DNA from: a virus
Length of the DNA stretch: 64,000 bases
Direction: 5' to 3' (one strand)
IMG/VR virus record: IMGVR_UViG_3300027749_000040
Span: 1-64,000 of that record
Below are positions 1-64,000 of this stretch, piece by piece (positions within the stretch are counted from its first letter, which is position 1; each line of letters starts with the position of its first letter). The notes beneath the pieces were generated by a model. The model did no database searches and was not told the DNA's origin. It saw nothing but the letters and a program-made list of their open reading frames with translations. The position numbers and the translations under genes were made by a program.

Positions 1-1027
1 CAAGTATTCCACTATTACCAGAAAAACTAGTTATATAAATCCACGCTTCTATTGTAAAATCACCAGTACCTAAATTTAGGGCAGCATTATTGGCCACACT
101 CAAATAATCTCCTGTGCCATCAAAGTATCCTGACCCACCAATTGTGCTACTACTATAGGCAGCTGAGGGTTCGAATGGACTGAAACGTTGAACTGAAGTA
201 TCACCGTTCTTGGTGATAGCAAATGCATTTGTCGAGTTGTCAATAAATCTGTTGCTTTGGCAGGTCAACAAACTTGTGTTGGTGATTGCTGTTAGTGGTG
301 TGGTACTTGGTGTGAAATTACCGGTGTAAACTACGGTTCCCTTAACTATACGCAGATTGCTCATGTACCCTTTTACAGCACCACTTCCATCATTATCCGC
401 ACCAATTTTTAAAGTAGCACCTGAGTTTGAATTTCCTGTTGCATGTACTGTTCCTGTAGTGCCGACGCCATTTACATACACTGTCGCTGAAGTGCCAGTT
501 CTAGTTGCGGCAATATGATTCCACGTATTAGCAACACACACAGCAGAACTTAATACTAGTGCTTGGTTGGTTCCATTAAAAATACCAAGTCGTGCCGCGC
601 CTGTATCTGTTAGTACAAGCATGTAATCGTATTGAGAATTAGATACAACACCAGTACTATATACTACAGAATATTGATATGCACCTGTTGGCACATAGTA
701 GACCCAATATTCAATTGTAAAATCTGCTGTTGATAAATTCAATGCGGCATTATTGGGCACAGTCAAATAATCCCCAGTACCATCAAAGTAGTTACTCCAA
801 TTACTTCCATATGGACTAAATGTACCTTGAGTGGTATTGCCGTGACGAGTGATGGCAAAGTTATTTGTACTACCATCTAAAAATGTATTATTCTGTGCAA
901 GATTTGTTCCATTACCCGGTAACAACAATGAGTTGTACATGAAATATGGGTCGTTTGCGGCAGCTCCCGAAGGTGCAAACGTCAATCCACCACTAAATGT
1001 TATTCCACCTGTTACTGTTACTGTCAT
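1..1027 (-). CDS. LamG/concanavalin A-like repeat structural protein (3' end outside window)
   Basis: Reading leftward from ATG at 1025-1027, the frame stays open for 342 codons to the window edge, so the C-terminus is missing. It contains a jelly-roll type repeat: YFDGTGDYLTVPNNAALNL followed by DFTIEYWVY near residue 90, and YFDGTGDYLSVANNAALNL followed by DFTIEAWIY near residue 310. Between them lie WNHIAATRTG, VYVNG and MSNLRIVKGTVVYTG, which are typical of LamG/Laminin_G_3 domains. In phages such domains sit on virion surface proteins and bind glycans. Both the position downstream of the major capsid gene and the late-type promoter motif fit a late structural protein. Whether it is a head decoration or a tail-fibre component cannot be decided. 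The LamG family is clear; the role is inferred. Confidence 0.8.
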   Translation of the reverse strand, partial: MTVTVTGGITFSGGLTFAPSGAAANDPYFMYNSLLLPGNGTNLAQNNTFLDGSTNNFAITRHGNTTQGTFSPYGSNWSNYFDGTGDYLTVPNNAALNLSTADFTIEYWVYYVPTGAYQYSVVYSTGVVSNSQYDYMLVLTDTGAARLGIFNGTNQALVLSSAVCVANTWNHIAATRTGTSATVYVNGVGTTGTVHATGNSNSGATLKIGADNDGSGAVKGYMSNLRIVKGTVVYTGNFTPSTTPLTAITNTSLLTCQSNRFIDNSTNAFAITKNGDTSVQRFSPFEPSAAYSSSTIGGSGYFDGTGDYLSVANNAALNLGTGDFTIEAWIYITSFSGNSGIL

Positions 1028-1045
1028 ATAAGTAATCCTTTATTT

Positions 1046-1053
1046 TATTTATC
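1046..1053 (-). promoter_or_regulatory. late-promoter-like motif GATAAATA for the LamG gene
   Basis: GATAAATA on the minus strand, 18 bases before the ATG at 1027, is one base from the T4 late -10 element TATAAATA. An AAAGGA ribosome binding site follows before the start. A second candidate, CATAAATAC at 1116-1124, lies upstream of the hairpin at 1067-1084. Confidence 0.5.
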
Positions 1054-1060
1054 TAGCCAA

Positions 1061-1084
1061 CAAAAAAGCACTACGAATAGTGCT
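1061..1084 (-). terminator. intrinsic terminator or attenuator ahead of the LamG gene
   Basis: On the minus strand AGCACTA, loop TTCG, TAGTGCT is followed by TTTTTTG: a 7-bp stem with a UUCG-type loop and a U-run. It lies between two late-promoter-like motifs, so it either ends readthrough from the capsid gene or acts as an attenuator for the LamG gene. Confidence 0.6.
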
Positions 1085-1169
1085 TGATTGTAACTTCCCA
1101 TCCCTTTGAGATATTGTATTTATGCTATCTTACGCTTTTTGCCACCAAGTTGCCAACCATCCCTTAAAC

Positions 1170-1192
1170 AAAAAAGGGCACTTTCGTGCCCC
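1170..1192 (-). terminator. intrinsic terminator after gp23
   Basis: On the minus strand GGGCAC, loop GAAA, GTGCCC is followed by TTTTTTG. The GAAA tetraloop on a GC-rich stem with six T residues is a canonical Rho-independent terminator. It sits about 45 bases past the gp23 stop codon. Confidence 0.8.
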
Positions 1193-1236
1193 TTTGTGTT
1201 GATAATATCAGTAAAGATATTAAAGTGTGGTGAATT

Positions 1237-2433
1237 TCACTGGAAGGTGAGATTTTGTACGGCAATTTCACCAACGTAGTCCGCGGCATTCCCGAATGAA
1301 CTTGCGGTGTTGGTTAATTCAATGTATCCGTAACGTGTCATAAATGATACGACTGGTTCGAATGTTGATGGATCTAGAACAACTCCACTGCTCATCAATG
1401 GAATGTATGGGCAATAGAATGCTGCCGCGTCAGTTTCGCTTGAACCTTTATAACCAACCAATACTGGAATAGTATCAGCGGCATAACTGTCAACGAACAC
1501 ACGCATAGCGCCGTTCAATGTACCAACGAACTTGGTGTTAGTTGGAGCTTCAAAAGTACCTTCTGTTGTACGTGCAAAAGCACTAGTAGTTGCAGATTGC
1601 AATACTGTCAATGCCGCACTTGATACAACAGCCCAGTTACCTGCGCCACGACGTGTACGTTGGGCGATCAAGTTAGCAACACGGTTGATTAGAACAGCTA
1701 AGGCAGCGTGTTCGTCACCAACATAAGTAGCTGTACCTGATACAGTAGCTTGGTTGTATGTGTACTCAGTTGTAGCTAAAGTACGTAGACTCAATAGAAT
1801 CTCTTGGTCAATCTCAGCAGTAATTTCTTGTGCTAATGCTGCCATGATTTCTGCTTCAACGTCAATACCATGTTGGCTTTGAGCGTCTTGAGCCGCTTCG
1901 AATGTCCAACGTGCTTGCAACTTACGTGACTTAGCTTCAACAGCTTGACGCAAGATTTGAACAGAAATCTGACGACCTCCGTTACCTTCAAGAGCCGCAG
2001 TGTTGTTACCTGTGTAACCTGTTGCAGTTGCATCGTTAGATGGCTGACGTGAATATGCCTGAGCAATAGTGAATGGGCTTAAAGCTTCTTGACCAGCAGT
2101 AACGCTAGTATTAGCTAAAGATTGGTCCACTAAGTTTTGTGCATAGCGTACACGTAGTGTATGAATCTGACCCACTGGGCCAGTCATTGGCTGAACGCCA
2201 ACCAACTCGTTAGCGATAACAGTTGGCATAACACGACGGATAACTGGAAGAATCACACGGTTTAATGTAGCGATGTTACCAGCTGTAGTTGTTCCTGCTG
2301 TAGATTCAGCAAGTAGTTGTTTCTTAGTATTTTCTAAGATAACACCCATAGTTGAGCGGCGAGTGCCTTTTAAGCCTTCCAACAGAGCTTCTTTGGTCTC
2401 GTCCCAACGGCTTTCTAATAGAACTTTTGACAT
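1237..2433 (-). CDS. 23: Major capsid protein, T4 gp23-like
   Basis: Forms the hexamers of the head shell. The diagnostic T4 block is present: NRVILPVIRRVMPTVIANEL followed by VGVQPMTGPVGQIHTLRVRYA, at about residues 58-100. A prohead-protease type site LLAE|STAG lies at residue 43, so the N-terminal propeptide is probably removed by the gp21 product encoded upstream. At 398 residues it is clearly shorter than T4 gp23 (521). The start has AGGAG eight bases upstream. It is the last gene of the prohead operon 20-(small)-67-21-22-23, the T4 order, and is followed by a strong terminator. The family assignment is secure; the cleavage site is inferred from the motif. Confidence 0.97.
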   Translation of the reverse strand: MSKVLLESRWDETKEALLEGLKGTRRSTMGVILENTKKQLLAESTAGTTTAGNIATLNRVILPVIRRVMPTVIANELVGVQPMTGPVGQIHTLRVRYAQNLVDQSLANTSVTAGQEALSPFTIAQAYSRQPSNDATATGYTGNNTAALEGNGGRQISVQILRQAVEAKSRKLQARWTFEAAQDAQSQHGIDVEAEIMAALAQEITAEIDQEILLSLRTLATTEYTYNQATVSGTATYVGDEHAALAVLINRVANLIAQRTRRGAGNWAVVSSAALTVLQSATTSAFARTTEGTFEAPTNTKFVGTLNGAMRVFVDSYAADTIPVLVGYKGSSETDAAAFYCPYIPLMSSGVVLDPSTFEPVVSFMTRYGYIELTNTASSFGNAADYVGEIAVQNLTFQ

Positions 2434-2462
2434 TTATATTTCTCCTAAATTATGTCTTTGAT

Positions 2463-3563
2463 TTAAAGCCCTGCCAGACGCTTGAGATCGATAACATTAT
2501 TATTGTGTTCGATTTCAATTTCTTGTTTGGCAGCTTTATCACCAGTTACTTCTGAAATTCTTGCTTCTGTTAGTGAGGCTTTTTGAGCCTTTTTATCAGT
2601 GCCAGTATTCAGTACTGCTGGTAGATACTTGTCGAAAGTAGCTTGCAGTTTACCTGTTTGCACACCTTCTAGTAAGCTCTGCATTGTCGTTGCTTTTTCC
2701 TCATTTAATGATCCAAGCAAGTCACCCATCAATTTTTCACGTTGATTAGATTCTTTGATAATGCGAACTTCACGTTCTTTTGACTCTACTAATTTCTTAG
2801 TGTTGTCGATTTCTTTTTGTGATTCGGCTAATTGTGTTTCTTTATTAGCTAATGCTTGCATTAGCTTACGTGTTTCTTGTTTCTCACTTAGGTGAGTAAC
2901 ACTGAATTCACTTGCGAAACTTTCAAAGATACGGCGACCAAAGTTATTTTCTTTAGCTACTTTAATATCTTCTTTCAATTGGCTCATTTCACCCTTTAAC
3001 TGTCCTGCTACAGCGATAGACAATTTTTTAGCAGATTCGGTCACGAAACGTGCCTTCAATGCTTCTAATTGTTTACGACCTTCTGCAACTAACTTAACCT
3101 TAGCTTCAACAACTGCTTGTTTGTCTTGTGCGAATTCTTTAATTTCGCGGGCTAGTGCATGAACAATAAATTGTTCTAGCTTTTGCTGACTTTCTTTAGC
3201 AACTATACGGTCACTACGCAATTCTTTAATTTCTTCGGCTAGTTTAGTAACCATAAAGTTATTGAATTTTGTTGCTGATTCATGTAGTTTTTGTTGTGCT
3301 TTTACACGGTCTTCGTTCATTGCTTGCTTCTCAGAACGAAATTCTTCAATTTCTTCTGATAAGCTGTCTGTAACCATCTTGTCAAGGGCTTCAACCATCA
3401 CGATTCTGTCATGTTCATAACGTTGTGCAAATTCTTCATGTAATTCTGCACGAACTTGTTGGCGAGCTTCATTCAATTTTAATTCCCATGCTTCATTTAA
3501 CTGAGCACCGACTTCATCATTGATAAGTCCACTTTCAAGTAATGGCTTGATAGCATCAAACAT
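2463..3563 (-). CDS. 22: Prohead scaffold (core) protein, gp22-like
   Basis: The 366-residue protein is rich in Glu, Lys, Gln and Ala and almost entirely helical/coiled coil from about residue 25 to 320. It includes repeated E-E-I-[EK]-E-[FL]-[RA] segments (SEEIEEFRSEK, AEEIKELRSDR, AREIKEFAQDK) spaced about 45 residues apart, so the coiled coil is built from an internal repeat. Position between the protease and the capsid gene, composition and coiled coil match the T4 main scaffold gp22, which fills the prohead and is digested during maturation. Scaffold sequences drift fast, so assignment rests largely on synteny. Start preceded by AAGGGG. The C-terminus (EIEHNNNVIDLKRLAGL) is non-coiled and may be the capsid-binding tail. 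Confidence 0.85.
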   Translation of the reverse strand: MFDAIKPLLESGLINDEVGAQLNEAWELKLNEARQQVRAELHEEFAQRYEHDRIVMVEALDKMVTDSLSEEIEEFRSEKQAMNEDRVKAQQKLHESATKFNNFMVTKLAEEIKELRSDRIVAKESQQKLEQFIVHALAREIKEFAQDKQAVVEAKVKLVAEGRKQLEALKARFVTESAKKLSIAVAGQLKGEMSQLKEDIKVAKENNFGRRIFESFASEFSVTHLSEKQETRKLMQALANKETQLAESQKEIDNTKKLVESKEREVRIIKESNQREKLMGDLLGSLNEEKATTMQSLLEGVQTGKLQATFDKYLPAVLNTGTDKKAQKASLTEARISEVTGDKAAKQEIEIEHNNNVIDLKRLAGL

Positions 3564-3575
3564 GCTGTTTCCCCT

Positions 3576-4211
3576 TTATTTGATTTTGAGATCCTTGATG
3601 AGGCGCATTACTTCCTCCTTCAAGTACTTCTCTACTTTTTTATTGCCTTGTGCGTCTTTTGCAATATCCAACAATCTATGACCATGTTTCATATTCATCA
3701 TGCCTTCATAAATTGCCTTAGGATACGCATTGGGTGCGCTTGGTTGGGCAACAATATCCACAGTGACTATTTCAAAGTCACTCACTTTGCCATCATAGTC
3801 ATTCACGTTTCCGCTACCACGACTAGACACGCCTAGTTTCACACCCGAATCCAACATAGTAGCAACTAGTTGCCCCATTGGAGTCGGTAAAATCTTTAAT
3901 TTACCAAAGCCATTAGCGCCATCCATCCACATGCTTGTAATCATATGTGATACACGGTCTAAATTAATCTTTAAATCATCTGGATGGTCAACTTCGCCTA
4001 ATACGGAATGACCTTCTGCAATTTGTTCGTTTAGGGTTTGTACAGCAGTTTCAATTTCGGAAACAGGGTAAACACGCTCATTAGCGTTCTTTACCCCGCC
4101 CTGGATAAAAATCCCCTTCATATAAAGGGACTTTTTGCTACCTTCACCTTCACTCTCAACCACCATACCTGCACGGTCAAATGAAAGGTGTTCTTTAAGA
4201 TACAAAGCCAT
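3576..4211 (-). CDS. 21: Prohead core protease, gp21-like
   Basis: Serine protease that processes scaffold and capsid proteins during head maturation. It has the herpes-assemblin-like phage protease pattern: an N-terminal segment LYMKGIFIQGGVKNANERVYP, GEVDHPDD with candidate catalytic His76, and LGVSSRG with candidate nucleophile Ser129/Ser130, followed by DFEIVTVDIVAQPSAPNA. These match T4 gp21 closely. I start at ATG 4209-4211 (211 aa); a longer frame from a TTG at 4218-4220 would place the AAGGA ribosome site only two bases from the start. It sits between the acidic core protein and gp22, as in T4. Confidence 0.95.
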   Translation of the reverse strand: MALYLKEHLSFDRAGMVVESEGEGSKKSLYMKGIFIQGGVKNANERVYPVSEIETAVQTLNEQIAEGHSVLGEVDHPDDLKINLDRVSHMITSMWMDGANGFGKLKILPTPMGQLVATMLDSGVKLGVSSRGSGNVNDYDGKVSDFEIVTVDIVAQPSAPNAYPKAIYEGMMNMKHGHRLLDIAKDAQGNKKVEKYLKEEVMRLIKDLKIK

Positions 4212-4225
4212 TGCTCTCAAATTCC

Positions 4226-5053
4226 TTAAATACGTCTTTTAGTAGGAGTTCTACGTGACTCTGCTACTGGGCTACGAACTTTACCTGCTTCGTCTTTAGT
4301 GACTGGCTTTGGTGCTGATTCTAAGTCTGCATTATTCTGTGCTGGACTATTCTTAAATGATCCTGCACCTTTAACAGATGCTTCACCTTTTGCATATGCA
4401 TTGCTTGGGCCTTTTGGTCCTGTTGGAACTGCTTCGCTAGCACCACTAAACTTAACTGGTCTGCTATCCATTCCAGCTTGACCGCTGTTTGCTAAACTTG
4501 TACTCTTTGTTTGAACACCATTATCGCCGTGTGTAACAGAAATTTTCTTTAATGTGATAGCTTCCATCATTGCATCTTCGTCATCATGACCTTGTTCCAT
4601 GTCATGTGTTAAGTCTGCACCGGCTTCTTCAGCACCGTCATCAAACTCAGCATCAGATTCAGCATCATCACCTGCCATGATATCTTCAAACTCAGCCATC
4701 AATTGGTCTAACTTATCTTCTAGGTCAACTACGCGGTCTTCTAGACCTTCTTCGCCCATTTCGTCACCATATTCATCGTCTTCACCGTCTTCGATATCTA
4801 GTACTTCGTCTTCGTCAGAATCAAAATCTAAATCGTCATCTTCAGCTTCGGACATACCTTGTTCTTCAACATCGATCTCGTCCAGTAGATCACCTACTTG
4901 ACCGCCCATGCCTTCGCCCATTTCTTCATCCATCATAGATTCATAAATCTCGCGGGATTTTTCAACTACGATATCGTGAAATAATGCACGTGCTTGTTCT
5001 TCATTCTCATTGATAATCAAATCAATAAGCGTTTCAAATTTTTTGTTATCCAT
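4226..5053 (-). CDS. Acidic prohead core protein, gp67-like
   Basis: The N-terminus MDNKKFETLIDLIINENEEQ followed by ARALFHDIVVEKSREIYESM resembles the helical start of T4 gp67 (a small prohead core protein with an acidic tail). It is followed by a very acidic Asp/Glu stretch from about residue 43 to 165, then a Ser/Gly/Pro/Lys-rich tail ending in RRTPTKRRI. At 275 residues it is over three times T4 gp67. The Lys/Arg-rich C-terminus could bind DNA or the shell. Possible prohead-protease sites of the LxE/MxE type occur (for example MMEAITL), which would release internal peptides. It lies directly upstream of the gp21 gene and starts a transcription unit behind a terminator and a CTAAATA motif. 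Assignment rests on N-terminal similarity, acidity and synteny. Confidence 0.7.
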   Translation of the reverse strand: MDNKKFETLIDLIINENEEQARALFHDIVVEKSREIYESMMDEEMGEGMGGQVGDLLDEIDVEEQGMSEAEDDDLDFDSDEDEVLDIEDGEDDEYGDEMGEEGLEDRVVDLEDKLDQLMAEFEDIMAGDDAESDAEFDDGAEEAGADLTHDMEQGHDDEDAMMEAITLKKISVTHGDNGVQTKSTSLANSGQAGMDSRPVKFSGASEAVPTGPKGPSNAYAKGEASVKGAGSFKNSPAQNNADLESAPKPVTKDEAGKVRSPVAESRRTPTKRRI

Positions 5054-5087
5054 TGTTGTCTCCTGAATGTAAATGGCTTTGTAGAGT

Positions 5088-5094
5088 TATTTAG
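5088..5094 (-). promoter_or_regulatory. late-promoter-like motif CTAAATA before the core/protease/capsid genes
   Basis: CTAAATAAC on the minus strand, about 35 bases before the gp67-like start and just downstream of a terminator hairpin. This is where a promoter would be needed to transcribe the 67-21-22-23 genes separately. Confidence 0.5.
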
Positions 5095-5104
5095 TGTGTA
5101 TCAT

Positions 5105-5134
5105 AAAAAAGAGCACAATATAGTGCTCTTTTTT
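5105..5134. terminator. bidirectional intrinsic terminator within the head cluster
   Basis: A perfect 12-bp inverted repeat AAAAAAGAGCAC / GTGCTCTTTTTT with a 6-base loop AATATA. It gives a U-tract in either direction. It separates the gp20 and small-protein genes from the core, protease, scaffold and capsid genes. Confidence 0.85.
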
Positions 5135-5164
5135 GCGTTTTTATCTAAGATAACTAGTACTTAC

Positions 5165-5392
5165 TTAAACAGTTGGTGTTGCACCTTCTGCTTTAGGTCC
5201 ATACTGTTGATGAACCTTCTTTAAGTAATTAACTTTTTCATAATTTCTTACATCATTCATTTTACGTAATTTACGAATCTGCTTTAATGTAAGTTTTGTT
5301 TTTCGACTTTCACGCCATTCAGGCTTAGAGTTATCAGCATTTACATCCTGATACTCAGCTGGAGCTTTGTCAAACATTTCAAACAATTTCAT
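5165..5392 (-). CDS. Small basic head-cluster protein of unknown function
   Basis: A 75-residue Lys/Arg-rich protein, MKLFEMFDKAPAEYQ... with KLTLKQIRKLRKMNDVRNYE in the middle; the central 45 residues are probably helical. It lies in the slot between the portal gene and the acidic core protein, where T4 has the small core genes 67 and 68, so a minor prohead core or internal protein is likely. No recognisable domain. It is preceded by GATAAATA at 5398-5405 and followed by a strong terminator, so it may have its own late transcript. It is probably real: it keeps one frame across the gap and similar small genes occupy this place in other T4-like phages. Confidence 0.6.
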   Translation of the reverse strand: MKLFEMFDKAPAEYQDVNADNSKPEWRESRKTKLTLKQIRKLRKMNDVRNYEKVNYLKKVHQQYGPKAEGATPTV

Positions 5393-5397
5393 TTAAT

Positions 5398-5405
5398 TAT
5401 TTATC
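5398..5405 (-). promoter_or_regulatory. late-promoter-like motif GATAAATA before the small basic protein
   Basis: AGATAAATAAT on the minus strand ends only 5 bases before the ATG at 5392, within the 16-base gap after the gp20 stop codon. A transcript from it would start at or inside the start codon region, so it may be weak or coincidental. Confidence 0.35.
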
Positions 5406-5408
5406 TAA

Positions 5409-7196
5409 TTACATTCCATTACCACCGGGAGCAGGGGTACTCATTCCTGCTTCAGCCGGTTGCGGTACTTGTGATGCCGCAATGTCTTCTCCGCTAGCCG
5501 GATCTTGTGCACCTAATTCAGCTTCTTCACCGGTTTGAACGTCAGTCTCAATATCTCCTGAACTGATACCAATACTACGCAAATCTTTTCCTTCTGGATT
5601 AATTTCAATCTCTTTATCATTTTCCTCACGCCACATTCTTTCATTTTTGTTGATTTCTTCTTCGCTAAGACCCAAGAAACGTTCTAACATAAAGCGTTTT
5701 GACATATATGGATACTGTTCAACTGACGTAAATGTAGCCACACGTGCTGTATCTAACTCAGTTTGACGATAAGCCGCAAAGTTTTGTGGTGGATTAAACT
5801 CTAATTCAAATAATCCAGAATCAATATTCAATCCTCTCCAACGTAAGAATAGTTTAAATTCTTCGTCAAGTTTACGACAGACATAGTTCTGTAATCGTTC
5901 GCAATATTGATTGAAACGGAACTCTTGAATCATAGCCGTACCAACACGACCGTCGCTTAATGGGGTTGTATTATCATCCGGACCAGTTGGCAAATATGAA
6001 CTCGGAACACGTAGACCACGTGCTAGTCGATTATTAAAGTATTTCAAGTCATCAATCTCACCCAAATTCTGTCCACCGGGTAGTAAGTCAACACTCGAAC
6101 CACGTCCATCAGCAGTAACCGGAAAGAAATAATCTTCGTTCATTGACAAGGGATTATATGTAGCATCAACAATTGCTTGCCCTCCGTACATACTTGGAAT
6201 TCTACGCTGATGAATTTCATTCTTAATGCGCTCAACAAATGCCATAGCCATATGACTTGGCATGTTACCAACGTCAATCTTGAACACTCTACGTTCCGGA
6301 GCACGTTGTACACGATAGATTAATACCGCATCTTCTAATAATTCTTTTTGCTTATAAACTTTAAAAATGTTCTCTAAAATACTCTGACCAAAAGGCCAAA
6401 ATCTATCTAAGCCCTCAGTTAAACTCATATGAACCACGTGCTTAGAATCAATAGCGGCTTCATTAAAGCCCAATGTAAAGCGCGATCCTGTTGTGTTACT
6501 TCCACTTGGCACCGTGTAGCCACCACCTGCACCAGAACCTCCACCTGTGCCACCCATTCCAGTTGCAGGATTAGCGGCAAAGTCTGTATTTGTTTTTTGT
6601 GCTACAGTTAAGTTTTCTAAGTTAATGTTTAAATCTTTAACAACATATTGTTCAGGCTTTTTACCTTCACTTTCGTTAACAATAACTTTAATAACTTTAA
6701 TCATATCTACCCAATATAATTTAAAGTTCTCTGGATCACGTACAAAAACTTGATCTCCGTACTTTAAACAGTTTCTAAATATTTTAAAAATACGTGTTTC
6801 AAATTCGTTTAACTTACACCACTGTTGTAGTTGAGTTTTTAATAATTCAATCTCATGAGGAGTTGGATCATCTTTGAAATTTAAGTTGAATGGAGTCTTA
6901 TTATGTTCATTTTTCTGTGTACTGAATTCAGCTATAATATCTAGACATGCGTTAATTTCAGCATCCACGTCCATCATTTCATACTGATTGTAACGTTCAA
7001 TACGGTTTGGGTGACCTGTGTAAACTTCTGGAAGTCTGCTACGATAGTTCTTGTAACCAAAATCATCGTTAGTATAACCATTAGGTGTATTACCTTGACC
7101 AGCATTACTGTTCCATGAACCGGATAAATTTCCACCACCAAGTGGGCTCATTGTTCCTGCTTGGTTAACTCTGGTGAAATGTTTCTTATATGTCAT
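5409..7196 (-). CDS. 20: Portal vertex protein, gp20-like
   Basis: Dodecameric portal through which DNA is packaged and to which the tail attaches. Recognisable T4 portal blocks include YRSRLPEVYTGHPNRIERYN, MMDVDAEINACLDIIAEFST, FFPVTADGRGSSVDLLPGGQ followed by NLGEIDDLKYFNNRLARGL, and RVPSSYLPTG followed by FNQYCERLQNYVCRKLDEEF. It has 595 residues compared with 524 in T4. A Gly/Ser-rich insertion (GMGGTGGGSGAGGGYTVPSG at about residue 215-235) and a Pro/Ala-rich C-terminal tail account for part of the difference. It is preceded by a GATAAATA motif and lies downstream of the tape-measure-like gene. Confidence 0.97.
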   Translation of the reverse strand: MTYKKHFTRVNQAGTMSPLGGGNLSGSWNSNAGQGNTPNGYTNDDFGYKNYRSRLPEVYTGHPNRIERYNQYEMMDVDAEINACLDIIAEFSTQKNEHNKTPFNLNFKDDPTPHEIELLKTQLQQWCKLNEFETRIFKIFRNCLKYGDQVFVRDPENFKLYWVDMIKVIKVIVNESEGKKPEQYVVKDLNINLENLTVAQKTNTDFAANPATGMGGTGGGSGAGGGYTVPSGSNTTGSRFTLGFNEAAIDSKHVVHMSLTEGLDRFWPFGQSILENIFKVYKQKELLEDAVLIYRVQRAPERRVFKIDVGNMPSHMAMAFVERIKNEIHQRRIPSMYGGQAIVDATYNPLSMNEDYFFPVTADGRGSSVDLLPGGQNLGEIDDLKYFNNRLARGLRVPSSYLPTGPDDNTTPLSDGRVGTAMIQEFRFNQYCERLQNYVCRKLDEEFKLFLRWRGLNIDSGLFELEFNPPQNFAAYRQTELDTARVATFTSVEQYPYMSKRFMLERFLGLSEEEINKNERMWREENDKEIEINPEGKDLRSIGISSGDIETDVQTGEEAELGAQDPASGEDIAASQVPQPAEAGMSTPAPGGNGM

Positions 7197-7216
7197 ATTA
7201 ATTAGGGCCTATTCTA

Positions 7217-7224
7217 TATTTATC
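7217..7224 (-). promoter_or_regulatory. late-promoter-like motif GATAAATA before gp20
   Basis: CGATAAATATAG on the minus strand, about 20 bases before the gp20 ATG. It lies in the 29-base gap immediately after the stop of the upstream tape-measure-like gene. Confidence 0.55.
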
Positions 7225-7225
7225 G

Positions 7226-10195
7226 TTATCCCTGTGAATAATTTAATAAATCTGTGTCAACCCTGTTACCAAATTTAATTTTGTCTAATAATTCATCAGT
7301 CTTAGATTCCAACATAACAGTAAACTTCTCTATAATTGAGGAAGAACTATCATCTATATCTTCACTAATTTCTTCTGCATTATCAGATAATAACCCAGTT
7401 TCTTCTACTTTATCAAGCAATTTTTTAATAGCATCAAGTTGATCTTCATTACCTACAAATTCTTTACCATGTAACTGAACAAAGTAACCTTCAGAAGGGC
7501 CACTAAACATTGCACCTTTTTTGGCTGCTTCAAAGTGTACTGGATCTTTTGGAACTGTCTGGAACAATCCTTGTTTATTCATTGCGGCTACTGCATTAGG
7601 ATCTTTGTAATTTTGAATATCAACTGCTAATCCTCGTTCATGCTTACTTCTACCTGGTTTGGCAATAGGCATACCAGAAGGACCTATACCAGGTCTGCCT
7701 GCTTTAACTGACTCGTCCCAAACTCTTTGCTGATCTTCTGGATCACGTTTAGCACTATTAATTGCAATTTTATTACCTGTCATTGAATTAAATGCCTCAG
7801 CTGCCGCAATTATTCTATCCTTGAAGCCGCTAGCAAGTGCATCAAAATTACCCTTACTCCCTGAATTACTACCAAATGATAAAATAGTTGCTGATGATTT
7901 ATTTGATGATCCACTTTCAGAAGTTGTTTGACCTTTTGCAGGTGATTCAGATGAGTTGGAATCTGTTGTTCCAGGAGACATACTTCTTGTTGTAGCACCT
8001 TTTGCAGGTGGCCCGGGAGGTGTAGGTATTGTTGCTCCTGGAGGTAAGTTAGCCGGAGCCGTTTCTTTTTGTTCTTTAGTAACTGTTGTTAATTTTTGTT
8101 CTGTGTTGGCTAAATCTTTATTCATTACTTCTAACTCAGATTTCATTCTAGTAATAAATGCTTTATTAGCTTCTAATTTTGGATCAAGATTTTCAATACT
8201 TTGATTTTTAATTCTAATAGATTCTTTTAATTTTGCAACTTCTTTTTTTAAGTCTAAAGATTGTTCTTCTTTTGAAGCAGGTACTGCAATGCCTTTTTCT
8301 TTTGCCATTTTCTTAGCGGCATCACCAAATAACTCCACAGACTCATTGAATACTTTCATAGCACTTGCCATGGCGAGACCTGCACCGTCCATTTTCTTAG
8401 CGGCATCATCAAGTACCATTGCAGTTTGTTGCTGTTGTTGCGCTACTTCAGCATTTTGTTGAGTAGTTTTATCTTTTGTATTCTTTTTATCGTCTTGTAG
8501 TTTATCCAAATAGTCGCCTACTGACAAACCTTGCTTTGCAGCCTGTTCTTGAAATTCTGCCGATCTTTTAGTAAATTCTTGTGCTTGAGCAAATCCACCA
8601 GTCATTAGTCCACTAGTATCACCACCAAATCTACCTGTGTCTGCCATCATGTTTGCTTGACGCTCGTATCCTTTGGCGGCACGTGTTGTTAACTCTCCGG
8701 TATCTGCACCTTTTTTAATACCCTCAATCAATCCACCTTTACCACCAAATTGATTATATGCTACTGCACTTGCTTGTCCTGTTATACCTTTACCAGCAAA
8801 ATACTCAGCAACTCCAGTTGCTCCTTTAGTATCGCCGGACGCTTGAAGCATTGCGGCTGCTTCATAAGCACGTTTTAATTCTGCTAATCTTGCTTGACCG
8901 GCTGCACTTCTATCTTGCTCAGCCTCAAAAATGGCTGCTCGTAAATTTTCATTAGCCATCACAGTGGCTCTAGCTTCTTCTAATTCTTTTCTGTTTGTGC
9001 CAGTTATCATTGATAGTTTATCCAAATTATCAATATATTTTTTGGCACCGGCAATCTGCTGTTCATCTGACATACCACGAGCAAGACCTAAGCGATCTTC
9101 CTCAGTCATGTATTTCATTATATGTTCACGTTGGGCATCACTATTGATACCCATTAATAAAAATTCTTTATTAAGTTTACTTGTTGGTGCGGCTATAGCA
9201 CTAGCTACTGTTTCAAACTTAGATACACCAATGGCCGCGGTGCCACCGAACAATGCCAAGTTCTTAGAGTTTTCACCTAATAGTTTATTAAACTTTTCTA
9301 TTTCGCCGGCACTTAATCCTACTTTATGAAGCGAATCATAAAGACCGTTCATTCCTTTTGCAGTAGTTAAACCCTTTTCACTTAATGTACCATACGATTT
9401 GTATAAGTCATCATTAAGTTTAGCACCCATCTCAATAAGTTTAGTAGCACCCTCCATTGCGGCGGCGGCTATTGCTAAGGCCGCGCCCACAATCTTCAAC
9501 ATTGGGCCAAGTGGTAATATTAGTAAGGCTGCGCCAATGCCGTATACGGCTTTAGTTACAGAGTCACTGAATTCTTTTGCTCCTTTTGCACCTACACTGG
9601 CACCGCGTTCACCTTTGTAAATAGCTTCTGACATTGCACCAAAAGCCTTTGTTACTCCAGTTAATGCGGCAATAGTTCCTTGTAATGCTACAGCACCACC
9701 AACACTCTTGCCGGTCATCTCAAACATTTTGTCTTGTAACTTCTCAAAGACTCCGCTAAAACTGTTTACCCCGCCTGCTAGTGCTCTAAATTGTTCGACC
9801 GGTTTGTCAGTCGCTTGTACTAGTGCAGATTCTTTAGCAATAGATTTATCTAATTTTGCTAATAATTCTTGCTGACTTATAGAAAGTTCTTCATCAACTT
9901 TAACTTCTTTACCACTTTGGTCAGTAATATATCCGCGGCGTTGAAGTTGTTGCTGATAAAGTGCTTGTTGTTTATCTGCTAACTGTTTAGTTTTACTATA
10001 GGAATTTTCTAATTGATTAGTGACCCCGTCCTGATCTGCGGCAGCTTGGCTATTTTCTTTCATCAGGCTGTCTCTAATTTGAACAGCCATAGGACCTAAA
10101 ACATCTAAGAATGTTTGGTCAGTTTGACGTACAGCAGTGTTTAAATCCGTAAGACCATTGTCTAACTCTCTGACTGTTTGAGGATCCATTGCCAT
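7226..10195 (-). CDS. Tape-measure-like tail protein with C-terminal M15 peptidase domain
   Basis: A 989-residue, largely helical protein. It has an N-terminal coiled-coil region, a hydrophobic Ala/Gly/Leu segment at about residues 217-250 (AVYGIGAALLILPLG...), a long Ala/Lys/Glu-rich helical body, and a Gln/Lys coiled coil followed by a Pro/Ser/Thr linker at about 700-790. A zinc peptidase domain of the M15 (VanY/D-Ala-D-Ala carboxypeptidase-like) type follows. Its metal ligands are visible as SKHERGLAVDIQ (His852, Asp859) and DPVHFE (His887), preceded by INSAKRDPEDQQRVW. Length, hydrophobic segment and the nearby gp26-like frameshift gene point to the tape measure (T4 gp29 role), which sets tail length and enters the cell envelope. 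The peptidase would then cut peptidoglycan peptide stems during infection. The M15 call is strong; the tape-measure role is inferred. Confidence 0.8.
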   Translation of the reverse strand: MAMDPQTVRELDNGLTDLNTAVRQTDQTFLDVLGPMAVQIRDSLMKENSQAAADQDGVTNQLENSYSKTKQLADKQQALYQQQLQRRGYITDQSGKEVKVDEELSISQQELLAKLDKSIAKESALVQATDKPVEQFRALAGGVNSFSGVFEKLQDKMFEMTGKSVGGAVALQGTIAALTGVTKAFGAMSEAIYKGERGASVGAKGAKEFSDSVTKAVYGIGAALLILPLGPMLKIVGAALAIAAAAMEGATKLIEMGAKLNDDLYKSYGTLSEKGLTTAKGMNGLYDSLHKVGLSAGEIEKFNKLLGENSKNLALFGGTAAIGVSKFETVASAIAAPTSKLNKEFLLMGINSDAQREHIMKYMTEEDRLGLARGMSDEQQIAGAKKYIDNLDKLSMITGTNRKELEEARATVMANENLRAAIFEAEQDRSAAGQARLAELKRAYEAAAMLQASGDTKGATGVAEYFAGKGITGQASAVAYNQFGGKGGLIEGIKKGADTGELTTRAAKGYERQANMMADTGRFGGDTSGLMTGGFAQAQEFTKRSAEFQEQAAKQGLSVGDYLDKLQDDKKNTKDKTTQQNAEVAQQQQQTAMVLDDAAKKMDGAGLAMASAMKVFNESVELFGDAAKKMAKEKGIAVPASKEEQSLDLKKEVAKLKESIRIKNQSIENLDPKLEANKAFITRMKSELEVMNKDLANTEQKLTTVTKEQKETAPANLPPGATIPTPPGPPAKGATTRSMSPGTTDSNSSESPAKGQTTSESGSSNKSSATILSFGSNSGSKGNFDALASGFKDRIIAAAEAFNSMTGNKIAINSAKRDPEDQQRVWDESVKAGRPGIGPSGMPIAKPGRSKHERGLAVDIQNYKDPNAVAAMNKQGLFQTVPKDPVHFEAAKKGAMFSGPSEGYFVQLHGKEFVGNEDQLDAIKKLLDKVEETGLLSDNAEEISEDIDDSSSSIIEKFTVMLESKTDELLDKIKFGNRVDTDLLNYSQG

Positions 10196-10222
10196 ATTAT
10201 ATTTTTGCCCTATTTTTTACCA

Positions 10223-10230
10223 CTAAATAT
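10223..10230 (+). promoter_or_regulatory. late-promoter-like motif CTAAATAT before the gp26-like gene
   Basis: CACTAAATATC on the plus strand, 53 bases before the ATG at 10283, inside the 87-base divergent gap. A GGAG ribosome site at 10271-10274 precedes the gene. Confidence 0.4.
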
Positions 10231-10238
10231 CTTCTAAT

Positions 10239-10247
10239 GTATTTATG
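10239..10247 (-). promoter_or_regulatory. late-promoter-like motif CATAAATAC before the tape-measure-like gene
   Basis: CATAAATAC on the minus strand, about 44 bases before the ATG at 10195, matches eight of nine positions of the T4 late consensus TATAAATAC. It shares the divergent gap with a rightward CTAAATAT motif. Confidence 0.55.
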
Positions 10248-10282
10248 AATTAATAAAGTACACACATTTTGGAGAAACTCAC

Positions 10283-11107
10283 ATGGATAATAACCCACTA
10301 AAGCAATATTTTCGTAGACCAGCAATTTATTTAAAACTTCCTAGCGGGGGCAATTATTATCCGCAAGATTCAGTTGATATACCGGTTAACGGAGAAGTTG
10401 CGGTATATCCAATGACAGCAGTTGATGAAATTACTACTAAAACTCCGGACGCATTGTTCAATGGTAGTGCTGTTGTTGAGATTATTAAAAGTTGTATTCC
10501 ATCAATCAAAGATCCTTGGGAAATTCCATTAATGGATCTAGATCCTATACTAGTTGCTATCAGAACTGCAACAAACGGAAATAATATGGATATTACTAGC
10601 AAATGTCCTGCATGTGAAGAAGAAGCAAGTTATGGTATTAATTTGGGCAATCTACTAGGTACATTACAAAAAGGTAAATATGATGAGCCTTTAATTCTAC
10701 AAGACTTGTCATTCAAGTTTAAACCACTAGCATATAAACAAATCAATCGTATTAATCAAACTCAGTTTGAGATACAAACAGTTGTAATGGGATTAGATAA
10801 TATTGAAGATGAAAATCTAAGAAAACAAAAATCAACTGAAACAATGCAAAAACTAAATCAATTAAGTGTTTCATTGGTATCCGAAACTATTGAGAGCATT
10901 ACTACTCCGAGTGCTGTAGTCACTGAAAAAGAATTTATCATTGATTTTTTAAAGAATTGTGAAAAACAGACATTTGAAGCACTACGTAATTATGCTATTA
11001 AGATGCGTGAGGCTAGTGAAATCAAACCATTAAAGATGACATGCATTCACTGTCAGCACGATTACGACCAAAGCTTAATACTTAACCCTACAGATTTTTT
11101 CGTATAA
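10283..11107 (+). CDS. 26: gp26-like baseplate hub/tail assembly protein (short form)
   Basis: The 274-residue protein begins MDNNPLKQYFRRPAIYLKLP followed by SGGNYYP and continues with TTKTPDALFNGSAVVEIIKS, CIPSIKDPWEIP and DLDPILVAIRTATNG. This is the pattern of the T4 gp26 / T4_baseplate family in T4-like phages. It carries two CxxC pairs (CPAC near residue 109 and CIHC near residue 254), probably a zinc ribbon. T4 gp26 (208 aa) is listed as a hub component. Here the gene faces the tape-measure-like gene and ends in a slippery heptamer, so it probably acts as a tail assembly chaperone like lambda gpG. This is the unshifted product; the shifted one is listed separately. Confidence 0.85.
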   Translation: MDNNPLKQYFRRPAIYLKLPSGGNYYPQDSVDIPVNGEVAVYPMTAVDEITTKTPDALFNGSAVVEIIKSCIPSIKDPWEIPLMDLDPILVAIRTATNGNNMDITSKCPACEEEASYGINLGNLLGTLQKGKYDEPLILQDLSFKFKPLAYKQINRINQTQFEIQTVVMGLDNIEDENLRKQKSTETMQKLNQLSVSLVSETIESITTPSAVVTEKEFIIDFLKNCEKQTFEALRNYAIKMREASEIKPLKMTCIHCQHDYDQSLILNPTDFFV

Positions 11108-11331
11108 GGCTTCTTACGTTAGATCCTAGCGGAGTACAGAAGCTCATTGATAACTTAGATAAAGAGTCTGAAGATATCAAAAGATCCGCTATCAAACTAT
11201 CTTGGTATATGCGCGGTGGTGCAACCTATGATGACATTATGAATATGTCTGACTTTGAACGAAAGTGTGTGTTGGAATTAGTAGAAGAAAACTTAGAAAC
11301 AACTAAGAAGTCAGGAATGGCTTTCTTTTAA
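10283..11331 (+). CDS. gp26-like/-1 frameshift fusion product (gpGT-like tail assembly chaperone)
   Basis: Join 10283-11101 with 11101-11331 (349 aa). The downstream frame 11101-11331 reads RIRLLTLDPSGVQKLIDNLD... SWYMRGGATYDDIMNMSDFE followed by LVEENLETTKKSGMAFF. The WYMRGG and ENLETTKK..FF pattern looks like a small conserved tail protein of T4-like phages. There is no ATG, GTG or TTG in frame before the Met of WYMRGG, so it lacks its own start for the conserved first part. It lies exactly in the -1 register relative to the gp26-like frame at the heptamer T TTT TTC (11095-11101), six codon bases before the zero-frame stop. This is the same arrangement as lambda gpG/gpGT next to a tape measure gene. 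That a shift occurs is inferred from sequence. Confidence 0.75.
11095..11101 (+). promoter_or_regulatory. -1 ribosomal frameshift heptamer T TTT TTC
   Basis: In the gp26-like frame the codons are GAT TTT TTC GTA TAA. T TTT TTC fits X XXY YYZ, so both tRNAs can re-pair one base back. A 7-bp stem begins after a 6-base spacer (GGCTTCT 11108-11114 with AGAAGCT 11138-11144, one G-U pair). TAGCGGA in its loop (11127-11133) is complementary to TCCGCTA at 11185-11191, allowing an H-type pseudoknot. Confidence 0.7.
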
Positions 11332-11395
11332 CTATATCCATAATTATTCATTTATCACATCGGGTGTCTCTTGTAAAGATGAACTTCGTTCATCT

Positions 11396-11426
11396 AAGAA
11401 CTCACTTCGTTCGTTCTTTGTTTTTA
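11396..11426 (+). terminator. probable terminator of the gp26-like transcript
   Basis: AAGAAC ... GTTCTT stem (11396-11418) followed by TGTTTTT, about 65 bases after the end of the frameshift frame. A second hairpin GATGAAC/GTTCATC lies immediately upstream. The stem is short, so strength is uncertain. Confidence 0.45.
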
Positions 11427-11485
11427 CGGTAATCAATTCTTTTTATTCTAATCTTATACGGATATCATTGCCGATTTGAAGCCAT

Positions 11486-11507
11486 GGTAGTGCAAATTTG
11501 CACTACC
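11486..11507. repeat. 22-base perfect palindrome
   Basis: Arms GGTAGTGC and GCACTACC flank AAATTT. No U-run follows on either strand, so it is not a classical terminator. It could be a binding site for a dimeric protein or a stable RNA hairpin. Confidence 0.6.
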
Positions 11508-11839
11508 CTTGGTGAATGGTTGTTTTGCACGACCGTCATCCATTAGTTGTCTATCCTCATACAATTAGCTATTTCTGCTATCATATGCTACCGGTTACCC
11601 TGTAAAGTTTATAGGCTGTAGTGAAGTCTGTCAATTATCTTTCAATTGACGCTTCGGTAACGCACATTCTGTATCATCAAGACAAAGTAGATACAGACTT
11701 GTTGAAGGTTCGCTTTTGTCGATTGCCTTCTCGGTATTCCATATACATAAATGTATATGCTTGCTCCAGATCCATCAGCTATCTTTCAAGCATCTTCAAG
11801 GAGGTCTGACAAACTCAGACAACAAATTTTTACTATATA

Positions 11840-12400
11840 TTAGGTATTGATTGTGAGGATATTATTTGGTTTTGACGTTGTGTCTGTTGATATTGAATAT
11901 GTTTTTAGTAGTTCTGTGTTTAGAGCAAAGAATGAATCAAATTCAAAAATTGTCCAATCACCGTGTTTTTTAGAGGTATAATACACGAAATTATCACTAA
12001 CCCATGTTAGTTTGCTTTGTACAGCAACATAGCGACCTTTGCGGTTAAACTTCATAAACAAAAGATTAACATCATGCGGATCAGCTACATCCATGAGTTG
12101 GTCTATCCAAGCATCGATTACTTTACAATCCCCTGTAAGTAACAAATGAAACGGAAAATCAGCATAAAATTTGCACTCTATATTCATTCGTTTAAATGAT
12201 TGACCGGGTACAACATCGCCCTTGAAAGAACGAATCTGACCTTCATGTAAAAATTCTGTACGCTTTTGATTTTTACCGCCCACATATGCGCCAGATCCAG
12301 GGGCACGAATGAAACTTTCACCATACTTCTCTGAGAGATATTTAGCGATTTCTCGCTCGAAACCTGAACCTTTATTTTTCTGTGGACTTGACATAGACAT
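11840..12400 (-). CDS. PD-(D/E)XK-type endonuclease, Holliday-junction-resolvase-like
   Basis: The 186-residue protein starts MSMSSPQKNKGSGFEREIAK and carries the resolvase/nuclease core: GFEREIAKYLSEKYG (Glu16 in the first helix), FIRAPGSGAYVGG, a GDVV acidic strand, and NIECKFY as the E-x-K motif. This order (E ... GD ... ExK) is that of archaeal Hjc-like and other PD-(D/E)XK enzymes. T4 resolves junctions with the unrelated gp49; a different nuclease placed directly after gp47-gp46 could replace it. It is the last gene of the leftward recombination operon. The fold is likely from motifs; the exact substrate is inferred. Confidence 0.6.
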   Translation of the reverse strand: MSMSSPQKNKGSGFEREIAKYLSEKYGESFIRAPGSGAYVGGKNQKRTEFLHEGQIRSFKGDVVPGQSFKRMNIECKFYADFPFHLLLTGDCKVIDAWIDQLMDVADPHDVNLLFMKFNRKGRYVAVQSKLTWVSDNFVYYTSKKHGDWTIFEFDSFFALNTELLKTYSISTDTTSKPNNILTINT

Positions 12401-12430
12401 ATACTTATCGTGTATTTTTATATCCGTAAT

Positions 12431-14503
12431 TTATTCTACGTCTACCGCAGTGTTGTATTGCGTAAAACCGTTTTCTTTAATTACCTTCAGAACGTTAGGT
12501 ACACGACCTGCTAGTTCCTCTCTGTGTGAAACAAGCCAAATAGATTTTTGTCTACGACGGCTCATGTCTTTGAGAATTGCTAGACTGTTCTCAACACCCA
12601 TAGTGTCAAGACCACTGTCAATCAATTCGTCAATGAACAGCGTGTTTATTGGGCTATACAATGATTCCCAAACATCACGGAAAGCAAAACTTAGTCCAAG
12701 GATCAGTCTGTTGCGTTCACCACGTGAAAGATTATCAAAGTCAAGCTCACGACCCAATTCAGTAATTTCAACTTGCAAGTCATTCTTAAAGATAACCTGA
12801 TGCGGTAAACCAATTTTATCTAGGTAGTGAGTTAATCGTGCATTCAGATAACTTAAATTTTGGTCAATAATCTTCTTACGAACAAAGCTATCTTTGCTGG
12901 TCAATAGGTCAAGTAAAAACTTTTGATGTTCCATCGTTCGTGTTAACTTGTTGATAGCCTCAAAGTCAATTGCTTGTAATGCTTGAGTTTCCATTTCAAT
13001 TACTTGTTCACTATATGGATCAGTCTCTTGTGACTTGTTGTCAATTTGATTTAGAATGTTAGCAATTTCGCTTGAATGCTTTACAGCCTCTATTTCTGTA
13101 TCATAATGAGTAACGGGCTGTGACCCTAAAACAACAGTAGTCAATTCATTTAGTTGTTCACTGAATGGATTAGACTCTTGTTTTTTATCTTCCCATACCT
13201 TCTTCAAGTTAGATACATCACCACTGTGCCGAATAGCTTCTGCTTCTGTTTTATATTTTGGAGTAGGCTTAAGACCCAATTCAACTATCAATGATTGATT
13301 GATTGACAATTTATTTTCAAGATCAACCAAATCAGCACGGGCATTCTCAAGCAGTGTAGTTTTTTCTGTTGTAACTTCTAAATGTTTGTCATCATGGAAG
13401 TCTTGACCACACGCATAACACTTGTGATCTTCTAGTTCTTTAACCTCCCGAAATAATTTATCAATTAATTTTTTTTCTTTTGTGATACTTTTATTTAGGG
13501 TATCGATTATTGTTGCAATAGATTTTTGTTCAGTCTCATCAGCTATCCAATCTTTTAAGTTAGACCATGCTTGTAATTCAGCATCAATGTCATATTCGTT
13601 TTTCAACAAGTAGGCTTTATGTGCTACTGAAACGTCACTATTGTGTTTTTGTTGCCAAGCAGTAGAACGTGCTACTAGTGCATTATAAGTATCCTGTGCT
13701 TCCTTCTGTTTAAGCCAAACACTCAAGTCTTTATGTGCTTGCAGTTCGGCAGTAATATCAATCTTACTTAGTTCATCGTACTGTAGAGCCAAGCTAATTA
13801 AGTCATCATCATGCTTCTTCAACCATAATGTTTGTCTGCGCTTTAATGCATCAATCTGTTCTTTAACACGTTTGTTGGCCTCTTCAATAGCTTTAACAAG
13901 AAATTCTTCACTTTGAATATCATCTTTGCTTTTACGAATCATTTCTTTAATGATCTCAGCTTTTTCAGAAAGCAAAGTGATGCCCATCAATTGTTCAATA
14001 ATATCTTTTTGTTCGTTGTTTTTCAATGCTAAGAATGGTTCGCTATATGTATTCAATACAACGATGTGACGGAACATGTCTGCTGACATATTGATAACTT
14101 TCTCAATCGCAACCTGTGTTTCTTTGTTCTCACCTTGTTGATCCTCAGTAGTTTTTGACTGAACATCATTAACATAGAATTTGAGAATGTTGGGTTTACG
14201 ACCACGCTCAATTTTATAGTTTGTACCATTAACATTGAATGTCAGTGTAACAAGCATGCCTTTACCATTTGTACGATTAACTAAATTATCTTTACGAATG
14301 TTGTTAATGGGGGTACCAAACAAGGCATAGGATAGTCCTTGAATCAATGTAGTCTTACCAGTACCATTACGAGCACCGTCACCACCTAAATCTAAGTTCT
14401 CACCTAAAATAAGTGTTAAGTCTTTCTTGTCAAAGTCTACTGCTTGTGTTACTGCGCCGATACTTAAAAAATTGCGTAATGTTATGTCTTGGAGGGTAAT
14501 CAT
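12431..14503 (-). CDS. 46: Recombination endonuclease subunit, gp46-like (Rad50/SbcC family)
   Basis: SMC-type ATPase that, with gp47, resects DNA ends for recombination-dependent replication and host DNA breakdown. It shows Walker A GARNGTGKTT (residues 43-52), long coiled-coil arms, a zinc hook CYACGQ (Cys362, Cys365) near the midpoint, the signature LSRGERNRLILGLSFAFRDV and Walker B TLFIDELID (Asp625, Glu626). The 690 residues are longer than the roughly 560 of T4 gp46, mainly in the arms, where the motif DVSVAHKAY/DIDAELQAW-type segments repeat. Start overlaps the gp47 stop by 4 bases, so the two subunits are translationally coupled. Confidence 0.96.
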   Translation of the reverse strand: MITLQDITLRNFLSIGAVTQAVDFDKKDLTLILGENLDLGGDGARNGTGKTTLIQGLSYALFGTPINNIRKDNLVNRTNGKGMLVTLTFNVNGTNYKIERGRKPNILKFYVNDVQSKTTEDQQGENKETQVAIEKVINMSADMFRHIVVLNTYSEPFLALKNNEQKDIIEQLMGITLLSEKAEIIKEMIRKSKDDIQSEEFLVKAIEEANKRVKEQIDALKRRQTLWLKKHDDDLISLALQYDELSKIDITAELQAHKDLSVWLKQKEAQDTYNALVARSTAWQQKHNSDVSVAHKAYLLKNEYDIDAELQAWSNLKDWIADETEQKSIATIIDTLNKSITKEKKLIDKLFREVKELEDHKCYACGQDFHDDKHLEVTTEKTTLLENARADLVDLENKLSINQSLIVELGLKPTPKYKTEAEAIRHSGDVSNLKKVWEDKKQESNPFSEQLNELTTVVLGSQPVTHYDTEIEAVKHSSEIANILNQIDNKSQETDPYSEQVIEMETQALQAIDFEAINKLTRTMEHQKFLLDLLTSKDSFVRKKIIDQNLSYLNARLTHYLDKIGLPHQVIFKNDLQVEITELGRELDFDNLSRGERNRLILGLSFAFRDVWESLYSPINTLFIDELIDSGLDTMGVENSLAILKDMSRRRQKSIWLVSHREELAGRVPNVLKVIKENGFTQYNTAVDVE

Positions 14504-15516
14504 AGGTTGTTATAAATGTCCAAAAGAATCTTCTTATCAAAATTATTTGATTCAATACTGTTAATTTGGTCAATGATGATTTGATCTACACTTTCAAACT
14601 TTAACCCATCTGCTGTTTGACCATTTTCATTTGTTTCTAATTTCATTGGTATCAATGCCATCTCTCTTAGTTTATGTTCTGGTATCCATGTCTCACGCAA
14701 GAAGTTTGCTTCCTCATATGAGATTTCAATATCAAGATGTACTCTAACATGACTGTCAATCAATAGCAAGCCCTCAGGGTTTTCTAATATATCACTTAGT
14801 TTGTGTACACGAAAAACAGGCTGTCTAGGCCATGTATGAAAAACGGGTTCACTACCCCATTCTAGTATCATCATACCACGTGCATCATCACCTGCATCAG
14901 CATAGTTATGTGGGAAAGCATTACCGATGTACCAAATGTTCTTTCGTGCTTGGCGTTTGTGAAAGTGACCTGAGAATACTTTTTCAAAACCACTCAATTG
15001 ATTTTCATTAATCTCACCGTGATCGGGCATTTCAATCATAGCGTTCATATGAAAATAAGGTAGTTCAAAATGACCAAACATATATTTGCCACTCATCTTT
15101 TGTAGTTTCTTATAATCATCTTGTACGAGCCAGGGTGCAATGACTACATCTCCTTCTTTGAAGAAGTCATTGATGATCTTAACGTTTGGTAAATGTTTAG
15201 CCCACTCAACACTATGAATGTCCCTACGGTCACGATAATAAAGATCGTGATTGCCTGGTATAAAATATACAGTATCAAAGCTAGCATTTAGTTTTTCCAG
15301 GGCCTGTAGCCCAAATTGTAATGTATGAATATTAATACTTGCACGATGATGGTTGTAATCGCCCAAGAAGAAACAAGTTTCACATCCCTCACTCTTTGCT
15401 TTTTTGATGAACCAATCTACAAAATCGGAACAGTCTTGGTTGTGTTGTAAGCTGTTAGACTTCAATCCAAAATGAATATCAGTGAACACAGCGGCTTTTT
15501 TGAATAGGTTGTTCAT
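14500..15516 (-). CDS. 47: Recombination endonuclease subunit, gp47-like (Mre11/SbcD family)
   Basis: Calcineurin-like metallophosphoesterase that is the nuclease partner of gp46. The five metal motifs are visible: FTDIHFG (Asp13, His15), FLGDYNHH (Asp53), PGNHDLYYR (Asn89, His90), GHFELPYF, and SGHFHKRQ. It is 338 residues, the usual T4 size. No Shine-Dalgarno sequence is seen before the ATG at 15516, and a TATAAT hexamer ends only 6 bases upstream, so the transcript may be leaderless. T4 keeps gp55, gp47 and gp46 in this order; here a glycosyltransferase gene is inserted after gp55. Confidence 0.96.
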   Translation of the reverse strand: MNNLFKKAAVFTDIHFGLKSNSLQHNQDCSDFVDWFIKKAKSEGCETCFFLGDYNHHRASINIHTLQFGLQALEKLNASFDTVYFIPGNHDLYYRDRRDIHSVEWAKHLPNVKIINDFFKEGDVVIAPWLVQDDYKKLQKMSGKYMFGHFELPYFHMNAMIEMPDHGEINENQLSGFEKVFSGHFHKRQARKNIWYIGNAFPHNYADAGDDARGMMILEWGSEPVFHTWPRQPVFRVHKLSDILENPEGLLLIDSHVRVHLDIEISYEEANFLRETWIPEHKLREMALIPMKLETNENGQTADGLKFESVDQIIIDQINSIESNNFDKKILLDIYNNL

Positions 15517-15522
15517 TCGTAT

Positions 15523-15551
15523 ATTATAGTGTTTAAATTTTGTTAAATCAA
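15523..15551 (-). promoter_or_regulatory. sigma70-type promoter candidate at gp47
   Basis: Minus strand TTGATT (15546-15551), a 17-base spacer, then TATAAT (15523-15528). The expected start point falls at about 15516, the A of the gp47 ATG, giving a leaderless or nearly leaderless message. The region is AT-rich, so chance occurrence is possible. Confidence 0.45.
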
Positions 15552-16163
15552 ATCTTTTGGTATAATCTTAGGGAAGACATGGTAATGAAATAAAATTGGT
15601 TTTTTTGTAATGTCACTGGTGATAGTGTATTCTGTTGTACCTTCACCCTCATATAATTTTTTTGTATTACTCAATGGATGTTTATCTACTATGCCTAATA
15701 GATTATCACAAAATAAATGATAATTTTTTTCTAATACACTTAAATCGGTAGTGTAGGTGTCTATTAACGCATCATATATAATTTGATGTTTGGGTGTACA
15801 CCCAATAAAACCATTAAATATAGTTGGTCTTACAGTATTAATGACACAAAATAAATCACAATCATTTACAATCTCATCTAATGAACATCGCAACATTGCA
15901 TCAGAGTCTATAAAAACACCACCGTTAATATATAAAAAATAATAACGAAATAGGTCTGCTTTGTGTTGTCCAATTACAAAACTATCAAAAACTTTCTCTA
16001 TTTTAGGAAACGCATCTAATGGATTTTTTCTGAAAAATTCTTTTATGTCATTATCATTAAAATACAAATAAGTCCATTCGTCACTGATGTATTTTTTTAA
16101 TTTGTCAGTGACATATGATTCAATTGGTTTATATGATGTTTGAAATAATATTTTTGGTATCAT
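15543..16163 (-). CDS. Glycosyltransferase, GT32/OCH1-like (DXD)
   Basis: MIPKILFQTS at the N-terminus and KADLFRYYFLYINGGVFIDS ending in DXD (Asp86, Asp88) are the hallmarks of the sugar-binding DXD family (Gly_transf_sug, GT32-like), which transfers sugars from nucleotide donors. At 206 residues it is a minimal catalytic domain without membrane segments, so it is cytosolic. It sits between gp55 and gp47, overlapping gp55 by 4 bases, in a place where T4 has unrelated genes. It is visibly more AT-rich than its neighbours, which suggests a late-acquired cargo gene. Possible targets are phage DNA bases, host surface glycan or virion proteins; the sequence does not say which. Confidence 0.75.
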   Translation of the reverse strand: MIPKILFQTSYKPIESYVTDKLKKYISDEWTYLYFNDNDIKEFFRKNPLDAFPKIEKVFDSFVIGQHKADLFRYYFLYINGGVFIDSDAMLRCSLDEIVNDCDLFCVINTVRPTIFNGFIGCTPKHQIIYDALIDTYTTDLSVLEKNYHLFCDNLLGIVDKHPLSNTKKLYEGEGTTEYTITSDITKKPILFHYHVFPKIIPKDLI

Positions 16164-17068
16164 TCTTCATAAACCTTAGATACCGCCGCACCAGATCCTT
16201 GGCGACTCCAACTTGGATTGAGACCATTCATTTCTAGTATATCATCTCTGATATTTTGATTGCGCTTTTCTGTGTTCAAAACACGGCAAAAACTATTTGT
16301 TATAGCGGCTGTGTAGTAAGCAAATGGATTTGCACTTTTAGCTTCATTGAATCTTAATCCAACATATGTTAATTGTAAGATAGCACTGTTACGCATCTCA
16401 TCATTGTATGTATACCCACGCCAATTATACTTCATTGCGTATTTTTCACACATCATAATATACATGCGGGCTAATTTGTTTGTGACTTGACCATGATCTT
16501 TGTTAAAACTTCCAGTTTCTAAGTCACCTTCCCAATGACTTTTCCCTACACAATAGAATGTATTGTTTGAGTCAATTTTGTAATGTTGGAATGGGGGAAA
16601 GTTAACTTTGACATGAACCATGTCATCTACTTCAGCTTTGGTTGTTTTATCCTCTAGATCAGCAAAAATTTCATCTGGATCAACTTCTTCAAAGTCAAAT
16701 ATATCTTTTGCTGTTTTCTTTTTAACGGTTTTACGGGGTTGTTTTGGTGCGACCGGAACATGGTCCCAATTCATTACACGAAAAATTAAATCTGTAACAT
16801 CTATTGACTCTGGGCTAACTGCATCTTTAGAACCCTGCTCTAAACTAAGACGTAACGCACGTGTTTCTTTTGCCTGCTGAATAGATTCTGGCTTGAAAGC
16901 ATACTCTAAACTTTCAGCTATTGGGGCTTGAGGCATGTCTACTATAAAGTCGTAGCGATGATATTCCGGTTGTGAAAAGTGACAATAAGTAGTTTTGCTT
17001 TCGTGAATTTCTTTTAGAATGTCTTTATTATTTAGGTAATTGACAGGTTTTCTTGATGGTAGGCTCAT
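16160..17068 (-). CDS. 55: Late-transcription sigma factor, gp55-like
   Basis: Small sigma factor that directs host RNA polymerase to late promoters. The C-terminal part matches T4 gp55: KLARMYIMMCEKYAMKYNWR, YNDEMRNSAILQLTYVGLRF, AKSANPFAYYTAAITNSFCR and VLNTEKRNQNIRDDILEMNG followed by LNPSW. This is a sigma region 2-like domain. At 302 residues it is longer than T4 gp55 (185) owing to an N-terminal extension of roughly 150 residues with a Lys-rich and an Asp/Glu-rich patch. It is the first gene of the leftward recombination operon behind a consensus promoter, and it fits the many NATAAATA motifs in this window. Confidence 0.93.
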   Translation of the reverse strand: MSLPSRKPVNYLNNKDILKEIHESKTTYCHFSQPEYHRYDFIVDMPQAPIAESLEYAFKPESIQQAKETRALRLSLEQGSKDAVSPESIDVTDLIFRVMNWDHVPVAPKQPRKTVKKKTAKDIFDFEEVDPDEIFADLEDKTTKAEVDDMVHVKVNFPPFQHYKIDSNNTFYCVGKSHWEGDLETGSFNKDHGQVTNKLARMYIMMCEKYAMKYNWRGYTYNDEMRNSAILQLTYVGLRFNEAKSANPFAYYTAAITNSFCRVLNTEKRNQNIRDDILEMNGLNPSWSRQGSGAAVSKVYEE

Positions 17069-17092
17069 AGTTCTCCGTTGTTATGTTGATTG

Positions 17093-17121
17093 ATTATAGC
17101 ATGACTGTTGCAGAATAGCAA
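17093..17121 (-). promoter_or_regulatory. consensus sigma70-type promoter for the gp55-gp47-gp46 operon
   Basis: Minus strand TTGCTA (17116-17121), exactly 17 bases, then TATAAT (17093-17098), which is also preceded by TGC and so is an extended -10. The gp55 ATG at 17068 follows 24 bases later with a GGAG ribosome site. This is a typical early/middle host-sigma promoter. Confidence 0.8.
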
Positions 17122-17143
17122 CTATTTTTTGATTGAAAGGGTA

Positions 17144-17167
17144 AAAACAGCACTTTTATTTAGTGCT
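17144..17167 (-). terminator. hairpin with U-run in the divergent gap
   Basis: Minus strand AGCACT, loop AAATAAA, AGTGCT followed by GTTTTT. It would stop leftward antisense transcription coming out of the tail operon before it enters gp55. The 6-bp stem is modest. Confidence 0.5.
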
Positions 17168-17173
17168 AAATAT
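17166..17173 (+). promoter_or_regulatory. late-promoter-like motif CTAAATAT for the tail operon
   Basis: GCTAAATATAAG on the plus strand ends 21 bases before the ATG at 17195, with TAAGGA in between. It is the only promoter-like element in front of the long rightward tail operon. Confidence 0.5.
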
Positions 17174-17194
17174 AAGTAAGGATAACAACATATT

Positions 17195-18436
17195 ATGGCA
17201 TCACAAGCTCAATTAGAAGCCGATATTGCTTTGGCAAAGGCTCAAGTAGCATCATTAGAACTTCAATTAGACGCAGCCTCAGGTTCACCACAGCCTGACC
17301 CCGCAGTAATTGCCGATTTGGAAAGACAACTACAGATAGCAAAAAATGCTCTAATACTACTTCAAAATGAGTTGAATAATCTTCTTGTCGCATCCGACCC
17401 CAATACAAATATTGGAACAGCGGGACAACTACCAAGCGCACAAAAAACGTTACCTGATAGTAGCCCAACTGGGCCGGCACGTGATGACAATGGTAATTTA
17501 ATGCCCGGTTGGAATGAAGATGAATTTGGAACACCTTATTATGTAGGTAATGGATTTGTTGCCCCAACAACTCAAGCAAGTGCCAACACTACAACACAAG
17601 GCATTACTGCTAATTTAGCAAATACTCAAGGTAACGCTACTAATCAAGATGCGGTTAGTTTCGAAAAAGCAAAAGATTGGCGTGTTAGATTAAGTCTAGC
17701 ACCAAGTGCAAATTATTTGTATAAAGCAGAAAAAGGTAAAATAGGTATATTAGCACCATTGGCGGTAACAAATGGTGTGATCTTCCCCTACACACCATCT
17801 GTTAGTGTTGTATATGCTGCCTCATATGATTCGTCTGAATTAGTACATAGTAACTATAAGATTTATAACTATAAGAACAGTGCAGTTGATACTGTTACTA
17901 TTACGGGTGATTTTACTGCACAGGATACAAATGAAGCCAACTACTTATTGGCTGTAATTCATTTTTTTAAATCAGTCACAAAAATGTTTTATGGGCAAGA
18001 TCAAAATCCAAGAAACGGTACTCCTCCGCCATTAGTTTATATGAGTGGATTGGGAACATTCCAGTTTGATAATCATCCATTAGTTGTAAGCAACTTTACA
18101 TATAGCTTACCAAATGAAGTAGATTACATTCGTTCAGGTAGTGTAACAACCGAACCCGGAAGTTCTACAACTGGTCAAAACACAGTAAATAATACAGATA
18201 ACGCATCAAATGCAAGAATTCAGTCCTCTGGGTTAGGGGCCAAAATACCTAACTTTCAGAGACAGCAAGCAACGATTAACAGCAACGCAACATACGTACC
18301 TACAAAAATGCAAATAGTAATAACATGTATACCAATTGTCACTCGTAATGACATCAGCAATAATTTCAGTCTCAGAGATTATGCAACCGGTGCATTGTTG
18401 CAAGGTAGCAAACGCAATGGCGGAGGTATTTGGTAA
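17195..18436 (+). CDS. Putative baseplate/tail-tube-associated structural protein
   Basis: The 413 residues start with a coiled coil (about 1-70, AQLEADIALAKAQVASLELQ ... ADLERQLQIAKNALILLQNE), then a Ser/Thr/Gly linker. A beta-rich domain follows from about 155 to 320 with KDWRVRLSLAPSANYLYKAE, FPYTPSVSVVYAASYDSSEL, VTITGDFTAQDTNEANYLLA and MSGLGTFQFDNHPLVVSNFT. These resemble tail-tube or tube-initiator type domains. In T4-like genomes the tube-cap genes 48 and 54 lie close to gene 53, which is the next gene here, so a gp48/gp54 counterpart is possible, but I do not recognise it firmly. Its stop overlaps the next start (TAATG). Confidence 0.6.
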   Translation: MASQAQLEADIALAKAQVASLELQLDAASGSPQPDPAVIADLERQLQIAKNALILLQNELNNLLVASDPNTNIGTAGQLPSAQKTLPDSSPTGPARDDNGNLMPGWNEDEFGTPYYVGNGFVAPTTQASANTTTQGITANLANTQGNATNQDAVSFEKAKDWRVRLSLAPSANYLYKAEKGKIGILAPLAVTNGVIFPYTPSVSVVYAASYDSSELVHSNYKIYNYKNSAVDTVTITGDFTAQDTNEANYLLAVIHFFKSVTKMFYGQDQNPRNGTPPPLVYMSGLGTFQFDNHPLVVSNFTYSLPNEVDYIRSGSVTTEPGSSTTGQNTVNNTDNASNARIQSSGLGAKIPNFQRQQATINSNATYVPTKMQIVITCIPIVTRNDISNNFSLRDYATGALLQGSKRNGGGIW

Positions 18437-18747
18437 TGGCACTCAACAGTTTATATCCAGCAACAAGTCCATACTATACTACGGGTGTAGTTAATAACAA
18501 ATTTTTAGATGTTATGGTAGATAGACCTATTCCTAAATTAGGTAGTGATAGATACTGGACTATTACACAACAATATAATCTACGTCCTGATATGTTAGCA
18601 TATGACTTGTATGCTAATCCTAAACTATGGTGGGTGTTTGCTAGTAGAAACCCAAACGCACTAGCAGACCCATTCTTTGACTTTACTACTGGTACGTCAA
18701 TATATCTTCCAGAAAACTCTACATTGATTTCAGTATTAGGATTATAA
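18436..18747 (+). CDS. 53: Baseplate wedge protein, gp53-like
   Basis: About 103 residues from ATG 18436. I prefer this over an upstream TTG at 18430 because GGAGG lies 9 bases before the ATG, and the ATG overlaps the previous stop (TAATG). The sequence RYWTITQQYNLRPDMLAYDL followed by YANPKLWWVFASRNPNALAD, PF and SIYLP is the LysM-like short form of gp53 seen in T4-like phages of aquatic bacteria. T4 gp53 is 196 aa. It links wedges into the hexagonal baseplate. It lies just upstream of the hub genes, as in T4, where gene 53 precedes gene 5. Confidence 0.8.
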   Translation: MALNSLYPATSPYYTTGVVNNKFLDVMVDRPIPKLGSDRYWTITQQYNLRPDMLAYDLYANPKLWWVFASRNPNALADPFFDFTTGTSIYLPENSTLISVLGL

Positions 18748-18748
18748 A

Positions 18749-21670
18749 ATGGCAGTACAAGCATCAGCATCACAAACAATTGATGGCTATAACATAATTG
18801 CCACATACAGTGCAAGTTCCGGTTCTATTGGCTATACTGTTAATAAACCTGACGGAAGTGAACTATTCAGAGCCGGCTCAAGTTTTGGTCTAACTGCTGG
18901 CTTTAGTAATTTAGCAAGAATGGCTGAAGAGGCAGGTAACACTGAACTAGCAAACACGTACCGTAGTATAAATTCACAGGCATCAAGCGTGGTACCTGTA
19001 TTAGATAAAGAAGTACAAGATCAACTAAATGCTGTACAACCTCCCCCGCCTACTGAACCAGTTCCTCCTGTAACTCAAAATACTCCTAATACAAACGCCG
19101 CAGGTAACTCACCTGCAAACGATGACAGTAAAAACGATTCAAAAGCCGCGTCACAAATTGCTAACCAAGCTAATTTACCAACTGTAACAGGTAGCGCAAA
19201 TCTTGCTGTTACAAATGCTTCTTTTGCCAGTACAACGCAAGCAGGCTCATCTAACACAACAAATTCCGAACCTACAAAAAAGAATGTAGGTTTAGACCCA
19301 AAGCCAGGCACACGATTAAAAAACCCACTAGGTAATTTTAGTAGTTACACATACCAACTTAGTTTATATATGATAACACCTGATGCACATACTGCGTTTG
19401 TTGCAAATGGAAGAAAAGATATCAATGCTTTTGCAAAATCCGGTGCTAACTCTGGTAGTGGAGGTGCATATTTAATTCTTCAAAGCGGAGGTGTTAATAA
19501 TACATTAAATCAACGTCCTCCTGGAATGACATATGATTACTATATTGATGATTTAAGAATCACTAATGTAGTATCAACAAAACAAACGGCTACGTCAAGT
19601 AATATTACAAAAATCACTTTTAATATTGTTGAACCAGTTGGATTTTCATTTACTACTAAATTGAAACGTGCCCGTGAAGCATTACTAAAAACTAGTAAAA
19701 TACCAAATATTGAAAAAGCAACAAATGCAAGTAAGCAATTCTTTGTATTAGGTATACGATTTCAAGGATATGATGTAAATGGAGAAATAGCAAATGCTAG
19801 TAAGTATTTTAGTGACGATACATTTAATGCCGCACCTGATGCAAGTGGTGTGTATGAAAGATTCTATGATATATTATTTGAAAAAGTTACTTTTAAATTA
19901 ACCGGCGGTTCAACTGTTTATTCAGTTACAGCTAAAAATATTGCATCTGAGGTAGGATTACATGTCGCTAGAGGCACAGTTGACGCAAATATTGAAGTGG
20001 TATCAGATACAGTTGGCGGCGCCATAGACGGTTCGGGACAAGGAGTAACTAGTTTATTTCAAACGATGAATAATAACATGGCAAAAGCTAAAGATGCTAA
20101 AAATAGAGAATATCCTGATGAATATTATGTTAGATTTGCTGGTTTGGGGTCAGATATTATCAAAGATTCACAACTAAAAAGTGTGGCAGATATGGACAAG
20201 AAAAATTCAGCCCCCGGCCCCGCAAATAATGCAAGTGAAGTTAATGATGCAACTGGTCAAAGTGTTGCATATGATAAACAAAAAATAAAAATTAGCATTA
20301 CTCAAGGTATGAGTGTACTACAGGCAATTGAAAAGATAATTAAACAAAGTACATACATGACAGATGCATTGAACACTTTGTTTAAGAGTGAAGAAACTCC
20401 TAATGCTAATACTGCATCTACTGATAAAGTTGAACAAAAAACCCCTCCAAGATTACGCTGGTATAACGTAAGCCCTGAAATTGAAGTACTTGGATTTGAC
20501 ACAAAGATAAATGATTTTGGTTATAAAATTACATATGTGATTCAACCATACGATACGCCGGCTTCGGTGAGCCCTTATGGTAGAGCCGCAAAGTATTACG
20601 GCCCGCATAAACGATATGATTACTGGTACACTGGTAAAAACAGTGAAATATTAAGTTATGAGCAACAACTTGACAATGCATTCTTTAACATAACATTTAA
20701 TCCTAATGGAGATCCAGCCGCATCAGGTGGAAATGCTAAAGTTGCACAGTTGGGAAATAAAAAGACCGGTCAAGATGCAACTGGTAAACTTAATCCTGGT
20801 CAAGAAGCACAGAATACTTATATGACTAGTTTGTTTGACCCGGGCTCATATGCATCTGCACGAATTCAAATTTTAGGTGATCCTGATTATTTAATGCGTG
20901 AAACTGCCGCTGGTATTAACGAAGTGTATAAACAATTTTATCAAAGTGATAATTTTACTATCAATCCAAACGGTGGGCAAGTTTTTATTGAAATTGCATT
21001 CAATGAAGGTATTGATTATGGTGCTACGATTAATGGTGTCAATGTTGATCCTAAAGATAATGGCACCGGTGTTATGACTATTAACGATAGTATTTTCTTT
21101 TGGGATTATCCTGATAGTGTAAAAACTGGACCTAACGCAATTAAAGGTGTTAGTTACCAAGTACGTGAGGTCGAAAGTGTATTTAAGGGTGGTAAGTTTA
21201 CTCAGACATTACAATTAAACATTAACGAAATGCCGGACGCAATTGAAGCTGCCGAAGCTGCCGCAACTGGCACACGTGAGACCCCGGCTACCGGTACAGT
21301 TAACTCACCGTTACGACCACTTAACAATGAACGTACTGGATTATCACAAGCCGGGGATAGTCCTACTCCGGGCACAAATGTTAACAACTCATCTTCTAAT
21401 ACAGGTTTACAAAGTTTTACATTAACTAAACCGGGTAATAATTTACAAACAGTACCGGACGCTTATCCCATATCTCCATTAACCGGAACTACTACGACTA
21501 GATCAATTATTACCGGTAATACTAACAACCCAACTGTAGCTGATGATGATACTGTTGCAAATGCGGGTAGCACTACTTCCGGATCTGCAAACACAACTAG
21601 TAATGAGGGTAGAGAAATTTCTACCACAAATAATACCACTTTAACTGACACCCGCACGGGTATTGTATAA
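18749..21670 (+). CDS. Putative baseplate hub structural protein (gp27 position)
   Basis: The 973-residue protein begins with a small domain (TIDGYNIIATYSASSGSIGY), then a long Pro/Asn/Ser/Thr-rich linker (about 95-185), and a structured core from about 190 to 820. The core includes YTYQLSLYMITPDAHTAF, a segment MSVLQAIEKIIKQSTYMTDA, and PPRLRWYNVSPEIEVLGFDT. A low-complexity Asn/Thr/Gly tail ends the protein. No family is certain. Its size, location immediately before the gp5-like spike and tube/hub-like architecture suggest the hub (T4 gp27 role). It starts one base after the gp53 stop with no gap, so it is translationally coupled. The function is inference from position. Confidence 0.5.
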   Translation: MAVQASASQTIDGYNIIATYSASSGSIGYTVNKPDGSELFRAGSSFGLTAGFSNLARMAEEAGNTELANTYRSINSQASSVVPVLDKEVQDQLNAVQPPPPTEPVPPVTQNTPNTNAAGNSPANDDSKNDSKAASQIANQANLPTVTGSANLAVTNASFASTTQAGSSNTTNSEPTKKNVGLDPKPGTRLKNPLGNFSSYTYQLSLYMITPDAHTAFVANGRKDINAFAKSGANSGSGGAYLILQSGGVNNTLNQRPPGMTYDYYIDDLRITNVVSTKQTATSSNITKITFNIVEPVGFSFTTKLKRAREALLKTSKIPNIEKATNASKQFFVLGIRFQGYDVNGEIANASKYFSDDTFNAAPDASGVYERFYDILFEKVTFKLTGGSTVYSVTAKNIASEVGLHVARGTVDANIEVVSDTVGGAIDGSGQGVTSLFQTMNNNMAKAKDAKNREYPDEYYVRFAGLGSDIIKDSQLKSVADMDKKNSAPGPANNASEVNDATGQSVAYDKQKIKISITQGMSVLQAIEKIIKQSTYMTDALNTLFKSEETPNANTASTDKVEQKTPPRLRWYNVSPEIEVLGFDTKINDFGYKITYVIQPYDTPASVSPYGRAAKYYGPHKRYDYWYTGKNSEILSYEQQLDNAFFNITFNPNGDPAASGGNAKVAQLGNKKTGQDATGKLNPGQEAQNTYMTSLFDPGSYASARIQILGDPDYLMRETAAGINEVYKQFYQSDNFTINPNGGQVFIEIAFNEGIDYGATINGVNVDPKDNGTGVMTINDSIFFWDYPDSVKTGPNAIKGVSYQVREVESVFKGGKFTQTLQLNINEMPDAIEAAEAAATGTRETPATGTVNSPLRPLNNERTGLSQAGDSPTPGTNVNNSSSNTGLQSFTLTKPGNNLQTVPDAYPISPLTGTTTTRSIITGNTNNPTVADDDTVANAGSTTSGSANTTSNEGREISTTNNTTLTDTRTGIV

Positions 21671-21684
21671 AAAGAGAATAAAAT

Positions 21685-24600
21685 ATGGCAACTAATGTAT
21701 TCAAACCTAGAGGCGCAACAAGTGCATCAAAACCTGATGCAGGTGGAGCCGTATTACGCTCTGTACCTGTATTTGGTGTAGTCAAAGATAACATCGACCC
21801 CATACGTTCTGGTCGACTGCGTGTGTATATTGCAGACATGGGCGGCGCTGACCCTAATGACGCTGAATCATGGATTACCGTTAACTATATGACACCTTTT
21901 TATGGTTTAACTCAGGGTGATGCACCCAAAGAAGGTTATGGAACATATTTACAGAATCAAAGTGCATATGGTATGTGGTTTGCACAGCCGGATATTGATA
22001 CAACAGTAGTCTGTGTGTTTATCAATGGTGATCCTGAATATGGTTATTGGATTGGGTGTGTGCCTGAACCAGAGGCATTGTATACCGTGCCTGCTATGGG
22101 TTCTGCTGAAACAGTTGTTGTTAATGAGAATGAGGGTACCAGTTACGGCGGCGCAACAAAATTACCAGTAGCAAACATTAATAAAAACAATCAAGCAATC
22201 AATGAATCACCTACTTTTTTTAATCAGCCAAAACCAGTGCATAGCTATCTTGCCGGCGTGTTGAATCAACAAGGTTTAATTAGAGATACGATTAGAGGCA
22301 CAATAGGCACATCAGCGCAACGTGAAACACCAAGTAGAGTTGGTTGGGGCGTAAGTAGTCCCGGACGTCCAATCTATGAAGGCGGATTTACAGACGAAAC
22401 TATAGCGGATGCGGCAAATCAAGGTAGTAAACAACCGGCTTTAAGAGTAGTAGCACGTAGAGCAGGTCATTCTATTGTAATGGATGATGGTGATTTGATT
22501 GGTCGTGACCAATTAATAAGATTGCGTACTAGTTTAGGACATCAAATATTAATGAGTGATGATGGTCAATGTTTACACATCATTCATGCTAACGGACAAA
22601 GTTGGATAGAGTTAGGTAAAGAAGGCACGATTGATATGTACGCCACCAACTCAGTTAATATCAGAACACAGGGTGATTTGAATTTACATGCTGATAACAA
22701 TATCAATATGCATGCCAAAAAAGATTTAAACATCTATGCTGAAAATATTACAACCAATAGTGATAAGAAAACTAATATCAAAGTAGGTACTGATTATGCT
22801 ACGTCTGTAAATGGTAAAACAACATTGAAGTCAACGGGCGCAATGAGTTTGAAATCATCAGGTGAAGCTAGCTTTGCCAGCACAAATAATACATTCATTA
22901 ATGGTAAAAAGATAAACTTAAATACTGGTGAGGCTTCAACTATACCAGAAGATGTTAAGCCATTACCAACTAACGCACATACTGATTCACTGTACGATTC
23001 ACAAAAAGGTTGGGCGGCAGCACCGGCTGCATTATTAAGTATTACAAGTAGAGCACCTGCACATGCACCTTGGGCAGCCGCAAATCAAGGAGTTGATGTA
23101 AAAATTAACAATGATGCTGATGCAAACTTTCCAAACAATCCGGCTCCTGCAATTCAAGCGGCAAACAATTCAACAACTACTCCGGCAACACCAGTTAATG
23201 CTAGTGTAGCATCAACTGTTCCTGTTACCGGTGCTATAAGTGGAGCATTGGATAAGAATTCAACAACAGCTATGGTAGGACAAGTTGCAACAATTGCACA
23301 ATCTGTTCCTAATGTGGCTGCCGCTATTAAAAGTGGTGCCGGAGTAGTATCTTCAACAGTTAATGGTGCAATACAGAATATAGCGGCAATTGGTAAAATG
23401 GCGCAATCACCACAACAACTTGAGGCGTCAGGCGTTCTTAAAGCAGGTGCAGGTTTACTTGTTGCTAATTTAGTTCAAGGTGGCAAGACTGTACAGCAAG
23501 CACTAACTAATAATTTGTTTGCAGGCAAACCCGGTGCAGAGAATCTAACAAACTATTTAAATAATCCAACAGCTCAAGTGGCAACACAAGTTGCTAATTT
23601 TCAACAAGCACAAACTCAATTAACTAACGCAGGATTACTTACAGGTAAAGAAAGTGCAGGACAACTTGCGGGTATCGTAACCGCCGGTGCATTAGCAGGG
23701 CCAACTGCCGCTGTCAATGCAATTAAGTCAGCGGCAGGCGCATTAGGATCAACAATTACAGGACCAATAGCCGCACTAGGCGGAGCCGCAAACAGTTTGT
23801 TAGGTAGTGCAGCCAGTCAATTAGGAGCAGGTAATTTTGCAGGTAATTTAGCGAGCACAGTAACAGGAGGACTAAGTTCTATTGCCGGATCATTGAATGG
23901 GCTAGCAAAAAGTCTAACCGGTGGTGCAGAGAGTTTATTAAATTCTGCTAAAGGTATTGCAGGAAGTGCTTTTGCGGCAATTAAGAACTCATTTCCTAAA
24001 TTAACAGCAGGTATACCTCAAAATCTTAAACAAATTGCTGATAAGGCTACAGCAGCCGCACAAAATGCTACCACTGAATTACAAGCAAGCGTTACCCAGG
24101 CAGCAAATGCGTTTAATGTATCAGGCGCAAACGCGGCTTCAGTTGCCTCAGGTGCCGCAAGTTCTGCTGTTAACGGCGCGGCATCTAGTGTAAATAATTT
24201 AGTATCTAGTGCAGGTGCAGCCGCTACTACTGCGGCAGGTTTGGTGACAGCAGGATTAACTAATGGTGCAAATTCATTATTACCAGCATCAGTCTCTACT
24301 GGATTAGGCTTTCTACCGGGAGCACAAAAGGCAGTTGCTTCTATTGTTAATAATGCAAAAGGTGCATTAAACAATATTCCCGGTACTGCTGGAATATCAA
24401 CAGCATTAAGTCAAGTTACTGCGGCACTAAGCTCAGGTGGACCATTGGGAAATATAGCTTCTGATTTAATTACCAAATTAAAAAATCCGGGTGAATCACT
24501 ACAAGCGTTGGCCAGCATCGGATTGCCCGCTGGCGCCGCGGCGCAATTGAATTCTGCAATTAGCTCTTTAAATTCGGGTGGTGCAATACCAATCAAACTA

Positions 24601-25020
24601 CCTGTCATCAGTGTTAATACAGTCGATAGAACAGCAATTACAGCACAGATTGGTGCAGTATTCGGTAGTACAAAGATTCCTGTACCAAACTATAGCGGAA
24701 ACCCCGCTTCAACAGGAGAAACTGCATCAACCACTGCGGCTGAAAAACTTGTACAAAAAGAAGAAAAAATTAAAGAATTTGATGCTAGATTTGCTGTTGT
24801 TCTTAATAAAGCAAAAGCAAAGAGAGTGGAATTTGACGCGGCAGTAGAAGCATATGTAGAGGCAAAAAATAACTTACCAGCAGGTGATCCGGCAATTGGT
24901 GATGCTTATAATATAGCAAAAGCTTTGGCAGCAGAATTGAAAGATCTAAAATTAGAAGGCACCAAAATATTAGATGAAAAAGTAGATTTCCTAATTCAGA
25001 AGTCAAGAGAAACAGCATAA
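21685..25020 (+). CDS. 5: gp5-like baseplate spike/hub protein without lysozyme domain
   Basis: An N-terminal OB-fold region (about residues 28-140, VPVFGVVKDNIDPIRSGRLR followed by VYIADMGG and ending TVVCVFINGDPEYGYWIGCV) is typical of gp5/gpV spikes. VVARRAGHSIVMDDGDLIGR then leads into a beta-helical prism with short strand repeats (GDLNLHADNNINMHAKKDLN, residues about 331-350). From about 500 to 1000 there is a very Ala/Gly/Ser/Asn-rich helical stretch, then a charged C-terminal coiled coil (about 1018-1111). T4 gp5 (575 aa) has a lysozyme between the OB fold and the prism; I see no lysozyme motif here. It forms the membrane-piercing spike at the baseplate centre. Confidence 0.88.
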   Translation: MATNVFKPRGATSASKPDAGGAVLRSVPVFGVVKDNIDPIRSGRLRVYIADMGGADPNDAESWITVNYMTPFYGLTQGDAPKEGYGTYLQNQSAYGMWFAQPDIDTTVVCVFINGDPEYGYWIGCVPEPEALYTVPAMGSAETVVVNENEGTSYGGATKLPVANINKNNQAINESPTFFNQPKPVHSYLAGVLNQQGLIRDTIRGTIGTSAQRETPSRVGWGVSSPGRPIYEGGFTDETIADAANQGSKQPALRVVARRAGHSIVMDDGDLIGRDQLIRLRTSLGHQILMSDDGQCLHIIHANGQSWIELGKEGTIDMYATNSVNIRTQGDLNLHADNNINMHAKKDLNIYAENITTNSDKKTNIKVGTDYATSVNGKTTLKSTGAMSLKSSGEASFASTNNTFINGKKINLNTGEASTIPEDVKPLPTNAHTDSLYDSQKGWAAAPAALLSITSRAPAHAPWAAANQGVDVKINNDADANFPNNPAPAIQAANNSTTTPATPVNASVASTVPVTGAISGALDKNSTTAMVGQVATIAQSVPNVAAAIKSGAGVVSSTVNGAIQNIAAIGKMAQSPQQLEASGVLKAGAGLLVANLVQGGKTVQQALTNNLFAGKPGAENLTNYLNNPTAQVATQVANFQQAQTQLTNAGLLTGKESAGQLAGIVTAGALAGPTAAVNAIKSAAGALGSTITGPIAALGGAANSLLGSAASQLGAGNFAGNLASTVTGGLSSIAGSLNGLAKSLTGGAESLLNSAKGIAGSAFAAIKNSFPKLTAGIPQNLKQIADKATAAAQNATTELQASVTQAANAFNVSGANAASVASGAASSAVNGAASSVNNLVSSAGAAATTAAGLVTAGLTNGANSLLPASVSTGLGFLPGAQKAVASIVNNAKGALNNIPGTAGISTALSQVTAALSSGGPLGNIASDLITKLKNPGESLQALASIGLPAGAAAQLNSAISSLNSGGAIPIKLPVISVNTVDRTAITAQIGAVFGSTKIPVPNYSGNPASTGETASTTAAEKLVQKEEKIKEFDARFAVVLNKAKAKRVEFDAAVEAYVEAKNNLPAGDPAIGDAYNIAKALAAELKDLKLEGTKILDEKVDFLIQKSRETA

Positions 25021-25039
25021 ATATCATATAGGATAAAAT

Positions 25040-25492
25040 ATGTCAACATATATAGGTTTTTCAACAGTAAATGCTAATAGACCCAGAACTACTAGAGCCC
25101 CTGGGGGCAGTGCCGGCGGTACGGGTAGTATGATAGATCCTACTATTCCTGGTAAAAAATTCAGAATGGTTGACGGCCCGTTGGTATTAAGAGATTTTAT
25201 TAATGCACTTAATATTAACAAAGGTGAAAAAGTGGGTCAACCCGGCTATGGAACAGATATCTGGAGTTACATTTTTGAGCCTAACGATGCCGACACGCAA
25301 TTCAAAATTCAAACTGAAATACAACGTGTTGCTAGCTCGGATCCTAGAATACTATTAAACTCGGTTAAATCGTTTGTTCAACAAAATGGAATACTTTTAG
25401 AAGTAGAAGTTGCTATTCAACCCTTCAACGATGCTTCTATAGTCAACGTATTTTTCAACAACATTACTAATCAAGCTACCCTCAACCCTTAA
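25040..25492 (+). CDS. 25: Baseplate wedge protein, gp25-like
   Basis: 150 residues with the GPW/gp25 domain: VDGPLVLRDFINALNINKGE, GQPGYGTDIWSYIFEPNDAD followed by TQFKIQTEIQRVASSDPRIL and EVEVAIQPFNDASIVNVFFN. The N-terminal 35 residues are Pro/Gly-rich and extra relative to T4 gp25 (132 aa). gp25 is part of the wedge core that binds gp6 and starts sheath polymerisation. It sits between gp5 and gp6 and has AGGAT before its ATG. Confidence 0.93.
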   Translation: MSTYIGFSTVNANRPRTTRAPGGSAGGTGSMIDPTIPGKKFRMVDGPLVLRDFINALNINKGEKVGQPGYGTDIWSYIFEPNDADTQFKIQTEIQRVASSDPRILLNSVKSFVQQNGILLEVEVAIQPFNDASIVNVFFNNITNQATLNP

Positions 25493-25512
25493 AAACCGTT
25501 GTTTTCAGTTAA

Positions 25513-25521
25513 GATAAATAC
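25513..25521 (+). promoter_or_regulatory. late-promoter-like motif GATAAATAC before gp6
   Basis: AGATAAATACTT on the plus strand, 17 bases before the gp6 ATG, eight of nine positions of TATAAATAC. AAAAGAGAAC follows as the leader. Confidence 0.6.
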
Positions 25522-25537
25522 TTAAAAGAGAACAACT

Positions 25538-28500
25538 ATGGCCACCAGTTCAAGACAATCAGCATTATTTGGCGTTAACGATTGGCAAGCAATCTACCAA
25601 ACGTTTCGTGAAGCCGACTTCAGAAGTTATGATTATGAAACCCTGCGTAAGAGTTTCATCGATTATTTACGTGCATACTATCCTGAAACATTCAATGATT
25701 ATATTGACAGTTCAGAATTTATTGCCCTCATGGACGTTATGGCGTTTATGGGACAGGGCCTATCTTTCCGCAATGATTTAAACACCCGTGAAAACTTTAT
25801 CGATACTGCTGAACGCCGTGATAGTGTTATCAAACTTGCTAACTTAGTTAGCTATAATCCAAAAAGAAACGATACAGGTCAAGGTTATATTAAGGTAACA
25901 AGCATTCGCACTACTGAAAATATAACCGATATGAACGGTTATAATTTAAGTAATCAGATTATTCTTTGGAATGACCCGGCTAACGTAAATTTTTTAGAAC
26001 AATTCAATACAGTGGTTAATGCCACATTGATTAACAGTCAGCGTGTTGGTCGACCAGGTAACTCAGCAGATTTGCTAGGAGTTAAAACAGACGAATACAG
26101 TATTAACATTCCACCTAATAGTTTGCCCATTGCTCCTTTTAGTTCAGTGGTTGACACAATTAACATGAACTTTGAACTAGTTTCTGTAACCAGTGTCAAT
26201 GAAGATTATGTTTATGAGATTCCACCCGCACCAAGTGGTAGATTTAACATGGTTTATCGTAATGATAAATTAGGGTATGGTAGTCCAAACACAGGATTCT
26301 TTTTCTATTTTAAACAGGGTGGATTACAATCATACGATTTTAACTTAGCGCAACAAATTTCAAACCAAGTAGTAGATATTGATATTCAAGGTATCAATAA
26401 TACAGATACATGGTTATATCAACTAAACACTGACAACGGTGGCACAACACTTTGGAAACAAGTTGAAAGTGTTTATGCTAACGCTCAACTTCAAACTGAA
26501 ACAAGTAGAAAGAAAATCTTCTCAGTTGTTTCACGTTTCAATGATCAAGTTAGTTATGCTTTTGGTGATGGAGTATTTTCGGAAGCACCAGTTGGAACTT
26601 TCAGAGCATATGTTCGTGCAGGTAATGCATTGACATATACTATTGCTCCCTCTGAGATGCAAGGTATTCAAGTAACGTTTCAGTATATTAGTCGATTAGG
26701 TAGAACAGAGGCACTTACAGTAGGATTAGAATTACAATCAACAGTATCAACAGCACAGGCTAGAGAAACTTTAGCAAACATTAAATTACGTGCTCCTGCT
26801 CGATATTATACACAAAACAGAATGGTTAATGGAGAAGATTATAACAACTTCCCATATACGCTATACAACTCAATTGTTAAAAGCAAAGCAATTAACCGAA
26901 GTTCTGTTGGTGTATCTAAAAACTTAGACCTACTTGACCCTACTGGAAAATACTCCAGCACTAATTCATTTGCAAACGACGGTGGAGTATATCAAAATAG
27001 TAATAATGGTTACCTATTATTGACTATTACAAACACCGGCAATATTATTCAGTTCCTGACTGACACACTAGCGGCTTCATTGTCAGACACCAGAGCAAAA
27101 CAATATTACTTACAAAATTATACACGATATAATATAAACGCCGCATCCGGTGATGGAACAGTTTATTGGAATACTAGCACAGTTAACGCTAATAGCATCA
27201 CTGGTTATTTCTATAATATATCTGGATCAGCGGATGTTCCAATTGCAATTGGTACATACTCAACACATAATGTAAAGTATATTACAAAGGGCGCAATGAT
27301 AAAAGTTACTGCACCAAGTGGCTATTACTTTGATATAAACAACAGATTAGTATCTGGCATTGCAAGCCCAAGCGATACTACATATTATTGGACAACTGCA
27401 TTAGCAATTGTAGGTGACGGATATAATAACGGTCAAGGTAATTTCAGTAATGGCACAGGCCCGGTAACATTGAATGGTTATGTACCGAGCGGAGCAATCA
27501 TTACTCAAGTAATTCCTGCATTTAGCAACACTTTACCTAATCTTGTATTACAAGAATGTATTACCAGAATGGAATTAAATCAAGATTTCAGCTTAGTGTT
27601 TAATAATTCATTATTAGTAACACAAAATCGCTGGTCGGTTGAAAATTATAATACTTCTAATTGGTTTGTTAATTTTCAAAGCACCGGTGATAATACTTAT
27701 AGAATTTATTATAGAGCATTGCGTTATTATTTTGGTAGCGTGTCGGATACTCGTTTTTGGTATGAAACAGGTAAGCTTGTTTATGATCCTTTTACTGGTA
27801 AAATTTTAGCAGACAATGTTAAAATGCTAGCAACAAACACACAACCAAGTAGTAATTATCCATTGGCAAAACCAGTTGATGTGGCAGTTATTGGTCAGAC
27901 AGTAGAGTCAGATGGATATGTGAACGATTTTGAAGTAGAAGTCTCTAGTGTAGATGTTAACAATACTGAAATCATTCTTGACCCTGACTTCTTTCAAACA
28001 GTAACCGGTTATGTAACAGGCTCGACTAATATTGGTATATATGCATTCTTTGAATTGATTCAAGATGCAGTGAATTTATCACGTTACCAATTAATTGATT
28101 CAGCTAATGTAGCATATCAATATTCAAACCAATCTTTGATTGAAGTCGTTAAGTATGAGTATCCGTTAGGACAATTGTTTTATGCATATAGCGAGAACAC
28201 ATTCTACACAACTGTACAAGATACTACAGTTACAACTCCGTACTATATTGTTACCCCACAACCACAATATTTAATGCAACCAGGTCGTCAAGGTTTACAG
28301 TTCCAGTATAAGCACAACAGTAACAATACAACACGGATTGATCCTGCTACTACGAATATCATTGATTTGTATTTGGTAACACAGGCATATTATACCGCTT
28401 ACCAAAACTGGATACAAGATACAACAAATACTGTCCCCAAACCGGCAGTGCCAACTATTAACGAGTTACAACAAGCATATGGTAAGATTGATGACTATAA

Positions 28501-28909
28501 GATGTTGACAGATAGTGTAGTAATGAATAGCGTCCGTTTTGTTCCACTGTTTGGGTCTAAAGCACCTGAGCAATTACGAGGTACTGTTAAAGTTATACCA
28601 TCACCAAATAGTAGCGCAAGTAACAGTGAAATTCGTAGTGCAGTATTATCTGCTATGAATAGCTATTTTAATATTAATAATTGGAATTTTGGTGACACGT
28701 TCTACTTCTCTGAGTTGAGTGCATACTTGCATACACAATTGGGTGACTTAGTAAGTTCAATAGTTTTAGTTCCAAATAATCCCACAATGTCATTTGGTGA
28801 TTTGTATGAAATCAAATCAGCACCGTTTGAAATTTTTGTTAACGGTGCGACAGCAAATGATGTGGTAGTAATTGCAGCCTTGACACCCGTGCAATTACAA
28901 ATAAGATAA
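25538..28909 (+). CDS. 6: Baseplate wedge protein, gp6-like (baseplate J family)
   Basis: The N-terminal block WQAIYQTFREADFRSYDYET, YLRAYYPETFNDYIDSSEFI followed by ALMDVMAFMGQGLSFRNDLN, and TRENFIDTAERRDSVIKLAN is the characteristic opening of T4-like gp6. It is followed by beta-rich repeats and by a C-terminal section with RFVPLFGSKAPEQLRGTVKV and NNWNFGDTFYFSELSAYLHT, matching the dimerising C-terminus. It is 1123 residues compared with 660 in T4, with the extra length in the middle. It makes the gp6 ring around the hub and adjoins gp25, its partner. Confidence 0.95.
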   Translation: MATSSRQSALFGVNDWQAIYQTFREADFRSYDYETLRKSFIDYLRAYYPETFNDYIDSSEFIALMDVMAFMGQGLSFRNDLNTRENFIDTAERRDSVIKLANLVSYNPKRNDTGQGYIKVTSIRTTENITDMNGYNLSNQIILWNDPANVNFLEQFNTVVNATLINSQRVGRPGNSADLLGVKTDEYSINIPPNSLPIAPFSSVVDTINMNFELVSVTSVNEDYVYEIPPAPSGRFNMVYRNDKLGYGSPNTGFFFYFKQGGLQSYDFNLAQQISNQVVDIDIQGINNTDTWLYQLNTDNGGTTLWKQVESVYANAQLQTETSRKKIFSVVSRFNDQVSYAFGDGVFSEAPVGTFRAYVRAGNALTYTIAPSEMQGIQVTFQYISRLGRTEALTVGLELQSTVSTAQARETLANIKLRAPARYYTQNRMVNGEDYNNFPYTLYNSIVKSKAINRSSVGVSKNLDLLDPTGKYSSTNSFANDGGVYQNSNNGYLLLTITNTGNIIQFLTDTLAASLSDTRAKQYYLQNYTRYNINAASGDGTVYWNTSTVNANSITGYFYNISGSADVPIAIGTYSTHNVKYITKGAMIKVTAPSGYYFDINNRLVSGIASPSDTTYYWTTALAIVGDGYNNGQGNFSNGTGPVTLNGYVPSGAIITQVIPAFSNTLPNLVLQECITRMELNQDFSLVFNNSLLVTQNRWSVENYNTSNWFVNFQSTGDNTYRIYYRALRYYFGSVSDTRFWYETGKLVYDPFTGKILADNVKMLATNTQPSSNYPLAKPVDVAVIGQTVESDGYVNDFEVEVSSVDVNNTEIILDPDFFQTVTGYVTGSTNIGIYAFFELIQDAVNLSRYQLIDSANVAYQYSNQSLIEVVKYEYPLGQLFYAYSENTFYTTVQDTTVTTPYYIVTPQPQYLMQPGRQGLQFQYKHNSNNTTRIDPATTNIIDLYLVTQAYYTAYQNWIQDTTNTVPKPAVPTINELQQAYGKIDDYKMLTDSVVMNSVRFVPLFGSKAPEQLRGTVKVIPSPNSSASNSEIRSAVLSAMNSYFNINNWNFGDTFYFSELSAYLHTQLGDLVSSIVLVPNNPTMSFGDLYEIKSAPFEIFVNGATANDVVVIAALTPVQLQIR

Positions 28910-28933
28910 GTATATAACAACTAGAGAGTTATA

Positions 28934-31900
28934 ATGGCAGCAAGAATTAGAACTTTAAATTTTTTACCTGAAGTATTCAGAACTCCTACTAATGCACAAT
29001 TTTTAGGAGCCACATTAGATCAACTTGTAGACCAACCAAATACAATGCGTATTCAGGGCTATATTGGTAGTAAATTTGGATATGGTATAAATGCTAAAGA
29101 CAAATATGTAATAGAACCTACAAAAGTTCGTACGGATTATCAGTTAGATCCGGGAGTAGTATTTACTAAGACAAATACTTCCACAGCTACAGATTTCATC
29201 ACGTATCCTGGCATCATTGATGCATTAAAATTAAACGGTGCTGTTACTGATAATAACGATAGATTGTTTAATAGTCAATTCTATTCATGGGATCCGTTTG
29301 TTGATTTAGATAAAGTAATCAACTTTAACCAATACTATTGGTTGCCATTAGGACCACCTTCGGTAACAGTAGCAACGGATATAGTGTATAACGCACAAGA
29401 TTATAATGTTCAAGATGATCCTAATGCTTATATCATTTCAAGTGATATTAATCCAGATGGTTCCGCTAACCCAACATTAACTCTTATCCGCGGTGGCACT
29501 TATACTTTTACCGTAAATCAAAATAGTCCCTTCTGGATTCAAGGTCAACCTGGTGTTACTGGATATGATCCAAATCAACCAAATCTATTAACTCGTGACG
29601 TATTAGGAGTTACTAACAACGGAGCAGAGACTGGCATTGTAGAATTTATTGTTCCTTATAAAAATGCACAGGATGAGTATAATTTTCCTGGCAACAATTT
29701 AGTTGACGTAGTATCATCTGCACCGTTTGATGACATTGAGGGTAGATTATTAAGTGATGTTGTTGACATTGACGGAGTTACTGCTCTTGAAGGTTTAACG
29801 GTAATGTTCTACAATACCGGTGTTCCCGATGAACAAGGTTTTATAGGTCAATATTATGATACTACTTTATATGATGAAGAAACAAATGAGTCTGCACCCA
29901 ATGAAGGTGGCGCACCATATGTATTTCCCGGTACAATCATAAATGATGCTAATTATGAAGGTGGTTATTATACTAATGTATCTGCAACATTTTACAGAGT
30001 AACATATGTAGGTGATCCTACTAATCCCGTTATCAAATTAATACCTGCTTCAAGTATTCCTACTAATGAAAAAATTACTGCAAATTATGGCACACAATGG
30101 AAAGCACGTAATTTTTATAGAAATGTTCAAGGTAATATTAATATAGTTCCTTATCTAAGCAGTTTGTTAGATACATTATATTATCAAGATGGCACTGTTT
30201 CAAATAAAGTAGGCGTTATCAGGTTGATTAATAGTAATATTACTAATCAAATCAACGTACTTGAAATTTTAGGTCAACCAAATTATACCGCACCAAACGG
30301 TATAGTATTCACTAATGGATTAAAAGTTACCTTCAACGGTGATATTTATCCTACCAGTTATAAGACAGGTGAATACTACGTACAAGGTGTTGGTACTGCA
30401 ATTGAATTAATCAACACTATTGACTTGATAGTTCCAGAATCATTTACTGAGGGAACGTACAATCCTTGGGATACATTACCATACGACATTGGTAACTATG
30501 ATGTTACATTATATATTCCTGTAAAACAAGATTACATTACAATTGCTAGAAATAGTATAGATAGAAATCCATGGTCACGAAGCAATCGATGGTTCCATAT
30601 TGATGTTATCAATGCCACTGCAACATATAATAATAATCCAAGTATTGCCACAACATATGCAACACAGGATAACAAGGCAAAACGCCCAATTATTGAATTT
30701 TATCCAAATTTAAAATTGTTTGATAATTGTATAGTTGGTAAACAACCTATAGACTTCTTTGATGTGAGAACAACTGATGCATTCACTCAAGTCGCCGGTC
30801 AATATAATTACTATCCTGATGTAGAAGTTTATACTACTGCAAATGCTACTATTGCCACAGCCTCATCAGCTACATCTACCACAATTTCAATACTTGCAAG
30901 TAATGTTTCAAAAGGTGCGTTTCAAGTAGGACAATTTATTACTGACTCTGCAGGAAAATTACCTAGAAATTCTCAAATTACTTCCATTAATGGAACTACA
31001 ACATTAACACTTACAGTTGGATGGAGTAACCCCACATCATTCATTGGTGTGTCAAATGTATCATTGGTTGCTAATGATATATCTAATGATAATTATGCAT
31101 TGTACGATGGTGCTAGAATTGTATTCTCAATTGATAATGATGCTAATGTTAGAAATAAAATTTATGTAGCTCGTTTTTCAAGTATTCACGGAACAACTCC
31201 TGTCATAACATTAACTGAAGCAGACGATGGTTTGGTGCTACAGAATGAAGGCACAGTAGTATATAAGGGTTATTATAATCAAGGTAAAGATTTTTACTAT
31301 TATTTTAACAATGATCCAACTGTATTAGAAAATGAATGGCAAGAAGGCCAACAAAAAACAACTGTTAATCAAGCACCATTGTTTGATGTGTTTGATGATG
31401 CCGGCGTAAGTTTTGGTGATAAGGAAATTTACATTGGTTCATCATTTAAGGGTAATAAATTATTCAGTTATGGCATTGGATCAGGAATCAATGATATTGT
31501 ATTAGGATTCCCACTTCGGTATAGTTCCGTTAATAATGTAGGCGATATTAGTTTTGATGTGCCGTTAAATTCTAAAACATTTAATTATGTTCGAGGAACA
31601 ACTCCTATTACTAGAAAAGTTAACACAGGCTATGTACACAACTATAGTGATTTAAATACAAGAACCAGAGCATTAGGTTGGCAGACGGCTGTTGCAGAAA
31701 GTCGCCAATATCAAATATTCTCATTTAACTATGTAGGTAACAGTGGTGTCACAACTTATATTTGTGATATAGGCGCAGCCACAAATACAGTTTGGCCTAA
31801 CATCCAAGTTTATGTAAACAATGTATTACAAGACACCAACACTTACACCTATACTATTAATCCAACAACTACAGTAGTTAATTTTACAGTACCTAATACG

Positions 31901-34900
31901 CTAGTAGACACAGTAGTTGAAATTACATTATTGAGTGACCAAGTAAGTAAGACTGCTTATTATCAGATACCTAATAATTTACAGAATAACCCCTTCAACA
32001 CTGATATAACAACAGCTAACGTAGGTGATATTCGTGGACAGTATCAAAGTATTTTCTACAATAATCCAAATACAACCGGTACAGTATTTGGCGCAAATAA
32101 TTATCGTGATTTGGGTAATCTTGTACCATGGGGTAATAAAATTATTCAGAATAGTGCATCATTGGTGTTGCCCGGCACCTTTTTAAGAAAGCCAGGAGTC
32201 AATTTATACGACTCATTGCAGTATAATAGTAATCAATATATTTCATTCAAAACTTTACTAATAGATACTGTTAATAAAACAGAATATAATGTATATCAAT
32301 CTTCGGCAGTAATGCTAGATGATGCACTGGATCAAATCACCATATCTAAAGTAGATAGCGCGCCGTTCTTCTGGAGTGATATGCTACCTAGTAAATCACC
32401 TTATGCTAGCAACTCATATACTTTTGCAAATTCATTAGATGTTAGTAGATATCCATTAACCAGAATTTATAATTTTGATACTGCAAACTATTATGGAGTA
32501 TTGGTATATCTAACACGTACTGTACAAGGTTATACTAGTATTACTCAATTGGTTATTGGAATTGATTATACTATCAGCGCAACAAGCCCGGCACTAACAG
32601 TTGAGACTGATTTGTTACCCGGAGATATTATTACAGTTAATGAATATTATCAAACCTACGGATCGTATGTTCCAAATACCCCTACAAAATTAGGCTTGTA
32701 CCCATCATTCATTCCTGAAGTAATACTAGATGAAAACTATACTAACCCTACATACTTTATTCGCGGACATGATGGGTCTTATACAAAATTATATGGAGAT
32801 TATATTGACGGGCATCTCGTAGACTTTAGAGATAAAGTCTTGCTTGAGTTTGAAACTCGAATCTATAATAATTTAAAATTAAGTAATATTATTCCTATAA
32901 GAGATTATGATGTTGTTCCTGGATTTTTCAGAACTACTGATTATTCTTATGATGAATTCTTATCAATTTATTCTCAGTTTTTCTTAAACTGGGTTGGACA
33001 AAATCGGGTTGAGTATAAACAACAAATTGGATATACTCCTACTAACCAATTTTCATACAACTACAGCCAATCTGGCAATAAAATTAACAATGCTCAAATT
33101 CAACAAGGATACTGGAGGGGTATATATCAATACTACTATGACACATCACAGCCTGATGTAGCACCTTGGGAAATGATAGGATTTACTAGTCAACCTGCAT
33201 GGTGGACAACACGTTATGGTCCTGCACCATATACCAGTGATAACTTAGTATTATGGGGTGATTTAGCCGCAGGTCTTAATTGGAATAACGGAGATCCTGT
33301 TATAGTAACACAATGTATTAGACCACAGCTACTACAAGTATTACCTGTTGATAGTAACGGTAATCTAGTATCACCGTTTGACGCAATTGTAGGTAATTAT
33401 GACGGTAGAAGTTTCCGCAATGATTGGAAAGTTGGGGACGTTGCATCAACAGAATTTTCGTATCGTAGAAGTAGTTCATGGCCGTTTGACTTAATGAAAA
33501 TATTAGCATTAACTAAACCTGCTGAGTTTTACAACTTAGGCGTTGATGTTGACAATTACAAATACAATAGTGAATTCAATCAATTCTTAGTCAATGATAG
33601 AAGCCATTTAGTAATTGCAGATGTTCAAATTTATGGTGATGGCATTGCCAAAACAAGCTATATCAACTGGATTGTTGATTATGAAAAACAAGTTGGTATC
33701 GATTCAACACAAACAACTATAGATTTATTAGCCAACTTAGATGTTCGATTAATATATCGTGTTGCTGGCTTTACTGATAAAACTCTTGTTAACTTTTATG
33801 TTGAAAAAGGATCGCCTAATAGCAACAACGCATCACTGTTGATACCCTCTGAAAGTCTGAATGTATTATTATATGATAATATTCCCTTCAATAAAATTAT
33901 ATACAGTGGTGTTATTATACAAAATTCCGGTACTGGCTGGAAAGTATATGGTAACTCACAAACAAAAGCATATTTTACGGTAAGTAAACCAAAAATCAAT
34001 GGTAACTATAATTTAGTGACAGTTGAAGGTGAATCAGTACAAGTTGCTAAAGATTATTTTGAAAACACAGAAATATTAATACCGTATGGTACTGAGTTTG
34101 TATCTAAACAAGATTTGGCTCAATTTATTGGAAGTTATAGTAATTATTTAACAACACAGGGTGTATTGTTTAAAGAAATAGAATCTGGAATAGATGTTAA
34201 CTGGAATCAAATGATTGCAGAATATTTATATTGGACTCAATCTGGTTGGGGGAAAGGTAGTTTACTTAATTTAAACCCGGCAGCCAATTTGATTACTATT
34301 CAGAAAGATAGTTGTGTAGTACAACCATTGACACTACAACGTCAAAACTTTATATTAAATCAAAATTTATATCCAATTCAATCTGTTGATTTAGCAGTAG
34401 TGCGAGATGACACACTATTTACTGCTACACCTCTTAATCAAGGTGATACCGTTGCGTATGGTCAGTTTAATATTAGTAACTTTGAACACGGTGTTGTATT
34501 CAACAACGTTACATTATTCAACGATGTGATTTATAATTTGATTACCGGACTACGGCAGAATCGTATTATAACTCGTGGTACAAAAACTGCTGACTGGAAC
34601 GGCACTATTGATGCACAGGGTTTTATCCTTAATCAAGATAATATACAAGAATGGAATAATATAACCAAATATACTAAAGGCGTTATTGTAAAATATAAAA
34701 ATAAATATTGGGTTTCATTAAGAGTATTAGAACCAAGTATGACATTCGACGGTAGGTACTGGAAAGAAACAGACTATAATGAAATTCAAAAGGGATTACT
34801 ACCAAACCCAAGTACACGTAGTTATGAAAGTGTATTATATTACAATACAAACACTCCTAACTTAAGTAAAGATGCTGACTTATTAAGTTGGTCATTGGTT

Positions 34901-37900
34901 GGATACCGCCCTCGCGATTACATGGCTCTGGCTGACCTAACTGATATTACTCAAATCAATGTTTACAAAAACTTGATTAAAGAAAAAGGCACAAAGATTG
35001 CCGCAGAAAACTTTAAAGGTATTAATTTACCACAAGGTGGCATTGATTATGATATCTATGACAACTGGGCCATTAAGACCGGCGAGTTTGGTGGCGTGTT
35101 AGATAATAACTTTATTGACTTTAAATTAAATCAAAATGAATTGACCGGAAATCCTTCTATAGTTGGATTAACAACAGGCACCTACACAGACGGGGTACAA
35201 CAAGAAGTCCCATTGTATTCTGTATTCAATTACGGCAGACCTATTACTAATCCTAATGTTTTACCAACGATTCCCGCAAATACACCTAACAGATTATATC
35301 CGGATGCAGGTTATGTTAATTTTAATGACATAACTACGTATGGCTATTACTATAATGATTTGAATCTTGCACAAACACCTTTGTCAAAATTATATGTAGG
35401 TGAATATGTTTGGGTCGCTGACTATAACGGCACTTGGCAAGTATATACGCCTATTTCAAATGGTAACTTGATTCAAGTATTAAACAATTTGAATGGGACT
35501 GTTACACTACAATTTGCTGAACCACATGGATTAACAAAGTATCAAACTATTGCAATCATTAACTTTGATGACGCGGTTAACGGTTATAGAATTGTACAAG
35601 CAGTTGTAGATAATTATAGAGTTACGATTGCACTATCATTAGTTTCTACTATAGCAAGATTGACTAACACCAATAGTATTGTAATGCGTTTCCAGTCACA
35701 GCGTGTAAGCCAACCAAGTGATATTGTTAACTTACCTTTATTGAATACTGAATTTGTTAAAAACAAAGTATGGGTAGATACTAATACTGACGGTGATTGG
35801 GCTGTATATCGTAAAAGCATTAATTATCAACTAGACTTAGAGTTATTAAAGACCGGATCAGAAACATTTGGTAGTGCAGTTGCAACTACAAGTGATTTAG
35901 GTTATTTAATTGGTGATGCTGATTTAGGTGTAGCATATCGTTACACATATAACCCTGTATTCGAACGCTATGACCTAGCACAAACACTAACTGGTTCTGC
36001 TAGTTTTGGTTCATCAATAGGATACACCGGTTCAACTTTTGCTATTAGTCAACCTACGGGAACATTACTTGCAGATAGAAAAATAAAAATATACACATTG
36101 ATAAGCACACTTCAAGTTAATGAGTTACAATTTTTACAAACAATTCAAGCACCAACTGGCATAACAAATTGGGGAACTAAAACAGAATTTTCTGGAGATG
36201 GCAACTGGTTATTCATTAGTGCATATGAACAAAATGCATTCTATGTATATCGTAAATCTCAAGTTACTGGTTTGTATGAATATAACACTATTATAACATT
36301 GGGTAGTCTTGTTACCGGTGATAATTTCTCATATGCATTGGCAACTAACTATTATGGTAATACATTAGTAGTTGGCGCACCCGGAGTTGACACCGGTGTT
36401 ACTAATAATACAGGCACATCTTATATATTTGAACGAGTGATGCAAAACTTTGAAGTGAGGTTTACTAGTCAGCCATTCGTGCCGCAAACATTTAATTTAG
36501 TAGCCGGTCCTTTAACTAGGACAGCAATCGGAAGTTCTATTAACTCTAGCAATGCCATTACATTGTCATCAGTTGCAGGACTGTCAGATGGAGTGAATGG
36601 AACACCAATTGTATTTACAGGTAACGTATTTGGTGGTATATCACTAAATCAAGTTTATTATGTTAAATTAATTTCTGGTTCAACAATCACTCTTTCATTG
36701 ACAAGAAACGGAACAACATTGGTGTTAGCAAACACACCATCTGGTACAATGACCATGGTTGCACAAACATCACCAATCTATGTTAGTGTCAATGGAACAT
36801 TAATAGATGACAATAACTATGCTGTAATTGGATCATTGTTAAATGTATATCAATCATTAAACGCAGGTGATATACTAACAGTTAGTGGATCTACCTTTGT
36901 GTTGATACAACAATTTACCGCAACTGACACTATTACAATTGGCGAGCAATATGGTTATAGTGCAGACTTGGATACATATGGTAATGAACTTTTAATTGGC
37001 GCCCCTTTCCAAATTAATTCACAAAACAAAGAAGGCACAATTTATCGTTATACTGATGGCGGCGGAAGTTATGGTATTATTACTGGTACGATTGATTGTC
37101 AAGTCACCACACCAACGACTATTTTATTGAATGGTTATGCTGTTGCTATACCTGTAGGTAATGCATCAGTGGTTGCGGCAGCAATAGCAGGATCAAATAT
37201 TACTAATGTAACCGCAACATCAATAGATAATAAACTTGTCATATCGTTGATTAACATAGAATTAGCAACAATCAATGACAAGTTAGATATTATTACACTT
37301 ACTGGTAATGCAATGTATCAATTGGGTATTTCAAAATACACATTTACACAAACTATCACTGACCCGCATACCGCCGGTAGAACTCAATTTGGTACTGTTA
37401 TCAAATTTAATGATAATGGTTCATTTGTAGCAAGTGCACCGGCATCAGCACGTTATGAAGCAACTACATTCGATTCAACCGATGATGATAATTATAACAA
37501 TGATACATTGTTTGATAATAATACAACACAGTTTGTAGATATCGCAAGAAACGCCGGCGCAGTTTACATGTTTGACTATGCTGAAAATTATAATGAAAAT
37601 TTAACAAATGTTGGTCAATTCATATACGCTCAAAGTGTAAACGCATTGAATATAGACTATGGTGCACAACCATACTATGGTACTGCGTTAGACTTTAATG
37701 ATAATACGGTAGTAGTTGGTACGCCTGGCTTTAGACCGGGATATAACAATGGTCAAGTAATTATCTACACAAACTCATCTGGTCTAGCGGATTGGTCTGT
37801 ATATCGTCAACCAGAAATAGCAGTCGATGTTAACGGCATTCAAAACGCACAACTATACAGTGCATCAACTAACAACACATTAATAAACTTAGATTACTTT

Positions 37901-40900
37901 GATCCATTACAAGGAAAAATATTAGGCGTAGTATCAGAAAACTTAGATATAATTTCTAATGCTGATCCTGCATCATATAATAGTCCTAATACAACTATAT
38001 CTGGATCTAGTGTTTGGGGCACTAAACAATTAGGTAAGTTGTGGTTCAATACAAGTTCTACTAAATTTGTTAACTATCATCAGTATAATGATGTAGTATA
38101 TAATAGCAAATGGTGGGGTCGTGTATTCCCTGGTAGTCAAGTTACAATTTACAGTTGGATTACAAGTGATGTGGTTCCGGCCGAATATACAGCTACCGGT
38201 ACTCCATTGAACTTAACAGATTATGCTATTGAATATGTATTAAATTCAACCGGAGCTATTACCCCTGTATATTTCTACTGGGTAAGAAATACTAATATCA
38301 TCTTCAACCAGATAGGTAAAACATTAAGTGATACTATATGTGAGGCATATATTAGTGCACCACAGGCATCTGGAATCGCTTACTTTGCACCTATACAATC
38401 TAATGTAATGGGTTTGTATAATACAAGTGAGTATGTCAATTCAACTGATACAGTAATGCATATTGGTTTTGCTACTGGTACAAATGATGATGATTCGCAT
38501 AGTATTTACAGTTTGATTCGTTCAAACTATGTAGATGATTTCTTACCCGGATTGCCTGCATTAACAAGTTTACCTCCCCTATCATTATATGATAGAATGT
38601 TAGATAGTATGAGTGGAGTAGATGAATCAGGTGCCATTGTTCCTGATCCATACTTACCAAAACCAGTACAGAGTGGTATATTAGTTCGTCCTCGTCAAGG
38701 CTTCTTCTATTCACGCTTTGGTGCATTAAAGAATTACTTAACACTTGCTAACCAAGAATTAGCACAGATTCCGTTTACAGAAACTCAATCTAGTAAATTT
38801 TTATACACCGTTGGACCTATAAATCCAAGTACAGGATTACCATTCTATGAAACAACTGACTACTGGGAATATATAAACTGGTGGCAACCCGGCTATAATG
38901 ATAATACTAAATCTGCTATGTTAGTAGAATCATATTTTCAATTAGCAACTATTAATGCACAGAATGGATTAATTGTAACTGTTAATAAAAACGGTGCCGG
39001 CTTCCAAGAAACATACAGATATGATAGCACGGTATCTACTTGGGTCCGTATAGGATTACAAAATGGAACAATTCAATTTAAGAGTTCATTGTGGGATTAT
39101 GAAACAGCACGATTAGGGTTTGGTGATAATTTCTTTGACACAACACCATTCGACACATATCCAAGTCAAGAAACACGCTCTATCACTCGATTCTTAAATG
39201 AAGAATTACCGAGTGAAATATTTGCTTTCAGAAATCAAGGATTGATTTTATTGTTTAACTATATAATGAGTGAAACAATAGAGAGTCAAAATTATCTGCC
39301 ATGGTTAAACAAGACATCATTTATTGATGTAGCACACACGATCCGTGAATTACTTCCTTTAGAAGTATTTCAAAGTGATAATCAAGATTTCTTGTCTGGA
39401 TACATCAATGAAATTAAGCCGTATCATGTAGTTGTTAAAGATTTCTTATTCAAGTACACTGGTACAAACTTATGGGCCGGCAATATTACTGACTTTGATT
39501 TACCAGCACAATATAACACAAATTTACAGAAATATATAACACCTGAATTAGTATATGCTAATCCAAGCGGCGACAGTCAATATTTACCAACAGATGCTAT
39601 ATGGCAAGACCCTGCATATACAAATTGGTTTAACAATTACGGCGTGAGTATAACCGGAGTCAATGCTTATCCAATAACTACCTTAGCATCATATTTAACA
39701 TTGAATAGTAATTCAATGGTAGTAGATAACATTTATGGTTTTCCAATTAACGGAACAATTAAGATTTATGATCCCACTGATCCTGAAACAGATTTAAGTA
39801 AAAAAACATTTGAAATAATTGCTTACTCAAGTGTTGACAGAGCATATAGTACATTAAGTGGATTGACTCGCGGAGTTAATGATACACCTGTATCAAATCA
39901 TTTACCCGGTCAACAACTTTACATTGATCTACCTGCAATATTAGTATTAGATGGTGGTCGTGGTTATGCTAACCCTCCTAAAGTTACTGCATATATAGAT
40001 ACATCAATTTATCCAGCACCTAGAACTGAGGCTATTTTGCAACCAGTGATGAATTTGGATCAACTATTACGCATTGATGTTATCAATCCAGGTGATGGCT
40101 ATGTAGTGTTACCGCAAATAATAATTGAACCTAGTTCAGTTATTACATTTGCAAGTTCAGAAGTTGATTTATTAACCAACACTATTGCTATTCAAAATCA
40201 ACTTATACAAACTGGTGATTTGGTTCGTTACTACACCGGTACTGATACGACCGCAATTGGCGGCGTAAAAAATGACCAATACTATTATGTTAATGTCTTA
40301 GAGTCAGTACCTGCATATGTTCTTGCATTATATACTACCTATGCTGATGCATTACAAGATCGTGACAGAGTAGTATTTTTAAGTACAGGTACCGGGGAGA
40401 ACAATAATTTAGCTGTCAGTGCAAGAGCAAGTTGTGTAACTAGTTCTCGCCCTATTCGTGAAAACATAATGACACTACGCTATGACAGAACTACATATAA
40501 TTCTCAAGTTACTGAGTGGACTAAAAATAATTTCTATGGAAGTTTCTACGCTGGCTCGTTTAAAAATACTGAGCAAATTGCAAGCTCTGCACTAAGTTTA
40601 GAATCTTCACAGCCTGCAATTGATACTATTTTGGCAAGTGCTCAGGGAGCAATTTTTGAAATTCAAAATATACGAAATGATGAAGTTGTAAAATGGTCAT
40701 CTAGAACCCGTACGGTTACTAACACAACAACTAGTACTAATTTAATAACAATTACACCTAGTATTGGTGGAACACCTGATGAAGGTTTTGTAGGACCCAC
40801 TACTGGTTTCTATGTAGGCATGCCAATTAAATTTGCAGGGGCAGTATTTGGTGGATTAGCGGATAACACAGTTTATTATATTAAAGAAATAGTAAGTCTA

Positions 40901-43900
40901 ACACAATTTAGTATTAGTACCACAGTAGGCGGACTAGTGGTGCCACTATCAACTGCGGTAACTACTGCAGGATTAGACGCAATCATCGGAGAAGTCACAA
41001 ATACTGCTGTCATTTCAATTCAGTATCCCGGTATATTGACATCAACTGCAACATCACAAACAACAAACTTTGTAACAATACCATTGAATCCAAGTGGCAT
41101 TTGTGGAACAACTGGTTTCTATACAGGCATACCAATATTCTTCACGGGTAATGTTTTTGGTGGAGTCATTGAAAATGAAAATTATTATGTAATGACGGTA
41201 ATTGATGACCAGACATTTACAATGTCAACAACTAATAATCCCACAATTGTAACAGTTGAGGCAACTGAAAATGCAGGAGATTATGTTGTATTAAATGAAA
41301 TTGGTGATTTAAATATCAATACACCAATAATTATCACCGGCACAACATTTGGTGGAATTATTGCTGGACAATTATATTATATTGCTTCTATTGATTACAG
41401 TACAAATAAAGTTACACTGTCTAATACAATTAATGGTGGTACAGTTGCATTAACTTCTGCAATCGGTACTGCAACATTAACAAGCCAAGCAAATGCAGTT
41501 CAATTAACTACTGCAACAGGATCAATGACCTGTAATATTGGTTTACCAATCAGCCCGGGGCAAATCACTGGCCAAGAATTTACATTCTATAATACATCCG
41601 GCGAATTTACTAATGGTGGCTCTGGATACTCAGGTACAAATAGTAATTTAATTACTAGAAGTACAGTGGCAACAGTGACTGGTTCTAATTATATGTATTT
41701 GAATTTGTTGGGTGGCGGCTTAACTAATATGTATGTAAACATGCCATTTAGATTATCTACATCAGTCGGTGGTCTATCAGCAGCCACAACATATTATGTT
41801 AAGTCTATGGGCACCGTAGTGGTCGATGTTACAAGTTCAAATGCAGGAACAGAAGAATATACCTGCGCAAGTACAACAGGATTCTACGCGGGAATGCCGA
41901 TATCATTCACCGGTGGTGTGTTTGGTGGAGTTGTTGAATTAGTGACATATTATGTTCGCACTGTTACAGGGCTTACTACATTTACTATAAGTGAAACACC
42001 AAGTGGTAGCACCTTTAACTTAACCGGTGATAATGGATTGATGACATTGACTGCCGATAATCCGTTTATCACGGTTAGTTTAACTGCGGGAGGAACAACA
42101 ATATCATTAACTGATAATTTCTCACCGGCATCTACACTAACACAATACCCAACATCAGCCCCAACATTCTTTGTTAGCTATATGTTAGGTGGATATTCTG
42201 TTGTGATTAACACTGCGGGCACAGGCTTTGCATACAATAATAATATTACACTTCAAGGTGGTCAGGATGATCTGCCCGGTGTAAATGGTATAAATGATAT
42301 TGTAATCAATGTCAGTGGTATCAGTGCCACTGGTGCGATAACATCTACAATTATTTCTGGTACTCCACCTGGATTGACAGAACAATACTACTTAAAAGTT
42401 ATTAGTGCAACTGAATTAGAAGTATATGCTAACCCACTGATGACAGTTCCAGTCAATGGTGATACATTAGGGTTAACATACACGGGAGTTACATCAACCA
42501 ATGTTACTGCTGTTACGGCTGCTAATGATAGATTAACAGTAACTAATTCAGACGACTTTGAATTAAATGATCCAGTTGTATTTACTGGAAGTGTATATAG
42601 TGAATTGACTTTGGGTCAGACTTATTATATTAAAACAAAACCATCGACAACTACAGTTACTATTTCAACTACAATAGGTGGTGGTACATTTAACTTTACT
42701 GGTACCATAGCAGATTTAGAATTTACTATGGCCAAGTCAGGTGATTATGTTTATTTACCAGAACCATTCTACTTCACTCAGAGCATTGTTCGTTATAATA
42801 ATAGACTATACCAATGTATTGTCAGCAACAACGATGCTGATTTCATATTGGGTAAGTGGGAATTGCTAGACAGCGGCGATAGAAAACTCAACGAATTAGA
42901 TCGTATTGTTGGGTACTATAACCCAACAGCAAACATGCCTGGCAGAGACTTAACTCAGCTTGTTACTGGAATTACTTATCCGGGTTCAGTATACATGGAT
43001 AATGCATTTCCTCCGGCAGAAGAATTTTTGCTTGATACTGAATTACAAGACCAACCGTTCTACCCAGCAACAATTAATAATATGTCTGTGGTATGGGACG
43101 GTATCCGTTATGTAACAATATCAACATCACCTACTTATTCTGCACTATTAACAAGTACTACAGGTGATAATTGGGCATTGAGTAAACTAAGCAACAACCC
43201 TGTTGGATTGTCAGATATTTACTACGATGGTAATAGATATGTAATCACTACAACTAATTCAGCAACGCCAATTTATACTAGCACAGATGGGTTAGTATAT
43301 ACAACAGGCCAAACATTGTCAGTGCCTTCTAATACATTAAACCGTGTTTATAATAGCAATGATGTTTGGATAGCAGTTGGTGAAAATGTGATAAAAAGTC
43401 TAGATACTATATCATGGGTAAACTCATTTGCATTATCTAGTCCCGGGTCTTTCTCAGATGTAACATATACCACTGCAGGCTACACTGGATGGTTAGTAAT
43501 TGGTAATCAAACTATCAATGGTGTCGATCAAACCTTAATTATTAGAAGTACGAATGACGGCACTACCTGGAATATTGTTAATGATGGTATTACTACTGTA
43601 ATTACTTCAGCATATGTAAATGCAATTACAAGCAGTAATAGTTTAGTTGTCATTGTAAGTGATGCAGGGCAAATATTTACTAGTACTGACGGTGCTCAAA
43701 CTAATGTAGAGCAAACATCAGGTACAAGTGAAAACTTAGTAGATGTTACTTATGGTAATGGTAAATTTATTGCAGTGGGAGACAATGGCACGATTGTAAC
43801 AAGTAGTGACGGCGTAACATGGACTATAGAAACGTCAACCACAACCAATAACCTAAATAGTGTTGCATATAATGATACTGATTCTAAATTCATTATAGTT

Positions 43901-46900
43901 GGTGACAATAACACTATTTTAACAAGTAGTAATGGATCTACGTGGACTACAAGTGCATTGTTTATACAAGAAGAACCAGTGTATACTGTTCAAGGTGATT
44001 CATTTGCCGAAGGTTACGGACCAGAAGAATTGGTCCCCGGCGTAGTTACTGATAATCTAACTATGATTACAACGACACGTCCCGGTACTAACTGGGCAGT
44101 TGGCGAATACGGTCATACAGGGTTCAATGTTGTATCAATTGAAATTACACCATCTTATCCGCAATATGAATATTCATTCTTAAATGTTGTACAGAACCCA
44201 GTGTTTATAGTAATATATGATATTAATCCAGTAATCGGTACAAGTACTAGAATTTATGAGACATATGATTACACGGTAGATTGGGTTCTAAAAACAATCA
44301 CATTGAATACTACATTAGCTCCTAACCATACATTAGGCATTGAATTATGCGAAGTGGGTAACGGTGATCAGTTACAACGATCAAATTCACAGGCGGTACC
44401 ATTTATTGACAATCCTGATACAGGATTTGTTGAAATGCCACTGAACTGTAATTATTCTGCTAGTAAATTCAATGGCAACGGAGTCATAAGACCAGGAACA
44501 GAACCTGTACAGGTAGAATGCACAAAAACTGAAGCACTCATTGATTCTATAACATGCTCTAGTGTATCTAATTTTGCACTCAATCAATCGGTACAATTCC
44601 AAGGCAATGTATTTGGTGGTATTGAATTGGATCAGACATATTATATTAAAACTATTAGTTATATAACTAATAAAATTACAGTATCACTTCCTCCTCTAGT
44701 GAATGGTATTGCGGGACCAACATATCAATTAAGCAATGATACTGGATCTATGCAAATAATCAGTCAACCGGGTACGGGTCTTGTTTGGACTGACCCACTA
44801 GTAGTACATAATGGTACTAAATTGATACTTGGTGAAACTAGTGTGGTAACTCAAACAAAGAGTTCTACAAATTCAATAGTTGTTAATACATCGTTGACTG
44901 TTGACATAAACGATCCAATTGTATTCAGCGATTATATATTTGGTGGATTGGCCCCTCACACAACTTACTACATTAGTTCAATTGTTGACCTTAATGAATT
45001 TACGGTATCTACCTCATTGGGAGGTAGCATTGTACCATTAACAGATGCATCCGGACTTGCAAGTTTTGTCACGAATGATTTTGCAATTTCTATAGCAAGT
45101 GTAGGACCTACTGCAAAGTTAGTGTTTGCTAATAACTACACAAACACTGAAGACTTTGTTACTTTTGCAGTATTTGGAGAAACAGATCCTATACAATATT
45201 CATATAGTATCCCAATTACACAGATTTATATGTCAACTGGTGGCGAGACACAATTACTGTTGACTAATTATATAGGCGGCACTAATCCTGAAAATGCAGT
45301 AGTAGAAGTTAATGGACTGCGCTTGACAAACACATCGGAATATACTATTGATTTAGTTACTCAAACATTGTATTTGACATTTAGTTTAATTGCGGGCGAT
45401 ATTTTAGCAGTTACTACATATAACAGCACTAACAGACAATACTTACATACCACACTAGGTGGAACCTACAGTGGCTCAGCAAGTATCACATTAAATATAG
45501 GATCAACCACACACTTCCCCGGATACGATGGATCTCCGTACGGAGGCGGTCTTCAGACAGCAGCCGGAAGTTTCTCAATAGGACAAGGTTATACTATTAC
45601 TACTATCAATGATGGTGTAGGTGGCCCAAATACAAATTTCACTTCAATTGGCGCATTGAATAATAACATAGGAACATTCTTTATTGCATCTGGAATTGGT
45701 GCTGGATCTGGTAGTGCATTAGAATCTACTGGTGAAGAGTTCTCGCCTGGACCAGACTATTTAACATTATCATCTGGATCTACGGTTGGTTTAGAACTAA
45801 ACACAGCTATAATATTTGCATCACCAATTGGTGGTATTGTTGCAGGTACGATCTATTACATTGCAGAAATATTAACACCGGGAACAACAAACTTTACGGT
45901 ATCGTTAACACCAGGTGGACCAAGTATACCATTAATTACTGATACGGGCTCTATGCTTGGATTTATTAATCCTCCTAGAGTTTCTAATATTACAGCTATC
46001 AATAATAATATTTCAGCACCGTTAGCAAGAACTAATGTTACACAAACAACAGCCCCAAATACTATTACTGCATCTAGTACTGCTGGGTTCGTAATTGGTC
46101 AACCAATCTTGTTTAAAGGCCTAACAACGACCGGTTTCGGTGGGCTATCAGCAGACGGTACTGTATATTGGATTAATTACATTGATGCAAATGGAATTGA
46201 TTTTAAAGTTTCTGAAACACAGAGTGGTAGTGCATACATAGTTACTAATGCATCAGGTTCAATGTATGCTTATGTAGGTGGAAATGAAGCAGTAACATTA
46301 ACTACCGGTGTTGCTCACAACCTAGTTGAAAATGATATTGTGCGTATTGATGGTGTGGTTGGCTCAGTACAATTGAACAATAATTCTTATTACGCAAAGA
46401 TAATTACTGATACTCAAATTGCTTTGTATCTATCACCATATCAACCACAAAGTTATGCAACGAATGACCCGGTAACTACTGTTTCTTCTTATGTAAGCGG
46501 CGGTTATGTTTGGTTAGATAAGCAATTTACATTAATTGACACCACTGCTACTGCAAGTTCAGCAATTGATAATACTATCACAGTGAACTCTGTTAGTCAA
46601 ATAGTAATTGATACACCTGTATACTTCTCTGGTACAGTGTTTGGAGGAATAGTTGAAGGTACTAAGTACTATGTCAAGTCTATTGATGTACTGAATAGTA
46701 AGATAACACTATCATCAACTTATCAAGGTAGTGAAATAGCAATAACCGCATATGCAGGCACAGATACCATGGGTGTCACAATGTGGGAACAAACTAATGT
46801 TGATAGAATTTGGGTGACAGTAAATGGATATCGAGTTCCATCAAGCTCGCTTGTTATCAATCCAAACAACAATCTAGGTATATTGACAACAATTGTACCA

Positions 46901-47593
46901 GGAGATGTGGTAATAATTACTAACATGATACCTACATCTACTCCTGACGAATTAATATATATTAACAATGTCAATAAGTATAATATACCTACCGTGTATC
47001 GTGCAACATCATTGAGTACAACTTGGTTAACACAATCGTTATCATATACCGATAGTACAATTTATGTTGAAGATGTGACAAAAATCACAACCAATGTAGT
47101 GCAAAATGAAACTGCACCGGCGGCAGTTGATGGAGTTTATATTATTGGATTGGATGTTGATAAAAGAATTATTAGTCAAGTTATTGTTGTAAATAATTCA
47201 ACATCTACCACATTACCTAGCTCTGCTTATAGTGTTCAGATAGTAGATATTGCGCCCGTACTTGAAATCACATCCGGCGTATCAGTGGGGCAAAGTTTGA
47301 CAATTACTATAATTTTAGGTAATCTAATTTATGTTGCAGGTGAGCAAATCAAGTTCACAACTGTAGATTTTGACACTAATACATTGACAGGATTACAACG
47401 TGGTACTAATGGTACGGGAGAAAGATACTATATTCCAGCATATGAAAAAGTATATGGAATACTATCTACTAATCAACTATCAGAAGTTGACTATAAGTTG
47501 ACATGGAATTCATATAATTATAATCCTATTATAGGTGATCCTCTACAGATTAGCGACACAGCGGCTGCAAATTTCTTAAATGCGGAGTTCTAA
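28934..47593 (+). CDS. Giant baseplate/tail structural protein (6219 aa) with twelve copies of a ~60-residue repeat
   Basis: A single uninterrupted frame. The N-terminus (RIRTLNFLPEVFRTPTNAQF, VDQPNTMRIQGYIGSKFGYG, QFYSWDPFVDLDKVINFNQY followed by YWLPLGP) looks like a wedge protein of aquatic T4-like phages and occupies the gp7 position after gp6. Residues about 2310-2955 hold FG-GAP-like propeller blades (FSYALATNYYGNTLVVGAPG). About 4715-5010 is a propeller with Asp-box motifs (STNDGTTW, TSSDGVTW, TSSNGSTW). Between about 2530 and 5940 a repeat of the form GFYxGMPIxFTGxVFGG...YYVKxI...FTIS occurs twelve times. The protein is probably a baseplate-to-fibre scaffold or receptor-binding array. 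There is no signal peptide or membrane segment. Real coding is certain; the role is inferred from position. Confidence 0.8.
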   Translation: MAARIRTLNFLPEVFRTPTNAQFLGATLDQLVDQPNTMRIQGYIGSKFGYGINAKDKYVIEPTKVRTDYQLDPGVVFTKTNTSTATDFITYPGIIDALKLNGAVTDNNDRLFNSQFYSWDPFVDLDKVINFNQYYWLPLGPPSVTVATDIVYNAQDYNVQDDPNAYIISSDINPDGSANPTLTLIRGGTYTFTVNQNSPFWIQGQPGVTGYDPNQPNLLTRDVLGVTNNGAETGIVEFIVPYKNAQDEYNFPGNNLVDVVSSAPFDDIEGRLLSDVVDIDGVTALEGLTVMFYNTGVPDEQGFIGQYYDTTLYDEETNESAPNEGGAPYVFPGTIINDANYEGGYYTNVSATFYRVTYVGDPTNPVIKLIPASSIPTNEKITANYGTQWKARNFYRNVQGNINIVPYLSSLLDTLYYQDGTVSNKVGVIRLINSNITNQINVLEILGQPNYTAPNGIVFTNGLKVTFNGDIYPTSYKTGEYYVQGVGTAIELINTIDLIVPESFTEGTYNPWDTLPYDIGNYDVTLYIPVKQDYITIARNSIDRNPWSRSNRWFHIDVINATATYNNNPSIATTYATQDNKAKRPIIEFYPNLKLFDNCIVGKQPIDFFDVRTTDAFTQVAGQYNYYPDVEVYTTANATIATASSATSTTISILASNVSKGAFQVGQFITDSAGKLPRNSQITSINGTTTLTLTVGWSNPTSFIGVSNVSLVANDISNDNYALYDGARIVFSIDNDANVRNKIYVARFSSIHGTTPVITLTEADDGLVLQNEGTVVYKGYYNQGKDFYYYFNNDPTVLENEWQEGQQKTTVNQAPLFDVFDDAGVSFGDKEIYIGSSFKGNKLFSYGIGSGINDIVLGFPLRYSSVNNVGDISFDVPLNSKTFNYVRGTTPITRKVNTGYVHNYSDLNTRTRALGWQTAVAESRQYQIFSFNYVGNSGVTTYICDIGAATNTVWPNIQVYVNNVLQDTNTYTYTINPTTTVVNFTVPNTLVDTVVEITLLSDQVSKTAYYQIPNNLQNNPFNTDITTANVGDIRGQYQSIFYNNPNTTGTVFGANNYRDLGNLVPWGNKIIQNSASLVLPGTFLRKPGVNLYDSLQYNSNQYISFKTLLIDTVNKTEYNVYQSSAVMLDDALDQITISKVDSAPFFWSDMLPSKSPYASNSYTFANSLDVSRYPLTRIYNFDTANYYGVLVYLTRTVQGYTSITQLVIGIDYTISATSPALTVETDLLPGDIITVNEYYQTYGSYVPNTPTKLGLYPSFIPEVILDENYTNPTYFIRGHDGSYTKLYGDYIDGHLVDFRDKVLLEFETRIYNNLKLSNIIPIRDYDVVPGFFRTTDYSYDEFLSIYSQFFLNWVGQNRVEYKQQIGYTPTNQFSYNYSQSGNKINNAQIQQGYWRGIYQYYYDTSQPDVAPWEMIGFTSQPAWWTTRYGPAPYTSDNLVLWGDLAAGLNWNNGDPVIVTQCIRPQLLQVLPVDSNGNLVSPFDAIVGNYDGRSFRNDWKVGDVASTEFSYRRSSSWPFDLMKILALTKPAEFYNLGVDVDNYKYNSEFNQFLVNDRSHLVIADVQIYGDGIAKTSYINWIVDYEKQVGIDSTQTTIDLLANLDVRLIYRVAGFTDKTLVNFYVEKGSPNSNNASLLIPSESLNVLLYDNIPFNKIIYSGVIIQNSGTGWKVYGNSQTKAYFTVSKPKINGNYNLVTVEGESVQVAKDYFENTEILIPYGTEFVSKQDLAQFIGSYSNYLTTQGVLFKEIESGIDVNWNQMIAEYLYWTQSGWGKGSLLNLNPAANLITIQKDSCVVQPLTLQRQNFILNQNLYPIQSVDLAVVRDDTLFTATPLNQGDTVAYGQFNISNFEHGVVFNNVTLFNDVIYNLITGLRQNRIITRGTKTADWNGTIDAQGFILNQDNIQEWNNITKYTKGVIVKYKNKYWVSLRVLEPSMTFDGRYWKETDYNEIQKGLLPNPSTRSYESVLYYNTNTPNLSKDADLLSWSLVGYRPRDYMALADLTDITQINVYKNLIKEKGTKIAAENFKGINLPQGGIDYDIYDNWAIKTGEFGGVLDNNFIDFKLNQNELTGNPSIVGLTTGTYTDGVQQEVPLYSVFNYGRPITNPNVLPTIPANTPNRLYPDAGYVNFNDITTYGYYYNDLNLAQTPLSKLYVGEYVWVADYNGTWQVYTPISNGNLIQVLNNLNGTVTLQFAEPHGLTKYQTIAIINFDDAVNGYRIVQAVVDNYRVTIALSLVSTIARLTNTNSIVMRFQSQRVSQPSDIVNLPLLNTEFVKNKVWVDTNTDGDWAVYRKSINYQLDLELLKTGSETFGSAVATTSDLGYLIGDADLGVAYRYTYNPVFERYDLAQTLTGSASFGSSIGYTGSTFAISQPTGTLLADRKIKIYTLISTLQVNELQFLQTIQAPTGITNWGTKTEFSGDGNWLFISAYEQNAFYVYRKSQVTGLYEYNTIITLGSLVTGDNFSYALATNYYGNTLVVGAPGVDTGVTNNTGTSYIFERVMQNFEVRFTSQPFVPQTFNLVAGPLTRTAIGSSINSSNAITLSSVAGLSDGVNGTPIVFTGNVFGGISLNQVYYVKLISGSTITLSLTRNGTTLVLANTPSGTMTMVAQTSPIYVSVNGTLIDDNNYAVIGSLLNVYQSLNAGDILTVSGSTFVLIQQFTATDTITIGEQYGYSADLDTYGNELLIGAPFQINSQNKEGTIYRYTDGGGSYGIITGTIDCQVTTPTTILLNGYAVAIPVGNASVVAAAIAGSNITNVTATSIDNKLVISLINIELATINDKLDIITLTGNAMYQLGISKYTFTQTITDPHTAGRTQFGTVIKFNDNGSFVASAPASARYEATTFDSTDDDNYNNDTLFDNNTTQFVDIARNAGAVYMFDYAENYNENLTNVGQFIYAQSVNALNIDYGAQPYYGTALDFNDNTVVVGTPGFRPGYNNGQVIIYTNSSGLADWSVYRQPEIAVDVNGIQNAQLYSASTNNTLINLDYFDPLQGKILGVVSENLDIISNADPASYNSPNTTISGSSVWGTKQLGKLWFNTSSTKFVNYHQYNDVVYNSKWWGRVFPGSQVTIYSWITSDVVPAEYTATGTPLNLTDYAIEYVLNSTGAITPVYFYWVRNTNIIFNQIGKTLSDTICEAYISAPQASGIAYFAPIQSNVMGLYNTSEYVNSTDTVMHIGFATGTNDDDSHSIYSLIRSNYVDDFLPGLPALTSLPPLSLYDRMLDSMSGVDESGAIVPDPYLPKPVQSGILVRPRQGFFYSRFGALKNYLTLANQELAQIPFTETQSSKFLYTVGPINPSTGLPFYETTDYWEYINWWQPGYNDNTKSAMLVESYFQLATINAQNGLIVTVNKNGAGFQETYRYDSTVSTWVRIGLQNGTIQFKSSLWDYETARLGFGDNFFDTTPFDTYPSQETRSITRFLNEELPSEIFAFRNQGLILLFNYIMSETIESQNYLPWLNKTSFIDVAHTIRELLPLEVFQSDNQDFLSGYINEIKPYHVVVKDFLFKYTGTNLWAGNITDFDLPAQYNTNLQKYITPELVYANPSGDSQYLPTDAIWQDPAYTNWFNNYGVSITGVNAYPITTLASYLTLNSNSMVVDNIYGFPINGTIKIYDPTDPETDLSKKTFEIIAYSSVDRAYSTLSGLTRGVNDTPVSNHLPGQQLYIDLPAILVLDGGRGYANPPKVTAYIDTSIYPAPRTEAILQPVMNLDQLLRIDVINPGDGYVVLPQIIIEPSSVITFASSEVDLLTNTIAIQNQLIQTGDLVRYYTGTDTTAIGGVKNDQYYYVNVLESVPAYVLALYTTYADALQDRDRVVFLSTGTGENNNLAVSARASCVTSSRPIRENIMTLRYDRTTYNSQVTEWTKNNFYGSFYAGSFKNTEQIASSALSLESSQPAIDTILASAQGAIFEIQNIRNDEVVKWSSRTRTVTNTTTSTNLITITPSIGGTPDEGFVGPTTGFYVGMPIKFAGAVFGGLADNTVYYIKEIVSLTQFSISTTVGGLVVPLSTAVTTAGLDAIIGEVTNTAVISIQYPGILTSTATSQTTNFVTIPLNPSGICGTTGFYTGIPIFFTGNVFGGVIENENYYVMTVIDDQTFTMSTTNNPTIVTVEATENAGDYVVLNEIGDLNINTPIIITGTTFGGIIAGQLYYIASIDYSTNKVTLSNTINGGTVALTSAIGTATLTSQANAVQLTTATGSMTCNIGLPISPGQITGQEFTFYNTSGEFTNGGSGYSGTNSNLITRSTVATVTGSNYMYLNLLGGGLTNMYVNMPFRLSTSVGGLSAATTYYVKSMGTVVVDVTSSNAGTEEYTCASTTGFYAGMPISFTGGVFGGVVELVTYYVRTVTGLTTFTISETPSGSTFNLTGDNGLMTLTADNPFITVSLTAGGTTISLTDNFSPASTLTQYPTSAPTFFVSYMLGGYSVVINTAGTGFAYNNNITLQGGQDDLPGVNGINDIVINVSGISATGAITSTIISGTPPGLTEQYYLKVISATELEVYANPLMTVPVNGDTLGLTYTGVTSTNVTAVTAANDRLTVTNSDDFELNDPVVFTGSVYSELTLGQTYYIKTKPSTTTVTISTTIGGGTFNFTGTIADLEFTMAKSGDYVYLPEPFYFTQSIVRYNNRLYQCIVSNNDADFILGKWELLDSGDRKLNELDRIVGYYNPTANMPGRDLTQLVTGITYPGSVYMDNAFPPAEEFLLDTELQDQPFYPATINNMSVVWDGIRYVTISTSPTYSALLTSTTGDNWALSKLSNNPVGLSDIYYDGNRYVITTTNSATPIYTSTDGLVYTTGQTLSVPSNTLNRVYNSNDVWIAVGENVIKSLDTISWVNSFALSSPGSFSDVTYTTAGYTGWLVIGNQTINGVDQTLIIRSTNDGTTWNIVNDGITTVITSAYVNAITSSNSLVVIVSDAGQIFTSTDGAQTNVEQTSGTSENLVDVTYGNGKFIAVGDNGTIVTSSDGVTWTIETSTTTNNLNSVAYNDTDSKFIIVGDNNTILTSSNGSTWTTSALFIQEEPVYTVQGDSFAEGYGPEELVPGVVTDNLTMITTTRPGTNWAVGEYGHTGFNVVSIEITPSYPQYEYSFLNVVQNPVFIVIYDINPVIGTSTRIYETYDYTVDWVLKTITLNTTLAPNHTLGIELCEVGNGDQLQRSNSQAVPFIDNPDTGFVEMPLNCNYSASKFNGNGVIRPGTEPVQVECTKTEALIDSITCSSVSNFALNQSVQFQGNVFGGIELDQTYYIKTISYITNKITVSLPPLVNGIAGPTYQLSNDTGSMQIISQPGTGLVWTDPLVVHNGTKLILGETSVVTQTKSSTNSIVVNTSLTVDINDPIVFSDYIFGGLAPHTTYYISSIVDLNEFTVSTSLGGSIVPLTDASGLASFVTNDFAISIASVGPTAKLVFANNYTNTEDFVTFAVFGETDPIQYSYSIPITQIYMSTGGETQLLLTNYIGGTNPENAVVEVNGLRLTNTSEYTIDLVTQTLYLTFSLIAGDILAVTTYNSTNRQYLHTTLGGTYSGSASITLNIGSTTHFPGYDGSPYGGGLQTAAGSFSIGQGYTITTINDGVGGPNTNFTSIGALNNNIGTFFIASGIGAGSGSALESTGEEFSPGPDYLTLSSGSTVGLELNTAIIFASPIGGIVAGTIYYIAEILTPGTTNFTVSLTPGGPSIPLITDTGSMLGFINPPRVSNITAINNNISAPLARTNVTQTTAPNTITASSTAGFVIGQPILFKGLTTTGFGGLSADGTVYWINYIDANGIDFKVSETQSGSAYIVTNASGSMYAYVGGNEAVTLTTGVAHNLVENDIVRIDGVVGSVQLNNNSYYAKIITDTQIALYLSPYQPQSYATNDPVTTVSSYVSGGYVWLDKQFTLIDTTATASSAIDNTITVNSVSQIVIDTPVYFSGTVFGGIVEGTKYYVKSIDVLNSKITLSSTYQGSEIAITAYAGTDTMGVTMWEQTNVDRIWVTVNGYRVPSSSLVINPNNNLGILTTIVPGDVVIITNMIPTSTPDELIYINNVNKYNIPTVYRATSLSTTWLTQSLSYTDSTIYVEDVTKITTNVVQNETAPAAVDGVYIIGLDVDKRIISQVIVVNNSTSTTLPSSAYSVQIVDIAPVLEITSGVSVGQSLTITIILGNLIYVAGEQIKFTTVDFDTNTLTGLQRGTNGTGERYYIPAYEKVYGILSTNQLSEVDYKLTWNSYNYNPIIGDPLQISDTAAANFLNAEF
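36530..46770 (+). repeat. Diverged ~60-residue coding repeat, 12 copies
   Basis: The FGG or GG core of each copy lies near bases 36630, 40850, 41155, 41350, 41765, 41920, 42590 (degenerate), 44610, 44940, 45830, 46140 and 46640. Consensus by eye: hydrophobic-P-I-x-F-x-G-x-V-F-G-G-I ... T/YYY-V/I-K-x-I ... F-T-I/V-S ... G. Copies differ strongly in DNA, so the expansion is old. Confidence 0.8.
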
Positions 47594-47598
47594 GTAAT

Positions 47599-47606
47599 GA
47601 TAAATA
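47599..47606 (+). promoter_or_regulatory. late-promoter-like motif GATAAATA
   Basis: TGATAAATAAT just after the stop of the giant gene and 6 bases before ATG 47612. It would serve the small gene and the next structural genes. If used, translation from the alternative ATG at 47597 would be impossible. Confidence 0.45.
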
Positions 47607-47611
47607 ATACT

Positions 47612-47764
47612 ATGAATAATCAGGAAAATAATAAAAAACCACAATTAACAGAAGAATATGGCTCAACGCCGGACGAGTCTGGTGGTTTCTATTTTTCATC
47701 TTTTTTGAAAATAACTGATCCAAATACCAAAGAAATTTTAGTCGAAACACGGGGCGATAACTAA
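47612..47764 (+). CDS. Small 50-residue structural-type protein
   Basis: MNNQENNKKPQLTEEYGSTP continues to GGFYFSSFLKITDPNTKEIL and VETRGDN, then TAA. The stop overlaps the next ATG (TAATG), so it is translationally coupled to 47764. SSFLKITDPNTKEILVE is similar to EGFLKVYDPNNGEVFVD at the start of the next protein, so the two are probably related by duplication. An in-frame ATG at 47597 would add five residues. Too short for many gene finders, but coding is supported by the similarity, frame continuity and exact coupling. Function unknown; probably a small virion or baseplate component. Confidence 0.7.
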   Translation: MNNQENNKKPQLTEEYGSTPDESGGFYFSSFLKITDPNTKEILVETRGDN

Positions 47765-48384
47765 TGTCAGGAATACAATTAACATACAAAATTGAAGGCT
47801 TTTTGAAAGTCTACGATCCCAATAACGGGGAAGTTTTTGTAGACAAGCATAATGCAATCAATTATGAGAACATGTCAGAGGCAATTGCTGACACATTAAG
47901 CAGCCGAGGGTACGGAGAAATCTATCAAATGGCTTTTGGTAACGGGGGCGCAAGCGTAGATGAAACCGGGGTTATTACATATCTACCTCCAAACACAACT
48001 GGTCAAAATGCGGCATTATATAATCAAACTTACGCTAAAATTGTTGACGATACAAGTGTTTTTAATTTAGACCCTACACGGAACAAAATGACAGTTTCAC
48101 ACACTACAGGTCGTGTTTATACTGACATTTTGGTCCAATGTCTATTAGACTACGGAGAGCCCTCAGGCCAAAATGCGTTTGATAACAGCACACAAACTGA
48201 TTCTAGCTACATTTTTGATGAGCTAGGATTATTAGCAAATTACGGAACAGACGAAATGGGTAATGTCATTACTAGACTATTGACACATGTAATTTTCCAT
48301 CCTGTCCAAAAATCTTTAAATAGACAAATACAAATTGATTATACTGTCAGAATTCAAGCTCTGACGAACTTAGTTACAATTTAA
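47764..48384 (+). CDS. Putative baseplate/tail-fibre connector protein
   Basis: The 206-residue protein has YKIEGFLKVYDPNNGEVFVD followed by KHNAINYENMSEAIADTLSS near the N-terminus, AFGNGGASVDETGVITYLPP in the middle and LLTHVIFHPVQKSLNRQIQI near the C-terminus. The pattern of a DPxxGEVxVDxxNAIxxENMSxAIA motif followed by FGNGG is one I associate with small virion proteins of aquatic T4-like phages, but I cannot name it. It sits between the giant wedge protein and the tail-fibre gene, so a wedge outer component or fibre attachment role (gp8-gp10 region of T4) is likely. No membrane segment or catalytic motif. Confidence 0.65.
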   Translation: MSGIQLTYKIEGFLKVYDPNNGEVFVDKHNAINYENMSEAIADTLSSRGYGEIYQMAFGNGGASVDETGVITYLPPNTTGQNAALYNQTYAKIVDDTSVFNLDPTRNKMTVSHTTGRVYTDILVQCLLDYGEPSGQNAFDNSTQTDSSYIFDELGLLANYGTDEMGNVITRLLTHVIFHPVQKSLNRQIQIDYTVRIQALTNLVTI

Positions 48385-48392
48385 GATAAATA
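48385..48392 (+). promoter_or_regulatory. late-promoter-like motif GATAAATA before the tail-fibre gene
   Basis: AGATAAATAAAC starts directly after the stop codon at 48382-48384, 24 bases before ATG 48416, with CCGGAG as ribosome site. Confidence 0.55.
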
Positions 48393-48415
48393 AACAAGAC
48401 CCGGAGTGATTTGAA

Positions 48416-49639
48416 ATGGCATATACAATTGTTAAAAGTGATGGTACAGTACTAACAACCATCGCTGATGGAACTATTAATACTACTAGTACAAGTTTGG
48501 GCTTGCCTGGTAGAAACTTTGCAGGATATGGACAAACTGTAGACACAAACTTTGTGCACCAGCTTGAAAATTATGCGGCAAACACACCACCTGCTAACCC
48601 ATTACGTGGTCAATTATGGTATGATCTTAATTCTAGTTTATTAAAAGTATGCCCAACAGACGGATTATCAAACGCAAATGCTTGGGTTTCATTAGCAGTT
48701 AGTTCAGGAACATCTACAACAACATTTGGTTCAGTTTCAGTCACTGGTAATTTACAAGCAAACAACATTACTGCTGTAAATGCTATCGTTGGGGACACAA
48801 TTACAGTTCGTTTAGCTACAGTATCAGCAAATGCTACAATTGCTAATGCATCAATCACAACTGGTAATATTGGCACATTAAATACACAAATTATTACGAC
48901 AGGTGGTAATGGTACAGGTGGTACAATAACCGGTACCTGGACTGCAAATGGTTCTGCAAACTCGTTTGTTATTGGTTCAGGTAACATTTATGTTTCTAAC
49001 ATAGGTAATGTTTGGGGTGTTAAAACAGACAAATATATGTATGCTAATGGAGATCCTATCAGTTTTGCAGGTACATATAATAATAGCAATGTTTCTGATT
49101 ATCTAGTAGGAGCAAATTCAGTAGTTCAATTTACTGGAAATATTGCCCCAGGAAGAGTAACAACTCAAGTGATCACTGCCGGTGCAAACACCACAACAGC
49201 TAATATTACAGGTAACTGGTCTCTAACTGCAGGATCAAGACTCAATGCAACATATGCTGACTTGGCAGAACGTTTTGCGGCTGATGAGGTATATGATGCA
49301 GGAACAGTTGTTGAATTAGGCGGTGAGCAAGAAATTACTGCTGTTCAATATGAATTAAGTGAAGATGTGTTTGGGGTAGTGTCTGACACAGCGGCATATC
49401 TAATGAACTCAGACGCCGGCCCAGATGCTACGCATCCTCCAATTGCGGTTGGTGGTCGAGTACAGGTTAAAGTTATAGGTAAAGTACGTAAAGGTCAGCG
49501 TCTTGTTTCTGCAGGAAATGGCATAGCACGTGCGGCAAAAGATGATGAAGCAACAGCCTTCAACACAATTGGAAGAGCATTGGCTCACAAAACTGACGAC
49601 GGTGTCGGTACAGTAGAAGCATTCGTATCAATAAAATAA
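48416..49639 (+). CDS. Tail-fibre-like protein
   Basis: The 407 residues start with an attachment domain (AYTIVKSDGTVLTTIADGTI followed by NTTSTSLGLPGRNFAGYGQT, then NPLRGQLWYDLNSSLLKVC). A Thr/Ala/Asn/Gly-rich beta-structured shaft follows (about 90-285), then the C-terminal module YADLAERFAADEVYDAGTVV, VFGVVSDTAAYLMNS, PPIAVGGRVQVKVIGKVRKG and QRLVSAGNGIARAA. This C-terminal module is common at the ends of phage fibres and baseplate proteins of aquatic T4-like phages and probably trimerises or acts as a chaperone-like cap. The shaft would be a trimeric fibre. It has its own late-type promoter. Confidence 0.75.
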   Translation: MAYTIVKSDGTVLTTIADGTINTTSTSLGLPGRNFAGYGQTVDTNFVHQLENYAANTPPANPLRGQLWYDLNSSLLKVCPTDGLSNANAWVSLAVSSGTSTTTFGSVSVTGNLQANNITAVNAIVGDTITVRLATVSANATIANASITTGNIGTLNTQIITTGGNGTGGTITGTWTANGSANSFVIGSGNIYVSNIGNVWGVKTDKYMYANGDPISFAGTYNNSNVSDYLVGANSVVQFTGNIAPGRVTTQVITAGANTTTANITGNWSLTAGSRLNATYADLAERFAADEVYDAGTVVELGGEQEITAVQYELSEDVFGVVSDTAAYLMNSDAGPDATHPPIAVGGRVQVKVIGKVRKGQRLVSAGNGIARAAKDDEATAFNTIGRALAHKTDDGVGTVEAFVSIK

Positions 49640-49649
49640 GGATAAAAAA

Positions 49650-50603
49650 ATGAGTTACGCACAATATGGATCAATAGCGGCATCAGACTTTAATGGTTTA
49701 GTTGGCGCCAACCCCGGAAGCACAATAAATGTGTTAAACACAACATGGGCCATTGGAGCTGCCGCAGCCGGTTATGGTCAAACGGCTGAAGCCAACGTTG
49801 CATCAGGTGATTTAATTACTGCTTCAAAGTGGGCAAACTTAGTTAATAAAACAGCAAATGCCGCAACACATCAGGGTTCGTCAATCACTGCTGTTACAGC
49901 ACCGGTTGCCGGCGGCACAATTACTTATTTGTCTGCGATACCCACAAACTTAACAACAATCTATACAAATAGAAAAAATGCAGCCACACAGGGATCCACA
50001 ACATCAAATGCAGTAGCAGCCGCATCAACTTGGTCTAGTATTGCAACGTTTACTCACACAGCAACATTTGCTAATGGTGACGCCGCACGTTACTTTTTTA
50101 ATTCAGGCGGTCAATTGGCAATTACAGTAGCTAATGCTAATAATGCAGCCGGCATCAACTTATTATTAAACAACTTATGTTCTAATGTTGGTACTGTAGT
50201 ATTGTCATCACCTACGTCAGGTACAGCAACTATTGCGGGTACATCATACAGCGGTGTAACTAAAATAGGTGGTGGCGGCAACTCACCAACAATTGCAACT
50301 AATACTGGCTACTATGCATTGACAACTGCCAATGCAAACGCTTTTTATCAAACCGCATCAACTGGTCCTTCTGGATATCTGTCAACCAACATTAATATCT
50401 TTATCAAGTCAAACGGTACAGTAGGTAGTAATGGTGATGTGGGTAATGTGATTACCATATATACAGTTTGGGATGAAATTCCAAATGGTTTAACAGTTGG
50501 TACAGGATCAACAACTACACTAACTGTACGTCCACCAGAAGTTACTAATCTTGCTAATACTTGGGGCACGATCACATTGGCTGGCTCAGTAGTAGTATCT
50601 TAA
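49650..50603 (+). CDS. Structural protein, tail-fibre region
   Basis: The 317-residue protein has no catalytic motif. The start SYAQYGSIAASDFNGLVGAN and the segment WAIGAAAAGYGQTAEANVAS, LITASKWANLVNKTANAATH are followed by a Thr/Ala/Asn-rich beta-type body. The body includes FTHTATFANGDAARYFFNSG followed by GQLAITVANA, and a C-terminal ITIYTVWDEIPNGLTVGTGS. I recognise this as a recurring virion-type protein of aquatic myoviruses, without an assigned role. It follows the tail-fibre gene by 10 bases with AAGGATAAAAAA before its ATG, so it is cotranscribed. A fibre, fibril or decoration component is the likely class. Confidence 0.6.
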   Translation: MSYAQYGSIAASDFNGLVGANPGSTINVLNTTWAIGAAAAGYGQTAEANVASGDLITASKWANLVNKTANAATHQGSSITAVTAPVAGGTITYLSAIPTNLTTIYTNRKNAATQGSTTSNAVAAASTWSSIATFTHTATFANGDAARYFFNSGGQLAITVANANNAAGINLLLNNLCSNVGTVVLSSPTSGTATIAGTSYSGVTKIGGGGNSPTIATNTGYYALTTANANAFYQTASTGPSGYLSTNINIFIKSNGTVGSNGDVGNVITIYTVWDEIPNGLTVGTGSTTTLTVRPPEVTNLANTWGTITLAGSVVVS

Positions 50604-50626
50604 TTTTTCAATACATTGGTATCTAT

Positions 50627-50634
50627 CTAAATAC
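50627..50634 (+). promoter_or_regulatory. late-promoter-like motif CTAAATAC at the head of the accessory cassette
   Basis: TCTAAATACTC on the plus strand, 16 bases before ATG 50650, with TTAGGAG as ribosome site. It is the last promoter-like motif I can see before the window end. Confidence 0.55.
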
Positions 50635-50649
50635 TCTTAGGAGTTACAG

Positions 50650-50958
50650 ATGGATACCAAAACCTTAATCAGCGAGGCGAGAGCCAGATTTAATCATAAC
50701 GCTGCCAAAGCTCAATTAAAAGACAAATATGATGGCAAATTTATTGTTGCCGAACAAGGGGGACTTTGGAAAGCAACCCCTGAATTCATTGCATTTTTAA
50801 GTGCATTATCAGATGATAACTTTGTTATATTAATTGATACCTTTGACAACCCAGTAGAAGTTAAGCGTGAACAACTACTAACAATACTAAAAGCTACTTA
50901 TAGTAAAGTCATGCTTGATTGGCACAAAGAATGGAAAGAACTAGAGTCAAAACGATGA
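50650..50958 (+). CDS. Small conserved phage protein of unknown function
   Basis: 102 residues: MDTKTLISEARARFNHNAAK, GKFIVAEQGGLWKATPEFIA, NFVILIDTFDNPVEVKREQL and a C-terminal helix SKVMLDWHKEWKELESKR. I associate this pattern with a small protein found beside tail-fibre genes in T4-like phages of aquatic bacteria; no function is known to me. It may be an assembly factor for the fibres. It is acidic/basic mixed, soluble and without cysteine. It ends in an ATGA overlap with the next gene. Confidence 0.65.
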   Translation: MDTKTLISEARARFNHNAAKAQLKDKYDGKFIVAEQGGLWKATPEFIAFLSALSDDNFVILIDTFDNPVEVKREQLLTILKATYSKVMLDWHKEWKELESKR

Positions 50959-51758
50959 GTAGAGGAGCAATATTATTTGCATTCAACTCGCCTAAGTTTG
51001 ATTACTACAAAATGGCAGTTGCTACTGCAAAAAGAATTAATCATTTTTTGGATATGCCTGTCACAGTTGTGACAGATGAATCTTCTGTGTCCAATGACCC
51101 TTATAAATTTGACAACACTATATTAGTTGAACCTGATAAAAGCAACTCTAGAGATTGGGGCATGTGGATCAACAAGGGTCGATATCAAGCATATGAACTA
51201 AGCCCATATGATGAAACATTATTACTTGATACTGACTATATGGTCAATTCAAATAAGATATTAGACATATTCAATTATTATGATGACTTTTGCTGTCATA
51301 ATAAAACAAGTTATTTGATGCAACCTGGATTAGTACAAGAAGTTCTTAGCGTTTATAGTTTTGAAACACTATGGGCAACAGTAGTTGCATTTAAAAAATC
51401 AAATCGTACTAAGCAAATATTTGAATGTTTAGAAATGGTTCAGAAAAACTTTGAACATTACAGTAACTTGCATGGATTTGTTGCGGGAACATTTAGAAAT
51501 GATTACGCATTAACCTTAGCACTTAGAATTGCTAATGGTCATTCATTTGCTAAACAAGACTTTATCCCATGGAACTTAGTTCATTTGGGCCAAAAGAATG
51601 TACATATCTATAAAAATAATGATGATGAATTTAACACAGAATATACTGTACTACATGATAATTGGCAACGTGGTAAAATCAAAAAAGAATATACAACAAT
51701 CAAAGACATGGATTTTCATGTGATGAACAAACTTAACTTTATGGAATTAATAGCATGA
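50955..51758 (+). CDS. Glycosyltransferase-like protein A (DXD)
   Basis: Start chosen at ATG 50955 (267 aa), which overlaps the previous stop as ATGA; an open frame continues upstream to 50919 but runs inside the previous gene. SRGAILFAFNSPKFDYYKMA followed by VATAKRINHFLDMPVTVVTD resembles the nucleotide-binding half of GT-A transferases. YELSPYDETLLLDTDYMV carries the DXD metal motif (Asp92, Asp94). It is clearly paralogous to the next gene through SPYDET and the preceding RGxxxxA start. Substrate unknown. As part of the late cassette, sugar addition to a virion or host surface structure is possible. Confidence 0.65.
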   Translation: MSRGAILFAFNSPKFDYYKMAVATAKRINHFLDMPVTVVTDESSVSNDPYKFDNTILVEPDKSNSRDWGMWINKGRYQAYELSPYDETLLLDTDYMVNSNKILDIFNYYDDFCCHNKTSYLMQPGLVQEVLSVYSFETLWATVVAFKKSNRTKQIFECLEMVQKNFEHYSNLHGFVAGTFRNDYALTLALRIANGHSFAKQDFIPWNLVHLGQKNVHIYKNNDDEFNTEYTVLHDNWQRGKIKKEYTTIKDMDFHVMNKLNFMELIA

Positions 51759-52531
51759 CTAGAGGTTTTGTAATTATGGCACAGAACACGGAAAAAACTG
51801 ACTATGTAAAGTGTGCTAAAGCATTAGAGTTGAGTATCAAGCGGGTAATGCCAGATGCTAATGTAACTATTATCACAACTGATATTTTGCCACACGGAGA
51901 TCAAGCACCTGATAGTGATTGGAAACTTATTAATGACTGGCAAGTATATGAAGCTAGTCCATATGATGAGACAATCAAGTTAGAAGCTGATATGTTTTTA
52001 CCACGTAGTATTGAGCATTGGTTTGATATTATGTCAATCAATGATGTAACATTGTGTACAAAGATACGAAATTATAAGGGTGAGATTTCTACAGTAAGAG
52101 TTTATAGGAAGTTTATTGATGACAACAATCTACCTGATGTATACAATGCTATTACTTATTTTAAAAAGTCTGAAATGGCAAAACAATTTTTTGATATAGT
52201 AAGAGATGTGTTTGAAAATTGGGAAATATATAAAACAATACTGAAATGTAACCCAACAGAAAAAGCAACAACTGATTGGGTATATGCAATAGCAAGTCAT
52301 ATAATAGGTGTAGAAAAAACAACATTACCTAGTTTTAATGAATTGTCTATGACACATATGAAACAATTTATTTCCGGAACTCCCACTGAAAATTGGACGG
52401 ATACATTGGTGTATGAATTATTGCCAGATGTTTTACGAGTACACACTTATTCACAAGAGTATCCGTTTCACTATCATTCAAAGTCATTTAGTGATAAAAT
52501 AATAGAAAGCTACAAATGGAACACGTATTAA
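51755..52531 (+). CDS. Glycosyltransferase-like protein B, paralogue of A with altered DXD
   Basis: 258 residues: MTRGFVIMAQNTEKTDYVKC followed by AKALELSIKRVMPDANVTII, and YEASPYDETIKLEADMFLP. The position of the DXD motif of its neighbour is held by Glu77-Ala-Asp79, which may still bind metal or may mark a changed activity. The rest (VRVYRKFIDDNNLPDVYNAI, ATTDWVYAIASHIIGVE, LRVHTYSQEYPFHYHSK) is consistent with a GT-A fold. Start overlaps the previous stop as ATGA, and its end overlaps the next gene by 16 bases. Probably cytosolic; substrate unknown. Confidence 0.6.
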   Translation: MTRGFVIMAQNTEKTDYVKCAKALELSIKRVMPDANVTIITTDILPHGDQAPDSDWKLINDWQVYEASPYDETIKLEADMFLPRSIEHWFDIMSINDVTLCTKIRNYKGEISTVRVYRKFIDDNNLPDVYNAITYFKKSEMAKQFFDIVRDVFENWEIYKTILKCNPTEKATTDWVYAIASHIIGVEKTTLPSFNELSMTHMKQFISGTPTENWTDTLVYELLPDVLRVHTYSQEYPFHYHSKSFSDKIIESYKWNTY

Positions 52532-52848
52532 TTTGGGAACCGGTACCATTAGTAAAGCCTGAATTCAGGCTTTACTATGATGACAAAGGTAAAGTTCTTT
52601 TCTATTCATGTGAAAAACTTGAGGGTAATTACATTGTTATAGATGCTACTACATATTCAATTGGTCGACCGGACTTACGAGTTATTGACGGTAAAATTTC
52701 TACAGCAGTACCTAGTTTGGTTGTTTCAAAATTAATGCCAAATAGTGAAGGTATTGCTTGTACTGAAGAAGATATTAGTATTGTAGTAGATAAAAAATAC
52801 AAAGGTAAAACTATTAATTGGAATTTAATAACGTATGAACTCGAATGA
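52516..52848 (+). CDS. Unknown protein, 110 aa
   Basis: MEHVLIWEPVPLVKPEFRLY, YDDKGKVLFYSCEKLEGNYI, a Tyr/Val-rich beta section and an acidic C-terminus. It is predicted to be mostly beta strands, with one cysteine pair too distant to form a motif. No family recognised. The first 16 bases overlap the previous gene in another frame and the last 14 overlap the next, so its reading frame is locked into the cassette, which supports it being real. It lies between the two paralogous glycosyltransferase-like genes and a third DXD protein. Confidence 0.6.
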   Translation: MEHVLIWEPVPLVKPEFRLYYDDKGKVLFYSCEKLEGNYIVIDATTYSIGRPDLRVIDGKISTAVPSLVVSKLMPNSEGIACTEEDISIVVDKKYKGKTINWNLITYELE

Positions 52849-53788
52849 TATTATTGATGTAGCAGATTTAGATTGCATTTATCTAAGTTACGATGAACCG
52901 CAAAAAGAAGAATTTTGGCTTAAAGTCAAACACATGGTGCCATGGGCAAAGCGTGTTGACAATGTTAAAGGTAGTGATGCGGCACACAAAGCCGCAGGTG
53001 AAGCAAGTGATACAGAACGTTTCATTTTAATTGATGGTGATAACATGCCAGAAGAAAGTTTCTTCAACATTCAATTAGATTTTACAGACAAAGACAAAAC
53101 ATTCAGAAAAGCACAGTTTAGATGGAAAGCAATTAACAGTATCAATGGCTTGCGCTATGGTAATGGTGGTATGAGCAGTTGGACAAAGACTTACGTGCGT
53201 GAAATGCAAACGCATGAGCATCAAACGGAGGGTGATGTTTCACGTATAGCTGACTTTTGTTTAGACAGCAAAGATAATCTATATTGGGCGATGCATGATT
53301 GTTACAGTACAACATATCCTAACTATACAAGTTTTCAAGCGTGGCGTGCAGGTTTCCGTGAAGGTGTTAAAATGAGTTTGAATCGAGGCGTGCGCCCAAC
53401 GGTAGATGAATTCAAAGAAACAGTTGCAAGCAGAAATCTAAACAACTTGACTATCTGGCAGAACGTGGGAATGGATGTAGAGAACGGTGAGTGGGCGATC
53501 ATGGGAGCACGTATGGGAACTCATATGACTATGCTAACTGATTGGGACGTACATAATGTTCAATGGTTTGATAACTATCCTGCAATGTGGGAGACAGTTA
53601 AAGATGAAGACCCACTAGAACTATCAGAAACATATGGTGTTGAACTAAGCACTAAGCTAGGCTTACCAATGTGTGCGTTAGATAGTAAACAGAGTAAGTT
53701 TTTCAAGCGACACTATGGATCAAATTTTCATAACAAAGGTCCACTAGTAACTGAGATGGAAGTGATTCGTGAGATTGAAGGTTGGTAA
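52835..53788 (+). CDS. Glycosyltransferase-like protein C (DXD)
   Basis: 317 residues. IDVADLDCIYLSYDEPQKEE, WAKRVDNVKGSDAAHKAAGE, and ERFILIDGDNMPEESFF with Asp67 and Asp69 as the DXD pair form a GT-A type nucleotide-sugar site. Later motifs are RWKAINSINGLRYGNGGMSS, DCYSTTYPNYTSFQAWRAGF and FREGVKMSL. I associate this pattern (LSYDEP...GxxxAHK...DxDN...NGLxYGNGG) with glycosyltransferase-like genes of aquatic phages. It differs from the A/B pair. Its TAA overlaps the next ATG (TAATG). Acceptor unknown. Confidence 0.65.
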   Translation: MNSNDIIDVADLDCIYLSYDEPQKEEFWLKVKHMVPWAKRVDNVKGSDAAHKAAGEASDTERFILIDGDNMPEESFFNIQLDFTDKDKTFRKAQFRWKAINSINGLRYGNGGMSSWTKTYVREMQTHEHQTEGDVSRIADFCLDSKDNLYWAMHDCYSTTYPNYTSFQAWRAGFREGVKMSLNRGVRPTVDEFKETVASRNLNNLTIWQNVGMDVENGEWAIMGARMGTHMTMLTDWDVHNVQWFDNYPAMWETVKDEDPLELSETYGVELSTKLGLPMCALDSKQSKFFKRHYGSNFHNKGPLVTEMEVIREIEGW

Positions 53789-54450
53789 TGCAATTATATG
53801 ATCCATCTAAGAAAGGCACAATTGTAGTTGGACATATGCGTTCAGGTTCTCAATATTTATTGAGTCTAGTTAAAATAGAATTGCAAAAAAATAATGTTGA
53901 ATTTGATGACAACGGAGAATACTTTAAAGATATATTCAGTGCCATTAGATATACTGATAATAGTTACTCATTCTTAAATATTATTGACAAAATAAAAAAA
54001 CAGGACATTAGTACTAATTATAGTGTGGGTACAATCGTCTATCCTAATAGCTTAGATATGATTAGTCAGCATAAGTCAAATTATAATTATTTTTCTAATA
54101 ATTATCATCTTATTAAAATGATTAGAAAAGATGTTATGGCACAATTTATGTCATACATGGTATTTATTGAATCAAAGGCACTACATAGCGGTATAAAATC
54201 AATGGACGAAGTTAAAATAAATACTCCTTATACAGCAGGCAGACTTCATATAATACATTATCTAAATAAACTATTAGAATTAGAAAGATTTAAGGCTGAC
54301 ACAACTGTATACTATGAAGATTTACCGCACTTACCCATACCAGGTCTAACAAAAAATAATTATAATATGACCCCTAAAGAATTTTTTAAAAATTACGATG
54401 ATATTGTAAATCAAATTAACGAATTAAATATAACACATTATGAGCGGTGA
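53788..54450 (+). CDS. Sulfotransferase-like protein
   Basis: Start taken at ATG 53788 (220 aa), overlapping the preceding stop as TAATG, rather than a TTG at 53782. IVVGHMRSGSQYLLSLVKIE fits the 5'-phosphosulfate loop of PAPS-dependent sulfotransferases (P-loop-like GxxRSGSxxL). MIRKDVMAQFMSYMVFIESK fits the 3'-phosphate strand with the Arg...Asp...Ser pattern. A sulfate carrier (PAPS) from the host would be needed. It is more AT-rich than genes on both sides. Position between glycosyltransferase-like and radical SAM genes suggests modification of the same molecule. Substrate unknown. Confidence 0.6.
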   Translation: MQLYDPSKKGTIVVGHMRSGSQYLLSLVKIELQKNNVEFDDNGEYFKDIFSAIRYTDNSYSFLNIIDKIKKQDISTNYSVGTIVYPNSLDMISQHKSNYNYFSNNYHLIKMIRKDVMAQFMSYMVFIESKALHSGIKSMDEVKINTPYTAGRLHIIHYLNKLLELERFKADTTVYYEDLPHLPIPGLTKNNYNMTPKEFFKNYDDIVNQINELNITHYER

Positions 54451-56005
54451 ATACGATCAATTCGCTAGAGATATGCGTGACCGCTTGAATGCGGTTAGTC
54501 CATCACTATGTTTGGCAAAGTGGCAACAAGTCTCTATTCACTTACCTAGTGGATTGACTCAAAGTTGCTATCATCCACCAACACATAAGATACCTCTAGA
54601 ATTACTCAAAGACAATCCTAGCGTATTACACAACACCCCAATCAAAATACATGAACGTAAGCAAATGCTTGAGGGCAAACGACCAGAAGGTTGTAGTTAT
54701 TGCTGGAAAGTAGAAGACGCTAAGAGCGAAGACCCTAAAGGTCATATGAGTGACAGACACTATCGCAGTAGCGAATGGTGGAACGCACCCACGTTTGAAG
54801 AAGTCACACAAAACAAGTTTGATTATGATGTTGTACCTCGGTATGTAGAAGTTAACTTTAATCAGGCATGTAACTTTAAATGTATGTATTGTAGTCCTCA
54901 TCTTTCTAGTAGTTGGGAAGAAGAAGTTAAAAAGCATGGTGGTTATCAATTAACCGGTATGATACATAATAACTTAAAAGCACTAGAACAAAAAGGAATG
55001 ATGCCACTCAAGGTTGCAAATAAAGACAACCCCTATGTTGAAGCATTCTGGCAATGGTTTCCTGAAATATATCGTAAACTACGTGTGTTTAGAATGACCG
55101 GTGGCGAGCCACTTATGGACAAGAACACATTCAAAGTGTTAGACTATGTAAACAAAAACCCACACGGTCAACTTGAATTATCTATCACAAGCAACATGTG
55201 CCCGCCCGATCAGAAATTATTTGACAAATTTGTTGAAAAAGTCAAAGCAATTGAGACACTACGCACATATGAAGACACAGAAAACTTCAATGTACATAGC
55301 GGTAACAACTGGTATGTAGACAAAGGATTCAAACACTTTTGGTTGTTTGTATCACTAGATGGTTTTGGTGAGCAAGCAGAATATATGAGAACTGGATTAG
55401 AGTTTGAACGCATGTTGAATAACGTAAGAACTTTTTTACGTGAAACAAAATATTCTACTGTGAGTTTTATAAACACATTCAATATCATGTCTATTCCAAG
55501 TTTACATAAGTTCTTAGAAATGGTATTAGAATTACGTGCTGAGTTTGGTGGAAGAAGTCAAGTTGAGTTTGAGATTAGTCCTGACCAAACTGAAACAGAA
55601 AAAGAAAATAACATTGTTCACAAGGTTTATACTCAAAAGAAATATCAACGTGTGTTCTTTGATATTCCAATATTACGTTACCCGCCGTGGTTTAATATTC
55701 AAAACAGCGGACAATATGGAATTGATGAAGTAGAACGTTGCTTGAAGTATATGGAAGACAATGTACAGGGTGATGACTATTTGGAAACATTTGAGGGATT
55801 TAAACCGTATGAGATATTGAAAATTAAGCGAGACCTTGCTATAATGAAAGAATCTCTACCCCCGGACCAACTTTTACTAAATAAAAAGAACTTCTACATG
55901 TTTATTACAGAATATGATAGACGCAGACAAACGAATTTTATGGAAACCTTTCCGGAACTAAAGAGCTACTGGAGAGAATGTATCAAAGCGCACACTAAAC
56001 ATTAA
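54440..56005 (+). CDS. Radical SAM protein 1 with N-terminal twitch-like Cys cluster (class A)
   Basis: 521 residues. N-terminal cysteines Cys24 (SLCLAKW), Cys43 (SCYHPPTH), Cys85 and Cys88 (CSYCWKVED) resemble a SPASM/twitch iron-sulfur domain. They are followed by the radical SAM core CNFKCMYC (Cys144, Cys148, Cys151) and the SAM-binding FRMTGGEPLM. The core should bind a 4Fe-4S cluster and cleave SAM to a 5'-deoxyadenosyl radical. MSDR after the second CxxC and the C-terminal motif F-x3-YD-x-RR-x3-F-x3-FP (FITEYDRRRQTNFMETFPEL) are shared with proteins 2 and 6. The start overlaps the sulfotransferase gene by 11 bases. Substrate unknown. Confidence 0.88.
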   Translation: MSGEYDQFARDMRDRLNAVSPSLCLAKWQQVSIHLPSGLTQSCYHPPTHKIPLELLKDNPSVLHNTPIKIHERKQMLEGKRPEGCSYCWKVEDAKSEDPKGHMSDRHYRSSEWWNAPTFEEVTQNKFDYDVVPRYVEVNFNQACNFKCMYCSPHLSSSWEEEVKKHGGYQLTGMIHNNLKALEQKGMMPLKVANKDNPYVEAFWQWFPEIYRKLRVFRMTGGEPLMDKNTFKVLDYVNKNPHGQLELSITSNMCPPDQKLFDKFVEKVKAIETLRTYEDTENFNVHSGNNWYVDKGFKHFWLFVSLDGFGEQAEYMRTGLEFERMLNNVRTFLRETKYSTVSFINTFNIMSIPSLHKFLEMVLELRAEFGGRSQVEFEISPDQTETEKENNIVHKVYTQKKYQRVFFDIPILRYPPWFNIQNSGQYGIDEVERCLKYMEDNVQGDDYLETFEGFKPYEILKIKRDLAIMKESLPPDQLLLNKKNFYMFITEYDRRRQTNFMETFPELKSYWRECIKAHTKH

Positions 56006-56013
56006 GGAATAAA

Positions 56014-57540
56014 ATGGCAGGCAAGAAACACGAAGAATCATTTGCACAATACAAATCACGACTTATCGACCCCATTAGCGATAGCTATTGTGCCGCTAAG
56101 TGGCTAAATGCTACTATCTGGTTAGGCAACGGACAAACAACCAGTTGTCACCACCCATTAGGTCATCAAATTGATGTCAATGAACTAGCCACAAATCCTT
56201 CAGCAATTCATAATACTCCGCACAAGAAACTAATGCGTAAAATGATGCAAGAAGGACAACGCCCGCAAGAGTGTGAATACTGCTGGAAGATTGAAGATAT
56301 TGGTCGTGATAACATGAGTGATCGTGTTTATAAAACTGCTGTGTTTGAAGAATCAGATATTCTTAAAACTGCCAAAGCAGATTGGCAAGAGAATACAATG
56401 TTGAAGACATTAGAAGTTTCTTTTGACCGTACATGTAATTTTGCTTGTAGTTATTGTAATCCAAGTTTCAGTACAACATGGGTTAAAGATATTCACAAGT
56501 TTGGTCCTTATCGTAACATTGACGGTGATGCACGTAGTCACTTTATCAATGAAGCTGACCATGCTAAACCACTAGCGGACGATATTAATCCATATTCACA
56601 GGCATTTTGGCGCTGGTGGGAAGAAGGACTTGCTGACAACTTAGAAGAAATTCGCATTACGGGTGGTGAACCATTAATGGCTCCGGGTGTATGGAAGTTG
56701 TTTGAATGGTTTCGTAATAATCAAGAACGTGCGACAAATCGTCCAGACGGTAAGGTATTGCGCTATGCTATCAACAGTAACTTAGTTCCCAAAGATGATA
56801 TCATGGACAAGTTAATTGAGTATAGCAAATTTGTTCCCTATATGGAAGTATATACAAGTTGTGAAGCTTTTGGTGCTCATGCTGAATATATCCGTGATGG
56901 TTTTGAATGGAACAAATGGATTCATAACCTAGGTAGATTGCACACTGAAGGCAATATCAAAAAGACACACATGATGATGACTATCAATAGTTTGTGTTTG
57001 GCTAGTATTGTTGAGTTCATGGATCAAATGATGGAATTCAAAAAGATTCACAACACGATGTATCCTACAATGAGTTTAAACATCTTGCGTTTCCCTAGCT
57101 TTCAAAGTTGTGCTATGTTGCCAACTGAGATTCGCCAAAAGTATAAAGACAAACTACAGGTATGGTTAGACAATCAGATTGCTATGGATTTCCGTACTAG
57201 TGAAGGTGCACCAATGTTGATGAGTATTGAGCGTGAACAAACACAACGATTGATTGATTACCTTGACGTTGTTAAAACACCACACAAGAATGTTAAAGAC
57301 ATTCCGCAGAATCATAGAGACTTTAAACAGTTCTATGCTCAATATGATGTCCGTCGTGGTAAGAGTTTCCGTAATACTTTTCCACCAGAGTTTGTTGCAT
57401 TCTATGATAGTATTCAAACAGAATTGCCAACAGCAGATGAAATTATTACACAAAATTACCGTCAAGGTGTTGATTTGATTCCGGAGCATCCACCTGAAGA
57501 TCCAAGCAAAGATGTATTTTTTAACCAAGATTTACAATGA
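56014..57540 (+). CDS. Radical SAM protein 2 with N-terminal twitch-like Cys cluster (class A)
   Basis: 508 residues. N-terminal Cys26 (YCAAKW), Cys45 (SCHHPLGH), Cys87 and Cys90 (CEYCWKIED), core CNFACSYC (Cys141, Cys145, Cys148), IRITGGEPLM, and class A C-terminal motif FYAQYDVRRGKSFRNTF. The N-terminus also shares NPSxxHNTPxK with proteins 1 and 6, so these three form a clear subfamily. It is followed by an extra acidic/proline tail (PEHPPEDPSKDVF). This gene has the only gap in the array (8 bases, with AAGGAATAAA as ribosome site), so it may be translated more independently. Confidence 0.88.
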   Translation: MAGKKHEESFAQYKSRLIDPISDSYCAAKWLNATIWLGNGQTTSCHHPLGHQIDVNELATNPSAIHNTPHKKLMRKMMQEGQRPQECEYCWKIEDIGRDNMSDRVYKTAVFEESDILKTAKADWQENTMLKTLEVSFDRTCNFACSYCNPSFSTTWVKDIHKFGPYRNIDGDARSHFINEADHAKPLADDINPYSQAFWRWWEEGLADNLEEIRITGGEPLMAPGVWKLFEWFRNNQERATNRPDGKVLRYAINSNLVPKDDIMDKLIEYSKFVPYMEVYTSCEAFGAHAEYIRDGFEWNKWIHNLGRLHTEGNIKKTHMMMTINSLCLASIVEFMDQMMEFKKIHNTMYPTMSLNILRFPSFQSCAMLPTEIRQKYKDKLQVWLDNQIAMDFRTSEGAPMLMSIEREQTQRLIDYLDVVKTPHKNVKDIPQNHRDFKQFYAQYDVRRGKSFRNTFPPEFVAFYDSIQTELPTADEIITQNYRQGVDLIPEHPPEDPSKDVFFNQDLQ

Positions 57541-58934
57541 CGAATAAAATCATTCCATTATGGGAACACGCAAAGCCCCATAAAGATAGTAAGAACAAGG
57601 TGTTCTGTATGGCACCCTGGACTCACACTTATATCAGTCCGCAATCTGAAAGACGATTGTGCTGTGCCTCACGTGAAGAACATTCGTTCCAGAAACAATA
57701 CATTGATAGTAGTAATGATTCAAAGTACGGAACTGTAACTGAAAGTAAGACAGCATTAGATGACTATCAACCGGTAAGTTTGAAAGAACATTGGAATAGT
57801 GAATACATGAAAGACATTCGTGTGAAGCTAATGCGCGGTGAAGAAATTCCTCAATGTGATGTATGTAATAAGAACCTATTGATGGAGGGCTATTCATACC
57901 GTGGTTGGTTTACTGGATCATTGTTTAAAGATAAGATACAAGAAGCATTTGATAAGACAGATGATACCGGTCACACTACAATGGAACCAATAAGTTTTGA
58001 TTATCGTTTTAGTAATCTATGTAACTTTAAGTGCCGCATGTGCGGTGAGCAATTGTCTAGTTCATGGGAAACTGAAAAGAAAGTTCATAACTTGTGGAAC
58101 GAGAAGAATCAGCCATTCATGGTTCCTGAAATCAAGTCAGCTATGAAGACTTTTCAAGAAGAAGTTGTTGAAGTTGAATTTCGTGATGCAGTAAGTCGCG
58201 GTATTGTGGAAGAAATGTATTGGGTCGGTGGTGAGCCATTAATGTATGACGTTCACTGGTGGACGCTAGAAGAAATGTTAAAGAACGGTAGTAACAAGAA
58301 TTGCTATATGCGTTATAACAGCAACTTAAGTAGGGTACAGTTTGGTAAAAAGAACTTATATGACTATCTTCCATTGTACAAAGACTGGATGATGTGCGCT
58401 AGTATTGATGGTACTGGAGAGATTGTAGAATACATTCGCACAGGTATCAAGTGGGATGTGTGGCTTGAGAACTTTAAGAAAGGTCTTGAGTTACCTAATG
58501 GTAAAGACAAGATGATTCTTGATCTAACATTAACTGCACCGGGCATGTTTAGTTTGAAAGAACTATTTGACTTGAGTATTGAATTAGATGTTAAGATTGA
58601 AACTAAAACAACGTTTGGCTTTCATGCTGACATTATGTGGACACCATTAAGTTGGCCACGTGAGGTACTAGATGAAATGATTGATGACATACTTGCTTAT
58701 ATTCAACCACGTGCTACTTGGAAGCAAGCAACGTTGATTGGTAATTTAGAAGCATTGAAGAATACACGGAAGACTCATGCAGAAGAATGGCCCGATACTT
58801 ATAAGCAAGCCGCATTGAATGGTAAAAATTGGGTTAAAAGATTAGAAAATATTCGTGAAGACACTGCCGTTACCATGCGTAGCATTTATAGTCGAAATCC
58901 TAAACTACTAGAATGGTGGGATAACATAGGATGA
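57537..58934 (+). CDS. Radical SAM protein 3 with N-terminal SPASM-like Cys cluster (class B)
   Basis: 465 residues. The N-terminus follows the SPASM-like pattern FCMAPWTH ... RRLCCAS ... SLKEHWNSEYMKDIRVKLMR ... CDVC (Cys24, Cys42, Cys43, Cys107, Cys110), then core CNFKCRMC (Cys162, Cys166, Cys169) and YWVGGEPLMY. The N-terminal insert between the CC pair and the WN motif is longer than in proteins 4 and 5. Start overlaps the previous stop as ATGA. Class B proteins lack the YD-x-RR C-terminal motif of class A. Substrate unknown. Confidence 0.88.
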   Translation: MTNKIIPLWEHAKPHKDSKNKVFCMAPWTHTYISPQSERRLCCASREEHSFQKQYIDSSNDSKYGTVTESKTALDDYQPVSLKEHWNSEYMKDIRVKLMRGEEIPQCDVCNKNLLMEGYSYRGWFTGSLFKDKIQEAFDKTDDTGHTTMEPISFDYRFSNLCNFKCRMCGEQLSSSWETEKKVHNLWNEKNQPFMVPEIKSAMKTFQEEVVEVEFRDAVSRGIVEEMYWVGGEPLMYDVHWWTLEEMLKNGSNKNCYMRYNSNLSRVQFGKKNLYDYLPLYKDWMMCASIDGTGEIVEYIRTGIKWDVWLENFKKGLELPNGKDKMILDLTLTAPGMFSLKELFDLSIELDVKIETKTTFGFHADIMWTPLSWPREVLDEMIDDILAYIQPRATWKQATLIGNLEALKNTRKTHAEEWPDTYKQAALNGKNWVKRLENIREDTAVTMRSIYSRNPKLLEWWDNIG

Positions 58935-60160
58935 ATAGTTTGATAAGCCCTACATATTGCGTATTGCCATGGTCTCATCTGTATGCAGGGCCAGATGGAA
59001 ATATAGCACCATGTTGTGTGGGTAAAAAATTAGGAAAATATGAAGAAACTACATTAAAAGAAGCTTGGAATACTAGTGAAATGAAACAGTTGCGTTTAGA
59101 TATGATAGCAGGTGAGAAGAATGATATATGTAATGTATGTTATAATCATGAAAATGGTGGTTTCAAATCAATGCGACAAGCTTTCATCAATGAAATGCCA
59201 GATGTTACAAAAAATGTAGTAGAGATGACAAATGTAGATGGTTCTTTGTCGGATTTCAAATTATATCATTTAGATTTACGATTTAATAATCTTTGTAATT
59301 TTAAATGCAGAACATGTGGACCAAGCTTTAGTAGTTCTATTGCAATTGAATCTATACAAAATCCTAAATTAAATTTTAAAAACTTTCCTGCTTTTAAGGG
59401 ATTTAGCCAAAATCAAGGGCTTATGTCAGAGATTGAAAAACACTATCCTTATGTAAAAAGTATTTATTTTGCAGGTGGTGAACCAATGATGCAAGAAGAA
59501 CACTGGGACATATTACAACATTTTACCGAGAACGATACAGCAAAAAATGTGCACCTAATATATTCTACAAATACTAGTAAGACATCATACAAAAACAAAT
59601 CAGTATTTGATTATTGGAAATACTTCAAAGATGTTCATGTTCAAATGAGTATTGACGCTGAAGGCAAGCGGGCAGAATATTGGCGTGATGGTACGGATTG
59701 GGAAACAGTATATAACAATATTAAGCTCATTAGTTCTAGCGGAGTATATTGTACTGTGCATAGCGTCATCTCATGGATGAACATTTATAGTTATATAGAA
59801 TTAGTTAAAAAACTACTTGAAGAAAAAATAATACCTGCTAATAAGTTTACTATATGGTGCCTAGCTGACACTGAAAAAGAAGAATATTCACTACAAATAT
59901 TACCTGACTTTAAAAAACAAGAAATATCACTGGCATTAAATGATTTTATCTTATATTTGCAAAAGTGTGATAACTCACTTTATCCTAAAATAGATCATAT
60001 CATAAAAAATATAGAAAACATAAAAACTTTTATGTTTGCTAAATCACTGACTATTACCAATGAAATATTTAAAAGAAACAATATGTTAGATGAAATTAGA
60101 AATAAAGATTTTTTTGAATATTTTCCAGAACACGAAAATATGAGAGAGTATATTAAATGA
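58931..60160 (+). CDS. Radical SAM protein 4 with N-terminal SPASM-like Cys cluster (class B)
   Basis: 409 residues. YCVLPWSHLYAGPDGNIAPC followed by C, TLKEAWNTSEMKQLRLDMIA followed by GE, and CNVC (Cys10, Cys28, Cys29, Cys67, Cys70) give the most typical SPASM-type sequence of the array. Core CNFKCRTC (Cys122, Cys126, Cys129) and YFAGGEPMMQ follow. It is visibly more AT-rich than protein 3 before it. It ends DFFEYFPEHENMREYIK, reminiscent of the FPE motif in class A. ATGA overlap on both ends. Predicted cytosolic iron-sulfur enzyme; substrate unknown. Confidence 0.88.
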   Translation: MNSLISPTYCVLPWSHLYAGPDGNIAPCCVGKKLGKYEETTLKEAWNTSEMKQLRLDMIAGEKNDICNVCYNHENGGFKSMRQAFINEMPDVTKNVVEMTNVDGSLSDFKLYHLDLRFNNLCNFKCRTCGPSFSSSIAIESIQNPKLNFKNFPAFKGFSQNQGLMSEIEKHYPYVKSIYFAGGEPMMQEEHWDILQHFTENDTAKNVHLIYSTNTSKTSYKNKSVFDYWKYFKDVHVQMSIDAEGKRAEYWRDGTDWETVYNNIKLISSSGVYCTVHSVISWMNIYSYIELVKKLLEEKIIPANKFTIWCLADTEKEEYSLQILPDFKKQEISLALNDFILYLQKCDNSLYPKIDHIIKNIENIKTFMFAKSLTITNEIFKRNNMLDEIRNKDFFEYFPEHENMREYIK

Positions 60161-61335
60161 GTAACACACTATGCGTATTACCTTGGATGCATTTAGCAAC
60201 TCATCCAAACGGGGGTGCTAGCCTGTGTTGCCGTAGTAATCACACAGATGCAATTAGTTGGGCAAAAAAGAAAGACAGTAATAGTCTTGTCATGCTAGAT
60301 AATGATAGCGTAGAAGATATAATGAACAGTGAAAAGTTTGTTGAAGTCAGGCAAGCAATGATTGATGGCAAACGTCCAGTTGAATGTGAAGGTTGTTGGA
60401 GTGATGAAGATAAAGGCATAAAAAGTAAACGCCAATATGAGAACGAGCGTTGGGCACACATTATCCCTAAACTTGAACAAAAAGCGAAGCTCAGTGATAT
60501 CAACTTAATATATGTGGAACTACGTTTGGGTAATGTGTGCAACAATGCCTGCTTAACTTGTAATAGTTATAGCAGTACAAAGTGGTATCCTGATGAAAAG
60601 AAAATTGCTAACGATTTACCTTGGTTCAAACTACGAGCAATGGAGAACTTCAAGTGGTTTGAGAATGAAGATTTTTATTGGGATTTAGCAAATAAAAGTC
60701 AATCTGTAGAAGAAATCTATATTAATGGTGGAGAGCCTACACTTATTAAGGCTCACTTTGAATACTTAAAGCATTTGATTACATTAGGTACAGCACAGAA
60801 CGTGCATCTTGTTTATAGTTTGAATATGATGGACATCCCTGACAGGTTAATTGAGTTGTGGAAAGAATTTAAACAGGTTACAGTTAATGCTAGTATTGAT
60901 GATTTAGGAAACCGTAACTATTACATTCGTTATCCTACACAATGGGAAGAAACGATTGCAAGTATTGAAAAACTGACTAAATTATCAAATTTAAATTGGC
61001 ATGTTACTCAGACTGTTAGTATTTTAAATATCTATCATCTAGCAGAGTTTGGTAATTGGTTAGAAACAAACTATAACAAAACACCGCATCACAACTATGT
61101 ATTGTATCCGGATTATTTAAGCATTGCGGCACTGCCTGATTTCTATAAAGAAGAATTGCGTAGTCATTATGCAAGTAGACTGCATGAGTGGCAGCGCAAA
61201 GATTTGCTTAATAAGTTACATGAACCTTACCAACCAACCTTGCTAAAAAAGGCAAAAGAGTTTATAATAGCAGTTGACAAGGCACGTGGTTTAGATTATA
61301 ATAATTATATACCAGAATTAAAAGAAATATTATGA
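60157..61335 (+). CDS. Radical SAM protein 5 with N-terminal SPASM-like Cys cluster (class B)
   Basis: 392 residues. LCVLPWMHLATHPNGGASLC followed by C (Cys6, Cys24, Cys25), a Ser/Asp-rich spacer with VEDIMNSEKFVEVRQAMIDG and CEGC (Cys77, Cys80). The core has the less usual CNNACLTC (Cys128, Cys132, Cys135) and YINGGEPTLI. The consensus aromatic after the first core cysteine is replaced by Asn-Asn, which is tolerated in the family. Ends PHHNYVLYPDYLSI ... YIPELKEIL. ATGA overlaps on both sides. Confidence 0.87.
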   Translation: MSNTLCVLPWMHLATHPNGGASLCCRSNHTDAISWAKKKDSNSLVMLDNDSVEDIMNSEKFVEVRQAMIDGKRPVECEGCWSDEDKGIKSKRQYENERWAHIIPKLEQKAKLSDINLIYVELRLGNVCNNACLTCNSYSSTKWYPDEKKIANDLPWFKLRAMENFKWFENEDFYWDLANKSQSVEEIYINGGEPTLIKAHFEYLKHLITLGTAQNVHLVYSLNMMDIPDRLIELWKEFKQVTVNASIDDLGNRNYYIRYPTQWEETIASIEKLTKLSNLNWHVTQTVSILNIYHLAEFGNWLETNYNKTPHHNYVLYPDYLSIAALPDFYKEELRSHYASRLHEWQRKDLLNKLHEPYQPTLLKKAKEFIIAVDKARGLDYNNYIPELKEIL

Positions 61336-62618
61336 TACCAATTATACCCGATAAAATTAAAGACTCATTCTGTTCAGCTAAATGGCTGATGGCTACCATG
61401 CACTTTGGCATGGGCGAGAATCACAGTTGTTACCACCCGCCAATTCATCGTTGGAACTTAGAAGATGTTCAGCGTGATCCTAGTATGCTACACAATACAC
61501 AACACAAGATTGAACAGCGTAGACAAATGATGAATGGTGAGAAGCCAAAAGAATGCTATTACTGCTTTGATATGGAAGCAATCAATCCTGATGTGATTAG
61601 CGATAGAAAGCGTTTTACTAACGAACCTTATGCGATTGAACGCAGACAGGAATTAATTGACGCACCATTTGACAAACACGTTAATCCAAGTTACTTAGAA
61701 TTAAGCTTCAGCAATGTGTGTAATTTTGGTTGTAGTTATTGCAGTCCTGGACAAAGTAGTAAGTGGGAGAATGAAGTACGTAAGTATGGTAGTTATCCCG
61801 TAGAAGATCCAACTGTGCATAAAGACAAGATGCATGACATGCTCCCTGAAGATAATAATCCATACATTGATGCATTTTGGAAGTGGTTACCTGATGCATA
61901 TAAAGATTTAAAGTATTTACGTATTACAGGTGGCGAGCCATTAGCAACACGAAACTTTATGAGACTTCTAGACTTTGTAGCAGAGAATCATAACCCTAAC
62001 TTAACATTAGTTGTTAATACTAACTTATGTGTGCCTGACAAGAACTTGAATATGTTTTTTGAGAAGGCAACAACATTATTAAATGCTAAAACAATTAAAG
62101 GTCTTGAAGTATATACCAGTATGGATACATGGGGACCTCAAGCAGAATACATACGTGACGGTTTAGATATCGCACGTTGGGAAGCAACTGTACGCAAAGT
62201 AAGCACAACATTCCATGTACCTATACGTGTAATGGTTACATTTGGATTGATGAGTATTTTTAACTTCCTTACGTTTGCTGAAAAGGTTATACAGATGCGT
62301 AATGACGGGGTTGACATCATGTTTAACTGTGCCAGACTTGTAGATCCTAAGCAATTTGACCTCAGAATACTACCAGACTACTGCGATAAATACTTCACTA
62401 AGATGAACACGTTTATAATAGATAACAATAATATTACTAATGTTGAAAGAGAAACATGGGCTATGGTCTATGATTTTTGGAAAGCAAGACACGAAACTAT
62501 GACAACTGAAGACCGCGAATGGCGCAGGCAGCAGTTTGCTAAGTTTATTAGCGAATATGATAAGCGTAGAGATAAAAACTTTGAAGAAAACTTCCCAGAA
62601 TTATCAACATGGATTTAA
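61332..62618 (+). CDS. Radical SAM protein 6 with N-terminal twitch-like Cys cluster (class A)
   Basis: 428 residues. FCSAKWLMATMHFGMGENHS followed by CYHPPIH (Cys14, Cys33), SMLHNTQHK, CYYC (Cys75, Cys78), core CNFGCSYC (Cys130, Cys134, Cys137), LRITGGEPLA, and class A C-terminal motif FISEYDKRRDKNFEENFPEL. It is most like protein 1 but about 90 residues shorter, mainly in the C-terminal half. Its return after three class B genes shows that the array alternates classes rather than being one simple tandem expansion. It overlaps the next gene by 10 bases. Confidence 0.88.
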   Translation: MIPIIPDKIKDSFCSAKWLMATMHFGMGENHSCYHPPIHRWNLEDVQRDPSMLHNTQHKIEQRRQMMNGEKPKECYYCFDMEAINPDVISDRKRFTNEPYAIERRQELIDAPFDKHVNPSYLELSFSNVCNFGCSYCSPGQSSKWENEVRKYGSYPVEDPTVHKDKMHDMLPEDNNPYIDAFWKWLPDAYKDLKYLRITGGEPLATRNFMRLLDFVAENHNPNLTLVVNTNLCVPDKNLNMFFEKATTLLNAKTIKGLEVYTSMDTWGPQAEYIRDGLDIARWEATVRKVSTTFHVPIRVMVTFGLMSIFNFLTFAEKVIQMRNDGVDIMFNCARLVDPKQFDLRILPDYCDKYFTKMNTFIIDNNNITNVERETWAMVYDFWKARHETMTTEDREWRRQQFAKFISEYDKRRDKNFEENFPELSTWI

Positions 62619-63817
62619 CACCGTTTAAAGAATGTAGAGCACATAAAAATGCAATCTATATAGGAAATGATGATGCACCATTTAGACCTTGTTGTTGGTT
62701 TGCAGATAAAATTGATGCTACATCATATGAAGAATATCAGGATAAATTATCACATTTAGACATTGAAAAAAATTGTAGATATTGTATTGAGATGGAGTCA
62801 AATGGCGGAGAATGGAGCCATCGCATGAATTTTGCTAAGGCACTGGAAGATCCAGACTGGTATCAGGAATTGGTAGTATCAATATCATTTGATAATTTGT
62901 GCAATTTAAAATGTATTACATGCTCACCTGTAAATAGCTCCCAGTTAGCAATTGAAATTTTAAATCCTGAGATTAGAGAAAAATATACTTCAATACATAA
63001 AAAAGAACCAATTAAGACTGAGTTTTTAAAAAATATGTTATCTAATACTGAATTTAATTATAATACTGAATTTAGTTATAAAACTATTACAGAAGGTAAT
63101 GCTAATTATAGTAACCTTCGTATAGAAATACTAGGCGGAGAACCTTTAATAAATCCTGCAGTATATAATTTTTTAGATTGGTTAGTAGAGCAACCATATG
63201 CGTCAGTAACAGCAGTAAGCATTACTACCAATGGGACTATATTTAATGACAAATTTATAAAATATATAAAACATTTACACCATATCTCTTTGCAATTTAG
63301 TATTGATGGTATAGAAGACACGTTTGAATATATAAGATTTGGTTCAAAATTTTCTACTCTTGAAGAAGTTACTAATAAATTTTATGACCTGCTCGCCCTA
63401 TACCCTGAAAAATTTAAAATGGCAATGCACTACACATTGAGTTGGATGAACTCACTGCACATTAAAGAATTTTTTAATTGGGTTAATGTTAATTATCCTG
63501 AAGTACAATATATATTGGTTACAAAACTTGAGTGGCCAAATAATTATGATATTAATGTTTTGCCAATGGATTTGAGAAAACAAATAGTTGAAGAAATATC
63601 AAACAGTATTGTTGGTTATAATGACGGGGTTCAATTGGGATTTAAATATTATAAACAGCATATGCTTAATACTCCAAATAATACAAAAGTATCTTATAAT
63701 GTACAAAGAGGTATGAACGCTTTAGCTAAAAATGATAAACTTATAAATAGAAATTCAGACTTCAATAAAACTTTTAAACCAATGCTAGATTTACTAAAAA
63801 CAAATAATATTATATGA
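62609..63817 (+). CDS. Radical SAM protein 7, divergent N-terminal Cys cluster
   Basis: 402 residues. The first Cys lies in ECRAHKNAIYIGNDDAPFRP followed by CC (Cys9, Cys28, Cys29), then a shortened spacer to CRYCIEMES (Cys56, Cys59), and core CNLKCITC (Cys98, Cys102, Cys105) with IEILGGEPLI. The usual CxxPW entry is replaced by CRAHK and the WN helix is missing, so it is a separate, more diverged branch. It is the most AT-rich gene of the array by eye. LYPEKFKMAMHYTLSWMNSL resembles the HSVISWMN segment of protein 4. Substrate unknown. Confidence 0.86.
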   Translation: MDLTPFKECRAHKNAIYIGNDDAPFRPCCWFADKIDATSYEEYQDKLSHLDIEKNCRYCIEMESNGGEWSHRMNFAKALEDPDWYQELVVSISFDNLCNLKCITCSPVNSSQLAIEILNPEIREKYTSIHKKEPIKTEFLKNMLSNTEFNYNTEFSYKTITEGNANYSNLRIEILGGEPLINPAVYNFLDWLVEQPYASVTAVSITTNGTIFNDKFIKYIKHLHHISLQFSIDGIEDTFEYIRFGSKFSTLEEVTNKFYDLLALYPEKFKMAMHYTLSWMNSLHIKEFFNWVNVNYPEVQYILVTKLEWPNNYDINVLPMDLRKQIVEEISNSIVGYNDGVQLGFKYYKQHMLNTPNNTKVSYNVQRGMNALAKNDKLINRNSDFNKTFKPMLDLLKTNNII

Positions 63818-64000
63818 TTCCTGCAGAAAAAGCACTAACTAGCAAAACATTTTGTACGTACCCTTGGATACATCAATATGTGGGTCCTGACGGCGAAGTA
63901 AAACCATGCTGTATTTATAAACCCAATGGGTCAGGTGTTGGTAATATCAAAGATGCCCCTTTATCTAAAATATGGAATAACGATAACTCAAAGCAAATGC
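63814..64000 (+). CDS. Radical SAM protein 8, partial (N-terminal SPASM-like domain only)
   Basis: Starts at ATG 63814, overlapping the previous stop as ATGA, and runs off the window after 62 codons. MIPAEKALTSKTFCTYPWIH, QYVGPDGEVKPCC (Cys14, Cys32, Cys33), GNIKDAPLSKIWNNDNSKQM is the SPASM-type opening seen in proteins 3-5, so it is class B. The radical SAM core is not visible because the gene is cut, so the full identity is an inference from the N-terminus and context. The array therefore continues beyond this window. Confidence 0.75.
   Translation, partial: MIPAEKALTSKTFCTYPWIHQYVGPDGEVKPCCIYKPNGSGVGNIKDAPLSKIWNNDNSKQM

Follow-up and report, generated by a model that had tools for sequence, protein, structure and literature searches.

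Two protein products made from one gene by a one-base slip of the ribosome have long been known in other tailed phages. In lambda, the tape measure protein is bound by gpG and gpGT, and the T domain of the latter brings in the subunit of the tail tube; according to a 2016 review, long-tailed phages ‘except T4’ conserve the G–T frameshift (PMC5009743). For T4, PMC3004832 lists gp26 and gp51 as chaperones of hub assembly. Tail assembly chaperones of T4-like phages were identified by Vladimirov, Gautam and Davidson in 2022 (Virology 566:9), as cited in PMC10274946 and PMC12846349. As far as these citing papers describe them, a short gene and a fused long gene occur in some T4-like phages (PMC10274946), and poly-T −1 frameshift signals, credited to Vladimirov et al., are known in T4-like TAC-N genes (PMC12846349). 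The latter paper also reports a TAC −1 frameshift in the Vandenendeviridae and Andersonviridae (phage Adele), with an invariant GTTTTT near the end of TAC-N and a −1 frame that is open in all genomes.

Here we describe a locus at which a T4-like myovirus probably makes its tail assembly chaperone pair by programmed −1 ribosomal frameshifting, a reading to which we assign a probability of roughly 0.93. Like lambda gpG/gpGT, the locus would yield, through a −1 slip shortly before the N gene ends, a short N form and a rarer N–C fusion, and its downstream domain has no start of its own; the likeness is one of arrangement. Unlike in lambda, the site is T TTT TTC, the N gene is a PF12322 member and this gene is divergent to a candidate tape measure gene rather than just upstream of it. 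T4 has homologues of both products, gp26 corresponding to the 0-frame product up to the FF junction and gp51 to the whole frameshift fusion, but as separate divergent genes, whereas this phage has one gene and a −1 frame. The locus shares its protein family and a poly-T −1 signal with the T4-like chaperones of Vladimirov et al., as these are portrayed in the citing papers, and resembles in arrangement the Adele-type TAC frameshift, which sits in other phage families. Because poly-T chaperone signals of T4-like phages are already published, going by the same two papers (PMC10274946, PMC12846349), the kind of system is known, and the novelty for T4-like gp26 hinted at in the original prediction does not hold. 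This study adds the present clade, the hairpin and a broad survey, each of which may be new.

The locus and its homology to T4 gp26 and gp51

The window, which is the whole 64-kb stretch of DNA that we analysed, comes from an IMG/VR virus record of 174,470 bases with T4-like genes, including those for the major head protein, the portal protein and a gp46/47-type nuclease pair. The features of the locus are as follows.

10283–11107, + strand: gp26-like gene, N form (TAC-N), ATG start, 274 amino acids
11095–11101, + strand: slippery heptamer T TTT TTC, in frame (X XXY YYZ), kept across relatives
11105–11107, + strand: 0-frame stop TAA, one codon past the heptamer
11101–11331, + strand: −1-frame C domain, 76 codons and stop TAA, open and conserved in relatives
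11108–11144, + strand: predicted stimulatory hairpin, arms GGCTTCT (11108–11114) and AGAAGCT (11138–11144)
7226–10195, − strand: divergent neighbour of 989 amino acids with a VanY-like peptidase domain, candidate tape measure protein

The 3′ end of the open reading frame (ORF) at 10283–11107 reads GAT TTT TTC GTA TAA. The original prediction had placed this gene end and the heptamer correctly to the base, and a direct reading also confirms a −1 frame open for 76 codons (11101–11328, with TAA at 11329–11331) that has no ATG, GTG or TTG ahead of a Met in mid-domain: the first such codon is the ATG at codon 37 (11209). In first-order Markov simulations, 76 open codons arose by chance with P = 0.0027, and an open frame with a start-less first 36 codons with a probability of 0.0002; conservation among relatives is the real test, and outweighs these single-sequence figures by far. 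The string TTTTTTC occurs at 12 sites on the two strands of the window, compared with 22 expected from shuffles. The other 11 are antisense to their ORF, and the copy at 11095 is the only in-gene one on the sense strand. Residues 108/111 and 254/257 of the 0-frame product form CxxC pairs.

In the mechanism that we propose, the majority of ribosomes would terminate at the TAA at 11105, releasing the 274-amino-acid N form. The hairpin, which begins 6 nt past the heptamer, would make a minority pause; with tRNA-Phe on T TTT TTC, these would move one base back and translate 76 further codons, and the resulting fusion would have about 349 amino acids (...NPTDFF/RIRLLTL..., the stroke marking the junction). 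As in lambda, the N form would coat the tape measure and the C domain would recruit tail tube subunits. That the shift takes place, and its rate, are inferred.

The 0-frame product matches PF12322 (T4 base plate protein; E = 5.7e-18, 65.9 bits against a cut-off of 24.5) and phrog_150 (baseplate hub; E = 8e-19), and invariant columns are present in the N-protein alignment. There is one copy of PF12322 in the 174-kb record; no separate gp51 was found elsewhere in this record, which may be a genome fragment. Comparison of T4 gp26 and gp51 with the window fusion by blastp was not significant, and profiles of the window clade gave weak hhalign matches to single T4 sequences, gp51 included. A bridging profile made from eight frameshift fusions of smaller T4-like phages matches T4 gp26 with 89 bits over positions 16–247, stopping at the FF junction, and T4 gp51 with 41 bits over positions 23–294 of 303, covering both domains; gp26 and gp51 match each other (E of about 3e-6). 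This homology identifies the 0-frame product as the putative short chaperone and the fusion as the long one. A tail assembly chaperone function for the locus, with a short N form and a rarer N–C fusion, is well supported by these comparisons, and on comparative evidence the predicted analogy to gpG/gpGT, in which one gene would give a short and a long form by a −1 shift, holds. In structure models, which were made from window and IMG/VR sequences only, the C domain is helical (AlphaFold2, mean pLDDT of 86). A PDB sequence search and Foldseek with both domains returned no convincing match, and blastn against phages returned none.

The divergent neighbour matches VanY (E = 3e-5), with the domain near its C end, and also contains a long hydrophobic stretch; a homologue occupies the adjacent, divergent position at 52 of 134 loci. 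The gene had been described as tape-measure-like: it does adjoin the chaperone gene, divergently and with its VanY-like domain, but its identity as a tape measure protein is unconfirmed, no homology to T4 gp29 being detectable, and we treat it as a candidate only. Elsewhere in the window, a single ORF at 28934–47593 (+ strand) encodes 6219 amino acids, which is very large for a phage structural protein, and 54440–63817 (+ strand) holds head-to-tail ORFs of about 390–520 amino acids, within which 56014–57540 matches radical SAM.

Conservation across relatives and selection on the −1 frame

Relatives were collected from IMG/VR by two N-protein searches of viral contigs in which the heptamer was not used. 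An in-frame T TTT TTC close to the 3′ end of the N gene, followed by an open −1 frame, is present in all of the loci obtained (32/32 and 80/80); one of the 112 is cut short by its contig end. Some of these loci duplicate each other, and around 90 distinct IMG/VR sequences are left, window included; the lowest protein identity among IMG/VR relatives that keep the arrangement is 37%. The check proposed with the original prediction, whether related phages keep both the heptamer and the start-less −1 frame, thus came out in its favour: heptamer and open frame are kept at 112/112 IMG/VR loci, and 70 of 106 heptamer-bearing sequences have no start in the first 15 codons of that frame.

Named phages extend the pattern. 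The four that were fetched first (Phosso, Atu_ph07, 121Q and PA5oct) all have the heptamer and the open −1 frame, as do 12 of 19 further ones: S-PM2, S-CAM9, S-H34, Citrobacter Ci1, Aeromonas avDM12, Vibrio Bakedbeans, Stenotrophomonas Yut2, Desulfovibrio 7757, RaK2, GAP32, Munch and Vibrio 2.275. The arrangement is kept at 25–33% identity in the first four and in RaK2, GAP32, Munch and Vibrio 2.275. Its exact form is absent from the remaining 7 of these 19 distant T4-like phages. XacN1 and CM1 have T TTT TTT instead of T TTT TTC; Kevin, Cygsa01 and D495 have no heptamer, with the C domain still in the −1 frame; and the arrangement differs in LR756511. In S-SCSM1 (L121:3185–3374), T TTT TTC is in frame and the C domain lies in the +1 frame, the −1 frame closing immediately; an indel error or another kind of shift is possible there. 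In Cygsa01 and D495 an ATG overlaps the 0-frame stop, and it looks as though frameshifting has been replaced by start–stop coupling. Overall, the frameshift arrangement appears to be retained nearly throughout the wider T4-like group. The joined gene is annotated in none of the fetched records: the C domain is unannotated in RaK2 and PA5oct and called as fragments in others, in line with the expectation that standard gene calling loses the downstream half.

For the comparison of codons we used 106 heptamer-bearing sequences, in which the named phages were filtered for the heptamer and those from IMG/VR were unfiltered. The heptamer codon columns (271–273) are invariant as NNT, TTT and TTC (F272 and F273), whereas conserved two-fold codons elsewhere in the gene end in T in a fraction of 0.32–0.88 of the sequences (n = 106). 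The first −1 codon after the site encodes Arg in 102 of the 106; the 0-frame residue that follows FF varies freely across the set (G, A, D, E or V). Between relatives, the difference rates at the three codon positions of the −1 frame in the downstream part are 0.21/0.12/0.41. This pattern is the signature of coding sequence, and the −1 frame evolves as such; what had merely looked like a conserved domain is conserved in relatives. The distance from heptamer to 0-frame stop is 3 nt in 95/106 sequences and 0–33 nt in the remainder. In PA5oct, GAP32, RaK2, Munch and L106–L120, the stop lies 9–33 nt past the heptamer and the spacing between heptamer and C domain is unchanged. Two features of programmed −1 frameshifting are therefore found at this locus, an in-frame X XXY YYZ site and a −1 frame that stays open past the stop under coding selection.

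The downstream hairpin and alternative readings

The predicted hairpin contains an inner stem-loop and has a minimum free energy of −12.3 kcal/mol. The spacer between it and the heptamer is 6 nt in the window, within the range of about 5–9 nt for programmed −1 sites, and the stem also starts at 6 nt in 60 of the 106 sequences. Against shuffles that swap synonymous codons and keep the −1 protein, the hairpin region is more stable (mean z of −2.8, with 76% of the 106 sequences under −1.65) than a control segment that lies further downstream (mean z of −0.27, 13% under −1.65). Across 79 relatives, 92.9% of cells are paired, compared with 36–58% with slid partners; changes on both sides are seen at three hairpin pairs, and the covariation score is 0.183 compared with 0.150 for shuffled alignments, a value reached by 0/500 shuffles. 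RNAalifold found no consensus structure for the 79 sequences, probably because of competing alternative pairings, and the structural claim thus stands on the shuffle, slide and covariation tests. The stem columns are in part conserved as codons (Leu-Leu, Lys-Lys-Leu). Phosso, Atu_ph07, L031 and L036 have the same 5′ arm with another 3′ arm further away. A search of Rfam matched no family.

Translational coupling could instead produce the C domain as a small protein of its own, with ribosomes stopping at the TAA at 11105 and reinitiating on a nearby codon. Such an origin would suit 121Q, Phosso, L052 and others, in which the 0-frame stop is overlapped or directly adjoined by an ATG, as well as the heptamer-less Cygsa01 and D495 described above and the short gp51 annotated in cyanophages. 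However, the window offers no ATG, GTG or TTG before codon 37, and a start within 5 codons of the heptamer occurs in only 24/106 heptamer-bearing sequences (121Q and Phosso, for example). These 24 keep the same heptamer and have conserved residues from the heptamer onwards, so the refuting case, in which homologues encode the domain in an independent gene with a convincing start, is not upheld. The conserved R-x-x-L-L of the −1 frame, which sets in at the heptamer, precedes or spans the 0-frame stop; the fixed heptamer codons also speak against reinitiation. Where the 0-frame stop has moved downstream, as in PA5oct and the others named with it, the heptamer stays tied to the C domain with the −1 residues in place, which makes reinitiation very unlikely.

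The T run at the junction is also where two other processes might join or split the frames. Transcriptional slippage on T6 could yield frame-joining mRNAs, and a homopolymer is indeed present. RNA polymerase usually slips on longer runs, however; the T run here is only six, the following C and the X XXY YYZ phase are invariant, and a hairpin at a spacing of about 6 nt suits tandem tRNA slippage. We rate this explanation lower still than reinitiation. Homopolymers are prone to error as well, and an assembly or sequencing error could have cut one continuous gene in two; the split recurs identically in many isolate genomes and in about 90 distinct sequences from IMG/VR, which excludes such an artefact for practical purposes. 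Programmed −1 frameshifting, by contrast, is supported in the comparison by the invariant heptamer, the start-less −1 frame, the spacing of the hairpin and the homology of the fusion to gp51.

T4 and its relatives with the frameshift arrangement

There are two PF12322 genes in T4 and exactly one in 28/29 other T4-like records searched, the 29th having one gene and a second, sub-threshold match. Given that most of the T4 relatives examined have the frameshift arrangement and a single N gene, T4 looks like a derived exception, and it is a reasonable inference that its gene pair replaced an ancestral frameshift. We lean slightly towards a fuller version, in which the U UUU UUC frameshift is ancestral for the T4-like chaperone pair and T4 genes 26 and 51 arose by later duplication, one copy remaining short and the other becoming a permanent in-frame fusion. 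This reading covers cyanophages, jumbo phages, some Straboviridae, and Vibrio and Desulfovibrio phages. Citrobacter Ci1 and Aeromonas avDM12, both Straboviridae, each have one PF12322 copy and the frameshift arrangement; both strategies thus occur inside T4’s own family.

If this history is correct, control of the ratio of the two forms by expression in T4 would have replaced control by recoding. The phage in the window appears to be a well-supported further case of the T4-like chaperone frameshift, overlooked by gene callers. The C domain mostly goes without annotation or appears as a stray small gene, so that annotations of many jumbo and environmental phages lack a conserved tail-assembly protein.
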